Origin: Carex sylvatica
Taxonomy: Eukaryota > Streptophyta > Magnoliopsida > Poales > Cyperaceae
Reading direction: 5' to 3'
DNA length: 64,000 bases
Assembly (NCBI GenBank): GCA_964058845.1
Contig: CAXKVR010000069.1
Coordinates: 17,412 to 81,411 of the forward strand
Each line of letters begins with the position of its first letter. Positions within the stretch are counted from its first letter, which is position 1. This document shows positions 1 to 64,000 of this stretch, piece by piece. The notes beneath the pieces were generated by a model. That model did no database searches. It saw only the letters and a list, made by a program, of their open reading frames with translations, and had not been told where the DNA came from. The position numbers were made by a program, and so were the translations under genes.

Positions 1-2203
1 TGGCAAGATAATATGGCATCTGCAACCCTGATACAACACTCCAATTGAAGGTGTTTGAAGCACTGTAGTAGTGTCTCTATATGGTAAGACAATAGGGTAT
101 TTACAACCCTAATACAACACTCCAATTAAAGATGTTCGGAGGACTCTTGTAGTGTCTCTACATGGAAAGATAATATGGCATTTACAACCCTAATACAACA
201 CTTCAATTGAAGGAGTTTGGAGCACTCTAATAGTGTCTCCAGATGGCAGAAAAATAGGGCATGTACAAACCTAATACAACACTCCAATTGAAGGTGTTTG
301 GAGCATCCTAGTTGTGTCCTTCTATGGCAAGATAATAGGGAATTTCCAACCCTAATACAACATACCAATTGAAGGTGTTTGGAGCACTCTAGTAGTGTCT
401 CTATATGGAAAAATAATATGGTATTTACAATCCAAATACCACACTTCAATTGAAAGTGTTTGGAGGACCCACCTTAGTAGTGTCCTTCTATGGCAAGAAA
501 ACACTCCAACTGAAGGTTTCTAGAGCACCCTGGTAGTGTACCTCTATGGCAAGATAATAGGTAATTTACTACCCTAATACAACACTCCAATTTAAGGTGT
601 TTAGAGCACTCTAGTAGTTTCTATAGTTGGCAAGAAAATAGCGCATTTACAACGTAATACAACTCTCCAACTGAAGGTGTTTAGAGCACCTTAGTAGTGT
701 CCCTCTATGGCAAGATAATAGGACATTTACAACCCTAATACAACACTATAATTGAAGTTGTTTGAAGAACTATAGTAGTATCACTATATGGTAAGACAAT
801 AGGGTATTTACAACCTTAATATAACACTTCAATTGAAGGGGTTCAAAGGACTCTTGTAGTGTCTCTATATGGCAAGATAATATGACATTTACAACCCTAA
901 TATAACACTACAATTGAAGGTGTTTGAAGCACTCTAGTAGTGTCTCTATATGGTAAGACAATAGGGTATTTACAACCCTAATACAACACATTAATTGAAG
1001 GAGTTTGGAGCACTCTAATAGTGTCTCCAGATGGCAGGAAAATAGGGCATGTACAAACCTAATACAACACTCTAGTTGAAGGTGTTTGGAGCATCCTAGT
1101 TGTGTCCTTCTATGGCAAGATAATAGGGCATTTGCAACCCTAATACAACATACCAATTGAAGGTATTTGGAGCACTTTAGTAGTGTCTCTATATGGAAAA
1201 ATAATATGGTATTTACAATCCAAATACCACACTTCAATTGAAGGTGTTTGGAGCACCCACCTTAGTAGTGTACCTCTATGGCAAGATAATAGGGAATTTA
1301 CAACTCTAATACAACACTCCAATTTATGGTGTTTAGAGCATTCTAGTTGTGTTTCTATATGGAAATATAATAGGATATTTACAACCCTTATACAACACTT
1401 CAATTGAAGGAGTTTGGAGGACTCGTGTAGTGTCTCTATATGGCAAGTTAGTAAGGCATTTACAACCCTATTACAACACTCCAATTGAAGGTATTTGGAG
1501 CACTCTAGTAGTGTCTCGAAATGACAAGATAATAGGTCATTTACAACCCTAATACAACACTTTAATTTAAGGTGTATGGAGCACTCTAGTAGTGTCTCCA
1601 GATGGAAGATCATAGGGCATTTAGAACCCTAATAAAACACTCTAGTTGAAGGTGTTTGGAGCATTCTAGTAGTGTACCCAGATGGCATGAAAATAGGGCA
1701 TTTACAACTCTAATACAACACTCCAATTGGAGGTGTTTGAAGCACTCTAGTGGTTTCTCTATATGGTAAGACAATAGGGTATTTGAAACCCTAAAACAAC
1801 ATTACAATTGAAGGTGTTTGGAGCACCCTAGTTGTGTCACTCTATGACAAGATAATAGGGTATTTGCAACCCTAATACAACATTTCAATTGAAGGTGTCT
1901 GGAGCACTCTATTATCGTCTCTACATGGCAAGATAATAGGGTATTTACAACCCAAATTATACGCTCCAATTGAAGGTGTTCGGAGGACTCGTGTACTGTC
2001 TTTATTTGGCAAGTTAATAGTTCATTAACAACTCAAATACAACACTCCAATTGATAGTGTTTGGAGCACCCTAGTTGTGTCCCTCAATGGCAAAATAATA
2101 GGACAGTTACAACCCTAATACAATACTCCAACTGAAGGTGTTTGGAGCACTCTAGTAGTGTCTCTATATGGCAAGATAATAGAGTATTTATAACCCTAAT
2201 ACA
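1..2203. repeat. 81-bp satellite array A (about 27 units)
   Basis: Tandem units of about 81 bp recur throughout, each holding phrases such as CTAATACAACACTCCAATTG, GAGCACTCTAGTAGTGTCTC and GGCAAGATAATAGGG. Units differ at many positions, so the array is old. The array enters from the left window edge. Because 81 is 27 codons, one minus-strand frame stays open over several units (for example 126-449, 908-1237 and 1140-1613), giving a repeated peptide around CHIETLLECSKHLQLECC. No start context, introns or known domain is visible, so I treat it as satellite DNA rather than a gene. The same family returns reversed at 17010-18570. Confidence 0.93.
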
Positions 2204-2204
2204 A

Positions 2205-2352
2205 ACAGAACCAGACGACAGAAGAAGGCAAAATTTCATTGTTATGGGTTGACACTAACAGCAACACAGCTGATCCCTTCACTAAGCCCTTATCACAAGC
2301 CAAAAAAGAAATTCATTTCGAGTCCATGACTCTACAAGATCATGGAGAGTGA
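2205..2352 (+). pseudogene. Ty1-copia pol C-terminal fragment (RNase H end)
   Basis: From 2245 an open frame reads WVDTNSNTADPFTKPL and ends in a TGA at 2350-2352. The N-x-AD-x-x-TKPL signature followed by a short tail is the end of the RNase H region of Ty1-copia polyproteins. Everything upstream is missing: the fragment abuts satellite array A directly. It is followed by a purine tract (near 2420-2435) that could be the polypurine tract before the 3' LTR. A truncated, dead retrotransposon end; the superfamily call is fairly safe, the lineage is unknown. Confidence 0.75.
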
Positions 2353-2707
2353 CATAAAGACTAAAAATTACTTCTAGTTTTAGAGTTTATGCATTTATTA
2401 TGTATATGAGAAACTTTAAAAACAAGTGGAAGACTAAAGAATGTGTGTTTTGAAAGTTATATTTTAATAATAATTTATGAGTTGTTCATGATTTTATTAT
2501 GAATGTAATTATTCTTATTCTTTGATATTTATATGTTATATCTTTGAAAGTATTCAAGAAGATGCTCTTAGTCTTGAATCATAGAACTCCTAAGATGAGA
2601 AATATTTAATTACTAAATAAGTTCAAGATCGTGATAATTAAGGAGGAACATTAATTACCGAGGAAGATTATCATACAGATTGAAGTACATTAAATTATAT
2701 AAATGTT
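2353..2707 (+). mobile_element. Copia 3' region and start of 3' LTR, left of MULE-1
   Basis: AT-rich sequence after the copia stop. The stretch ACAAGTGGAAGAC near 2424-2436 resembles the copia polypurine tract that precedes the LTR, so an LTR probably begins just after it. The LTR is cut at 2707 by MULE-1 and resumes at 15533; the last nine bases here (2699-2707) are the MULE target duplication. The LTR start is inferred, not demonstrated by a paired LTR. Confidence 0.5.
2699..2707. repeat. 9-bp target-site duplication of MULE-1, left copy
   Basis: ATAAATGTT lies immediately before the terminal C-GGCC of the element and is repeated exactly at 15524-15532. Nine bases is the usual Mutator duplication length. 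Confidence 0.93.
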
Positions 2708-3000
2708 CGGCCTTTTTTATTAATACCCAAAAAACAAAACTAAATTTTAAAAATAACCTTGACAAAAAAAAAAAATTTAATTAACCCAACCGCCCGGGCC
2801 CGGGGCGGCCCAAAATACAAGCGACCCGCCTGGGCCTCGGGCGGGTCACATGGAGAGCAAACCGCCCCCACAGCGGTTGGTCCATTGGTGAGCAAAACCG
2901 CCCCAGAGACGGGCGGTCCACTATGCATTCAACTATCCCCATTCTCTGTCTTCTCTCCCTTCTCTGTCTCCCCTCCGCACCAGAAAAAGAAAGAGAAAAA
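2708..3000 (+). repeat. Left TIR of MULE-1
   Basis: Matches the reverse complement of 15225-15523 almost throughout. The outer ~60 bases are AT-rich. Then comes a strongly GC-rich block (roughly 2788-2920) with several copies of the pair AACCGCCCC / GGGCGGTCCA, then a CT-rich stretch and the shared CTCCCCTCCGCACCAGAAAA. The GC block is CpG-dense in an AT-rich setting and lies upstream of the transposase leader, so it probably holds the promoter; that role is inferred from the MuDR precedent. Confidence 0.9.
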
Positions 3001-3488
3001 AAAAACGAAGTCAGAGAGCGATTTTACTGTCTGAGAGAGGCAATTTTTAGGCGATTTTACTGTAGCAGAAGGTATTTATTTATTTATTTTTTAATTATAG
3101 TAATTACTGTTCTATTATCTGTAACTACTGTAACTATCGTAATTACTGTAGCAAAGTTTTTTTTTTTTCTAATTAGATTACTGTACCCGTTATAATACCA
3201 TATTTCTTAATGAAAACCAACTAATTTTTTTCCATTTCTTAATTTTTTTTAATTTCATTTATTCAGAAATAATTTGATTAATTAATTATTGATTTTCAAC
3301 AATCTAAAGTTCTATACATTGATTGAGTTATATATTTATCTTCTTCTTTTTCAATTTATTCAATTTTTTTTTAAAATGAAACTCAAAAATTGATTGAAGC
3401 GAATCTCAGATATCTTTATCTATTATTGATGTACAATTACTGTAATACTTATAAAATTATTTTTGAAATGTAGTTTGGTAAGGAAAAG
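3001..3488 (+). promoter_or_regulatory. Transposase 5' leader with probable leader intron
   Basis: AT-rich leader between TIR and start codon. A donor AGAAG/GTATTT near 3071 and an acceptor ...TTGAAATGTAG/ at about 3473 suggest a ~400-bp intron in the 5' UTR; the coding start follows 16 bases later. The same AAATGTAG acceptor precedes the PMD start codon in this family. The segment near 3095-3155 contains repeated GTAATTACTGTA words, expanded greatly in MULE-2. Splicing is inferred from the sites only. Confidence 0.45.
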
Positions 3489-3861
3489 ATGTTAGTTGCA
3501 TTGTATATGGGCGGCAAGTTACAAAAGAGTGAAGATGGCGTGCAGTACACGAAAGATGCTTCATTTGGCTTCGAGATTAATGAAAATACCACATTTCAGG
3601 CACTTAAAGAGCTAATATACGAAAAGACTGCTGTAAACCCCAACAGGTATGAAATAGAATTGGCTACACGGATTGACAACTCACGTGGGGTGGGGGGTAG
3701 ACCTTACTTTGTGAAGTTTCCAATAACAGATGCGAATTTGTGGAGAGTTGTGTACACTCAAATTGCGGCCAGTGGGGTCCAGGTAATGGACATATATTCG
3801 AAGAGGGTTCCCCGGGCTAGGGCTGGACCTTCAAGTACGACTAGGGCTGGACCTTCAGGTT

Positions 3862-4034
3862 ATGAAAATTCAGGTTATGACAGCCAGGGGTACCAGCAGG
3901 ACTCCCCATATGACAGCCAGGGGTACCACCAGCACTCCCCATATGACAGCCAGGGGTACCACCAGCACTCCCCATATGACAACCAGGGGTACCACCAGCA
4001 CTCCCCTTATGACAACCAGGGGTACCACAACTCC
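3862..4034 (+). repeat. Coding 33-bp minisatellite in the transposase (MULE-1)
   Basis: About five units of 33 bp encode an 11-residue motif like YDSQGYHQHSP. The reading frame is kept because the unit is a multiple of three. MULE-2 (21160-21380) has more and more diverged units; MULE-3 (37545-37700, minus strand) has about five. Copy number therefore varies between family members. The region is probably a disordered linker between the N-terminal and DNA-binding parts. Confidence 0.85.
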
Positions 4035-5426
4035 CATGAAAATATTGAAGAGTTACCACCACCACCCAGACAGACACCCATAATCCCTAGATTTCCAACT
4101 ATGCCAGAGTCAGGACCGGTACCCGTTAATCGAACTGATATTGATATTAATGTTGATGCTATTGATGCCATACCAGAAAGGGAGATGGAAACGGGGGATG
4201 AATACCAAGGGGTTTGGGAATCTGATGACTTATCAGATGGTGATGCAAATGTACTAGGTTTATCCAGGGCAGAAAAATTCCCGATTAGAGGTCGGGGAAA
4301 TAAGCATCCGGTCACCACATTCAACGATACTACAGCTTTCGAAGAGGCAGACATTAGTTTCTTTGGTCCTCGTGTTAAATACAATCAGGAACTTGCCGCA
4401 GGGCAACTTTATACAAACATAGACGAACTTGTAAAGAAAATCAATGAGACCCATGTTCACGGCAACTGGGAATATAAAATAAACAAAAGGGAGCGAACAC
4501 GGTTAGTTGTGCTATGTAAAACTCACCCGCGGTGCGAGTTCTGCCTGTATGCAACCCCTGCGGGTTCAGTGGAAGCATGGATGATTAGGAAGTGTGAACC
4601 ACCTCACACGTGTAAGTCTGCATCCACAATGACAGACCATGCACAGCTGACGGCATCACTAATTGCCGATGCAATTGAGGAGGACATTAAGTTGGATCCA
4701 TCGATGAGCATCAAGGCGGTGGCTAGAACTGTGAGACACAAATACAAATATGTAACCCCAAAATACAACAGGCTGTGGAGAGGTCGTGAACTTGCGGTTT
4801 GCAGAATATTCGGTAGTTGAAAGGATTCATACGGCTATCTGGCACCATTGCTCCAGGCCATGGCAAATACAAACGTCGGGACCGCATATGAACGATGGCA
4901 TGGCCCTTTTTTTGATAAGGATGGAGTACTAATAGAGGGAGCTCAACAATTCAAGGGCATAGCATGGGCTTTTGGGGCTTGTATCCAAGCTGTGCCATAC
5001 ATCAGACCCGTTATCAGCATTGATGCATGCTTCATGTCCGGCCGTTATGAGGGGAGGCTACTGATAGCATGTGCATATGATGCTGAGAACCAGTTGTTGC
5101 CTTTGGCCTTTGCAATTGTTCAGAAAGAGGATGGTGAGAACTGGGGATTCTTTATGCAGTTTTTAAGGAGACGTGTGATTGGAGAAGGAAATTTTTTCTG
5201 TGTGATATCAGACCAGCACAAAGGAATAAAATATGTTTTTGATCGTGAAGATTACGGTTGGTCAACGCGTACTGGGTAGTGTGTGCACAGGTTGTGTATG
5301 CAACACGTTGCGGAGAACCTTTCCAAGGCAACCGGAAATGACAAGTGGGTTCTAGAAACATTTAGACAAAATTGCAGAAAGAAAAAGCCGAGAAGGGTGG
5401 TAGAGATGAGTAGAAATTTTGCAAAG

Positions 5427-5529
5427 GTATATATATTTCAATTGTGTACATATATTATTGTATTTTTCGAAAACTATTTTTTCAGTACAATTATTTACTC
5501 ATATTATTTTATTTTCTTATTTTTTTTAG
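5427..5529 (+). other. Transposase intron 1 (MULE-1)
   Basis: Donor GCAAAG/GTATATAT and acceptor TTTTTTTAG/TACATGCC bound a 103-bp AT-rich intron in phase 0. Removing it joins ...NFAKV-type sequence to YMPKANLYLM in one frame. MULE-2 keeps the donor and part of the intron before its deletion breakpoint. Confidence 0.8.
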
Positions 5530-5690
5530 TACATGCCAAAGGCAAATCTCTACTTAATGAAGGTGGGCAAAAATAATCCCAAAGATGTAAACGAAGATGT
5601 AGCATACGAGAAAATATATCAATCCCGTGATGGAGGTTGGCGTTGGGGAATTATGACCACCAACGGGTCGGAGTCGCTGAATGCAGTCTT

Positions 5691-5695
5691 CAAGC
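5691..5695. repeat. 5-bp target-site duplication (CAAGC), left copy
   Basis: CAAGC immediately precedes the LTR terminus TGTCACACCCC and is repeated exactly at 8780-8784 after the other terminus ...TACGTCACA. Five bases is the standard Ty3-gypsy duplication. Confidence 0.92.
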
Positions 5696-8600
5696 TGTCA
5701 CACCCCGAGATCAGGGGCATGACGGTATCGCCGTGAATATATAGATCGTATATATTCACCAGGCATTTACGATGAGATAAATGGTGTTTTTATCCCAAAC
5801 CGAACACTTAATCAATTTTATTAAATCTGAAATCAGTTTAAAACTGATCCGAAACTTTTCAAAACTTTTATACATGCCTTTGTAAATTCGATTCGATAAA
5901 ACCAATAGAACAATGACTTATCATATCAGAAAACCAAATTTTTTTTTTCTATTTATATCTACCCGGATTAGTCAGAATTATAAATATCAGGTACCGTGGA
6001 GTATAGACCCTCCACGCCGGTCATCCCACCCGTATTCATTTAAACCCCCAAATTCATATCATGTCACAACAAAAACATATATGCAAAAGACCATATAACT
6101 TTTAAAACATAAACTTTGAAAACATAAAAGCATACATACACATAGCATGGAAAGCATAAAGCAAGCACATAAAATTTTAAAACATAAATCGAAACCGTTT
6201 AGAAATATTTACGCAAGTCCGGTTAGCTGGATATATATACAACAAAAGTTGATCCAAGTACTAAACAAGTACAACGATCTCAAAACAGGGCATACATATA
6301 CCTAACACCTCAGATAGCTCACTGTCTGATCCCGAAAGCCTCTAGTCCTTCTTTCCTGAAATGTTTCACAAGGAAACGGGTGAGAAAAACCTTTTCGCGG
6401 TTTATCTCAGTGCCGAAGCTACTGGATTTATCAGATATTCACGTCAGAACTAAATACGGAACTAAAATCAGAGTTAAAGCATGAATGCAAAGCTTTGAAT
6501 CGATAAACAAATGAATCTACATCTTTAAATGCCTTTAAACAGAATCATCAGAAACATATCAGAATATTGGGTCTTAATTAAACTCAGATATCTGGTAGCA
6601 CATGCAGATGTTCCACCGAACTGGTCCCAGAACATACCTGCATCTGTAGGGTTACATACACCTACAGATGTCGCTCCCCGTGCAATCAAATCAGACCCTC
6701 ATCTGCAGTGCTTTGGCTTAACAATTTACAAAAGACTGGTTCTTAATCAAACATTACAGTTCCAATCATACAGATATATCCTTTCCAGTATTTCGTTCCA
6801 GAAATCAGAGCAGAAATCAGAATAACAGAATCTTATCTACCACAGTTATAGTCACAGAATAACAGATCCCCATTCCAACCGGTTTGGACTCAGAGGGGTC
6901 GTTCCCCAATGCGCATATGGTTCCCAAAATCGAAATCTAGTGTATACTCTAGATTTCGCAGAACAGAATATCACTTACAGTGATATATATATATATAATA
7001 GTAGCAATTCACTGTGGTTTCATTCTCTATCAGAATCAGAATAACAGTTCAATCGGTAAACCATACCAGAATGCAGATCAACAGATAAAACAGTTCAATT
7101 AGTTATGCAATGCTCAGATGATGCTTGAAATCAGAAATTCAAAATGCAATTTAAAAACGTCCTATTTAATTCCTAATTGAACCTCAGGAAAAATCCCGTG
7201 AACCCCCGCACCTTTGTACTTTTCGTGTCGCTTACGGTTGGTCTGAACTCCTTTCGGTATTCCGGGATTCACCTGATTGTCCTGCTAAACCTGCTATAAC
7301 ATACAGTTACACGCTGTATTAAATCCTTACTCTATGTTCGATAAGTTACGCTTCGATCGGTACGTTTTTATGTAATTTATTTGACTTAATTCATTTCTGA
7401 ATTTTCAGATTTTATACTATGGTTGCGGCCCGCAAGTCACCATACACATACCATTACGGCCCGCAAAGATTGGTACAGAAGTGTTTTAAGCTTTGTTTGC
7501 AACCGAATTCCGATCGGTTTCGATCGAAACTCGTTCTAAACACCGTATATTGGTTCCTAACATGTTGTAGGTTGGTACGGTAGAGTTTTCATATCAATTG
7601 ATATCATGTATACCTGATACCGGTTTGGTACCGGTGCTAACTTGCTCGATTAGCAAACAATTCAGATTTTTGGTTATCGATAATATACAAGATTGGTATT
7701 CATGGTACATATACCTATCTATATCATGCAACACATATATTCTAAGTTCTTGGTACCAACTTGATTACCCAATTAACCCTCGATTCGGATCGAAACTCGG
7801 TATAACAATCGAATCGATACAAAATTGAAATGCATGATACTTATTCAATTCAAATACACATATATGACATCCTATAGTCAATTAATCATCATGCAAATCG
7901 ATTTCAATCAAAGTTAGGGTTTCGATACTCAGATTTTCAGAACTTCGATCAAATCTCAGAAAATTCGATGTAGAACGATTTAGAAACCTCAATTATACAA
8001 ATTAACACCTTAATTTCAGAATCTAAACAAACCCTAACTAAATTTTCGGATTCAAAGTGAAATCTTAAGAAATCGGTATAAAATCAAGAAATCAACAAGT
8101 AATTCGAATGGAATTCGATCAATTCAACACGGTTTCGCATTTCTAACAAAAATCGATTCAATTCGACAATTAGGTTTTCAAGGGAGATGAAATATACCAA
8201 ATTGGAGAGAAGGAGATGATCAAGGTGGTAGTACTTTGCTCCAAACTCGATTTCGCGTACGTCTGATCGATTCGGTGTACTCGGATCTCACTTTTTTCTC
8301 TCTTCTCACCTTCTCCCTCTCTTTTCCTCTTTGTTTCCGCCACCCACCACACACAACACACACACACACGTGTACACACAAGGAGTCACGGCCAAAGGAA
8401 GAGAAAAATCAAGGTTTTGGGTTATTTTTGGCAATTTTGCAAATATGCCCATTAAACTTCCAATATTGCATATATGTAAATTTTTCAAGAAAAGCCCTTG
8501 CTTAATTTAAATAGAAATTTGCATTATAGTATATATATATATACATATAGATATATTCATATGTATAATTTAATGATCCATTTGATATTTCAATTCGGAT

Positions 8601-8779
8601 AGGTTTATTTTTATTCGATCAAATCAGAAATTCGATTCTAAATGCCTTGACTCAGAAAAAGTCAGAATAAAATTAGAAAAATATATCAAGGCATCAGATT
8701 TAAATTCGGAAAAATTCAGATGAACTTAATATTTCGAAATTATTATTATTTTAATATTCTTAGATTTCGCTACGTCACA
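5696..8779 (-). mobile_element. Solo LTR of a Ty3-gypsy element, 3,084 bp
   Basis: A long sequence with TG...CA ends, flanked by CAAGC duplications and lacking any gag or pol. On the minus strand it begins TGTGACGTAGCGAAATC and ends GGGGTGTGACA. Its 3' end resembles the ends of the LTRs at 25543-27503 and 54991-57722: the terminal CACCCCG, the GTGAATATA/TATATTCAC block, a conserved GTTTCCTGAAA...GGTGAGAAA segment near 6350-6400. Its insertion splits the MULE-1 transposase and is the latest event in the local nest. A full element presumably inserted and recombined between its LTRs. Assignment to Tekay rests on the similarity to the 54991 LTR that follows a Tekay-like pol. Confidence 0.88.
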
Positions 8780-8784
8780 CAAGC
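8780..8784. repeat. 5-bp target-site duplication (CAAGC), right copy
   Basis: Exact repeat of 5691-5695; the transposase frame continues from here (AGT CGG ATG TTG). Confidence 0.92.
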
Positions 8785-9799
8785 AGAGTCGGATGTTGCC
8801 TGTGGCTGCAGTTGTAGAAGACACATTCTACAAGTTAAATGCCTGGTTTCAAGAACGGCGTGCTAAGGCCGCAGAATTAATAATAATGAACCAGTCATTT
8901 TCAACAAGGGTGGAGGAGAAACTAAGACAACACAGGGACAAAGGTGCAACTATGACCGTGATCCCGATGGGTAATGATGGTACTGAATTCGAAGTGCAAA
9001 ATCCAAATGAATACGTTCCTACCAGTCGCAAACCAGATGGCACTATGGAGTTTGTGAAGAGGGCTTGCAAGTACGTGGTTAAATTCGGAGATGCCAGGGC
9101 GGTAACCTGTACATGCCAAGGACCCCAACTAAGTCACATACCCTGTAGTCACGTGATGGCTGTATGCCGAGTGAGGAACTACTGTGAGGACCACTATGTT
9201 GCTGACATGTATCGTACCGATTACCTTGTTTCCACTTGGGGTGGATCTTTCCATTCTTATCCCGATCAGCATGAGTGGCCTGCATATGTCGGTGATAGAA
9301 TACTTCCTTCAGAAGGATGGATAAGAAAGGGGAGGAGGAGACACAAGCGTGTTGTAATGAGCATGGACGAGATGGGTGGTAGGCGACCGTCGGGAAATCG
9401 GGCTCGCCGTTCTGTTTCTGACAGGCGCACGGCAGGTATGTAGTATTGTACGAAAATCATTTATGATCTTATTATATTACTAACTGAATTGTGTTCCTAT
9501 GTTCAGATGCCATAAACGAGCACAACGAAAGAGAAAATGCTAGAGTTGTTGCTGAAGCAACTGGTAGAACAGAACATCCCCCTCCTCCGAGCCAATCATC
9601 TAGTTGCCAAGCCTCTACAAGTAATGCCGCACCTGCAGTTGGTACCAGTAGAACTAGACGCATCATTGGTTTTTTGAGACGTGGTGGAAGGGGCAGATAA
9701 ACCTGCTATTGTGTGAAGATATTTGTGTTGTGTGAACTTATTTGTTTGGTTCGAGCTAAATTATGAAATAGAATTGTGTTGTTGACCTTTAATATACCT

Positions 9800-10840
9800 A
9801 GAATCAAGTTACTGCGGTTGTTTGGCTTTTCAAAGCAGGAAATGATGCAAAATAGCAAAAATACCCTCCAGTGCGGATCAGCCACCCGCACTGCGGACCA
9901 ACCCAGCCGCACTCACTGCCAGAGAAAAAGTCCGAGCCTAGTGCGGACGCACTGAGGCCAGTGCGGATGAGTCCAGCCGCATTCAGGACCTGGCCAAAAT
10001 TCAGAAAGTTTCAGAGAAGCAGAACCCATCCGCAGTGCGGGTCATCCATCCGCAGTTGCACCCGCACTGGACCAAATTTACACAGGTTAAAAGAGGAAAC
10101 TTGTCCCAGTGCGGGTGAAGCCACCCGCAGTGCGGGGCATCCATCCGCACTGGACCAAATTTACACAGGTTAAAAGAGGAAACTTGTCCCAGTGCGGGTG
10201 AAGCCACCCGCAGTGCGGGGCATCCATCCGCACTGGACCAAATTTACACAGGTTAAAAGAGGAAAGTTGTCCCAGTGCGGGTGAAGCCACCCGCAGTGCG
10301 GGGCATCCATCCGCACTGGACTAAATTTACACAGGTTAAAAGAGGAAACTTGTCCCAGTGCGGGTGAAGCCACCCGCAGTGCGGGGCATCCATCCGCACT
10401 GGACCAAATTTACACAGGTTAAAAGAGGAAAGTTGTCCCAGTGCGGGTGAAGCCACCCGCAGTGCGGGGCATCCATCCGCACTGGACCAAATTTACACAG
10501 GTTAAAAGAGGAAACTTGTCCCAGTGCGGGTGAAGCCACCCGCAGTGCGGGTCATCCATCCGCACTGGACCCGCAGAAAGCCAATAACTGTCCGGTTTGA
10601 CAGTTTTTCTATTTTTGGCGCTTTATGGAAGCGTTTTAGGATTACTTAAACAACCCCCCCCCCCCATGGCCTTTACTTTATTGCACTTTACTTTATTATT
10701 ATTTTCTGAAATTAATTATTTAGAGTTTAAAACTAAGTATTTTCCATACTCTCTGTGGATCGATACCTAAAGTACTACTTTGATAGAATTGTGCACTTGC
10801 AATTCGACTCAAAAGTGTTTAAGGTTTAAAAGGTACATCT
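9800..10840. mobile_element. Inserted block between the two MULE-1 genes, probably a gypsy LTR remnant
   Basis: This ~1-kb block is absent from MULE-3, where the two genes are separated by only ~350 bp. It contains the 83-bp minisatellite, then a C13 tract (10655-10667), and ends in a stretch CTCTCTGTGGATCGATACC ... TTGTGCACTTGCAATTCG (10750-10810). That last stretch resembles the LTR end and downstream leader of Athila/Tat-type Ty3-gypsy elements. Exact ends and a target duplication were not found, so the element type is an inference. Confidence 0.45.
9870..10575. repeat. 83-bp CpG-rich minisatellite
   Basis: From about 10027 the unit CCGCAGTGCGGGKCATCCAT ... CACAGGTTAAAAGAGGAAA repeats with a period of exactly 83 bp for about six units. 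Units differ by one or two bases (AAACTTGTCC against AAAGTTGTCC, alternating). The left flank 9870-10026 holds looser versions of the same words, including GTGCGGACGCAC, a 12-bp palindrome. The central units are nearly identical, so they were homogenised recently. Confidence 0.92.
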
Positions 10841-10941
10841 TATTATACTGAAGCTTTGTTAGACCTACAGTACTACAGTCAGACCTACATCACTGCAAAC
10901 TCAAAATACTACAGTCAGACCTACTCAAACTAAAAGGTACA

Positions 10942-13669
10942 TCATCCTCGTCGTTTCCTGCCGGAGGGAGACAACCTACGAGCCGCTATGCCTTTGCCAT
11001 CCCTGTGCGGCTGCACGTGCCTCTGCGGACTCGCATCTCCTAAATCCTCCTCCTCCATATCCTCGTCCTCCTCTCCCGTATACATGGGATGCGTACCTGT
11101 ACCGGCTGTCCATGGATCAAAAACACCAGCTGACTCTGCGGGTGCCGGGCCTGTACGTAGCTCCCATGGATCTTCCTCCCAGCTTGCAGCATACGTGGCA
11201 GGAGGCGGTGTACCAAATAATGCAGAGAAAAAGCCATCTGCAGTCTGAGATGCACTCCCTCCAGCCTCGTAGTCGTGCTCCATCTCCACTCCATATCGTG
11301 GCATGTGGGAGCCAATGTCCTCAGCATCTGTATCGAAGGGGGGCAGCTCATCCACGCTATAACTAGGCTCGGCATTCTAACGAGGTGCTCCATCCTAAAT
11401 TGAAATAATGTCAGTTTTGCTACGTACAAATAACTCTGCAATAAATAATATCAAACAGTAACTGACCGGGCCAAGCTCTACCGGAACTCCGTATTTATTT
11501 CTGTAAGCGTCCCATCCTTGTGTATTCAACACCCAGTGGTGGAACGCCCAACCCGAGTCATCCTCTACATAATTGAAAGTTAAGTGAGTTACAACAAATA
11601 ATTCGGTGAAAATAGAACCATTGCGTGTGTCCTACTTTTAATATTAACTTGCAATTACCTGCAGGAGGTGGTGGCATACCCTTAGCGTATATGGCCTCTG
11701 GTTGATAATCTGGATTACGCGGTGTCTTCTGTATATCCCGCCAATTGATGTTCTCCCCAGAATCGCGCAGCATGCCAACGAGGCGGCCTTCAAAACCGCC
11801 TGTCTCCACGATTGGTGCAGTGTGCTCGAGCATTTGGCATCCTATATATCGCCAAGCATCTCTCGCCATGCACACCAGGCTGTGTCCAACTCCTCTCATA
11901 GCTGTCAACATCTGCACACAACATGATTATGACAACAGTAAGTAATTAAAATTTACAATTTGTAATTACAGTATGTTTAAATTGTATTTACCGCGCGAGC
12001 ATTAATCGGACCCCAAGGCATGTAATTGCCAGATGAATCCATCAGTCTACGTCGAAGGTTGTCGCCATAATGGCCCGTAAGATAGACTGACGGCATGCCC
12101 CATCTCTGGTACCAGACGGCATATCTCAAATCCCCGGGACCAGCACCCACTGACGCTCCCGATGGCGGACTCCATAACTGCTGATCCGGATGTCGAGCCA
12201 AGCCGTACTCCAAGCTGAAATGCTGTCTCCAGTCGACTTTGGGCTTAGTGTGCGCCGTACTGTAGGTACAATTAATTAGAAATGAGAGAAACGGTGACAT
12301 TACTAAAGGGATAATAAAATTAAGTACGTAGTACTTACTTGTGAAACTTGTCGGTATCATCCTTACCCATCAGCGGGTTATCCGGAATGAAAGCATCCAA
12401 GCCAAATTGTCGAGACACCCGATCGGGATAGTGATACTCCACTATCCAGAAACAAACGACTGGTCCCCGATAATACCATAGTCGTGTCTGCTCCAGTGTC
12501 AGCGGGCTCAGCCATCTACGCTGATACCATGTACGATACGAAAACCAATCGACATTCGCATCTCGGAGCATCTGGAGCTGACCCCGAACATAAGAAACCC
12601 CCCTGCCTGTTTCTTCATAACTCTGATGACTGCCCCATATGGCACCGTACGCGGGGCATCTGTCTGGGGTAGGAACTCCCCATCGGGGATGTGGCAATGG
12701 TATAACTGGCCGATTTACAGGCAGATGTGACCACGACCAATGCTGTAGCAGAAGAAGCGGTCCAAAAATCTGTTTATTCCTCACCTGAAAATTTAACTTA
12801 AAATAAACACTTGGTACGTCTTATTCAACTTTCAATTACAACGTATATTAATACAGACTTACCAGACAGGCATGACTCAGGCCTCTGTATAAGTGGGCAA
12901 GGACCGCTCCACCCCAGTTCCATCTCGATTCTTTCTCTATGTTTCTCATCAGGGAGAGGTACATAATCGGGACCGCATCACCGCTGGAATCCTCGAACAT
13001 GACAGCACCACACAAATCCAGCACATACGCCCTAGTATACCTGTAATATAAAATAATCAATATAAATAATTGAGATTGTTGATTAACTACTAAGTTACTT
13101 TAAAGAGTGTAATGGTACCTCCTGACCGCCTCAATGTCAGCAGTCTCAGGAAATATCTGATTCTGAAAGAAGTGAGACCGGAGTGCCTTTAGAGAAATAC
13201 AGTACCCAGAATACCGGAACTCCTCCTCCTCCTCCTCCCCCTTCTTCTTCTTCTTCTTCAATTTCTTCTGCAGATTCTTTGGATCACACCCTAACAACTC
13301 CGGTATCATCCTCTGCAGGTTTGGATGGTCTGAGATGCCACCTATGGGCTCGCCATCAATGGGTAAACCCCATAATGCGCTCACATCATCAATGGGTAAA
13401 CCCCATAATGCGCTCACATCGCCAATGAGACGCGGTGCTTAACGTGATGGGTCCATAGAAGATGACTAAATGTATCAGGATCATGCGCACCATCTGTAAA
13501 ACCAGCCTGAGAACCCGCTCCAATCGGATCCTCATATGACGACGGACCCTCTCCAATCGGATCCACCGAGGACGTGCCCGCTACACTCGGATCCACGGCA
13601 TCTGGACCCGCTGCAGCCGGATCCGCTGCAAGCGCAGCTCGTACTCCCCACCGTCTAGATCTGGGCCAT
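10942..13669 (-). pseudogene. Plant mobile domain (PMD, MAIN-like) gene of MULE-1
   Basis: Same exon pattern as the MULE-3 copy: (reading leftward) 13669-13119, 13040-12863, 12784-12339, 12259-11992, 11911-11659, 11564-11467, 11394-10942, with GT-AG sites. Protein stretches such as YVLDLCGAVMF, GGAVLAHLYRGL and GPLLLLQHWSW are typical of the PMD family (MAIN, MAIL1 and 'phosphatase 7 long form homolog' proteins), which act in the nucleus in gene silencing and expression. Breaks: the start context has an extra base and quickly meets a stop (13652-13669); an internal deletion at about 13436 joins exon 1 to the middle of exon 2 and removes the conserved HTFHLPVGEMTVTL core; a 33-bp piece (DVSALWGLPID) is duplicated at 13364-13435; TAG at 11377-11379 replaces a Trp. 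Not functional. It lies convergent to the transposase. Confidence 0.88.
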
Positions 13670-15224
13670 ATTAATCAACCACAAATTTTAAAAATTAAAA
13701 TTAATTCGAAATTTTAAACAATTTATAAATATTTTCAACCAAATTCAAACCCTAATTGAACTGCAAATTCAAGCAATTAAAACCCTAAAATAGTGAATTA
13801 TTTATAATAAACTACTAATTATATGATATTAATACATCCAATAATTATACAATAACTATAGTATATATTTAATATATTAAGAATATACCATATTAATTTA
13901 GTAATAACAGTTAACAATCCGTAAAATAATCAATAACCACATGAAAATAATAATAATAATAAAGGTACATAAAATTTTATCATACTATGAAATTCAATAA
14001 ACTTTTATATAGTATGAAATTCACTTTTTAAAATAAAAATTATTGTGAAAATCGACAAACAAATAAAATTTGGAAAAAACATAAGTATGCATATATTTTT
14101 TTTAAATATTGATAATTTACTTGCAAAAAAGATTGTAATTTTTAAACAAATTTTCATATACTTTAAAATAATTAGTCAAATACATAAATTATCTATCTAC
14201 GATCTTTTCTCAAAAAAAAAAATAGCTTTTATAATTTTAATAATTTTAATAGCATTTATAATTTTAAAATTTAATTCCGCAATTTCCGCAATTTAATAAC
14301 ATTTACATAATTTAATAGCATTTACATAATTTAATAGCATTTATAATTAAAAAAAAATACATAATTACCGCAATTATAATTTCAAAATTTAATCCCGCAA
14401 TTTCCGTAATTTAATAGCATTTATTAATAACCCCCAATTTTCATAATTCGTGACATTATACCAATTCTAACAATTCATAATCGAATCGAATTTAACAATT
14501 ACACAACTTCATTACATTTGCATAAGTTACACAATCGAATAGAATTCAACAATTACACAATTTCATCACAATCGAGTCGAACCGAATCGATTTGAACCGA
14601 ATCGAACCGAATCGAACCGAATCGAACCGAATCGATTTGAACCGAATCGAACCGAATCGAACCGAATCGATTTGAACCGAATCGAACCGAATCAACCGAA
14701 TCAATTCAATTTCAATAATTACACAATTTAATCACAATCGAATCGAACCGAATCGATTTTAACCGAATCGAACCTAATCGATTTTAACCGAATCGAACCG
14801 AACCGATTTTAACCGAATCGAACTGAATCAATTCGATTTCAATAATTACACAATTTAATCACAATCGAATCGAACCGAATCGATTTCAATCGAATCGAAC
14901 CTAATTGATTTTAACCGAATCGAACCGAACCGATTTTAACCGAATCGAACCTAATCAATTTTAACCGAATCAATTTGAATCGAATCGAACCGAATCAACT
15001 CGATTTCAACAATTACACAACTTAATCGCATTCAATCAAATCGAAAACTTACCTGAGAGAAATGGAGCAATTCCAACGAGATAGACCGCGGAGACGTGCG
15101 GATTCATGGGCGGGGAGGTGCGAGCGAGCGAGGGAGACGAGAGGAGTGGCGCAGCAACGGCAGAGACAAGGACGGAGCACCGGCGACGGGGGCGGACTTG
15201 GCTGGGGCGGCGCTGGCTGGGGGT
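13670..15224 (-). promoter_or_regulatory. PMD leader intron and 5' exon of MULE-1
   Basis: AT-rich interval between the PMD start and the right TIR. A 5' leader exon (rightmost part, with a CATGAATCCGCAC-type stretch at ~15095-15107 on the minus strand) ends in a donor GG/GTAAGTTTTC-like site near 15055, and the acceptor would lie just before 13669. The intron is low-complexity and includes the GAATCGAACC repeat block at 14560-15010. No coding potential recognised. Confidence 0.4.
14560..15010. repeat. Degenerate GAATCGAACC repeats
   Basis: About 40 imperfect copies of a 10-bp word (GAATCGAACC, with GAATCGATTT variants), grouped into higher-order blocks that each end with AATTACACAATTTAATCACA. 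A shorter version on the opposite strand lies at 31145-31325 in MULE-3, at the same place in the PMD leader. The repeat therefore belongs to the family but has expanded here. Confidence 0.85.
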
Positions 15225-15523
15225 TTTTCTTCTTTTTCTTTTCTGGTGCGGAGGGGAGACAGTGAAGGGAGAGATGGGGAAGGGTTCAGGGGTCTATTTT
15301 GGAAGCATAGTGGACCGCCCGTCCCTGGGGCGGTTTGCTCACCAATGGACCGCCCGCTATGGGGGCGGTTTGCTCTCCCTGTGACCCGCCCGAGGCCCAG
15401 GCGGGTTGCTTGTATTTTGGGCCGCCCCGGGCCCGGGCGGTTGGGTTATTTTAAAAAATAAAAAAATTTCAAGGTTATTTTTAAAATTTAGTTTTGTTTT
15501 TTGGGTATTAATAAAAATGACCG
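15225..15523 (-). repeat. Right TIR of MULE-1
   Basis: Inverted copy of 2708-3000, with the same outer ~55 bases, GC-rich core (15310-15440) and the TTTTCTGGTGCGGAGGGGAG inner end. Lies just upstream of the PMD leader, so it probably carries that gene's promoter. Confidence 0.9.
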
Positions 15524-15532
15524 ATAAATGTT
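15524..15532. repeat. 9-bp target-site duplication of MULE-1, right copy
   Basis: ATAAATGTT, identical to 2699-2707, directly after the terminal GACCG. Confidence 0.93.
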
Positions 15533-16990
15533 GATAAAGGATTATCATTTAATTACATGAATATATAAAAAATATGTATTTTATATATTGAACATGACCT
15601 AAATGAATGAAACATTATATGGATTGTGTTTTGTGTCATTAATATTTTCATTGTGTCTTTAGAATCTTAGATATGAGATATGTAGATTTTTCACATAATA
15701 AATATATAATATGATTACTATTTAAATGCTATCTTAAGATAGGAATGAAATAGTAGTTCACTGTGTACAACTTGTACGGGAGAAATCTACATGTTAATAT
15801 TATAATTATCTCTTAATTTGAGTTATGATATTACTGGGCCCCTTGGTAAAGTGGAATTATATCGCATGCAATATAACTGATGTAGTTATAATTATAATTC
15901 ACTTGAGAGACCAAGAAAACAAATATAATGCAAAAATGACATGATCTTAGTTTGCATATTATTTGTAATATCATGTGACAATGATAGACACGAAATTAGT
16001 GAATTGAGTAAATAATTACTATGTCGTTTGGATAACTATAATGTAATGATTGAACATTTTATAGTTAATAATATAAAGTTTTATATTAATTCCAAGATGA
16101 CATAGATCATCTATGCTGTCACACCAACTGAAGAGAAACAACAAGTATTTTACATTTCATAATGATGTATAAGATAAAATACATGTGATGAAATGCTAAA
16201 ATAAAATGTCATAATATGACATGTTTAGACCATAAATAAATTTATGAAGTTATACAAATATTATTTGGTATAATGTTTGAATGCATTATAAGACTAATAG
16301 AAATATTATATAATAGAATAATATGAATAATATTATTTTTTCATAAATTAATTTATTAAACCAATAGTAAGATGAGATTATAAAGAGCATAAAATGGCTA
16401 AATAAGGCTAGTGGCATTTGTGTAATTGATTCAAACCTTGCACAAAGAGTTGTCCTAACCGTTGCCTATTTAAAGGGGTGTAATTAAGAAAAATTAAGCT
16501 ATTTTTTCTACCATAAACCTTAGCCAAAAATCCTCTTTGAGTATCCCCTTTCGTCTTCCCTTGGCTGAAATTTGTAAAAACTTCTCCTTGGTCGAAAGTT
16601 GTGCAGCTTGCTCCTAGGTCGAATCTCTTCTTGCTATGTGGTTGGATCTAAGCTTTGAACTTTATATTCATCTATCTAAGAGGTGTGTTAGTTCGTTGTT
16701 TAGGTTCAAGGTGAACCAAGAGGTGCTTTCAAAAGAACGGTGGTTCCAAGAGATTTAGAAGAAAAATCGACTTCCCTCTAACAAGAGATTTGACAATCTC
16801 TTTAGGTATAAATTTTTATCTCCTCTTGTGTGAGAAATGAAAGAATTTATTTATTTTTATTTAGTGCACATTAGGTGCTTGATGAAACTATTAAAAAATA
16901 ATCTTGTTTGCTATTGTCATATAAATAAGGTCCTTTGTGTATTGAGCCAAGTGGTGATAGAAAAAATTTTAAATTCTCACCATATAGGCA
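15533..16990 (+). mobile_element. Remainder of the copia LTR and end of element
   Basis: Continues the sequence cut at 2707. No open frame. It contains a short TTTAAAGGGG-type promoter-like stretch near 16470 and a pyrimidine-rich region (16505-16640), features common in LTR R/U5 regions. It ends near AAATCCCAACA (16998-17008), after which the satellite resumes. Called an LTR by position and by the CAACA end; no second LTR is present to confirm it. Confidence 0.45.
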
Positions 16991-17009
16991 TATGCATGAA
17001 ATCCCAACA

Positions 17010-18273
17010 TGTTGTACCTGCGTTGCAACCACCATCTTCTCTTGCTATCTAGAGACACTACTAGTGCATTGCAAAGACCTTCAATTGGAGTGTTGTATTA
17101 GGGTTCCAACCACCCTTTTTTCTTGTCATATGGAGACACTACTAGTGTGCTGCAAAGACCTTCAAATGGAGTGTCGTATTATGGATGCAACGACCCTCTT
17201 TTATTGCTATATAGGGATACTACTAGTGTGCTGCAAAGACTTTCAATTGGAGTGTTGAATTAGGGTTGCAACTACCATTTCTATTGCCATATGAAAACAA
17301 TACTAGAGTACTGAAAAGACTTTCAATTGGAGTGTTGTATTAGAGTTGCAACCACCCTCTTCTCCTGCTATTTAGATGCACTACTAGTGTGCTGCAAAGA
17401 CATTTAATTAGAGTGTTATATTATGGTTCCAACTAACCTCTTTTCTTGCCATCTGGAGACACTACTAGTGTGCTTCAAAAACATTTAATTGGAGTATTGT
17501 ATTAAGGTTGCAACTACACTCTTCTATTGCCATATGGAGACACTACTAGAGTGCTACAAAGACTTTCAGTTGTAGTGTTGTATTGCAGTTGCAACCACCC
17601 TTTTCTCCGACTATATAGAGACACTACTAGTATGCTACAAAGAGCATTAATTGGAGTGATGTATTAGGTTTACAACTACTCTCTTATGTTGTCATCTGGA
17701 GACACTACTAGAGTGCTACAAAGAACATCAATTTGAGTATTTTATTAGGGTTGCAAATACCCTCTTTTCTTTCCATATGGAGACACAACTCGAGAGCTAC
17801 AAAGACCTTCAATAGGAGTGTTGTATTAGGGTTGCATCTACCCTCTATGCCGTATAGGGACACTAGTATAGTGTTGCAAAGACCTTCAATTGGGGTGTTG
17901 TATTAGCGTTGTAACCACCCTCTTCTCCTGCTATATAGGGACACTACTAGTGTGCTGCAAAGAACTTCAATTGGAGTATTGTATTAGAATTACAACTATC
18001 ATCCTCTCTTGCTATCTGGAGACACTACTAGTGTGCTATAAAGGCCTTCAATTGGAGTGTTTTACTAGGGTTGAAACCACCCTCTTCTTTTGTTATATGG
18101 AAACACTACGAGTGTGCAGGAAAGAACTTCAATTGAAAGGTTGTATTAGGGTTGCAACCACCATCTTTTCTTGTCATCTTGGAACACTACTAGTGTGCTG
18201 CAAAGATCTTCAATTTGTGTGTTATATTAGGTTTATAACTACCATCTTCTGGTTCCATCTAGAGACACTACTA
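17010..18273. repeat. 81-bp satellite array B, reversed relative to array A
   Basis: About 15 units of ~81 bp carrying GAGACACTACTAGTGTGCTG, CAAAGACCTTCAATTGGAGT and GTTGTATTAGGGTTGCAACC. These are reverse complements of array A phrases with fixed differences (GTGTGCTGCAAAGACC here against GAGTGCTCCAAACACC there), so A and B are distinct subfamilies. The open frame is now on the plus strand (for example 16935-17258 and 17890-18318), the same frame relative to the unit as in array A. Confidence 0.9.
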
Positions 18274-18277
18274 TTTT

Positions 18278-18471
18278 TTGAAACCTTGACAATGATTGTC
18301 AAGTATAATTTTTATTAATTAAAACATAAAATACATCCATCGTTCTACATCAAAAATATCATCCAAACTATATCAACATCTAAAAAACATATACATCTAA
18401 ACATCACATCTAACAACACAAACAAGTAAAACAACAAAAGAAATAAATCATATCTTTTAGTGGTAGACACC
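18278..18471 (-). mobile_element. Retroposon 3'-end fragment inside the satellite
   Basis: About 194 bp that matches 29411-29606 closely (both start AAACCTTGACARTGATT and end TGGTAGACAC). It is preceded by a T run at 18272-18277, which on the minus strand is a short poly(A) tail. It interrupts array B, which resumes at 18472. It looks like a truncated LINE or LINE-derived 3' end on the minus strand. No clear target duplication; part of a satellite unit is missing at the junction. Confidence 0.7.
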
Positions 18472-18570
18472 GATTGGAGTGTTGTATTAGAGTTGCAACT
18501 ATCATCTTATCTTGTCATATGGAGACACTATTAGAGTGCTCCAAAGACCTTCAATAAAAGTGTTGTAGAT
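18472..18570. repeat. Last satellite unit of array B
   Basis: One and a bit units (GATTGGAGTGTTGTATTAG ... GAGTGCTCCAAAGACC) after the retroposon fragment. It mixes B-type (CAAAGACC) and A-type (GAGTGCTCC) diagnostic bases. Confidence 0.8.
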
Positions 18571-20000
18571 TATAAGTATTGTAGATTATCAAGAAACATT
18601 CCCACTTGTCTAATTAGAAAATGCAATGTCGATTTTCTATCTAATCAATATTAAATTAATTTTAGAGTTCAATGTTTTGATTATCATGGAAATCAAAAAA
18701 AAAATTCTAACTAATTATTTTAGATCAAATAACAAAATCTGACTTTAAAATTAGTCACCGTGTACTTCTAAAATTAAATTATGAATCCAAATCGGAGTTA
18801 TCATTTTAATAATTCTTCACGGTTTATTATTTCTTTATTATTTTCCACTTCGGGTAAAACAATGTGTTTTTAAAATGGTCAATATTATATGCAGCAACAT
18901 TCGCTTCTGGGAATGGAGTAAAATTAGTTGGACGAAATTCATAAAAAAAAATTATCAACAACTCGTTCTTTTGTTCAATCATAAGAAGACAATAAATCGA
19001 CTCAAAATATTTCTTAAAATCTTCTTCAAATATTCTTGAAATCTTCTTCAGAAAGATATTAATATTTCTTTAAATCTTCTTCAAGAATAACTTCTTAATA
19101 TCTTTTGAAAAAAAATTCAGATAGCCGTTGATATCTTTTGAAATTTTCTTCGAGAAGATTAAATTATTGAGAAAACATAACAAAATGAACATCATACAAA
19201 ATTTGTGCATCATATAAATCTTCTTCAAAAAGATTTTTTAAAATCTTCTCATATTAAATTTTTTCTATGTCATATATATCTTCTTCACGAAGATTTCTTT
19301 AAATCTCCTTCAGAAAGATTAAAAAATTTCACTTCATGTAAAATTATATGAACCATATTAAACATCTTAAAATAAATGTACATAAATTGATAACTTATTA
19401 TAAGAATTATTTATTTAAATAGAATTGAAATAAGTGATACCAAAGTTATCTCGAATATTCAACTAGTAGAGCTTTTGTGCTGATAACGTGTTATGAAATA
19501 AAGATAAACAAACATAAACAATAAGAAACAAGATAGAGATGACATAAAAGATGGCAATCTCTTTATTCATATATTTTCCATGTGTAGAATACAAGATTAC
19601 AAAGCATCTATTTATAGGCTCCAAATTGTAAATAAAAAGTCACACAAATAATAAATGGAGAAATGAATTCCAATAGTAGTGGAGTAGTGGATTCCAATAG
19701 TAGTGGGGATGAAGTGATTAATATTGGGAGTTACAGAATGGTTGGACATCCATAATTAATAATTATTTATAACAAAGTTATTATTCTTGAAAATGTCTAA
19801 ATGGAAGAAAATATTGTAGACAGTCAATTAGTAAACTTGGACATGAGAGATAATTATGAATATGAAAGCTGCACCTTTTTTTTTTCAAGAATATGTAACC
19901 CTAAACTTTGTAAATTGAAATCATTGCTTTATATATGAAAACCTACAGTCATATTTTGACAAAAAAAATAGAAGAAAATATTAAACAACGAAATGTATCC
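18571..20000. other. Intergenic AT-rich stretch with a possible copia-like LTR edge
   Basis: No gene seen. 19010-19330 has recurring AAATCTTCTTCRARAAGAT words (imperfect, ~20-40 bp spacing). Around 19478-19500 the string GTGCTGATAACGTGTTATGAAATAA, read on the minus strand, resembles the LTR-end/primer-binding junction of many plant copia elements (CATAACACGTTATCAGCAC). The following TTTATAGGCTCCAA near 19612-19625 could belong to that LTR. Weak evidence, no second LTR. Confidence 0.3.
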
Positions 20001-20009
20001 AAAATAATC
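20001..20009. repeat. 9-bp target-site duplication of MULE-2, left copy
   Basis: AAAATAATC, repeated exactly at 24961-24969 on the far side of the element. Confidence 0.93.
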
Positions 20010-20215
20010 CGGCCATTTTTATTAATATCCCCTCTGAAAAAGAAAATTTTAAAAATAATCCTACAATTAATTTTTTTTTATTCATGCCCTGACTGCCAGG
20101 CCCACAGGCGGCTCATATTCCTAATGAAGCGCCACACCCACAGGCGGTCCACATGCTATGTGGGGCGCCCCCCCCCCCCCCCCCACGGGTGGTTCATTAT
20201 GCATGCTTTTATAAC
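20010..20215 (+). repeat. Left TIR of MULE-2
   Basis: Inverted match to 24765-24960. It includes a C run (20168-20184) matched by a G run at the other end, and GCGCCACACCCACAGGCGG. Confidence 0.88.
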
Positions 20216-20334
20216 TCCATTTTTTCTCTCTCCTGTCCACTCCAACCATTACCATCACTCCCGGCAGCAGAAGCGGGCGATTTTTTTGGCGAAAAACGAC
20301 AGGTATTATTTAAATTATATTTAATTATTTAGTA

Positions 20335-20680
20335 ATTAGTCAATTAATGTACGATTACTGTACGATTACTGTATGATTACTGTACGATTACTGTACAATT
20401 ACTGTACAATTACTGTAGTATTTTACTGTATGTTTACTGTACAATTACTGTAGTATATACCGTACAATTACTGTACGATTACTGTACAAGTACTGTAGTA
20501 TTTACTGTACAATTACTGTAGTATTTACTGTTCGATTACTGTACAATTACTGTAGTATGTACTGTACGATTACTGTAGTATTTACTGTACGATTGCTGTA
20601 GAATTTGCTGTACAATTGCTGTAGAATTTGCTGTGCAATTACTGTAGAATTATCGTTCAATTACTGTAAGTGTTGCATTT
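20335..20680. repeat. ATTACTGTAC short tandem repeats in the transposase leader
   Basis: More than 25 imperfect copies of a 10-11-bp word (ATTACTGTAC, ATTACTGTAGT, ATTTACTGTAC). MULE-1 and MULE-3 have only a handful of ACTGTA words in the same leader, so this is a local expansion. It probably lies in the leader intron. Confidence 0.9.
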
Positions 20681-20783
20681 ACCTCTAGCAACAAGTTTTT
20701 ATTTTTTTATTTGTCATTTATTATTGTATAATTACTGTAATACTTATTAAATTTTTGTTTAAATGTAGTTTGTTAAGGAAAAG

Positions 20784-22760
20784 ATGTTAGTTGCACTGTA
20801 TGTGGGCGACAAGCTACAAAAGGGTGTAGATGGCGTGTATTACACAAAAGATGCTGCATTTGGCTTCGAGGTTAATGAAAATACCACATTTCAAGAACTC
20901 AAGCATCTAATATACGAAAAGACTGCTGTAAACCCCAACAGGTATGAAATAGAATTGGCTACACGGATTGATAACTCACAAAGGGGTGGGGCGGGTAGAC
21001 CTTACTTTGTGAGGTTTCCAATAACATATGCGAATTTATGGAGAGTTGCGTACACTAAATTTGAGTCTAGTGGGATCTCGGTAATGGACATATATTCAAA
21101 GAGGGTTCCCCGTGCTGGGGCTGGACCTTCTAGTGTGGCTGGGGATGGACCTTCAGGTTATGACAATTCGGGTTATGACAACCAGGGGTACCACCACCAC
21201 TCTCATTATGACAACCAGGGGTACCACCACCACTCCCCTTATGACAACCCGGGGTACCACCACAACTCCCCTTATGACAACCCGGGATACCACCACAACT
21301 CTCCTTATGACAACTAGGAATACCACCACCACTCTCCTTATGCCAACCAAGGGTACCACCACAACTCTCCTGAAAATATTGAAGAGTTACCACCACCACC
21401 CAGACAGACACCCATAATCCCTAGATTTCCAACTATGCCAGAGTCAGGACCGGTACCCGTTAATCGAACTGATATTGAAATTGATATTGATGCTATTGAT
21501 GCCATACCAGAAAATGAAATGGAAACGGGAGATGAATACGAAGGGATCTGGGTATCTGATGACTTATCAGATGGCGATGCAAATGTACCAGGTTTATCCA
21601 GGGAAGACAAATTTCTGATTAGAGGTCGGGGAAATAAGCATCATGTCGCCACATTCAATGATACCACAGCTTTTGAAGAGGCAGACATTACTTATTTTGG
21701 CCCTCGTGTTGTATACAATGACGAACTTGCCCCGGGACAACTTTATACCAACATAGATGAACTTATAAAGAAAATCTATGAGACTCATGTTCACGGCAAC
21801 TGGGAATGTAAAATACACAAAAGGGACTGAACAAGGTTAGTTGTGCTATGTAAAACTCACCCGCGGTGCGAGTTCTGCCTTTATGCAACCCCTGCGGGTT
21901 CAGGGGAAGCATGGATGATTAGGAAGTGTGAACCACCTCACACATGTAAGTCTGCATCCACAAGGACAGACCATGCACAGCTGACGGCATCACTAATTGT
22001 CGATGCAATTGAGGAGGATATTAAGTTGGATCCATCGATGAGCATCAAGGCGGTGGCTAGAACCGTCAGACACAAATACAAATATGTAACCCCAAAATAC
22101 AACAGGCTGTGGAGAGGTCGTGAACTTGCCATTTGCAGAATATTTGGTAGTTGGAAGGATTCATACGGCTATCTGGCACCATTGCTCCAGGCCATGGTAA
22201 GTACAAATGTCGGAACTGTATATGAGCGGTGGCATGGCCCCTTTTTTGATAAGGAGGGAGTGCTAATAGAGGGAGCTCAACAATTCAAGGGCATAGCATA
22301 GGCTTTTGGTGCTTGTATCCAAGCTGTGCCATACATCAGACCCGTTATCAGCATTGATGCATGCTTTATGTCTGGCCGTTATGAGGGGAGGTTACTGATA
22401 GCATGTGCATATGATGCTGAGAACCAGTTGTTGCCTTTGGCCTTTGCAATTGTTCAGAAAGAGAATGGTGAGAACTGGGGATTCTTTATGCAGTTTTTAA
22501 GAATACGGGTGATTGGGGAAGGAAAATTTTTCTGTGTGATATCAGACCGGCACAAATGAATAAAATATGTTTTTGATCGTGAAGATTATGGTTGGTCAAC
22601 GCGTACTGGGCAGTGTGTGCACAGGTTGTGTATGCAACACGTTGCGGAGAACCTTTCCAAGGCAACCAGAAATGACAAGTGGGTTCTAGAAACATTTAGA
22701 CAAAATTGCAGAAAGAAAAAACCGAGAAGGGTGGTAGAGATGACTAGAAATTTTGCAAAG
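20784..22760 (+). pseudogene. mudrA-like transposase, 3'-truncated (MULE-2)
   Basis: Same gene as at 3489: start MLVALYVGDKL, repeated YDNQGYHHHSP units, MuDR-type DNA-binding region with CKTHPRCEFC, first Asp in SIDACF and second Asp in VISDRHK, and the CxxH pair HRLCMQH. The frame is continuous with no indels but has four stops: TAG at 21315-21317, TGA at 21828-21830, TAG at 22299-22301 and TGA at 22557-22559. The coding exon ends at the intron donor (GCAAAG/GTATAT at 22760), after which the deletion breakpoint follows. The catalytic Glu, SWIM finger and tail are lost. Confidence 0.9.
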
Positions 22761-22789
22761 GTATATATATTTCAATTATTTACATATAT

Positions 22790-22845
22790 TATTGTATTTT
22801 TCGAAAACTGTTTTTCGAAAACTGGTATTGTATTTTTCAAATCCC
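22790..22845. other. Deletion junction with repeated filler
   Basis: TTTTTCGAAAACTG appears twice in tandem (about 22797-22826), followed by a second GTATTGTATTTTTC. This lies exactly where transposase intron 1 meets the reversed PMD exon 1. Short duplicated filler is the mark of end-joining or abortive gap repair. Confidence 0.7.
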
Positions 22846-22995
22846 CTACCAGTCGTATCCTCATATGACGACTAGCCCTCTCCAGTCGGATCCACCGAGG
22901 ATCCGCCTGCTCCAGTCGGATGCACAGCATCTGGAGCCGCTCCAACTGGACCCGCTGCAAGCTCAAGTCGTACTCCCCACCGTCTAGACCTGGGC
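22845..22995 (-). pseudogene. PMD gene exon 1 remnant (MULE-2)
   Basis: On the minus strand from the ATG at about 22995 the frame reads MPRSRRWGVRLELAAG and continues through SSVDPTGEG to a TAG. It aligns with the exon 1 starts at 13669 and 32927. Here the start region is intact, with Trp as codon 7, where MULE-3 has a stop; this shows the ancestral reading. The rest of the gene is deleted. Confidence 0.8.
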
Positions 22996-24764
22996 ATACT
23001 ACATTAACCAAAAAATATATATTAATCAATAACAACTTAAGAAAATCAAATTTTATTCGCAATTTTAAATATTTTCTAAATATTTTCAACCAAATTCAAA
23101 CCCTAATTCAACTGCAAATTCAAGCAATTGAAACCATAAAATGGTTAATTAATAATAATAAACTCCTAATTGTATGATATTAACATATTCAATGATTATA
23201 CAATAAATATAATATATTATATTATTTTTATAATAATTATTAAATATATTAAAAATATAACATATTAATTATATAATTAATATAAAAATTATATAATAAT
23301 TATTAATCAAAATATACAAATTATATAATATTATAATAATAAGTACTTAATATATTAAGAATATAATATATTAATTATATAATTAATATAAAAATTATTG
23401 TCAAATTTACTTTTTATAATTAAACTTATTGTATATGCTTGTATAAGTGTCAGACGTACAGAAATGACCCATTTTTATAACTTATAATTGTAAAATTATA
23501 AAATTAACAAGTTACATGTTGATGCTTATCAATTAAATACTAGTGAAATTATGCTAGAATATATTAATTATTATATGAAAAAAGAAAACTACAAAAACAT
23601 ACAGTATCTGTTTTATTTCCAATAAAATTGATCATTATCTTTTGCAAATCATATAATTAGATTTACATTCAAAATGCATGCAACAATTTAAATAAAAAAT
23701 CTCAAAATGCATGCAAAATTTTGCAATAAAATCGAAAAACATGCAATTTACTTGAAAAAAAAAATGTAACTAGTGAAATTATGCTATAATATATTAATTA
23801 TTATATGAAAAAAAAAATTACAAAAACATACAATATCTGTTTTATTTCCAATAAAATTGATCATTGTCTTTTGCAAATCATATAATTAGATTTACATTCA
23901 AAATGCATGCAACAATTTAAATAAAAAAATCTCAAAATGCATGCAACAATTTAAATAAAAAATCTCAAAATGCATGCAAAATTTTGCAATAAAATCGAAA
24001 AACATGCAATTTACTTGAAAAAAAATATGTAATTTTTAAACAACTTTTGATATATTTCAAAATAATTTGTTTTACTTGAAATTAATTTATATCGATATAG
24101 ACATGTATTTCGTCAACTAACTTCAAACATCCCTCAACCCTAAATTTTTTAAACAATAAATCCTAACTCTAATTTTTTAAATAATTCAAACAATTGATCC
24201 GTAATAACCCTAAATTGAACCATAAACCCTACATTTTTAAGCAATTTACAACCATAAACCCTAAATAACCCTAGTACATCCAAAAAATTCAAACAATTTC
24301 ACCATAATAGTTTTACCATAATAACCATATCACATTCAATTCAACCAATCCAGACAATTCAACTAATTCGAGTAATTCAACAAATTCGAAACAACTCTAA
24401 TTGAACTAATTCAACCATTATCGAGTCACAATTCAACAAATTCAACAATTGAACTAATTCAAACCAAAACCCTAACCCTAACCCTAAATTGAAAACTTAT
24501 TGAATCAAAAAAAAAATTACATGAGAAGCTCGGTGCAGAGGCAGTGGTGGTGCTCGGTGTAGCGGTGCTCGGTGAAGCGGCTCGGTGCAGCGGCTCGGTG
24601 AAGCGGCTTGAGGGAAAGGAGAGAACAAGATGGAGAGGGGTTGGCCGGAGAGGGGAGGTGGGGTTGGGCGACACTGGGCGGCACGGGCGGGTTTTGATTT
24701 TTCGGTTTGGTGCGGAGGGGAAGAGGCAGAGAGGAGGAGAGGGAAGGGTTCGGCTGGGTTAAAA
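22996..24764. other. PMD leader region of MULE-2, AT-rich, with a 230-bp tandem duplication
   Basis: Corresponds to the long leader intron of the PMD gene. A ~230-bp segment starting CTAGTGAAATTATGCTA at 23540 is repeated from 23770. The second copy has a further internal repeat of ~37 bp around CTCAAAATGCATGCA. A near-coding-like GC-richer stretch at 24520-24770 is the 5' leader exon plus inner TIR. No gene besides the exon 1 remnant. Confidence 0.7.
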
Positions 24765-24960
24765 TAGCCCATTTGGACCGCCCGTGGGGGGGGGGGGGGG
24801 GGTGCCCCACATAGCATGTGGACCGCCTGTGGGTGTGGCACTTCATTAGGAATATGGACCGTTCGTGGGCTTGGCGGTCAGGGCATGAATAAAAAAAAAT
24901 TAATTGCAGGGTTATTTTTAAAATTTTCTTTTTTAGAGGGGATATTAATAAAAATGGCCG
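24765..24960 (-). repeat. Right TIR of MULE-2
   Basis: Inverted copy of 20010-20215, ending TATTAATAAAAATGGCCG. Confidence 0.88.
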
Positions 24961-24969
24961 AAAATAATC
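24961..24969. repeat. 9-bp target-site duplication of MULE-2, right copy
   Basis: AAAATAATC, identical to 20001-20009. Confidence 0.93.
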
Positions 24970-25537
24970 TTCAGCAGAGCAAGCAAAAAACAAGAGAGAA
25001 AAAGTATCCCAAGAAAGATTGAACAATTTCACAGTATCCTTAACCAAATGATTTTTAGCCCCTTTATATTCAAATTCTGATTCTGCCCTGACTCTCATCA
25101 ATTGCACGGAATTACTTGGTTGTTTTATCAGTGCACTTTCTAATCTTTTGAGAACAGCTCAGGAGTTGACCCTCTGATCAAACTGGTTGATGTAATTATT
25201 TTGTTTCAAAAATAAAATGGGCACTTAACCTCTCTTTTTTTTTAATTGTACGGAATTCATTCAATTATTTCCATATAGAATTGGACTATCTATTTGAAAT
25301 CGAATTGTGCTGATACAAACTTCGAGTTTTATAACTTGTATTATTCATTTATTTTCAAAAAAATTGAGCTTGTATATAATTTTTTATATAATTTAGAATA
25401 AATTGTATATAATTTTTTATATAATTTGGAATAAATTGTATATAATTTTTTATATAATTTAGAATAAAATGCTACGTGTACTATAAAATTAGTTTTCATA
25501 CTCGGTATGAATATTTTATATAATTGATCATCAATGT
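24970..25537. other. Intergenic; short AT tandem repeat
   Basis: No gene seen. 25374-25470 holds three copies of a ~37-bp unit built on TATAATTTTTTATATAATTT plus AGAATAAATTG. Confidence 0.8.
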
Positions 25538-25542
25538 GTGTT
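25538..25542. repeat. 5-bp target-site duplication (GTGTT), left copy
   Basis: GTGTT, repeated at 27504-27508 directly after the LTR end. Confidence 0.85.
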
Positions 25543-27503
25543 TGTCACACCCCGAAATAAGGAGTCGTACAGTTACGCCGCGAATACACAATTTTCCATG
25601 TACCCATAAGACAATTACTTAGACTTAACTCTAAATAAGCAATTCATCATGTCATAACTACCATAATAGTAAAACTAGTGCCACCTGTTATAATGTCATA
25701 TTTCCAAACAAACATTTTATCAAGAATTTAATAACAAAACCTACATATATTGCCATATTTACCATGCATTCAAGTAATACTGGTACAAACTGTTTATAAC
25801 ATATAATCAAACGAAACAGAGAAACGTTATTTCACATTTGTAACAAACAGCATGGTCTAATTGAAGGATCTGTACAACAAAACAATTTACAAACCACCAA
25901 TCAGATAACAAAAACTTTTATAGTAACATGACAGATTTCTATATATACAAGGTTTACTTCTCACTCAATATGCTCGGAATCCCTATTCTTGCTTTCCTGA
26001 AATAAAAATCCACAAGGGGAAAGAGGGGTGAGAAACTTGTCAACAGTTTCTCAATGCAAAATTTTATTAGGACTACTAGATTTGTAAGAAATTCATTGCC
26101 AGAACTAAATAATAACAATATTTCAATATTAAGTTAATTATTCATTAATAATGAATGCAAATGCTCAAGAATGAGATTCAAATGAGATTCAACCAATATC
26201 ATTCAAAGATAATCAAAGAACTATTATTCAGAATATTTGGACCTAAATGATAAAATTACCAAGTCAGGTTATCAATAATAGATATAAGGTATCTATCAAT
26301 CTTTGGCTTAAACCATTCTATTAGGTCTAGTTTGTAGTCAGACATAACTCATAAATTCAGATAAGCATATTCATCAATAAAATACAAGATATCATCACCC
26401 TTACCAGAAGTAACCAATAGAACAATCGATATATCACAGTTTTACTATTCCTGCAATCACAATTTACATTATCCTCTACCCTACCGGTACTGGGTTCAGT
26501 TGAGGTCATTCACCGTATGTGCATATGGATCCTGAATCAAAGTCTAGCGTCGACTATAGACTTGGCAATAAACAATAAAGTAAATCAATTTGATACTGTG
26601 GTCCTATTCAATTATCAGAAACGAGATAACAGACAATCGATAAAACAATACCAAAATGATAAATCATCATAGTTATAACAATTCAAGTATGCTATTATCT
26701 TACCTCATGCAAATGATGCAACGATGCTTTTAATCAGAAATTCAACGTGCTAATATAAACAATTAATTAGTTCTTAGAAATAAAAATCAAGACAAACCCC
26801 ATGGTGCGTAGAGGATCAGCTATCACTAGATTCAGAACTTCAGACGATCCCGCTAAGTCTTGCTCGATAGAGTCTATGTTAAACAAAATAACAAAAATAA
26901 GTTAGTATTTATTTAACAATCTCATAAGAACTAATTTACCTTTATACCCCAGCTAGAAATCTCATATGCATATATGCATATTTCATGTCCAGTAATAGAT
27001 TTTCAGTTTTCAGATTTTTAGTTTATTTGTATTTTGCATACCTTCAGGTTTCATATCATCTATTTCTATGATTTATGACTTGTTCATTTCATTTAGAATA
27101 AAATTACAATCATCCCCGAATCCTATAGTTCTACTTATTTTTAGCACCGATTATTTTCTTTTCGCTAAGGCCCAGTTTGCATATAAACAAAATAACAACT
27201 TTGAAGGTTTTAATTGGTCAATAGAATATAAATACTATTTAGATTAAAACTTAAATCTTCTAAGTTATCAATTGAACAATTCATAAATTTCAAATTTTAT
27301 GATTCGGGGATCCAAATTAAATTAGTTTATATCTTTGCTAATTCAATTATTCATGTTTCCGTTTCACTCAATAAATTTAATCTGATGCTTAGGTCAATTA
27401 TCAATTACCATAATATTTCTGAAGCATCAGAAAAGTTTGAATTTAAACTTTAATTTATTTTAGATTTTTTTTTTTTTTTTTTTCTAAAATTCACAATGTT
27501 ACA
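25543..27503 (-). mobile_element. Solo LTR of a related Ty3-gypsy element, 1,961 bp
   Basis: Plus-strand ends TGTCACACCCCGAAATAAGG and ...TTCACAATGTTACA, flanked by GTGTT at 25538-25542 and 27504-27508. On the minus strand this is an LTR running TGTAACATTG ... GGGGTGTGACA. The end region matches the solo LTR at 5696 and the LTR at 54991 (GTTACGCCGCGAATAC block; CTTTCCTGAAAT...GGGGTGAGAAACTTGT near 25990-26050). No internal genes, so it is a product of LTR-LTR recombination. Confidence 0.88.
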
Positions 27504-27508
27504 GTGTT
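27504..27508. repeat. 5-bp target-site duplication (GTGTT), right copy
   Basis: Matches 25538-25542. Confidence 0.85.
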
Positions 27509-27784
27509 TGACACAGCTTGAAAGCATAATATCGCAGTTGATCACCCAACACGTATCATTGATTTAAAAATGGACCATCCAAACTTTTGTGGGAAAATCT
27601 AATGGCTTGGGGGAACTAGAGAAAAACTGAGCCCTTTCAAGAAGACTGATATGTACTGACCGATCTGTTGGTTGTGCCTTGGGTTAGCAACTTTTCAAAA
27701 CGCAAATCAGAAAGCAATAGATAATGAAAACAGAAACAGTACCTTCGATTTCGTCGGGTCATTCCGACTACAATGAGGTAGAAA

Positions 27785-28716
27785 GAGTGAGGCTATGGTA
27801 CATTGTAATATGCAGATTGATCCGTGCATGAGATTTATATTTTTGTTTTCAAAATTTAATTAATCAATCCAAGCTAGGAATGAAACTAGAGCGAATACGG
27901 AGTGGATAATACTAATATCAAATCCGTATCCGTCTTTTAATTAGCGGATACGGATACAAATTGTAAGCAGATGTCAAACAAGGGTTTCCATTTGGTCATT
28001 AATCACCATTACGGACAATCTTTACATTAAAAAAAGCTATTACAGAACGAAAACAAGGGGTTTTCATTTTTCGGCCCATAGCTCAGTCCCTTCCTTATTT
28101 ATATAAAGCCTTAATTGGAAAGTAACTACATTTAAGTTTTTATTGGACTAATAGATTAAAAAGGCAGCAAATGGAAATCAGCCCAGAAACAAGTCCGGAT
28201 CCGACGTGCTCAAGTAATTAGTATCACTAGAAAAATCTAAAGATCCGAGGTGCTTATACACAGCTTTGGTCCGTCAACCTGTGAAGAGATTTAGCAAATG
28301 GATATTGAGGATATCCGTTCCGTTTACGGGTTCACTGTATTATTCGTATCTGTTTCCGCATAAATTATTGTTAGCCCGTAATTATCCAGATCCATTTACA
28401 CCCCCTAATACGAACCGTCCAATATTAATATCATTTGAAAATATACTTGGAGATCAAATTTTATATTTTTTTTTACTATATTTTTAGACAATTAAAAAAT
28501 TACTTAATCAAAAAAATTTGAACAATTCAAAGTAGTGATTTTCTACCTACTTAAATAATAATAAAAAAAGTTTCAAAAAATATAAAAGTTGATCTTTAGA
28601 TATATTTTTATTTAATAATAATATGAAAATGTTCAAATTAATTATTTGACTTAAAAAAATAAAAATATAGATTTAATACATAGAATAATCTGCACATTAC
28701 AATGTATCATAGCCTC
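27785..28716. mobile_element. ~930-bp terminal-inverted-repeat element
   Basis: GAGTGAGGCTATGGTACATT at the left is matched in inverted form at the right (about 28687-28716), giving a ~35-bp TIR with two or three mismatches. No transposase. Inside, 27870-28425 carries GGATACGGATA-type words on both arms, typical of a second common plant MITE family, so one element may be nested in another. No convincing target duplication was found, and the superfamily is not assigned. Confidence 0.6.
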
Positions 28717-29387
28717 ACTCAGGTGCCTATCCATTGTACCGTAAACGCTACGTTCTTCATATTATTATGCCTTTTTAGCATATTTTCGAAATGAATATAA
28801 AATGAAATAAAAGAAATAAACGGTAAACACTATCTAAATTAGTTCTAGGCCCATAACGCTAGAAAGTCCAAACCCTTCAAATCATAGATCATCCAGCAGC
28901 AGCTTTTACTATCTGACTGAGAACTAAAACGGGACTTTCGGCCTATAAATAGAACCCATAAATAGAACTAAAGTAACAAAGGGCCTTCTATACAAAATTA
29001 ACTGTCCCCATCACACAAATAAGTAAGAACTAATGATCTCCATATGTTTTTACTGATGTTCCTTTTCACAATTTAATGGGTGTTCTCCTAAGCGCTGAGC
29101 AATCTGATCACACCTCCGATATGTCGAATATGGAAACCAATTTTATTTATAGTGTTACATTTAAGGAATTGCTAGGAAAATATTACAACACAAATGCTTT
29201 TGTTTCCGAGACCGAATCGTCTGCCTCCCTAGAGGCAGGAATTTCCTGTCTCCAGAGTCACTGTATGTGGGCCAGTTCAAAAATAAATAGTGGCCGGCTG
29301 CCTTTAACAGTGACCGGCTCCACACGCAGTGACTAAGGGGGCAAAAAATTTCTTCACCCAGGGGCAGAGAATTTCATTTCTTTGTTT
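28717..29387. other. Intergenic, no recognised gene
   Basis: An 86-codon open frame at 29076-29336 has no recognisable motif and no supporting context. GGCCTATAAATAGAACC near 28939 looks like a TATA box, but no gene follows that I can recognise. Confidence 0.5.
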
Positions 29388-29401
29388 CCTCTAACAAGTG
29401 A
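29387..29401. repeat. Retroposon target-site duplication, left copy
   Basis: TCCTCTAACAAGTGA; the partner at 30121-30135 differs at one base. Confidence 0.82.
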
Positions 29402-30120
29402 TTTTTTTTTTTTAAACCTTGACAGTGATTATCAAGTAAAATTTTTATTAATTAAAACGTAAAATACATCCATCATTCTAAATCCAAAACATCATTCAAA
29501 CTACATCAACATCTAAAAAAACATCTATATCTAAACATCAACATCTAACAACACAAACAGCTAAAACAACAAAAGAAACAAACAATATCCTTTCGTGGTA
29601 GACACTGATAATGTTTTATATTGGCTGGCTAGCGACCAAATGAAAGGAGACATCTTTTTTTTTTTTTCTATTTGGGTTGTGTGCGGAGAAGGCATGGTGC
29701 CGCGGTGGTGGGAGTGCAAAGAGAGAGGAGAGCCGACGACTAGGTCTATTGCCGCCAATTGTCTTTAGTTCTCCCAACAATGGTGAAAGAAGATAAGATG
29801 CCGATAGACAAGAGAGATGATGACTAGGGCTATTATCACTAGCTTTCTCTTCTCCCGAAGGATAGGTGCTGGGGTAGGGGACAGGAACGAGTAGCGCTTG
29901 TTGGCAGCTAGGATTTTTTAAAGAGAAAGCGGGGTGAACGAGAGTAGAAGAGCGCGGAGGAGGGAATGGAGAAGGCAAAGAAAAAAAGAAGAGGGTTGTC
30001 GGTGCGAATCCCTGCTCTTCTCAAGGCATAGCCGAAGGCGAGGACGCGGCTGAGAAAGCTTGCTGACGGAGAGATGGGAGAAAAGAGATGGACGGAGCTA
30101 AGGAGACTTGCGGCGCGAGA
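29402..30120 (-). mobile_element. Poly(A) retroposon with long target duplications
   Basis: On the minus strand: a CT-rich, GC-rich 5' part (30120 to about 29700), a T/A-rich 3' part sharing ~195 bp with the fragment at 18278, and a poly(A) tail (the T run at 29402-29414). It is flanked by TCCYCTAACAAGTGA at 29387-29401 and 30121-30135, one mismatch in 15, which is typical of LINE-type retroposition. No reverse transcriptase is present in ~720 bp, so it is either an internally deleted LINE (5' UTR joined to 3' UTR) or a non-autonomous retroposon moved by a LINE. Confidence 0.8.
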
Positions 30121-30135
30121 TCCCCTAACAAGTGA
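30121..30135. repeat. Retroposon target-site duplication, right copy
   Basis: TCCCCTAACAAGTGA; see 29387-29401. Confidence 0.82.
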
Positions 30136-30579
30136 AGCTAAGGGCACCAAAAATATGTAAACAACCCAAATCCGAAATGCTCCACCAGATTCCTCAAATC
30201 TGAATTATTTGTACAGTTTAATGGACGCTCCTAATAAGCCGAAATAGTACGACTAATGGAGCTAGCTCAACTGGGCACTCTGACCCCCATTAAAGGTATA
30301 ACAAATCATAAATGAAGGTATGGTATAACAATTCAGATTTTAAATTAGTTTATAAAAAAATAAAAAGATATGCTAAATAATAACAAAATATTGCAAAATA
30401 AACTAAATAAAGAATCAATGATTCACATGACATGACGTGACTAAGTCAATATACTTAACGTGTTATTTTCGACATAAAAACACACACATCACGCGAATTA
30501 ATATGCCACATATTATATAAAAAGTCACATAATGTGACTGATATGCAAAACGTACCGTGATATCCTATAACATTTATAC
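30136..30579. other. Intergenic, AT-rich
   Basis: No gene, repeat or element seen in this ~440-bp stretch before MULE-3. Confidence 0.6.
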
Positions 30580-30890
30580 CGACCATTTTTATTAATATCC
30601 AAAAATAAAACGAAATTTTAAAAATAATCTTGAGTAATTTTTTTTTTAAAATAACCCAACCGCCCGGGCCTGGGACGGCTCAAAATACAAGCGAACCGCC
30701 TGGGCCTCGGGCGGGTCACAGGGAGAGCAAACCGCCCCCACTGCGGGCGGTCCAGAGAGAAGCAAACCGCCTCCACTGCGGGCGGTCCAGAGAGAAGCAA
30801 ACCGCCCCAGGGTCGGGCGATCCACTATGCATTCAAAAACCCTTCCCCATTCCCTTCTCTGTCTCCCCTCCGCACCAGAAAAAGAAAAAG
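30580..30890 (+). repeat. Left TIR of MULE-3
   Basis: Same layout as the MULE-1 TIRs. One GC-rich piece of ~33 bp (GGGCGGTCCAGAGAGAAGCA with AACCGCC) is duplicated in tandem at about 30745-30805. Continues into a CT-rich leader (30850-31030). Confidence 0.88.
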
Positions 30891-31029
30891 GAAAAAAAAA
30901 AACAGGCGGCCACCCCAGCCAAGTTCGCCCCCGCTCCCGCCGCCGGTGCTCCGCTCTTGTCTCCGCCGCTGCTGCGCCACTCCTCTCCTCTCCCTCACTC
31001 GCTCACTCTCTCTCTCGCTCGCACCTTCC

Positions 31030-32926
31030 CGCCCGCGAATCACCATGAATCCGCACCTCTCCGTGGTCTACCTCACTGCAATTGCTCCATTTCTCTCGGG
31101 TAAGTTTTCGATTCGACTGAATGCGATTAAGTTGTGTAATTGTTGAAATCGAATTGATTCGGTTGATTCGGTTCGATTCGATTCAAATCGATTCGGTTAA
31201 AATCGATTCGGTTCGATTCGATTGTGATAAAATTGTGTAATTATTGAAATCGAATTGATTCGGTTGATTCGGTTCGATTCGATTCAAATCGATTCGGTTC
31301 GACTCGATTGTGATGAAATTGTGTAATTGTTGAATTCTATTCGATTGTGTAATTTATGCAAATGTAATTAAGTTGTGTAATTGTTGAATTCGATTCGATT
31401 ATGAATTGTTAGAATTGTATTTTAGAAGTTTTAAGCTCTTACAACAATGGAGTAACTAGAGCTCTGAGAAAATTGTATTTTAGAAGTCTGGGGAAGGCTT
31501 AGATCGTTTGGGAAGAAAGCCCAAAGCCCTATTTATAGCAACAGCTCAAAAATGAGCTAATTGAGCTAAAACGTTACAACGTTTTAGTTAAATGCGATTT
31601 AGGGTTTTAATTTTCTGACAGCTCAGCTAACTGATCAAAACGTTAGCAACGATTTATATAACGTTATGTAACGTTTTTCACTGACTCAAACTTATCAAAA
31701 ACAGGAATTTCTAATGCTCAGAATTAATTAAATCGTTACAACGTTTATAAGAAACATTATAACGTTTCATTTTGAATTCTGGTACAGCTGTGCTTACAGC
31801 TCTGACATGCTTTAAACGTTACAACGTTTTTTAAAACGTTACAACGTTTTAGCTAAATGCGATTTAGGATTTTAATTTTCTGACAGCTCAGCTAACTGAT
31901 CAAAACGTTAGCAACGATTTATATAACGTTATGTAACATTTTTCACTGACTCAAACTTATCAAAAACAGGAATTTCTAAAGCTCAGAATTAATTAAATCG
32001 TTACAACGTTTATAAGAAACGTTATAACGTTTATAAGAAACGTTATAACGTTTCATTTTGAATTCTGGTACAGCTGTGCTTACAGCTCTGACATGCTTTA
32101 AACGTTACAACGTTTTGTAAAACGTTACAACGTTTTGTAAAACGTTACAACGTTTTGTAAAACGTTACAACGTTTAAGGGAGAATGTAGACAGCTGTATT
32201 GAGCAGTTCTGAACTTCCCTAAAATGTTACAACGGTTTGTAAAACGTTGCAACGTTTAAGGGAGAATGTAGACAGCTGTATTGAGCAGTTCTGAACTTCT
32301 CTAAAACGTTATAACGTTTCATAAAAATGTTACAACGTTTTATCTTGTTTTCTGAGTTTGATCAATCATTTTTCAGTGATTCTTACATGTGTAAAATGTT
32401 ACAACGTTTTATAAACGTTACCAACGTTTTATCCCTGTTTAAACAACCTCAGACTTACTTTACCAAGCTTTTGATTTTACAATTCGAATTCTTAATAGAT
32501 GTCTTCATGATTTCTTCAGTCCAAGTATTCCCTTTTGCTATTCCATTTTACTTGAACCTACATATTCTTCGAAACTGAAAGAAATCGTAAAATTCAATAA
32601 TTGTATGTTTTTGCAAATTAGTCAAATAGACGAAAAAGATTATTGCTACAACCAACAGTTAACTCTTATTACTAAATTAATATGGTATATTCTTAATATA
32701 TTAAATATATACTATAGTTATTGTATAATTATTGGATGTATTAATATCATATAATTAGTAGTTTATTATAAATAATTCACTATTTTAGGGTTTTAATTGC
32801 TTCAATTTGCAGTTCAATTAGGGTTTGAATTTGGTTGAAAATATTTATAAATTGTTTAAAATTTCGAATAAATTTTAATTTTTAAAATTGTGGTTGATTA
32901 ATATGGATTTTTTTTGTAAATGTAGT
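31030..32926 (+). promoter_or_regulatory. PMD leader exon and long leader intron (MULE-3)
   Basis: A leader exon containing ATGAATCCGCACCTCTCC (31044) ends at a donor GG/GTAAGTTTTC (31100), and an acceptor TTGTAAATGTAG/ lies at 32925, one base before the coding ATG. MULE-1 keeps the same leader exon. If spliced this way the leader ATG does not continue in frame into the PMD protein, so it would act as an upstream ATG. The intron contains GAATCGATTCGGTTC repeats (31145-31325) and the inserted palindrome array. Confidence 0.45.
31415..32640. repeat. Insertion with AACGTT(N)AACGTT palindrome array
   Basis: This stretch has no counterpart in the MULE-1 PMD leader. About 20 copies of AAACGTTACAACGTTTT or close variants (ATAACGTTATGTAACGTT, AAACGTTATAACGTTTC) occur between 31565 and 32430. 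A ~265-bp piece with CTGACAGCTCAGCTAACTG is duplicated (from ~31580 and ~31847), and GGGAGAATGTAGACAGCTGT ... CAGTTCTGAACTTC is duplicated at 32177 and 32264. Each motif is a near-perfect palindrome. CCCTATTTATAGCAAC at 31527-31542 looks like an LTR TATA box, so the insertion may be part of an LTR. Confidence 0.75.
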
Positions 32927-35900
32927 ATGCCCAGATCTAGACGGTAGGGTTTACGAGCTGCGCCTGCAGCGAATCCGGCTGCAGCGGGTCCATATGCCGT
33001 GGATCTGAGTGTAGCAGGCACGTCCTCGGTGGATCCGATTGGAGAGGGTTCGTCGTCATATGAGGATCCGATTGGAGCGGGTTCGTCGTCTCAGGTCAGT
33101 TTTACAAATGGTGCGCATGATCCTGACACATTTAGTCATCTTCTATGGACCCATCATGTTAAGCACCGCGTCTCATTGGCATCTCTTGAGGTACGTGATT
33201 TTTATACTTAATGTAAATAAATAATACTAAAAAAATGGTACGATTTGAGTCTCACAAATTGATAATAAATACATGATGATGTCATGCTTACGGTGAGGCA
33301 CCGCAGGTCTGAGATTCCGTTCGTTCCCCATGAAGAAATGCAGCGATGCCTCTTGAACCTTGGGTTGTATCAGCTTGTCACTATGCCGCAGAGTAAGATC
33401 GATCAGTCTCTGATGCATGGTCTAGCGGAGAGATGGCGACCTGAGACCCATACATTTCATCTCCCGGTCGGGGAGATGACAGTCACCCTTGGTGATGTGA
33501 GCGCATTATGGGGTTTACCCATTGATGGCGAGCCCATAGGTGGCATCTTACACCATCCAAACCTGCATAGGATGATACCGGAGTTGTTAGGGTGTGATCC
33601 AAAGAATCTGCAGAAGAAATTGAAGAAAAAGAAGAAGAAGGGAGAGGAGGAGTTGGAGGAGTTCCGGTATTCTGGGTACTGTATTTCTCTAAAGGCACTC
33701 CGGTCTCACTTCTTTCAGAATCAGATATTTCCTGAGACTGCTGACATTGAGGCGGTCAGGAGGTACCATTACACTCTTTAAAGTAACTTAGTAATTGATC
33801 AACAATCTCAATTATTTATATTGATTATTTTATATTACAGGTATACTAGGGCGTATGTGCTGGATTTGTGTGGTGCTGTCATGTTCGAGGATTCCAGCGG
33901 TGATGCGGTCCCGATTATGTATCTCTCCCTACTGAGAAACATGGAGAAAGAATCGAGATGGAACTGGGGTGGAGCTGTCCTCGCCCACTTATACAGAGGC
34001 CTGTGTCATGCTTGTCTGGTAAGTCTGTATTAATATACGTTGTAATTGAAAGTTGAATAAGATGCACCAAGTTTTTATTTTAAGTTAAATTTTCAGGTGA
34101 GGAATAAACAGATTTTTGGACCGCTTCTTCTGCTACAGCATTGGTCGTGGTCACATCTGCCTGTAAATCGGCCAGTTATACCATTGCCACATCCCCAATT
34201 GGGAGTTCCTAACCCAGACAGATGCCCCGCGTACGGTGCCATATGGGGCAGTCATCAGAGTTATGAAGAAACAGGCAGGGGGGTTTCTTATGTTCGGGGT
34301 CAGCTCCAGATGCTCCGAGATGCGAATGTCGATTGGTTTTCGTATCGTACATGGTATCAGCGTAGATGGCTGAGCCCGCTGACATTGGAGCAGACACGAC
34401 TATGGTATTATCGGGGACCAGTCGTTTGTTTCTGGATAGTGGAGTATCACTATCTCGATCGGGTGTCTCGACAGTTTGGCTTGGATGCTTTCATTCCGGA
34501 TAACCCGCTGATGGATAAGGATGATACCGACAAGTTCCACAAGTAAGTATTATGTACTTAATTTTATTATTACTTTAATAATGCCACCGTTTCTCTTATT
34601 TCTAATTAATTGTACCTACAGTACGGCGCACACTAAGCCTAAAGTCGACTGGAGACAGCATTTCAGCTTGGAGTACGGCTTGGCTCGACATCCGGATCAG
34701 CAGTTATGGAGTCCACCATCGGGAGCGTCAGTGGGTGCTGATCCCAGGGATCTGAGATATGCCGTCTGGTACCAGAGATGGGGCATGCCGTCAGTCTATC
34801 TTACGGGCCATTATGGCGACAACCTTCGACGTAGACTGATGGATTCATCTGGCAATTACATGCCTTGGGGTTCGATCAATGCTCGCGCGGTAAATACAAC
34901 TTAAACATACTGTAATTAAAAATTACAAATTTTAATTACTTACTGTTGTCATACTCATGTTGTGTGCAGATGTTGACAGCTATGAGAGGAGTTGGACACA
35001 GCCTGGTGTGCATGGCGAGGGATGCTTGGCGATATATAGGATACCAAATGCTCGAGCACACTGCACCAATCGTGGAGACAGGCGGTTTTGAAGGCCGCCT
35101 CGTTGGCATGCTGCGCGATTCTGGGGAGAACATCAATTGGCGGGATATACAGAAGACACCGCGTAATCCAGATTATCAACCAGAGGCCATCTACGCTCAT
35201 GATATGCCACCACCTCCTGCAGGTAATTGCAAGTTAATATTAAAAGTAGGACACACGCAATGGTTCTATTTTCACCGAATTATTTGTTGTAACTCACTTA
35301 ACTTTCAATTATGTAGAGGATGACTCGGGTTGGGCGTTCCACCACTGGGTGTTGAATACACAAGGATGGGACGCTTACAGAAATAAATACGGAGTTCCGG
35401 TAGAGCTTGGCCCTGTCAGTTACTGTTTTATATTATTTATTGCAGAGTTATTTGTATGTAGCAAAACTGACATTATTTCAATTTAGGATGGAGCACCTCG
35501 TTGGAATGCCGAGCCTAGTTTTAGCGTGGATGAGCTTCCCCCGTTCGATACAGATGCTGAGGACATTGGCTCCCACAGGCCACGACATGGAGTGGAGATG
35601 GAGCACGACTACGAGGCTGGAGGGAGTGCATCTCAGACTGCAGATGGCTTTGTCTCTGCATTATTTGGTACACCGCCTCCTGCCACGTATGATGCAAGCT
35701 GGGAGGAAGATCCATGGGAGCTACGTACAGGCCCGGCACCCGCAGAGTCAGCTGGTCTATTTGATCCATGGACAGCCGGTACAGGTACGCATCACATGTA
35801 TACGGGGGAGAAGGACGAGGATATGGAGGAGGAGGATTTAGGAGATGCGAGTCCGCAGAGGCGCGTGCAGCCGCACAGGGATGGCAAAGGCATAGCGGCT

Positions 35901-35939
35901 CGTAGGTTGTCTCCCTCCGGAAGGAAACGACGAGGATGA
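32927..35939 (+). pseudogene. Plant mobile domain (PMD, MAIN-like) gene of MULE-3, nearly intact
   Basis: Eight exons: 32927-33190, ~33307-33762, 33841-34018, 34097-34542, 34622-34889, 34970-35222, 35317-35414 and 35487-35939, with GT-AG sites and matching phases; about 800 residues. Only the exon 1/2 join is uncertain in phase. Exon 2 carries the family core RWRPETHTFHLPVGEMTVTL and the following GLPIDGEPIGG; exons 3-4 carry YVLDLCGAVMF, GGAVLAHLYRGL and GPLLLLQHWSW. A Lys/Glu-rich run follows the core. The C-terminus is acidic, then basic (SPSGRKRRG). PMD proteins (MAIN, MAIL1) are nuclear and affect silencing and gene expression, and PMDs also occur in transposons. The one clear defect is TAG at 32945-32947 (codon 7), Trp in MULE-2. 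Re-initiation at Met 32999 would restore most of the protein, so it may not be fully dead. Confidence 0.85.
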
Positions 35940-36285
35940 TTGCAGAGTTTTTTTTATTGTGATATAGGCCTGACTGTAGTATTTTGAGTTTGGGACTGTT
36001 GTGTTATATGTCTGGGTTTGTTTTATTTTATATTTCATGTTGGCTTTTATCTTTTGTTTACTTTACATTTCGTCGTTTTTATCTGCGTGCATATCTTTTT
36101 ATACTTTACATTTCGTCATTTCTACTCATTAGTTACTACGTAATCATAACAAATCAAAATATTACATATCATATTAAAAGCCCAACATTACAATTAAAGT
36201 TCAACAACACAATTAAAGTTCATAACTTAGTTCAAACCAAACAAATAAGTTCACACAACACAAATAAGTTCACACAATAGCATGT

Positions 36286-38078
36286 TTATCTGCCCCTTCC
36301 ACCACGTCTCAAAAAACCAATGATGCGACTAGTCCTTTGTGCTGGTCTGATATTACACAGAAAAATTTTCCTTCCCCAATCACCCGTCTTCTTAAAAACT
36401 GCATAAAGAATCCCCAGTTCTCACCATCCTCTTTCTGAACAATTACAAAGGCCAAAGGCAACAACTGGTTCTCAGCATCATATGCACATGCTATCAGTAG
36501 CCTCCCCTCATAACGGTCGGACATGAAGCATGTATCAATGCTGATAACGGGTCTGATGTATGGCACAGCTTGGATACAAGCCCCAAAAGCCCATGCTATG
36601 CCCTTGAATTGTTGAGCTCCCTCTATTAGTACTCCATCCTTATCAAAAAAAAGGGCCATGCCATCGTTCATATATGGTCCCGACGTTTGTACTTGCCATG
36701 GCCTGGAGCAATGGTGCCAGATAGCCGTATGAATCCTTCCAACTATCGAATATTCTGCAAACCGCAAGTTCACGACCTCTCCACAGCCTGTTGTATTTTG
36801 GGGTTACATATTTGTATTTGTGTCTGACGGTTCTAGCCACCGCCTTGATGCTCATCGATGGATCCAACTTAATATCCTCCTCAATTGCATCGACAATTAG
36901 TGATGCCGTCAGCTGTGCATGGTCTGTCCTTGTGGATGCAGACTTACATGTGTGAGGTGGTTCACACTTCCTAATCATCCATGCTTCCCCTGAACCCGCA
37001 GGGGTTGCATAAAGGCAGAACTCGCACCGCGGGTGAGTTTTACATAGCACAACTAACCGTGTTCGCTCCCTTTTGTTTATTTTATATTCCCAGTTGCCGT
37101 GAACATGGGTCTCATTGATTTTCTTTATAAGTTCGTCTATGTTTGTATAAAGTTGCCCTGCGGCAAGTATCCTGATTGTATTTAACACGAGGACCAAAGA
37201 AACTAATGTCTGCCTCTTCGAAAGCTGTAGTATCGTTGAATGTGGTGACCAGATGCTTATTTCCCCGACCTCTAATCGGGAATTTTTCTGCCCTGGATAA
37301 ACCTAGTACATTTGCATCACCATCTGATAAGTCATCAGATTCCCAAACCCCTTGGTATTCATCCCCCGTTTCCATTTCCCTTTCTGGTATGATGGCATCA
37401 ATAGCATCAACATTAATATCAATATCAGTTCGATTAACGGGTACCGGTCCTGACTCTGGCATAGTTGGAAATCTAGGGATTATGGGTGTCTGTCTGGGTG
37501 GTGGTGGTAACTCTTCAATATTTTCATGGGAGTTGTGGTACCCCTGGTTGTCATAAGGGGAGTGCTGGTGGTACCCCTGGTTGTCATAAGGGGAGTGCTG
37601 GTGGTACCCCAGGTTGTCATATGGGGAGTGCTGGTGGTACCCATGGCTGTCATAACCTGAGTGCTGCTGGTACCCATGGCTGTCATAACCTGAATTTTCA
37701 TAACCTGAAGGTCCAGCCCTAGTCGTACTTGAAGGTCCAGCCCTAGCCCGGGGAACCCTCTTCGAATATATGTCCATTACCTGGACCCCACTGGCCGCAA
37801 TTTGAGTATACACAACTCTCCACAAATTCGCATATGTTATTGGAAACCTCACAAAGTAAGGTCTACCCCCCCCCCCCCCCACGTGAGTTGTCAATCCGTG
37901 TAGCCAATTCTATTTCATACCTGTTGGGGTTTACAGCAATCTTTTCGTATATTAGCTCTTTAAGTGCCTGAAATGTGGTATTTTCATTAATCTCGAAGTC
38001 AAATGCAGCATCTTTCGTGTACTGCACGCCATCTTCACTCTTTTGTAACTTGCCGCCTACATACAATGCAACTAACAT
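36286..38078 (-). pseudogene. mudrA-like transposase with internal deletion (MULE-3)
   Basis: Starts MLVALYVGGKL at 38078. Breaks in order: a 15-base C tract at 37866-37880 (longer than in MULE-1) shifts frame; a one-base gain near 37167 shifts it again; an A8 run near 36645-36652 shifts it a third time. Just after the second catalytic Asp (ISDQHKG at ~36340) a deletion joins directly to the last few codons of the gene (RIIGFLRRGGRGR, stop at 36286-36288). The catalytic Glu, the introns, and the SWIM finger are gone. The tail sequence identifies it as the same gene as 3489-9700. Confidence 0.9.
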
Positions 38079-38590
38079 CTTTTCCTTAACAAACTATATT
38101 TAAAAAATAATTTTATAAGTATTATAGTAATTGTACATCAATAATAGATAAAGATATCTGAGATTCGCTTCAATCAATTTTTGAGTTTCATTTTAAAAAA
38201 AAATTGAATAAATTGAAAAAGAAGAAGATAAATATAGAACTCAATCAATGTATAGAACTTTAGATTGTTGAAAATCAATAATTAATTAATCAAATTATTT
38301 TTGACTAAATGAAATTAAAAAAAATTAAGAAATAGAAAAAAATTAGTTGGTTTTCATTAAGAAATATGATATTATAACAGGTACAGTAATCTAATTAGAA
38401 AAAATAAAAAAAAATATTGCTACAGTAATTACATAGAACAGTAATTGCTACAGTAATTGCGATAGTTACAGTAGTTACAGATAATAGAACAGTAATTACT
38501 TTAATTAAAAATAAATAAAAAAATATCTTCTGCTACAGTAAAATCACCTAAAAATCGCCTCTCTCAAACAGTAAAATAGCTCTCTGACTT
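38079..38590 (-). other. Transposase leader (MULE-3)
   Basis: Near-identical in content to the MULE-1 leader (3001-3488), including GTAATTACTGTA words and the AAATGTAG-like acceptor (here TTAAATATAG, 38090-38099 on the minus strand). Confidence 0.6.
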
Positions 38591-38599
38591 CGTTTACAG

Positions 38600-38849
38600 A
38601 TAATGGAGCCAGGAGAGACGTTTAATACATCCATAGTGGACCGCCCGACCCTGGAGCGGTTTGCTTCTCTCTGGACCGCCCGCAGTGGGGGCGGTTTGCT
38701 CTCCCTATGACCCGCCCGAGGCCCAGGCGGTTCGCTTGTATTTTGGGCCGCCCCGGGCCCGGGCGGTTGGATTATTTTTTTTAAAAAAAATTACTCAAGA
38801 TTATTTTTAAAATTTCGTTTTGTTTTTGGGATATTAATAAAAATGGCCT
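38600..38849 (-). repeat. Right TIR of MULE-3
   Basis: Inverted match to 30580-30890: outer AT-rich arm, then GGGCCGCCCCGGGCCCGGGC core at 38745-38765. Confidence 0.88.
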
Positions 38850-41800
38850 ACTGTGACTAATTTTTTTCACTATGTTACCCACAAAAGTAGAGCAGTGTCT
38901 TGTGGAAGCGCCCCACTCTCTCTCTCTCTCTCTCTCTCTCTTTCAGCACAAGATGCAAATCGTGGCATGAACAACATAGAGGAATTTGATTTTATCCGTT
39001 ACCTTTGTTGGCTTAGTACGCCACACTGTTGTGAGCAGTGTGTTCGCAGCAGAAAATCCAAGACTATAAATTCGTAAAAAATCGGAAAATTTTCAGAAAG
39101 GAAAGAAAACGTGATCGGCGCTCAAGCAGATTATATACATAAAGGATTTTTCATTTGAGCTCATAAGACGGATTATTTTTATTTGGATCTTCGTCGAATA
39201 TGAATGATTTTACACAAAATTGCCTAATAATCTTCTTGGAGTCCGGGAGCCTTTCGGCGGTGAAATTGTTCCAATAATACTATAAAACGGGCTTTAACAC
39301 GAAAATATGCTTTATCATCGGGCCCAATGGGCCTAGAAATTCTATTTTTTTAATTGCATATTGAGATGTTACTAAAAGTGGAGCATTTGAAATATATAGG
39401 AGATGCAAAGGTCTCTTTTTCCATCAAAAGATAAGGAATCATGATATAAATTAAATTCACAATATCATTAAATAGGGAGATAAAGCAAGTTTAGTGGCGG
39501 TTGTTAATTCTGATTTTTTGGCTAATATATACTCGTGAAAGTTAATTAATGTGGTGAGCATGTGATAGGTGGAAGAAGGTTCGGTTTGGTTTCTTTATTT
39601 GTAAAAAGCTCTTAGAAGATTAGAAGGAGGAGCATCAAAGCAATAAGCATCCAACATGGACTAAGTTCCAATAAGAAGGCGACTACATCTAATATAAGGG
39701 GGGGGGGGGGGGGGGGGGGGGATCTCTAACTAACAAAACCATGTGATGTCTTGCATAAAGGCCAACTAGAGAGAGGGCCACCATTCTACCACAACCCCTT
39801 TCTTGGGTGGGCCCATCTCCACCCCTCCAAAGCTGCATTTTTATTTCAATTTATTATTAATAAAAAAAAACGGGAAATTTTCATTTAAACAGATTTTTAT
39901 TTGTATTAATGTAACTGTAATTGAGTTCATAGTGGAATATTAACAAAAATGGCAAAAAAATACATGACAGCACCTAACACGAGGGATATATAACAATAGT
40001 ATATTTGAATCCGATTTACAAAAATAAAAAGGGCGAGTATAATATATCGATATATTTCCTACTTTATCATCTCCATTTAAAGTGGTTTTTAAGGAACTTT
40101 CACTAAATCAAAGTTCTGAGTTGAAATCTGTACTTAATGCAATGTTCCGTGATTTCTTTAATAAATAGAAATTATAGATAATTTATTCAAGATAAAAAAT
40201 AATTATAAATAATTGAATCAAAATAAAAAATCAGAAATCTGACATAATAAAGTATATAAATTAAGGATGAATTATCCTCAGATAAAGATAAAGATTGTCA
40301 TTGAGATTTGTAATCTGTGCTTAAAGAATAGTTATTGCATAATCCTGTCAGTTATATGTCAAACAGAATATTATTAGTATATGTATTTATTTGAAAAGAA
40401 GATGAAACCTGCAATATATGTATATAAAATACCTTTTAATGGTAACATATACATTGTATACTAAACAGTGCATTTTCTGTTAATGTGTAACAAGTAGGCC
40501 TTACTTTTCTTTTTATATTTCCTCATATGAGGAAAGAGGTCACTTTCTCCATGCAATTCAAGTCCCTTCATGTCTCACCCCGCCTTTGGCAATTTAGCAT
40601 AGCAAGCTATTAGCTATAGATCATGAACAGTTAAAAAGAGATTGCGGTGCCAAGATGGCCGGGGCCGGGGCCAAAAACGCCAATTTAAATTTAATAGATT
40701 TCATGCATTCCGTGAGATGATATATTTCATGAATATATAGATGTTCCCAGATCGAACCAGCTCCTCTTTGTTGTAACATTTCATATTATGTTCCCATTTG
40801 GTTGTGCTGGCTTAGGTGCGTTTATATGGTCCGTTCGTTGTTGTGTGTGCGTGTGTGTGTTGAGACTTGAGAGAGAGAGATCTAGAGATAGAGAGAGAGA
40901 GAGATGCTGCACGATAGCTGTACGTGGGTTAGGTGGCAAGTGCTGCGCTCACAGGACCCATCCATCCCTAGATTCCTCTCTTTCTCTAATAAACTTTTTC
41001 AAGTTTTCATATTTCACGGGAAAGTGTTCTTTTCTTACCATTACTCATCATTCCGTAACTGTTTTGAATATGCTGCTGACGTCACAATTAAAAATGCCAA
41101 ATAATTATTTTAGGTGCATATATTGCATTTGGGATATAAATTTAAAATGTTAAGTGCCCTGCAGATGTAATACTCTCTCTCTCTCTCTCGTTAATTTATT
41201 ATTATTTTTAAGTTTATTTATGCATGATCTCTGCTTATAACATGTAGCTGAAAATATGGGCTGTATTATCTAATGGAACCCCACATCTCATATCCCCAAG
41301 AGAATCTTCCTTAACCAACTTCGATAAAAAAAATAATTTTCACAAATAAATTCTTTCCAAGGAATTCTCTCCCACATGGCAATTGACAACCCCACTTCTC
41401 GCTTCAAAATAAAATACAAATACAAATACAACCAACATTTACTTTTTTAAATTCCTAGCTCCGAAGTCTAGCAATGAAACTCTATAAATCTATAATGGAC
41501 ATATTCCTTAGATTTTCTGTGCCACAAGCGTACTGCCGTACTGCGACACTTGGACGGATCTGCAACCAAGCTGTTTAGTCATTCCTATAATTTTAAACTT
41601 TTCTTCACAGCCTAAAATTTTCATATGATTCAGCCCTCATGAAATGCTAATTAAATGTTTATTTGTAGGTCAGTGGTTAAAATTCAACTTTATGATAGTA
41701 AAAACTTGAATTTAAATTCCACCTACCACATTGTGTAATTTATGTTTCAGACCTCAATTAAAATTTATAAGAAATGCCACATGTGCATTACTATTTCATT

Positions 41801-42278
41801 ATTAGAACATATTTTATTTAATTAGTCATGGAAAATCAAAATATGTGCTACTACTAATTGATATAAACCTACAAGAAAATATATTTTAATTACTGCATTT
41901 AATGATAAAAAAAAAAAAAATACTAAGTCAGTTTTATACTCTCAAAAATGTTTAACCCACATCTAAATAGATACGTACGCAAGTGGCAAGCCTACATATA
42001 TAAACCCGAGTCACAAAAGAACGAAACCAACATAATCCTAAAATAAAATAAACTGCAAATGGTAGATCATGCCAATCCGGCCAGCATATAGAAACAGCCA
42101 AACTTGGTATAGTTAGATCATGTAATACGGTATTATAACTAATTAAGTAATTGATTGACTGATAACTAGGAATAACCACCGTAGAGGTGATGTTCCCCAG
42201 GAGTGCAATCATCGTAAATTAACGTGGGTGCATATTTACGTACGTTTATATATTTTAAGAGTTCTTAAATTTGAGATA
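38850..42278. other. Intergenic with microsatellites
   Basis: No gene recognised. (CT)n at 38918-38942; a G24 tract at 39698-39721; GT/GA microsatellites at 40840-40905; (CT)n at 41173-41190. A string GTGGAATATTAACAAAAATGGC near 39931 looks like a poor MULE end but has no partner. Open frames here have no recognisable motifs. Confidence 0.6.
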
Positions 42279-42478
42279 GGAGTAGGTCCGATGCCCATTG
42301 GACCTACTTTTAGGTTCGATGGGTTCTACCACCGTATGATTATCATTAAGATTTGTGAGCATGAAAATTGATAAAAACTTGCACGGATTTTAATACAGAG
42401 TGCACGAATCTTGATGTATTTGGACGGTCAAAAAACCCATCGAACCAAAGTAGGTCCAATGGGCATCGGACCTACTCC
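42279..42478. mobile_element. Hairpin MITE, 200 bp, with 45-47-bp arms
   Basis: The left arm 42279-42325 begins GGAGTAGGTCCGATGCCCAT. The right arm 42434-42478 is its inverted copy, differing by a two-base gap. The ~108-bp loop is unrelated. Flanks on both sides carry AAATTTNA-type sequence, possibly an outer part of the element. It lies 1.5 kb upstream of the HD-Zip gene. The RNA would fold into a near-perfect hairpin. Confidence 0.8.
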
Positions 42479-43640
42479 GACTCCGTTAAATTTGTTGCAA
42501 CAGATTGTACTAGCTAGCTTTTTACCATTTACTGAAAAACAGATTGAGACGAATTACATACACATTGACATGATCGTAATTAAACTACATGTTGGAGGAA
42601 CTGTGTCATTGTTTAAATTGAAAAAAAAAAAAAAAGTATTAATGATATGTATATATGGTGCTATGATTGTTTCATTATTAGAACATAACATAGGTTAAGG
42701 AATTAATGATTTTAATCTAAGGGATCTATATATATACACGTAGCATATATAATATTATTCTATATGTTCTTTGTCTTCAGAGGAAATATGAGGATCAACC
42801 GTAATAATTTTATCAAACAAAATGGAACTCATATATATGTTTCATACGTAAGTTTGGTTTGAAAGATAAAAAAGGGGTAATTGAAAAATAAGAATTTGAA
42901 ACGAATAATTAATGGATGTTGATATATAATAAAAAATAACAAAATTTACACAGATCCTAAATCTATATATTATTTAATACTCATAACATATAATAATTTA
43001 TAATTATATAAAATATGAGAATATTCCATTACAATGAAATGGTATAAATTAAAATTTAAACTACACAATAGAAAATTTTATACTGCCATACAAAAAACGA
43101 ATTTAAGACATGTTTTAGGATCCCTTCATTTCCATTATTATTATTATTATTACTACTACTACTTCAGAGGAAGATAATTTTGATTTCTGCATCTTTTTTA
43201 AAGAATGGATAATTTATTTAATTACGAGTACAACTATTTTTATATACAGGTAATTATGCAAATACGGATGCAGAGAGGGTACTATATATATCCATACAGC
43301 ATTATTATGTCATTACAAGAGACTACAATTATGAAACAGATTCAATTAATGGTCAACTCAACCAGATTTGTTTTTTATCCAACTTGATCTGATCTAAATA
43401 TTCAAACACTGCATTTAAAAATCAATCATCTCAAGTTCTAAACCACCATTTATCAGATCTGACCCATTGAAGAATATACCGAGAAGTTTTATTAATCGGA
43501 GGTCGGAGCAGTCCGATGTGGATCTTAAATAAAGTTCATAGTTTCCGGAAGTACCGCAAACTCAAAAGTAAACTTTTTCATGCTGTACTAATACAGAAAA
43601 AAGAAACCAAGTAAAAAAAGCAAATCAGGAAAGGTAGAGA
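42479..43640. other. Intergenic, upstream of the HD-Zip gene
   Basis: AT-rich, no element recognised. Probably the distal promoter of the HD-Zip gene. Confidence 0.5.
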
Positions 43641-43928
43641 AAAACTTTCTGATGACAGTACAAAGGCTGAGTCTGCTTACAACCAAACACTTCCATTCAC
43701 TGCATTTTCTCCATCTCTTGTCAGTTGGACCCCTACCTTTTCCTCAGCATATGTCAGCGCTTCTCTCTCTCTTTCTCTCTCTGTCTCCGTCTCTCTCATC
43801 TATATCTCCATTTCCCATCTTTCACTCGCTCAGAGTCTCCTCTCTCCTACCACAATTCTCTCCATCATGTCAAGCGTACATTGCCATAATTAGAGAGGAG
43901 ATTAGTATTTGTAAACCTCCATTATCAG
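43640..43928 (+). promoter_or_regulatory. HD-Zip proximal promoter/5' UTR, CT-rich
   Basis: A pyrimidine-rich tract with CTCTCTCT runs (43758-43800) precedes the start codon, a common 5' UTR feature in plant regulatory genes. If transcription starts before 43652, an upstream open frame (43652-43948) would overlap the main start by 20 bases in another frame and could reduce translation. The start of transcription is not visible. Confidence 0.45.
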
Positions 43929-46900
43929 ATGAAGCAAATTGCATGTAATGGCATGGGATCTCCTTCTTTCTTCCCAACGAACTTCTTATTGCACATGCAA
44001 ACAACACAAGAAGAACACCACCAACCCCAACATGCTCCTGCCACTAACACTCTCCTCACAGCCAATCCTTGCACGAATCTCCATGATTTTAGAGGTACGT
44101 ACTACCTTGAACATTTTCTCCCTCATAAACCACCAAAGAAGGAAAATTATGTCCATTATCGTTCCAATTGAATTAAAGTGTTTCTTGTCCCATTGAAACT
44201 TCTCTCTCTATCAGATTAAAAAAAAATTATCATATTAAATGCTCCCAAGAATCTCATGGCACTATTACACAATACATATAGAACTAATTTATTTATTTTT
44301 CTGTTATTTTGGCATTTTTTTTTTTTGGCCACACCTGACATGTAGGGATGGCACCGATGCTTGGAAAAAGACCAATGCAGTTCCATGGAATGGAGCCATG
44401 CGAAGACCCAGCAAATGGAGAAGATGAGTTATCTGACGATTGCTCACAGGTCGGGGAAAAGAAGCGGCGGCTCAACATAGAGCAAGTGAGAACCCTTGAG
44501 AAGACCTTTGAACTAGGCAACAAGCTTGAGCCAGAGAGAAAGATTCAATTAGCAAGAGCTTTGGGTCTTCAACCAAGACAGGTGGCAATTTGGTTTCAAA
44601 ATAGAAGAGCAAGGTGGAAGACAAAGCAACTAGAGAAAGACTATGATGTGCTTAAGAGGCAGTTTGAGGCTATCAAGTCAGAGAATGAAGCTCTCCAAGC
44701 TCAAAACAAGAAACTTCAAGCTGAGGTATGAATGCAGTGTACCATTTCGTTGTTTGATTTCAGTTGCATGATTTTTTGCTTGCATTATAGTATCTAGTTC
44801 ATTTATATTGAATTTTATTAAAATCTTGAAAAATGCTTTCATGCATGGCGTAATAAGTTTAGCTTGCATCGATTTCTAATGTCACTTGCAGAAAACGAAA
44901 GGAATTTTTTATCGGTTTAGTGACCTTAATTTGAATGACAAAAGATATATAAGAGAATAATTATATATTTTGGGTATATATGCTAAATTAGTTTTTTTTT
45001 TTAAATATTTTCTCTATTTTCTTTTGTAGCAATGCCGAGGTTATTTTACTAGTGAAAGTATTTGGGTCCAAATCAGAAAGTAATTGTTCTCAGGTATAAG
45101 TTTATTTACTATATATAATTCCTTGACAAATATCAATGATGATGTCATCAAATGTATTTCCTAATTAGTTTAATTCAAGTCTTATTTTTTTCATGATTCA
45201 TGTCCGTAGGTAAAATATTGATTTTTTTTTTTCTAAATGGGTTGGAGTATACTGATAACAAATTAACTATCTTGACAAACTATATTCATATTAAGCAAAA
45301 AAAAAAAGTCGTACAAAAAAATATGTCTGTATATTATTGGTTAAGTAAGTTAGTCATATATCAATTTAAAAAATTTAGTTGTATATCAAAGTTCATGCAA
45401 TTTGAATATACTGGCATTTTTTTAAGAAAGACCGTTAAATATTAATTGTCATTAAAATAATTTAAAATAGAGGTAAAAACAGAAATGTTTGCACTGACTT
45501 TATTACTTTTCATATATATGATATACACAGTATCAATTAAATTCTTAAAGTTAGATTTAGAAAATGAAAAGTTGCTTGAGAATCGCTAAAGTTATCACAT
45601 TAATAAATTTTCAACAACATATTAGCCCATAAGTATTCGATGGCCATAACATAATATTTCCATATATTATTAACTTCTAATGTATTTACTACATGCGTGG
45701 TAAATGCATTTTACTTCTCATTGGGAACTGTTGAAAATACTACGTAATTTTATTTTGTTTTTTCGTTTTATTCGGATCAGCATGTTTTTCTGTGATTCGT
45801 TGGCATGACTCAGCACCTTTTTGAATGGTTTTGAGTCTTTTTAGAAAGATACGACCTCTGTTTACTGGTCTCATCAGCAATGTACATTTCCAAATGATTG
45901 GTGATATAATTCATACGAGAGATTAAGGGGATCTTACCTTACTTTGGACATGAGTGACAAGATAGCTTTTCTTGTACTCTTTATTTTATTAAAATATTTT
46001 TTCTACGCAACTTAATTTATCCTCTTCTTCTTTTTTCTAAGTAGACTCGACTTTATTATCTTTATATTTTTTTTCCAAGATACTTTTTATGATTTCTTTT
46101 AATATAATTCGATTTTGTTTGTTAATAAGAACTTGAGTTGTTTAATTAGATAAAATGCGTTATTGGAATATAACTGGAGTAAATTCTTGGTTATTATCAT
46201 ATCTTCAAATGAACACAAATAATTGTTACCTGAAATTCTTTTTTCGCTTTTACAAATGTACGTAAAACATTAAGATTTGAAATTTTATATTGCATCTAAA
46301 AGTAATAATAATTATAGTTTCAGTACAATTACATGTCAAAGGACAGATTTTTTTTTTAAGCATTCAATCCCTCTTATGCACGTGTCCAGTTGTTAATAAC
46401 TAACCTTAATCAATACAACTATATTAGCATACAAAATTTAATGCTTTTTAGTAATGGATCTTACTTTGCGGTGCACAATTAATTGTTGGTTCATTAATAA
46501 GTGGGTTCTCTTCTTCAAAAATAAGTGGGTTCTCATGATCAGGACTTGATTGAACCTTGTGCCTGTTCTAAACCAACTAAACCAAACAAAATCAAATGCT
46601 AACTCTGGACATGTACAGATCATGGCATTGAAGGGGAGAGAAAATTCAGACCTAATCAACCTAAACAAAGAAACTGAAGCCTCTTGTAGTAACAGGAGTG
46701 AGAACAGCTCTGAAATTAACTTAGACATTTCAAGAACACCTCCAATTGAGAGCCCAATCACTCCAGAAGTGCACCAAGGGCTACCCTTTTTCAACCCTGG
46801 TTCAGTCAGGGTTGGTGAGTTTGAACAACTACTTCATCAGAGCACACAGCGGCCGTCGGATCACCACTTGCACTGCGCAAAGACCGAGCCACGTGTGCAA

Positions 46901-46984
46901 GACGGGAACTTTAGCAGCTTGTTGTGCAGTGTCGAAGAACAGCCACCGTTCTGGTCATGGGCGGAGCATCACAATTTTCATTGA
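43929..46984 (+). CDS. HD-Zip class I transcription factor (ATHB13/ATHB23-like)
   Basis: Exons 43929-44094, 44346-44725 and 46619-46984 (introns 251 and 1,893 bp, GT-AG, phases 1 and 0) give 303 residues, usual for this group. In order: N-terminus with [30 protein letters not shown]; an acidic stretch (GEDELSDD); the homeodomain at residues ~93-148 with EKKRRLN and [13 protein letters not shown]; a leucine zipper directly after (Leu151, Leu158, Ile165, Leu172, Leu179, Leu186), spanning the exon 2/3 join; [18 protein letters not shown]; and an aromatic C-terminus [13 protein letters not shown], the activation motif of the ATHB13 clade. Such proteins bind pseudopalindromic CAATNATTG sites as dimers and act in growth and stress responses. 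I chose the first Met because [10 protein letters not shown] aligns with the short starts of relatives. No defects seen; the only clearly functional gene here. Confidence 0.95.
44726..46618 (+). other. HD-Zip intron 2, 1.9 kb
   Basis: Donor GCTGAG/GTATGA, acceptor ATGTACAG/ATCATG. AT-rich with several poly(T) and poly(A) runs. No transposon recognised inside. Confidence 0.85.
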
Positions 46985-47606
46985 ACGTGTGCGAGTTGGA
47001 GATGCTGAACGTATGGCTGTTTGCTGTTGGATCGATCAATTTCCTAATATGCATGGTACCAGAGCATGCAAGCGGTACAAGCTGATCGAGAGGTGGTAGA
47101 TGCAATCGCAGCTGAATAAATTCAAATTAAAATCGGTGTGAGAATTCGGAATGTGTATGTGCGGGATATATTATTCGTTGTAATTTTTAGCTATTTTTGT
47201 GACAGGTCATCATTTGAGGTCCCCAGGATTATATTATCAATCTAAGATAACGATGATCAATTTATAAAAGCTACGTAGACTTTGGTGTAATGTATGGGTA
47301 GCTTGTTAATTAACAACTCGGGATGCATCATTCAATGGAACAATATCGAAAATTTTGTTATTTGCAATTCTTTTCAGATGTATGATAGGTCATGTCATAC
47401 AATGGATCTATCCTGCAATTTGTGGAAGTCGGATGTTTCATCATGAAAGCTCAGTTTCAAACACTTTTGAAAAGTTTTCCAGAGGAATCAACTTTGTTTT
47501 GATAGTCGATGGCAAAATAGACAACTAATCCATTTCATGACGACCTTATAGCTCTAGTGCATGGACCCAAATGAGCTAGCTCCTCTTGATATAGAGTAGA
47601 CAAGGA
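46985..47606 (+). other. HD-Zip 3' flank
   Basis: Probably holds the 3' UTR. No terminator-like structure is clear. Nothing else recognised. Confidence 0.5.
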
Positions 47607-47960
47607 CGGACTTAGGATTTTCGGTAAGGGGGGGGGGGGGATATCGAAGCGGATTTAAACTCATGACTAATTAGGTACTCTATAAAAAAAATAATGTTTT
47701 AATTTATATTTTTCAATACTCTGACTTGTAATTTCTTATTTTGTAATCTATAATTCTAATTATCAATTATAATTTAAAAAATTTATTTTAATTTTAACAC
47801 TAAATTTAACCTAAAATTATAAATTAAACATTTAAATGGAGGCAACAAAATTTCAGAGGAGAGCAAAGTCGATCAAAACGTTCTGATCTTCACTAAAACT
47901 CAAAATCTAAGGGGAGCAGCTGCCCCCCTCTGGAAGCATGTGGGCCTGCCCCTGTTAACT
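47607..47960. mobile_element. MITE-like remnant with CARGGRC ends
   Basis: Left end CAAGGACGGACTTAGGATTT with a G12 tract (47628-47640); right end CTGCCCCCCTCTGG ... GGGCCTGCCCCTG. The right end reversed begins CAGGGGCAGGCCC, a diverged inverted match of the left end. This G-run/C-run layout is common in short plant DNA elements. No target duplication found. Confidence 0.45.
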
Positions 47961-49530
47961 AATGTTAAAGATCAAATTAGTGATACTTATTTATTCAAAA
48001 TTACTGTCAATTAATGTTAAAGATCAAATTAGAGATTTTTTTTTTTCAATATTATGTAATAATACAGAGCAAGAGGGTTAGTACACTTTTGGCAATTGGA
48101 TAGTTGAAATTTGGCTCATTTCAATAAGAATTTGAATCAAAAAGATCGATTCAACAAAATTTCTATTTTCACAAAAAAAATACTTATTAGATATTTCCAA
48201 ATAGAAGGAACCGAAAGAAGCACGATGAAGAAAAATGAGAGAAACACGACCAAAATTTGATAAGAGAAGTGGAGACGGTAGGCTCAGGATATCTATTACA
48301 TTTGTAAAAAATAGAAAACTCAAGGTCCTGGTAGTAAAAGAAGAAAGGGAAAAGATGTCTTATTTCTCATTTCAGGAGCCGTTGTTTAGGACCTCTCTAT
48401 TTAATTTTCGTATATATTTTGTAATATCTAGCAATTTCATATTCTGAAAGTGCAACAAGTTTGTATTGGTGTCATATATATGTTTGGACTTGAAAAAAAA
48501 ATATAAGTTAATATATGCGGTAGATCTTTCATTTGTCTTTCCCATTGCGATGCTTTTTTTTTATTTTTTGTGGGTGATTATTTGAACTTTAAATGCAAGG
48601 GCACCACTGGAAGGACTAGAAAAAGAATAAAATTGCCTTGCACGCATTACATGGCGTGACAGAAGCAACCGCCTATTTATTGTGGTAATTATTTAACCAG
48701 AGTGAATCGTACGTGGAATTGAACTATAAAAAATACCATTGATTACGTGGACGATTATTGATTTGTATTTTCCTTTGAAGCTTTCTTCCTAGCCAATTAA
48801 TTATGAGGGTTACGTACTTAATTTTCAAAAATCAAATGTTTTTTTAAGTGTCCTCTAATTAATGTTAAAAAAAATACATTTTTTTTTATTTATATACACT
48901 CGTTTGGAAAAAAAAAATGTTATTATCATTTCTGCTAAAAATTAATAGCCGTTCACGTTTTAGATGAGCAAGTATTCTGAATTTATTAACCGGATTTTAA
49001 TTTAAGATTCTATTGTCAAAGTCAGATAATTAGTGGCCTGAGTGAGGCAATTGCCACCCTTAATTAAAAAAAAATGCAAAAAAAAATATATAACTACGTA
49101 ATATATATGTTCTTTAGAAAAGCGCCAAAAAAAGTATCTATGCTCGTGACAAAAAAAATGTAACCTCTCACTCAATCGATCAATTTTCTGATCCCTCTTA
49201 TGAACATTAAAATCTACTTAGAAAGTAAAATTCCGGAAAAGAAAAGGACAAAAAATAGAGGACAGAGTAGCAAGAAGATGGTGAGGCTGATACAGTAGAG
49301 ATGTTTAGCAAACAGCTGATCAGGATTTGGGATTTTCTGTGGCTGCACCTTCATAAACTAGCAAGTAATTACTAATTACTCACTAACAAGCGCGTGAAAC
49401 AAGGCCTAAAACTCAAAGACTTTATCCAAGTAACTTGTGTATCAGATGTCAGTAACTTTCCATAGTGTAATGTATCGTATGCAGTACCGCAGAGAATTCT
49501 TCCAACATAGCAATGGCCCTAAGGCTGCTA
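47961..49530. other. Intergenic, AT-rich
   Basis: AGATCAAATTAG with TTAATGTTAAAGATCAAATT occurs twice (47964 and 48012), a small direct repeat. No gene recognised. Confidence 0.5.
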
Positions 49531-49534
49531 ATGA

Positions 49535-49725
49535 TTAAGGTTCGGCTCAAATTCTACTCGGCTCAATGAGAAAAGCAAAATAATTCGGCTTAAACTCGGC
49601 TCGTTTTTGAAAAAAAAAAAAAAACTCGGCTCGACTCGGCTCGACTCGGCTCATATAACACTTGGCTCGATTTAACTCGGCTCGCGAACTCGTGAGCCGG
49701 CTCATATAATAACTCGAGATATATT
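49535..49725. repeat. ACTCGGCTCG repeats
   Basis: At least ten imperfect copies of CTCGGCTCR in ~190 bp, with a poly(A) run at 49608-49624. Clusters of this word are frequent in plant MITEs; no ends were identified. Confidence 0.6.
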
Positions 49726-51947
49726 GAGAGAACGAAGCAGTCGCAAAAAATGCTGCTTGATAAGATCAAGAAATGATAAATATCGGACGGTTGATAGCCC
49801 TCGATCAAATATAGTCTGAAAACCTTTGAACCCATTCTGTTTCCCATTACAATTGACTCTTGAAAAGACTGAATTAAAACTAACAAATAAAATAAATGAA
49901 TCATAAAAAATGGAGGTGGAACTTCAAAAGAAAAAGAGAAACCATAACAAAAGTAGTCGTAGATTCTTATAAATAAAGTGATGGCTGATACGTTCCACCT
50001 AACAAATGTTTTGTTATGTCTGTGTGGGTTATGCCAAGCCATTTCAGGTTCTAATCATGAGCACTTACATACATGATGGCTGATACGTTTACATATATAA
50101 GCCCTCAAAAAAAACAAAAAATCGTATTCCCATTTTCTTAAACTATATGACGATCTGTATTGTGTAATTGGTGTTTTTAAGAATAATTTTAGTCTTGAAA
50201 TAGGGGAAAATGAGCGAAAATTAACATTTTAAAAGGTTAAAACAAAAAAGACGGTCAATGCTTATGCAAAAGGGCAAACGAACAAAGTCCATGAAATAGC
50301 AGATGGGGAACGTGGTAGCTTACCGCAATTGAAACATAACCTTGTGCGGTTTGCAGGGTTTTCAGATTAAATGTAATGTGGGCCCAGCGCAGTCACAAGC
50401 ACACATATCTTTGTCTCTGATCTCTCTCTCTCTCTGCCATAGCTCAGTTCTTTCAAGATCACCTACTTGTGTGGCTCTGTTAATTATTTGCTTTATGAAG
50501 CTCCAAGTTAAAACCATATTGTGAATCTACACAAATCACCAATTCATCTAATTTTCGTGAATTGATTTATAGTGTTAAAATATGAAACAGAGCTATTACA
50601 ATTACTGTCGGCGCGCATGTGGTGTGTGATCTATCTTTCTCCTAATTATGCAAAGATTTCTAAATGTTTTGATAGTATACAATAATACAAACTACTACAT
50701 AATATAAAGGACACATTTTTTTGTTTTAGTTTAGAACTGGTAAGAAAAGAAGCTCGGTCTACTACATAAATAGCCACACAATACAAAATGTCAAGAGAGG
50801 GAATCTCCTAATCATCTCTCCTATCACTCTTGGATGATAAAGAAACCAAAGGGGCCGGGGTCCTTTTCAAAAAGGACCATGATGGCTACTACTAATTTCG
50901 TTTGGTATATTGTACATGAATTTGTGCCCACCTCAAAATCCCAATTGGTTTTTGTGTGAAAAGTACGTAGCATGCTTTTCATCTGTTCATCTATAGTTTG
51001 CGTTTTCTTTGATAATTTTATCTTGTCGTCTTTATAGTCTAGGTTAGATTTCTAGATTCACAATTTCTGCACTGCAGAGCTGCTTTGGATCATGAAAGTT
51101 ATCTCTGACAACTTCTCTGTCTGTCTATACTTGCTGTCCTTGTGTAAAGCCTAATTTGACCAGCGTAAAATCCATTTTACATCTTGAATATATACATGTC
51201 TAAATATTTAATCCTAAATCTTAGATAAATGTAGTCTATAGTAACACTAGTACATAATATATATATACAACGAGGGTTCAAATGCTTTATTTTTTATGCC
51301 TTCATTTTTTGTGCCTCCATTATTTTAGTTTCAATCAATTTGATTCAAAATTTACTGTATCGATTCTAGATAAAGCTTTTACCATGGATGAAACCGACTA
51401 GACGACAAAAGGTTTGAAAGAGAAAAAAAATCACACGGCTTGTTAATTTTTCGGAACTCATTTTTTGGTGCGTACTGAGCATTTCTCAGATAAATATGTG
51501 GATGAGAACAAAACAAAAACAGATCTAGCGGCACGAAACAGTTGGGATCTTAAAGTTTACGCAATAACCAAGCTGGAAACGAAAATTGACACAGCACCAA
51601 CCATGCACGCAAATGCCCTGGAACTTAGCGGTTGGCAATGGAAGAATGCCTACGCTAATATATTAGCCTCTCTACATATATATATATACGAATATTAAAT
51701 TGAAGTCGTTCATGTTTCCTAACGATATGACAGCATATATAGCATCTTATTTTAGTACTGGGCTCGTAACAAACATCTTAGGTAGCTATTCCTCGTGCAA
51801 ATTAATGTAGGTATTTTCTTAATAAAATTATAGTACAAATGTGTGAGGTTACAAAATAGACCCTATTATTTTTCTTGTTTGCAAATTGATAATTCTAGAA
51901 ACTTTTTCAGATGTTCAGGTGCATGAAATTAAACTTCCCCATGAGGT
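49726..51947. other. Intergenic
   Basis: No gene recognised. GATGGCTGATACGTT occurs at about 49980 and 50077, a 15-bp direct repeat. A CT microsatellite lies at 50425-50436. The open frame at 51465-51698 has no motif. Confidence 0.5.
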
Positions 51948-52740
51948 TGGGCCGAATTTTATTAATATTCAAAAAAAATATTAAATTTAAGAAACTATCC
52001 AAGTTTTTGTGTTATTTCAAAATCTACCCAAACTGCAAACTTTTTTGCAGTTTTATACTGAATTACCTCAAAAAAAATTTGCAGTTTTGAAATTCCAAAC
52101 TGTAATTTTTTTTTTTGCTCTTTAAAAAAAATCACAAACTTTTTTTGTTGTTTCAGATTTTTTTTTTGCATTTTTCATTTTTTTTATTTAAATAGAAATA
52201 TTTATAATTTATTTATTTTTTGTATTGAAATATTAGAAATATTTTATATATTTCTTTAAAAATAGATGGAATGCTATATAATTTGATTTATTTGAAATAC
52301 TGCTACAAATATTTCGGATCAACATTTTTCATGCTGAATTTTTTGCAGCTGTAAGAAAAAATTAATATATTTCTTTATGAGTTATTGAAAAAAAATTAAA
52401 ATGCTTGGATTCTAAGTTATTGATCCCGGTTTGAAAGTCACTTCTAACTAAATAAAGAAAATATTGTCATCCTTTTAGTACATTTAATTTCTAAAAATTT
52501 GTATCTATTTTGAGATTTCTTTTTGAATAAAAATTATTAAATAATGTCACTGACTGACATATGAAAGTATTAATGTCAAGTATTACAAGTATTTATACAT
52601 ATAGAATGGAGTATTTATACCTATGTAAAAAATACTTGAATAATCACCTCGTATACGTTCATTATAATAACTATTTTTTTGTATGAATAAATATCAATAA
52701 ATAACTTAATTTGTTTTTTCAAAAATAGATACATTTTTTT
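51948..52740. mobile_element. Orphan MULE-type terminus followed by AT-rich DNA
   Basis: GGCCGAATTTTATTAATATTC, then A-rich and TTTAAG...AAACTATCC sequence, follows the layout of the MULE termini at 20010 and 30580 (GGCCATTTTTATTAATATCC, AAATTTTAAAAATAATCC). No inverted partner was found in the window. The rest up to 52740 is AT-rich, with paired TTTGCAGTTT words at 52045-52095. Confidence 0.4.
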
Positions 52741-52746
52741 AGAAAA

Positions 52747-54965
52747 TACCAAAGACGGTTACGGAGATTCGCAGCTTTTTGGGGCTAGCAGGTTATTACA
52801 GACGGTTCGTACTTGGATTCTCCCAGTTGGCTACTCCCCTTACGAAGCTGTTGCGTAAGGATGTCAAATTCGAGTGGGGTGCCGCACAAGATCAAAGTTT
52901 TCAGCAGTTAAAGAATCGGTTAGTATCTGCACCGGTTCTCGCCATGCCTATTACGGACGAGGAGTATACCGTTTACACTGATGCATCCCGATCGAGTTTG
53001 GGATGTGTGTTGATGTAGAAAGACCATGTTATAGCCTATGCCTCTCAGCAGTTATGGTAGCACGAACAAAATTACCCGACCCATGATCTGGAGCTAGCTG
53101 CAGTGATCTTCGCCTTAAAGATTTGGCGACATTACCTGTATGGAGTAAGGTGCCGTATCTTTACGGACCACCAAAGCTTGAAGTACATCTTCACTCAACG
53201 GGAGTTGAACTTGAGACAGAGGAGATGGTTGGAGCTGATGAAGGACTATGATCTGGATATTCAGTATCACGCAGGAAAGGCGAATGTGGTAGCAGATGCG
53301 CTAAGCAGGAAGAGTCAGATAAATCTGGCATCGATTATCACCAGTGAGACACATCTTCTCGAGGAGATGCGAAGGACGAATTTGTACGTCGGTGCATCCC
53401 GTGAGTTCGCGTTGGAAACATCATCCCGTCTGATTGGAGACAGCACAAGGGCAGGTACATCTGCAGTTGTCTTGATTGTCCTGGCTGCGGTTGAGGTTCA
53501 ACCAGAATTGCACGAGCAGATTTGAGCAGCACAACAGGAGGATACAAAATGTCAGCAGTTTCGACAGCATTATGAGTCAAATGCAGACTCGTCATTCCAA
53601 CTCTGCGAAGACAGTATTCTACGGTTCCATGACCGCATATGCGTTTCGAATAACTCAGAACTGAAGAATCTAATTCTATCAGAAGCACATGACTCGGGGT
53701 ATACCATTCACCCTGGTGAAGTCAAGATGTATCAAGACCTAAAGCGACATTTATGGTGACCAAAGATGAAAAGAAACGTGCAAAACTATGTCGAGAAGGG
53801 CCAGGTATGTCAACAAGTCAAAGCAGATAGGCGGAAGAGGACGGGATTGCTCAGACCTCTTGAGATAGCCACACGGAAGTTTGAGTCGATCACCATGGAC
53901 TTCGTGACTAGATTTTCAAAAACTGTCGCAAGATACGATGCCATCTGGGTCATAGTAGATAGGCTGACAAAAATTGCACACTTTATTTCCCTTCGGATCG
54001 AGACATCGGGAAGAGAGTTAGCTGATTTATTCTTACAGTATCAGTTTAAATACCACGGTTGCTCGCGAAACATTGTCTCTGATCGAGACACTCGATTTAC
54101 CTCTCACTTTTGGAGAAGCATCCAAGAAGCCATGGGTACAAAGTTGAGATTCAGTACAGCGCATCATCCACAAACTGACAGTCAATCAGAACGAACGATA
54201 CAAACATTGGAAGATATGCTTCGATCCTGTGCTCTAAGTTTCCGAGACTCCTGGGTCAACCATTTGTACTTGGTAGAGTTTGCGTACAACAATAGCTACC
54301 ATTCGAGTATCGGAATATCACCACATGAGGCACTTATGGGACAGCAGTGTCGCACACTGCTGTGGTGGGGACCCGTAGGTACGTATTCACCTACCGGGCC
54401 TCAGATTCTAGAAGCAGTTGCCGAAAAGTCAAAAGTCGTTCTGAGTCGGCTTAAGTCCGCCCAAGAGCGACAAAAGAAATATGTAAATGTGCATCGAAGA
54501 CCGTTGGAATTTTAAGAATGGGATCACGTGTGGCTTTGAGTTTCGCCCGTCAGGGGTGTACATCGGTTTGGCATTTCGGGTAAGTTGAGTCCCCAATACA
54601 TTGGGCCATTCCAGATCACGCGGCGAGTTGGACCGATGAAATATGAGCTTGCATTGCCACCAGCACTGGACTGGGTTCATCCGGTGTTTCATGTGTCGCA
54701 ATTGCGCCGGTACGTACGAGATCCATCACATTGCATTGATCACTCCGACTTACATGTCCAAGATGACTTCTCATATCAAGAAGAGCCAATGCAGATATTG
54801 GACCGAAAAGAACAGCGACTTCGGAGCAAGACTATCAAGCTTGTTCTGGTCAAATGGGAACGCCATTCGACTAAGGAAGCGATGTGGGAACACGAGGAAA
54901 GCATCTGTGAGAAGTGTCCGGAATTATTCCACAACTCAGGTACACAATTTAGTTCAGAGAACTGA
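52747..54965 (+). pseudogene. Ty3-gypsy (Tekay-like chromovirus) pol fragment
   Basis: Begins in the reverse transcriptase thumb/connection ([19 protein letters not shown]), then RNase H ([35 protein letters not shown]), then integrase: H-x-H ... C zinc finger region, DDE residues in MDFVTRF, VSDRDTRF and TDSQSERTIQTLE, then GPFQITRRVGPMKYEL and a chromodomain-like end (PMQILDRKEQRLRSKTIKLV). That tail is typical of Tekay/Del chromoviruses. The whole stretch keeps one frame and has six internal stops: 53016 TAG, 53058 TAG, 53523 TGA, 53757 TGA, 54513 TAA and 54537 TGA. The first zinc-finger Cys is Gly (VEKGQVCQQ). The 5' half of pol, gag and the 5' LTR are missing. The 3' LTR follows directly. 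Confidence 0.92.
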
Positions 54966-54976
54966 ACTGCACTTTT

Positions 54977-54990
54977 AAGGAGGGGAGAAA
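54977..54990 (+). other. Polypurine tract
   Basis: AAGGAGGGGAGAAA immediately before the LTR start TGTTACG; it primes plus-strand synthesis in LTR retrotransposons. Confidence 0.8.
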
Positions 54991-57722
54991 TGTTACGTTA
55001 CGAAATTTTATAATTAATTTTTCAAGTGATTTAAAAACAAGAATCAAAAATCGTGCTAATAAAATAAAAGCTTAAACCTTAAATAAGGTTTTTCTGGAAA
55101 AGTAAATCAAGTATGAATCGAAACTGCATCGAAAATATGAGTTTCTAGAACCTTATAGGCTTAGTGCGTCCGAACTGACCCAAGCTCTTTTTCTGAAAAT
55201 TGACTAAGTCCTGAGTGCGGGTGTCTCGACCCATATTGAATTTCAATGCGGACGCATTAGGCTCGGACTTTTCTTGATTCAGTGTCGTTTTGATGAAAAA
55301 TTTGACTAAGTACTGAGTGCGTCCGCACTCATGAATTTCCTGTGATTTTTCTGAAATCGTAAAATCTGCCCAAGTGATGAGTGCGGGTGACTGACCCGCA
55401 CTGAAAATGAGTGCGTCCGTACTAGAGTATTTTTCTGTGTTTCTGTGCCGTTTGAATTCTGACAATGGCTGAGTGTGGGTGCCCGACACGCACTGAAAAC
55501 GAGTGCATCCGCACTCAAAGATATTTTTAACTAAAACTCATATTTTTTTTTTCTTTTCCTTTCTCTCTTTCTCCTCTGTCTTGTGTGTTTTTCCAAAAGA
55601 AGAAGAAAACGAGAGAGAGAGCTTCATCTCCCTCTCAAACCACCTAATGTCCCGGGAAATCGAAGGTAGAAGCGAGAAACCGGTCATAGATCTCTCCTAG
55701 CTCGCCTATTGGTACTCATTTCTCTTTTTTCATCTTCTCTCAAAACCCAAAATTTCGTCATTGTTGCGGTTCTTGTTTAAACCCAAAATTTGTGCACCAA
55801 TTACGAGTAATCGCTCTCCTTTGAGCTTCCTTGTTGGTTATTTGTCGATTATTTTCTCGATTTTATCTCAATTTTGGATTTTTCAGTTTTAGGGTTTTCG
55901 GTACTAAATCTAAAATTTGGAAAATATGGTTGATCGATTAGGCTAACCCGACCAAATAAACGTGTAATCGGTAAACCTCTCCATCATCCTTGACATCTAG
56001 CGATTTATTTGAATTCCGACCAAATTAGGGTTTAAATTAATCAGAAAATTGAATTGTTACGAGAACCAAAGTAGTGTGACGGTAAATTAGTACACCTACG
56101 AATGAACTGAATTGGAATTTTGTATGGTTTATAGGACCAAATTGTAAATTGTGTAAAAGTATATGGATTTTGTTAGAAAAGATATAAAGCACCAAAATAA
56201 CTTAAGGAAACATCTCGATCGTCGAACAAAGATTTGAATCAAGGATATGTGTTAAAATAGGTGTAGGCTCGGCTAAGCAAGATTTCGCGGGACCTTTCGA
56301 GACGTCCGAACCATAAGTGCGCTATACGCTATTCGTAATCCAGGTGCGAGATTCTTGGACTTGTTTGATGTTTTATTTTCATAAATTAAATTATTTCTCG
56401 ATTGTCATGTTGAATGCCTACTTGTTGCATAAATTTTTGGAATTCTTGTGATATAGTTGATTTGCATATTCATCTAGTTGTCAAATTGAATTGTTATTCT
56501 GTATCTGATTATGGTTGAAAGTCACCACAAATTGTCGATTGTGAAAATTATTGTGAATGAATTGGTGAAGTTGAGCTGTATAGCTGACTTTGACCCTGTG
56601 AACGAAATTGCAAAGTTGAGCTGTATAGCTGACTTTGATCCCAGGATCCTTCTGGCGCATTAGGTGAATGGCCCTCATGGTTTTCCAGTACCGGTTGGGA
56701 CGAGGGGTGGGTGACTATATATATATATATATATTTATATATTGATTATGATTGTGGGTGACTTGTGTGTAACGTCTGTGGCTCGGGAGTATTGTCCTAC
56801 GTGATAGTGCATTTGGAAGGTCAATTGAATATCACGATATCTTGAGTTCCGAAGTAAATTTTCTATTATTGTGATTGTTGGAATACTGAACTGCGGTATA
56901 GTGATTGATGTGAAACTGTTACTGTATTGATAATCTTTGTTTCTGATTGAATTACTTTATTGCTAATCGTGAAATTCTGACTGATATGCATGTTTAATTA
57001 TGAACCAGAACAAATAGAACGGTTAAGCCGACGAAGATAGATAACTGATATCTATCTTTCCAACCTGACTTAGAGAGTTTGCATTTAGGTCCAAACATCC
57101 TGAATAATTCCGTTTTGATTTTCTCCAAATGTGATAATAGTAGAAGTTCGCTTGAATTCCCTTTCAAAGTAATTGCATTTCATGATTAGCGAATAAATAA
57201 CTGATTAGTATACTAACGAATCGATTTAATTCTGATAATGGATTTCTTACAAATCCAGTAGCCCTATTTAAATTCTGCACTGAGAAACTGCGAATAAGTT
57301 TCTCACCCCTTTTTCCCTTCGTGGGTTTTTCAGGAAACAAGGAATAGGATCTCGAGATCGTGCGGTGAGGAGAAGAAAGGATAGGTATAGATATGCCTCA
57401 GTTAATGATCGTTTTGTACTGGTTAAGTACTCAGATTATATTTTGTTGTGTATAACCTTTGAACCAGACCTTTGTAAAAATTAAATATAATTATGTAGTG
57501 CAAATGTTTAATTCGTTAAGTAGGAGGTGTTATAAGTAGGAGGTGTTGTAAGTAGGATGTGTTTTAATTATCTGATTTCAATCAATTGCGTGTCTGAATG
57601 GTTAAATTATTTGGGTAAAGTTGGGATGAATATGAATCATCTCATCGTTCATGCCTTGTGAGTATATATAAAATATATATTCACAGCGTAACTGTCGCGC
57701 CCCCTGGTTCCGGGGTGTGACA
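54991..57722 (+). mobile_element. 3' LTR of the Tekay-like element, 2,732 bp
   Basis: Starts TGTTACGTTACGAAATTT after the polypurine tract and ends TTCCGGGGTGTGACA. The terminal ~450 bp match the solo LTRs at 5696 and 25543 in layout (GTTTCTCACCCCTTTTTCCC ... TTTTTCAGGAAACAAGG; ATATTCACAGCGTAACTG; GGGGTGTGACA). The first 520 bp contain the GTGCGGAC minisatellite. No second LTR or target duplication, because the 5' end is lost. Confidence 0.85.
55145..55515. repeat. GAGTGCGGGTG / GTGCGTCCGCACT repeats in the LTR
   Basis: Loose repeats of GAGTGCGGGT, GTGCGTCCGCACT and CCCGCACTGAAAA, about 60-90 bp apart. A segment here (TGCGGACGCATTAGGCTCGG followed by ACTTTTC) is the reverse complement of sequence at 9921-9951 inside MULE-1, with two or three mismatches. 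Confidence 0.8.
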
Positions 57723-57840
57723 AAAACAGATAAAAATATGTTGTTTCGGACTCTGTTCCTGGCCAGAACAGGCTTTTTGGCCTTTGCAGGGAAGCTGTAT
57801 TTTATGCAAAGGCCGAAACAGCATTTGTTTTTCTTTTTTT
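57723..57840. other. GGCC-rich palindromic stretch
   Basis: Contains CCTGGCCAGAACAGG and GGCCTTTGCAGGG ... CAAAGGCCGAAACAG, short inverted pairs. Similar CAGTTCCTG/TTGGCCAAAACAG words recur at 60955-61010. Identity unknown. Confidence 0.4.
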
Positions 57841-57844
57841 TATT

Positions 57845-58720
57845 TCTGTTTTTTTAAAATAAATCTAATATTTTCAAAATAAATCTAATATTTTCAAAAT
57901 AAATCTAATATTTTAAAAAATAAATCTAATCTATTTAAAAATAAATCTAACATTTTCAAAAATAAATCTAACCTATTCAAAATAAATCTAACATTTTTAA
58001 AATAAAATCTAATGTAACATATATAAATTTTAACATTCAACAAATTTTAATCTAATAATCTAATCATATTGAAAAATATTTCTAACATTCAAAGATTTCT
58101 AATTATCTAACCTATTAAAAATAAATCCAAATTTGAAAAATAAAATCTAACCTATTCAAAATAAATCTAATTACTTCACATATTCAAAAAAATAAATCTA
58201 ACTTATTTTTTTGACCTATTCAAAATAAATCCGAATTTCAAAAATAAAATCTAACATATTCAAAACAAATCAATTACTTCACGTATTCACAAAAATAAAT
58301 CTAACTTATTTTTTAACCTATTAAAAATAAATCCGAATTTCAAAAATAAAATCTAACATATTCAAAACAAATCTAATAATTCACATATTCACAAAAATAA
58401 ATCTAACATTTTTTTAACCTATTAAAAATAAATCCGAATTTCAAAAATAAAATCTAACTTATTCAAAACAAATCAAATTACTTCACATATTCACAAAAAT
58501 GAATTTAACCTATTTTTTTTAACCTATTAAAAATAAATCCGATTTTCAAAAATAAAATCTTGCATATTCTAAACAAATCTAATTACTTCAACAAATCTAA
58601 CATATTTAATAAATCTAACAAATCTAATTACTTAATAAATTTAACAAATCTAACATAAAATAAATGTAACAATTCTAATTACTTAACATTCAACAAATCT
58701 AGCATAAACTATATTTACTC
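57845..58720. repeat. AATAAATCTAA tandem repeats, with a ~100-bp higher-order unit
   Basis: Copies of AAAATAAATCTAAYATTTTC at ~20-bp spacing at 57865-57995. From about 58120 a ~100-bp unit (AATAAATCCGAATTTCAAAA ... TTCACATATTCACAAAAATAAATCTAA) repeats about four times to 58580, decaying afterwards into short ACAAATCTAATTAC words. Confidence 0.88.
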
Positions 58721-60191
58721 TACAAAAATTGTGACCGGCCCATTTCATACCCGTTTACCCGTCTATACCCGAATTTGGACACGGACGAACCAATCCGGAT
58801 TAAGCCTGCTCGGATATTGTCAAAACTCTACTTTGATCTCATTCATACAATATAATTAAAATCATATTATACTTGTTACCCCCCCCCCCCCCCCCCACCC
58901 CCCATCCCCCATCCTATTATGTGAAATAAGGGCAATGGGTAAATTTGAATGATCGTTAGGAGTAAATTAGCTGGTGTCGAGTTGGAAAAATGGCATGGCG
59001 GCGGAGCCGGCTTCATCACGGTATGTATATCAATTACGTGTCGTAACTTGCGTATTTTATGACGTAACCATTCGCGTATCATAATTATATATCTTTTGAA
59101 ACTTTGGCACAGCACGGCACGTGAAAGGTTCTAGTCACGACATGGCACGACACGTGGTCATGCGAGTCACGTGTAATTATGACCATTAAATATTGATCAA
59201 ATAGTTAATTTTGAATAAACTAACTTAAATTATGATCAAATGGTTACACAAGTTACGCGAGGCACGTTTCGGCACAGTGTGACCATTTGCGTGCCGTGGT
59301 CTCCTGACAACATTGTAGTCACAGCACTTGAAAAATTAACTTAATCACAGCACGATACAAAATTAAAATTACAGCATATAAGTTATAACACGACACGGCA
59401 CGTTTTTTTCACGGGACAAACAATTCACAAGTACAAATCTTTTAAATTAATGAAGGATATAGTTACAAGTTACAACGCCAACAAAAAAAAACAAGAGGTA
59501 TGAATTTGGATCCAAAAGGAGGTGGACACAGGTGGAGAGGTGTTGTGCAAAAATTATTTTATTATAGGATTTATGGTATTATTACTTAATACAATTAGAA
59601 GGAATCTTTGCTAAGTTGATTCACATGACATGGAAGTTAAAGTCAGCGGCTATCTAACTTCTATAAATATCGGAATTCCAAAAGCTAAGTTGATTTGGGC
59701 ATCACAAGCATATCATCAGAGGCTATTAAATATAACTAATTGATGCGCTAATGGGATCTCATGCTCTATTAGCTTGAGACCCAATAAAACAAAAATATAT
59801 ATGCATCTCCTATTTGTGGTAACTAATTAGTTATCATAGACAATTTATCTTGAAAATACTTAGAAACTTTCATTTGTTAAGCTTTTATACATGATCTTCT
59901 CGATTGGTCATGACATTTTACCGGTCCTTTATTTTTATTTTATTTTAGAAAGAATAAGAGTCAATTTCTTCTTTTATATCAAAGATTTAAATAGCGTTTA
60001 TCGCGTCATAGCAGAACGAATAAAAAATTAGCGCTATATCCATATAGCATTGCTATTGTGCCGTTATAGCGTGCTATTTAGAACCTTATTTCATATTCAT
60101 ATTTAGTTATTCACAAAAAAAAAAAAAAAATCATTCAAATTTCAAACTGATTTTTCACATGAAAAGTAGTATTGTCTTAGCCATATATATA
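58721..60191. other. Intergenic with C tract and CACG-word cluster
   Basis: C tracts at 58879-58896 and 58898-58911. From 59030 to 59410 many GCACGGCACG, ACACGTG and GTGCCGTG words occur, recalling short DNA elements with CACGACACGG motifs. TAGCGCTATA and TATAGCGTGCTATTTAGAAC near 60030-60085 resemble another common plant short element. No gene recognised. Confidence 0.45.
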
Positions 60192-60199
60192 TTAAATCA

Positions 60200-60647
60200 A
60201 GGGCTCAAAAACTTGGAAATTACGTATTTCCTCCTCTAAATTTTATAATATCATCTTTACCCTTCTAAACTTCAAAAACTCACAAATTTACTCATTTTAA
60301 TATTTTTTTCTATTAACCTCATTTTAAGTTTCTGAAATATCCATTTCACCCTTCATTAAAAATATATATATAGCATGCTTTAGAAATAGAGAAATGACCC
60401 ATTTGCTCTCAGAAATCGACCAATTAAAAGACTGACATTTTTTTTTGAAACATATTATTAGTTTTATTTTTTTTAATGAAGGGTTAATTGGTACTTGAAT
60501 AATTTACAATCATTTATAAATATAAAGGATAATAAAATAGATAAATTTGTGAGTTTTTAAATTTTAAAATGGCAAATATTATATTATTAATTTTGGAGGA
60601 AAAATACGTAATTTCAAAGTTTTTGAGGGAATACATGAAATTTTTCC
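60200..60647. mobile_element. Long-armed MITE, ~450 bp
   Basis: The left arm (AAATTACGTATTTCCTCCTC, 60217 onward) and right arm (GGAGGAAAAATACGTAATTT, about 60596-60615) are inverted copies over ~95 bp, with weaker pairing extending inward (CCCTTCATTAAAAA with TTTTTTTAATGAAGGG). Flanked by TTAAATCA at 60192-60199 and 60648-60655. The left terminus is ~15 bp shorter than the right, so it is partly eroded. Its terminal style (GGAAAAATTTCATG) fits short Mutator-type elements, but that is tentative. Confidence 0.65.
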
Positions 60648-60725
60648 TTAAATCAGTGGTTATCTTGTCATAGTTTTACTGAGTTCTTATATTTGATGAC
60701 ATTAATATTGCGATTTGTAGACACC

Positions 60726-60800
60726 CGAAATTGTGCAATCTCAAAAATAAATAATATACTCGCACCAAATGCAAGTTATGACATCAATGATGTACCGAGA
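60726..60800. repeat. Direct repeat, copy 1
   Basis: CTCGCACCAAATGCAAGTTATGA and flanking sequence recur ~597 bp downstream (61322-61400) at roughly 80% by eye. Confidence 0.65.
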
Positions 60801-61321
60801 ATTATGATTGAAAATAAGTAGTGTTTATTTATTTAATTAGTTTATTATTTGGAGTTTATGTTGTAGACTTTCTGATCTATTTTTGTGGTTAAGTGTTAGT
60901 ATTAATGTTGTTCAAATATCTGAAAAAATCGAGCGGAGAAAAACCCATTACCACAGTTCTTGGCCAAAACAGAGACAGTTCCGAGCAGTTTCTGTCTCAG
61001 TTCCTGAATAAAACCGGAATGCTGAAAAACAGCACTCTCTGTGAAGGTTGACACAGATTGTTTCTGGTTGGAACTACGGCCGAAATAGCTGCGCAGAAAA
61101 GTGGGTGGTTCAGACATAGTCGAAACATACTGTTCCTGGACGAAATTGAGACCGAAATTGACCAGAAAGCAGTTTTTTTAGTAATGTTAATTCTGATTGG
61201 GTGAAAATCATGGGGAATACCTCTGGGATGTAGGGAACTGCTTGTAAACCACATGTATGTTATAGATGAATCCTATGAAGACAGGTAAAACAAAACAGTA
61301 CCAAATAAATTCTATAGCTAT

Positions 61322-61400
61322 AAACACCCTAAATTATGTAATCTTGACAATAAAAAATATATGCTTGCACCAAACGCAAGTTGTGAAATCCGTGACAAAT
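61322..61400. repeat. Direct repeat, copy 2
   Basis: CTTGCACCAAACGCAAGTTGTGA; partner of 60726-60800. The spacer contains GTTCCTG/TTGGCC words but no gene. Confidence 0.65.
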
Positions 61401-64000
61401 GAAGAAGGTAATCTCCATGCATCTGCAAAATGAGGTACGCTTTGTAATTAAATTTTTCGGTTAGCATCGGTTGTTGCCTAGTTTCAAGTTGAATATATGC
61501 ACTACAAGTTGAACATTATGGTCAACATGAGCATATTATGAAAGATATTTCAAATATAATTCTATCCACTGTAATGATAATTATATTACCGACAATTTTC
61601 TATCCATGATTTAAAATAAATTATAGTAGTATGTATCATCTCGCAAAATTAAGATAAAATCTCAAAATTATGATATGAACTAGTTATTTTGGTTTAAATT
61701 ATGAATTGCATCGTTCAAGCCTGAACAAATGTTCGGTACACCAAAATATCAGTTCTAAGCAAGTATCACATTATCTATTATGACAGGAACAAGTATTTTT
61801 AAATATGTGCAAACTCTTAGAATTCGTGCTTTACTTTGCAAGACATTATTATTTATATCGAGCATGTGTTATTTTCATCTCCAAAATAAAACTTTTTAAT
61901 GTGGAAAGGATAGTATTTAGTTTACAAGTCATTTTACCTAAGTGTTCTAGGATTAGTAAATATGTTTTATAATGTCACAAAAATTCAGAAAAATTATATC
62001 ATCATAAGCTTTGAGCATGATTACACTACAAAAAAAAATCAGAAAAATTCCACAAATAAATTTAGTAGCAACATAACAAATTAGCAATATAAAATATGCA
62101 TTCAAATCACCTTTGCAAATGGTAGGACCAGCCAAGAAACAAGTTGCAACCCATTTTCAGCTAGATTAATTCTAGCTCTTCATGTCATTTCAAGTCAAAA
62201 GATAAAGTTGAACCTGAAATTTCAGCACAATCTTTGCCTATTTCACATGATGTTGTTCTTAGATATTAATTAAATTAATCTTCCTTGAAAAGGAACATAC
62301 CTACTGAATTTTGTGGGTGTAAAACATGCTATCCATCTGTCCAAAAAAAAATTATTTCACAAGAGGGAAGTTGTTGATCATATCCTTCCACTAAATTAGA
62401 TAATGGAGTAGACATCTAGCTATTGCAAACCAAAACACCAAAAACATATAAGAAATCATCATTTGGGACCTAAAATTTCAAATCCTATTATATTTACGTA
62501 TATTAAGAATGTTTTATGATTTTATTTCAACTATAGGAAAAATTCCAGCAACTAGAAAAACCAGCAGAAAAAAAATCAGCAACAGTACCGTTTTTCCAGC
62601 ACCAAATTGAGCAGCAAAAAATGAGATTTAAAGCAATATAATTAGCCCATTTATGCATATTAAAAATATATAGTCTAGTCATGTCCTCCGAATAAAATTT
62701 AAATCACACTTAAAAGATTGAGTCGAGCGTTGATTACGTAGCACGGTAGTAGCACGGTAGCTACACGATTATTTTGTAAAAGTTTCTTTTAATTTAATGA
62801 ATTTAGTGGCTACTAATCGCTAACTGATATTTAATAATTAAACAACTTTTTTAATCAATGGAAGCTGATCGCTCGACTTTCTTTTAAAAAAAAGTAAAAA
62901 GAAAAACAGAAAGACAGAGAAGTGTTCCCATAGTTCAATAAAACTAATTTAATAATCTTAATTAATAATAGCGAATAAATTTGAAGTTTACTTGATGTTC
63001 ACTATGATTTTGACGTCGTGAATAAAATATGACATTGATTTTGTGGTTGTGAATATTGTTGAACTTGTTATTATTATTGTTTTTATTTAGGTACGTAATT
63101 ATATTGTATTTGTAATGCATGATAGCGATATTGGATGTGCACAAAATTTGAAAAATTAATTATTAGAATTTCTACAAGATGTTCGACTTAACCGTCACAT
63201 AAATATTTAGGAAAAATCCCAACATTTTGCTTTTAGGATATGATTTGGAACACAAATAAACCGGAGATGGTTATTGTTCTTTTTCAATTTTAATTAGGTG
63301 CTAAGAGTGAGGGACATGTGTTGCCAACTGTTCCATACTATATATATTTAATCCTAAAAATTGCTACGTGTTTTCTTATATTGAGTGTTAGTACACTAAT
63401 TAGTTGGACTATTTTTAGTGAAGGCACATGGTATAGGATATTTAATTGGAGCTTGTAGAGATTACTTATGCTTGTATGATTCATGAATGATAGTAATTTA
63501 TGCTCTCTCTTGCTTAATTAAATCAACATGATTGTTCATGTATATGTTAAAAGCAGTTAGCCATATGTAAAAACTCACGGAAAGAAGGAAATATTTTTTT
63601 TTTCTTGAAGGGCAATATAATCATATCACATTATTCAGGTACTAATGGTATTGTTAGCATGATAATTCTTTTAGGGTAATATTTTAAAATAAAGGCTTTC
63701 GTTAACTTCGGTATTTTTTTTCTTTTATATCTTCTTACATAAATTAAACCCGTGAGAATCAATCTTAATTTGATCTAGTGGCAAAAACAAAATATACTCT
63801 ATTCTGGGAAGTCATAGTTCGAAACTCAATTAACATTCATTTAGAGACATTAAATAAAGTTCATAGACTCGCTAGACTTCCACCTTTCTTAATAATTTTT
63901 GTTTTGAACATTTTTATGTAAAGAGATGAGACTCATCATCATTTTTTAAAAGCAACATTTTTTTTGAAATAAAAATGTGGTCAAGTCTTTCAACTTTAAA
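61401..64000. other. Intergenic, AT-rich
   Basis: No gene, array or element recognised. Small items only: GTAGCACGGTAGTAGCACGGTAG at 62737-62760 is a local 12-bp duplication, and several poly(A)/poly(T) runs occur. Confidence 0.5.

Follow-up and report, generated by a model that had tools for sequence, protein, structure and literature searches.

A MULE family with a plant mobile domain gene under purifying selection, and a candidate VANC-like role for its protein

In the maize transposon MuDR, the genes mudrA and mudrB converge, and their promoters lie in the terminal inverted repeats (TIRs). For mudrB, an apparent requirement in integration has been described (PMC6446971). The Arabidopsis MULE VANDAL21 encodes the anti-silencing protein VANC21 (PMC5735166), whose described targets are short words in noncoding tandem repeats located upstream of VANA and in introns of VANB and VANC; these repeats have undergone frequent expansion and contraction (PMC5735166, PMC10398659). 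According to Ikeda et al. 2017 (PMC5418596), the plant mobile domain (PMD) was first described with a rice MULE; their article reports fusions of PMD-C to MULE transposases from grasses and Amborella, and interprets the MULE PMDs of these plants as captures. PMD proteins of the host are described in silencing and gene expression (PMC5418596, PMC7156037): transposon silencing requires MAIN and MAIL1, which are partners of PP7L (PMC7156037), and contact of MAIN, MAIL1 and PP7L with chromatin is given as not known in PMC7156037 and PMC9899485.

The arrangement of a MULE transposase with an antisense PMD gene is already in print. Table 1 of Dupeyron 2019 (PMC6446971) places an antisense PMD in plant MULE groups 42 and 47-50, and a PMD and/or DUF in half of the VANDAL group. 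All seven uses of 'PMD' in the main text of that article fall within one table entry, and a selection test, co-divergence or a function for the PMD was not found in that text. In the literature examined, what the PMD does in these several MULE groups is a matter of speculation, which includes an anti-silencing role (PMC5418596, PMC8616336). One review names PMD alongside VANC21 as a possible means of counter-silencing (PMC8616336) and one meeting report treats the two apart (PMC6419827); a structural link between them is absent from the excerpts of both. The literature examined yielded no earlier report of a selection test on the PMD, of its co-divergence or of a link to VANC21; the report behind structure 9lnj may already note that PMD and VANC21 resemble each other.

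Here we analyse a MULE located at positions 2708-15523 of a 64,000-nucleotide stretch of DNA (the window), which spans 17412-81411 of contig C69, together with its relatives in the same genome (assembly of 64 Mb, 950 contigs). Copies within this one genome show selection on the PMD as strict as that on the transposase; the PMD is almost certainly a selected gene of the element. The predicted fold points to a concrete function that can be tested, VANC-type binding to specific DNA sequences.

The element and its copies

The complete outline of a MULE, composed of inverted ends, a target duplication and two converging genes, is present at 2708-15523. This element, W1, has a TIR pair of about 300 bp and 86% identity, with the left TIR on the transposase side (2708-3003, + strand) and the right TIR on the PMD side (15224-15523, - strand). 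The 9-bp target-site duplication ATAAATGTT is exact and flanks the element at 2699-2707 and 15524-15532. Three exact copies of the word ATTACTGTA lie in the transposase leader (3142-3444, +). Coding exon 1 of the transposase follows at 3489-5426 (+, ends placed by offset from copy C943a) and contains a stop codon near residue 443. Exon 2 is split into a first part at 5530-5695 (+) and a second part at 8785-9435 (+, end by offset) that encodes the SWIM zinc finger, and exon 3 occupies 9507-9700 (+, ends by offset). The 3,084-bp insertion that interrupts exon 2 (5696-8779, junctions by eye) has TG...CA ends and a 5-bp duplication, CAAGC, and is probably a solo LTR foreign to the MULE family.

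Tandem repeats of 83 bp (9976-10639) separate the transposase from the PMD gene, which occupies 10942-13665 on the - strand according to an eight-coding-exon model taken from sister copies. The remnant reads from 13665 down to 10945, with a stop codon after it. Further upstream, GAACCGAATC-type tandem repeats fill 14528-15045 of the PMD leader intron, and the 3' end of a noncoding first exon lies at 15053-15100 (-, by-eye model), ending at a GTAAG donor that is found in all 14 copies listed. W1 is defective, with two early transposase stops, the insertion and the loss of PMD codons 83-158.

Two further copies lie in the window. W2 (20354-22997, +) resembles subfamily A2, contains a ATTACTGTA array and has kept each gene only in part; its transposase spans 20784-22808 and its PMD is reduced to codons 1-52 at 22997-22842 (-). 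W3 (30569-38848, -; outer limits approximate) has TIR matches at both ends, a PMD at 32927-35936 (+) and a transposase at 38078-36330 (-), and has lost the 3' part of the transposase and acquired a stop at PMD codon 6 (0-based). None of the three copies is intact, and all three retain traces of both genes in convergent order. The initial annotation had described a transposase and a PMD gene that start at opposite TIRs and converge, with traces of both in three copies; both descriptions are confirmed, and its coordinates for the element are exact, with TIRs of about 300 bp and a 9-bp duplication.

Spliced proteins from sister copies were assigned to PMD (PF10536, E 5.8e-67) and, for the transposase, to MULE (PF10551, E 4.4e-11, 43.5 bits against a cut-off of 27.6), Transposase_mut (E 4.6e-6) and SWIM (PF04434, E 1.7e-5, 24.7 bits against a cut-off of 19.6). 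The transposase has three coding exons and measures 993-1026 aa in open copies; the PMD gene has eight coding exons and seven introns, for a product of 812-818 aa in open copies. The two genes occupy opposite strands and do not form a PMD-transposase fusion. GT/AG borders of the PMD introns are kept in 15 of 15 copies for four introns, in 14 for two and in 13 for the first. The start-codon exon, preceded by a noncoding exon near the TIR, begins with MPRSRRWG in the copies listed and with MPKSRRWG in C943a. Leaving aside the W1 deletion, seven of the 11 PMD coding indels are multiples of three and the other four occur in single copies. A family-wide break of the PMD frame was considered and rejected, the break being private to C943a.

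Searches of the genome with the TIRs gave at least 40 matches each (40 scored of 150 and of 357 candidates). The set compared in detail consists of 15 copies, namely 13 further elements (20 stretches) and two window copies, and convergent transposase and PMD sequence was found in all 15. TIR pairs enclose both genes in at least 16 cases (W1, 12 compared elements, C475, C844 and C164), to which W3 and C943b are added. Among the TIR matches listed, no full-length transposase without a PMD lies between paired TIRs. The internally deleted C664 keeps transposase codons 1-468, and nothing in it matches PMD coding sequence. In C231 (2.2 kb) and C316 (1.1 kb) similarity to the family is confined to the TIRs; both have exact 9-bp duplications, so TIR-only elements seem to move in trans.

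Across the 15 copies the 9-bp duplication is exact in seven, matches at eight of nine bases in two, shows no match in one and is unscorable by pattern in five. Long TIRs with duplications of 8-11 bp identify these elements as MULEs; they are not Pack-MULEs, which carry captured fragments without a transposase, since a transposase is present in 15 of 15 copies and its frame is open in six (C157, C140, C282, C78, C221 and C559). Both frames are open in the last five of these. C157 was ruled out as an intact copy by a 9.4-kb LTR retrotransposon with identical 2.7-kb ends inside PMD exon 3. The six copies with an open transposase have their own duplications (five exact, one with eight of nine bases), implying several independent recent transpositions of copies in which neither gene was yet broken. 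In C170 the PMD stops three codons early and the transposase contains stops; its right flank is identical to that of C943b, and the two are probably a single duplicated insertion.

Linkage and selection of the PMD gene

A transposase probe gave 144 matches in the genome, or 140 after removal of four second fragments. A convergent PMD lies within 15 kb of at least 113 of these 140 transposases, three have a PMD in another orientation, and for 24 none was found, in searches that scored part of the PMD candidates and from which places repeated between searches were removed. The convergent class comprises at least 63 of the 78 copies that are at least 82% identical and at least 50 of the 62 that are 46-52% identical. 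In a first pass, 61 of 143 PMD matches were without a listed transposase within 12 kb. The apparent absence of a PMD from 47 close transposase copies was largely an artefact of a search in which only 117 of 610 PMD candidates were scored: three of three supposedly PMD-less cases carried a PMD when checked directly, and a second PMD search, with the limit extended from 12 to 15 kb, reduced the class without PMD from 68 to 24 of 140.

The same convergent layout was read directly in families B (L032), C (L033), D (L034, L035) and E (L036). Midpoint-rooted FastTree phylogenies that include public relatives recover E,(D,(C,(B,(A,A2)))) for both genes. Local support at the nodes that define this branching is 0.86-1.00 for the PMD and 0.95-1.00 for the transposase. 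Grass PMD-transposase fusions fall outside the A-E clade in both trees.

Nei-Gojobori ratios pooled over all pairs are 0.399 for the PMD and 0.395 for the transposase. Because decaying copies blur pooled ratios, variants were split into private and shared classes and compared with 2000 simulations in which mutation type and cytosine context were kept (14 copies, the duplicate copy being removed). Private PMD variants comprise 52 synonymous, 110 nonsynonymous and 12 stop changes against 48.0, 115.5 and 10.5 expected (ratio 0.89, P=0.27), and private transposase variants 56, 132 and 10 against 50.3, 134.9 and 12.8 (ratio 0.86, P=0.19), which is compatible with neutrality of both genes after insertion. 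Shared variants comprise 30, 23 and 0 in the PMD against 14.1, 35.9 and 3.0 expected (ratio 0.28, P=0.0005), and 43, 38 and 0 in the transposase against 20.6, 56.3 and 4.0 (ratio 0.30, P=0.0005), where P=0.0005 is the floor of the test. Shared variants thus show purifying selection on the PMD equal to that on the transposase. The picture is the same with fewer copies (nine copies: PMD shared P=0.002, transposase shared P=0.0005) and unchanged without C157; a first version had used all 15 copies.

Comparison of A with A2 gives omega values of 0.24-0.25 for the PMD core, 0.54-0.72 for the PMD tails and 0.13-0.23 for the transposase. The corresponding dS is 0.36-0.38 for the PMD and 0.20-0.22 for the transposase, about 1.7-1.9-fold apart, so the histories of the two genes are not identical and they have not always travelled together. 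C>T and G>A changes make up 237 of the 372 private coding variants. Transitions are not significantly fewer among shared than among private variants (83/134 vs 262/372, P=0.08); such a deficit, if real, would suggest less methylation in active lineages.

The initial annotation had read the PMD as the element's second gene and not as randomly captured cargo, and linkage, trees and selection all support this. The genome search for TIRs with both genes and the dN/dS comparison across copies that it had suggested point the same way. Most of the copies found carry the PMD, its shared variants are not neutral, and it is spread over families A-E in the same tree order rather than confined to one recent lineage. 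The assumption of a eudicot host is probably wrong: the best matches are to proteins of Carex, a sedge and thus a monocot (transposase, Carex rostrata P0105, 93%; PMD, Carex littledalei P0001, 61%). Two families of host marker genes were looked for and not found; by the best protein matches, the host is probably a sedge.

Predicted fold, repeat words and candidate function

Fold models were obtained for relatives of the family-A PMD. Among solved structures, the fold predicted for these relatives clearly matches a single one, that of DNA-bound VANC21, at a Foldseek E-value of 0.0087 for the first model; Foldseek alone did not list VANC21 for a second, poorer model. A sequence search of solved structures with the PMD profile gave two matches (E 0.14 and 0.46), neither of them a VANC chain, and no VANC chain was among the 10 structure matches of a fragment of the genome's DUF1985-like ORFs. 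DUF1985 matches 15 of 44 PMDs at E<=1, with bit scores of 12.2 (L034 protein) and 17.5 that are below the Pfam cut-off of 35.1, and is not listed in the family-A PMD protein or its closest relative, P0001. Of the VANC features compared, the predicted fold matches DNA-bound VANC21, and DUF1985 stays under its curated cut-off.

Tandem word arrays are present in the noncoding DNA of the element, as candidate targets of the VANC type. In the window, ATTACTGTA has 22 matches against 0.82 expected, and every one of them sits in the transposase leader of W1, W2 or W3 and points in gene direction. Counts of TACTGT/ACAGTA per 800 bp are 6-26 for the leaders of 13 scored copies and 23 for that of W2, against a window mean of 0.85. 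Genome-wide, an array 20-mer with one mismatch allowed was found at 55 places and its reversed control at none, and most of the places listed adjoin copies of W1's family. Repeats of the PMD leader use a different word; the only word common to both leaders is a weak AATTAC, so no single motif is strongly common to both ends. Families B and C have arrays of other words in their noncoding parts, and the arrays are weaker in D. The VANC21 motif YAGTATTAY shows no enrichment, with 4 occurrences in the window against 3.8 expected.

The fold match, the arrays and the known biology of VANC together suggest that the PMD protects its own family from silencing in the manner of VANC, through sequence-specific binding, a reading that we consider somewhat probable. 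W1's family is an autonomous two-gene MULE in which gene 1 encodes a Mutator transposase with MULE and SWIM domains and gene 2 a PMD protein that, to judge from selection, the element needs for its own spread. The PMD would be a sequence-specific DNA-binding domain that reads short repeated words in the noncoding DNA of the element, the first candidate target being the ATTACTGTA arrays that follow the left TIR and precede the start of the transposase. Its binding would prevent or remove host silencing, so that the transposase would be expressed and copies would move. We infer DNA binding, the ATTACTGTA target and the loss of silencing from the predicted structure and from analogy to VANC21.

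Several observations weigh against this anti-silencing reading. Proteins of the same fold need not have the same function, the Foldseek match is at E 0.0087 for one model and missed for the other, and DUF1985 stays below cut-off. YAGTATTAY is not enriched, the PMD side has a different repeat word, arrays are weak in family D, and tandem repeats are common in AT-rich transposons. The two genes differ in dS between A and A2, and 24 of 140 transposase copies were without a PMD found.

In an alternative that we regard as unlikely, the PMD would be a mudrB-like second gene for transposition, with direct help in insertion or at the TIRs and no role in silencing. It has the two-gene precedent of MuDR, where mudrB is apparently required for integration (PMC6446971), and would suit the convergent layout, the selection on the PMD equal to that on the transposase and the two TIR-only elements that seem to move in trans with exact 9-bp duplications. 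However, the one structure that the fold clearly matches is that of a DNA-binding protein with an anti-silencing role, and host PMDs are described in silencing and gene expression (PMC5418596, PMC7156037). By analogy, the VANC of VANDAL elements is a better model for this PMD than maize mudrB.

The PMD might also be a decoy of MAIN or MAIL1 that, by engaging PP7L or other partners, would weaken the PMD-based silencing of the host generally, with the element's own DNA left unread. We consider this improbable: the involvement of MAIN and MAIL1 in transposon silencing and their interaction with PP7L (PMC7156037), together with the earlier speculation on counter-silencing by PMDs (PMC5418596, PMC8616336), speak for it, but family-specific arrays and the match to a DNA-bound structure would be left unexplained. 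Very little probability goes to a self-repressor that binds its own leader and limits element activity. The selection on the PMD acts along transposing lineages and the closest fold is that of an anti-silencer, even though a PMD that binds DNA might be a repressor no less than an activator and the C>T and G>A changes noted above (237/372) would fit methylation of copies after insertion. Least probable of all is host cargo passively carried as in Pack-MULEs, which often-observed gene capture by MULEs and the interpretation of grass and Amborella MULE PMDs as captures (PMC5418596) would favour, but which is already contradicted by one orientation in at least 113 of 140 copies, a PMD in 15 of 15 compared copies, congruent trees, and purifying selection equal to that on the transposase with no shared stops.

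Beyond the anti-silencing reading for this family, we entertain, with less than even confidence, that the whole plant mobile domain belongs, as one branch, to the DNA-binding fold of VANC, used by MULEs family-specifically against silencing at leader words, and that MAIN and MAIL1 share the DNA-reading fold. If true, transposon counter-defence and a host silencing pathway (MAIN, MAIL1) would be built on the same domain.

Comparison with known systems

The PMD of W1's family shares its domain and, in the sources consulted, a silencing context with host MAIN and MAIL1; unlike these, it is transposon-encoded and multi-copy, with a conserved core and fast tails. It is borne by a MULE, as in the fusions of Ikeda et al. 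2017 and in rice P0096, but unlike the grass and Amborella fusions it is a separate gene on the other strand with introns of its own. Its layout recurs in the PMD groups tabulated in Dupeyron 2019, which likewise combine a transposase and an antisense PMD with 9-bp duplications and a SWIM finger. As in maize MuDR, there are two genes, a transposase and a second gene, converging from opposite TIRs in 15 of 15 copies; the second gene here is a PMD.

VANDAL21 (Hiun) has three genes (VANA, VANB and VANC) in place of two, and VANDAL TIRs are described as absent or short and degenerate (PMC6446971), whereas those of W1's family measure about 300 bp. Unlike VANC, the second protein is assigned by Pfam to PMD, with DUF1985 weak and confined to some relatives and with no enrichment of YAGTATTAY. 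Like VANDAL21, the family is a MULE with an extra gene whose protein diverges faster than the transposase, its noncoding DNA ahead of the transposase holds variable tandem repeats of short words, and the fold predicted for PMD relatives matches that of DNA-bound VANC21.

Insertions in and around the elements

The transposase gene of W1, the MULE at window 2708-15523, carries in its exon 2 a 3,084-bp insertion (window 5696-8779) that begins with TG, ends with CA, is bordered by the 5-bp duplication CAAGC and is probably a solo LTR. Elsewhere in the assembly, exon 3 of the plant mobile domain (PMD) gene of copy C157 (L013-L014) is interrupted by a very recent insertion, a 9.4-kb LTR retrotransposon whose 2.7-kb LTRs are identical. 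Open frames at window 53061-54515, judged by eye to be RNase H- and integrase-like, have the appearance of a Gypsy-type element.

W1 is also flanked on the left and right by arrays of satellite-like repeats with a unit of approximately 81 bp (window 1-2330 and 16962-18567). The two arrays are related to each other at 70-76 % and lie in inverted orientation.

Short, deleted and duplicated copies

Two short members, C231 (L037; 2.2 kb) and C316 (L038; 1.1 kb), resemble the family only in their terminal inverted repeats (TIRs), their interiors matching neither the transposase nor the PMD gene. Both are flanked by exact 9-bp duplications and were probably mobilised in trans. The 3.7-kb copy C664 (L039) has undergone an internal deletion: its two TIRs and the leader of the PMD gene are still present, as are codons 1-468 of the transposase, but it shows no match to PMD coding sequence. 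Copies C943b (L018) and C170 (L022) share the same right flank and probably represent either a single insertion duplicated along with its surroundings or allelic contigs.

Divergence between and beyond the subfamilies

In the more distant family E, a TIR of approximately 170 bp is repeated in tandem, in several copies, on the PMD side of C120 (L036, 6745-7544). Between the sister subfamilies A and A2 (L029-L031), synonymous divergence of the PMD gene is 1.7-1.9 times that of the transposase, which suggests that modules have been exchanged between subfamilies.
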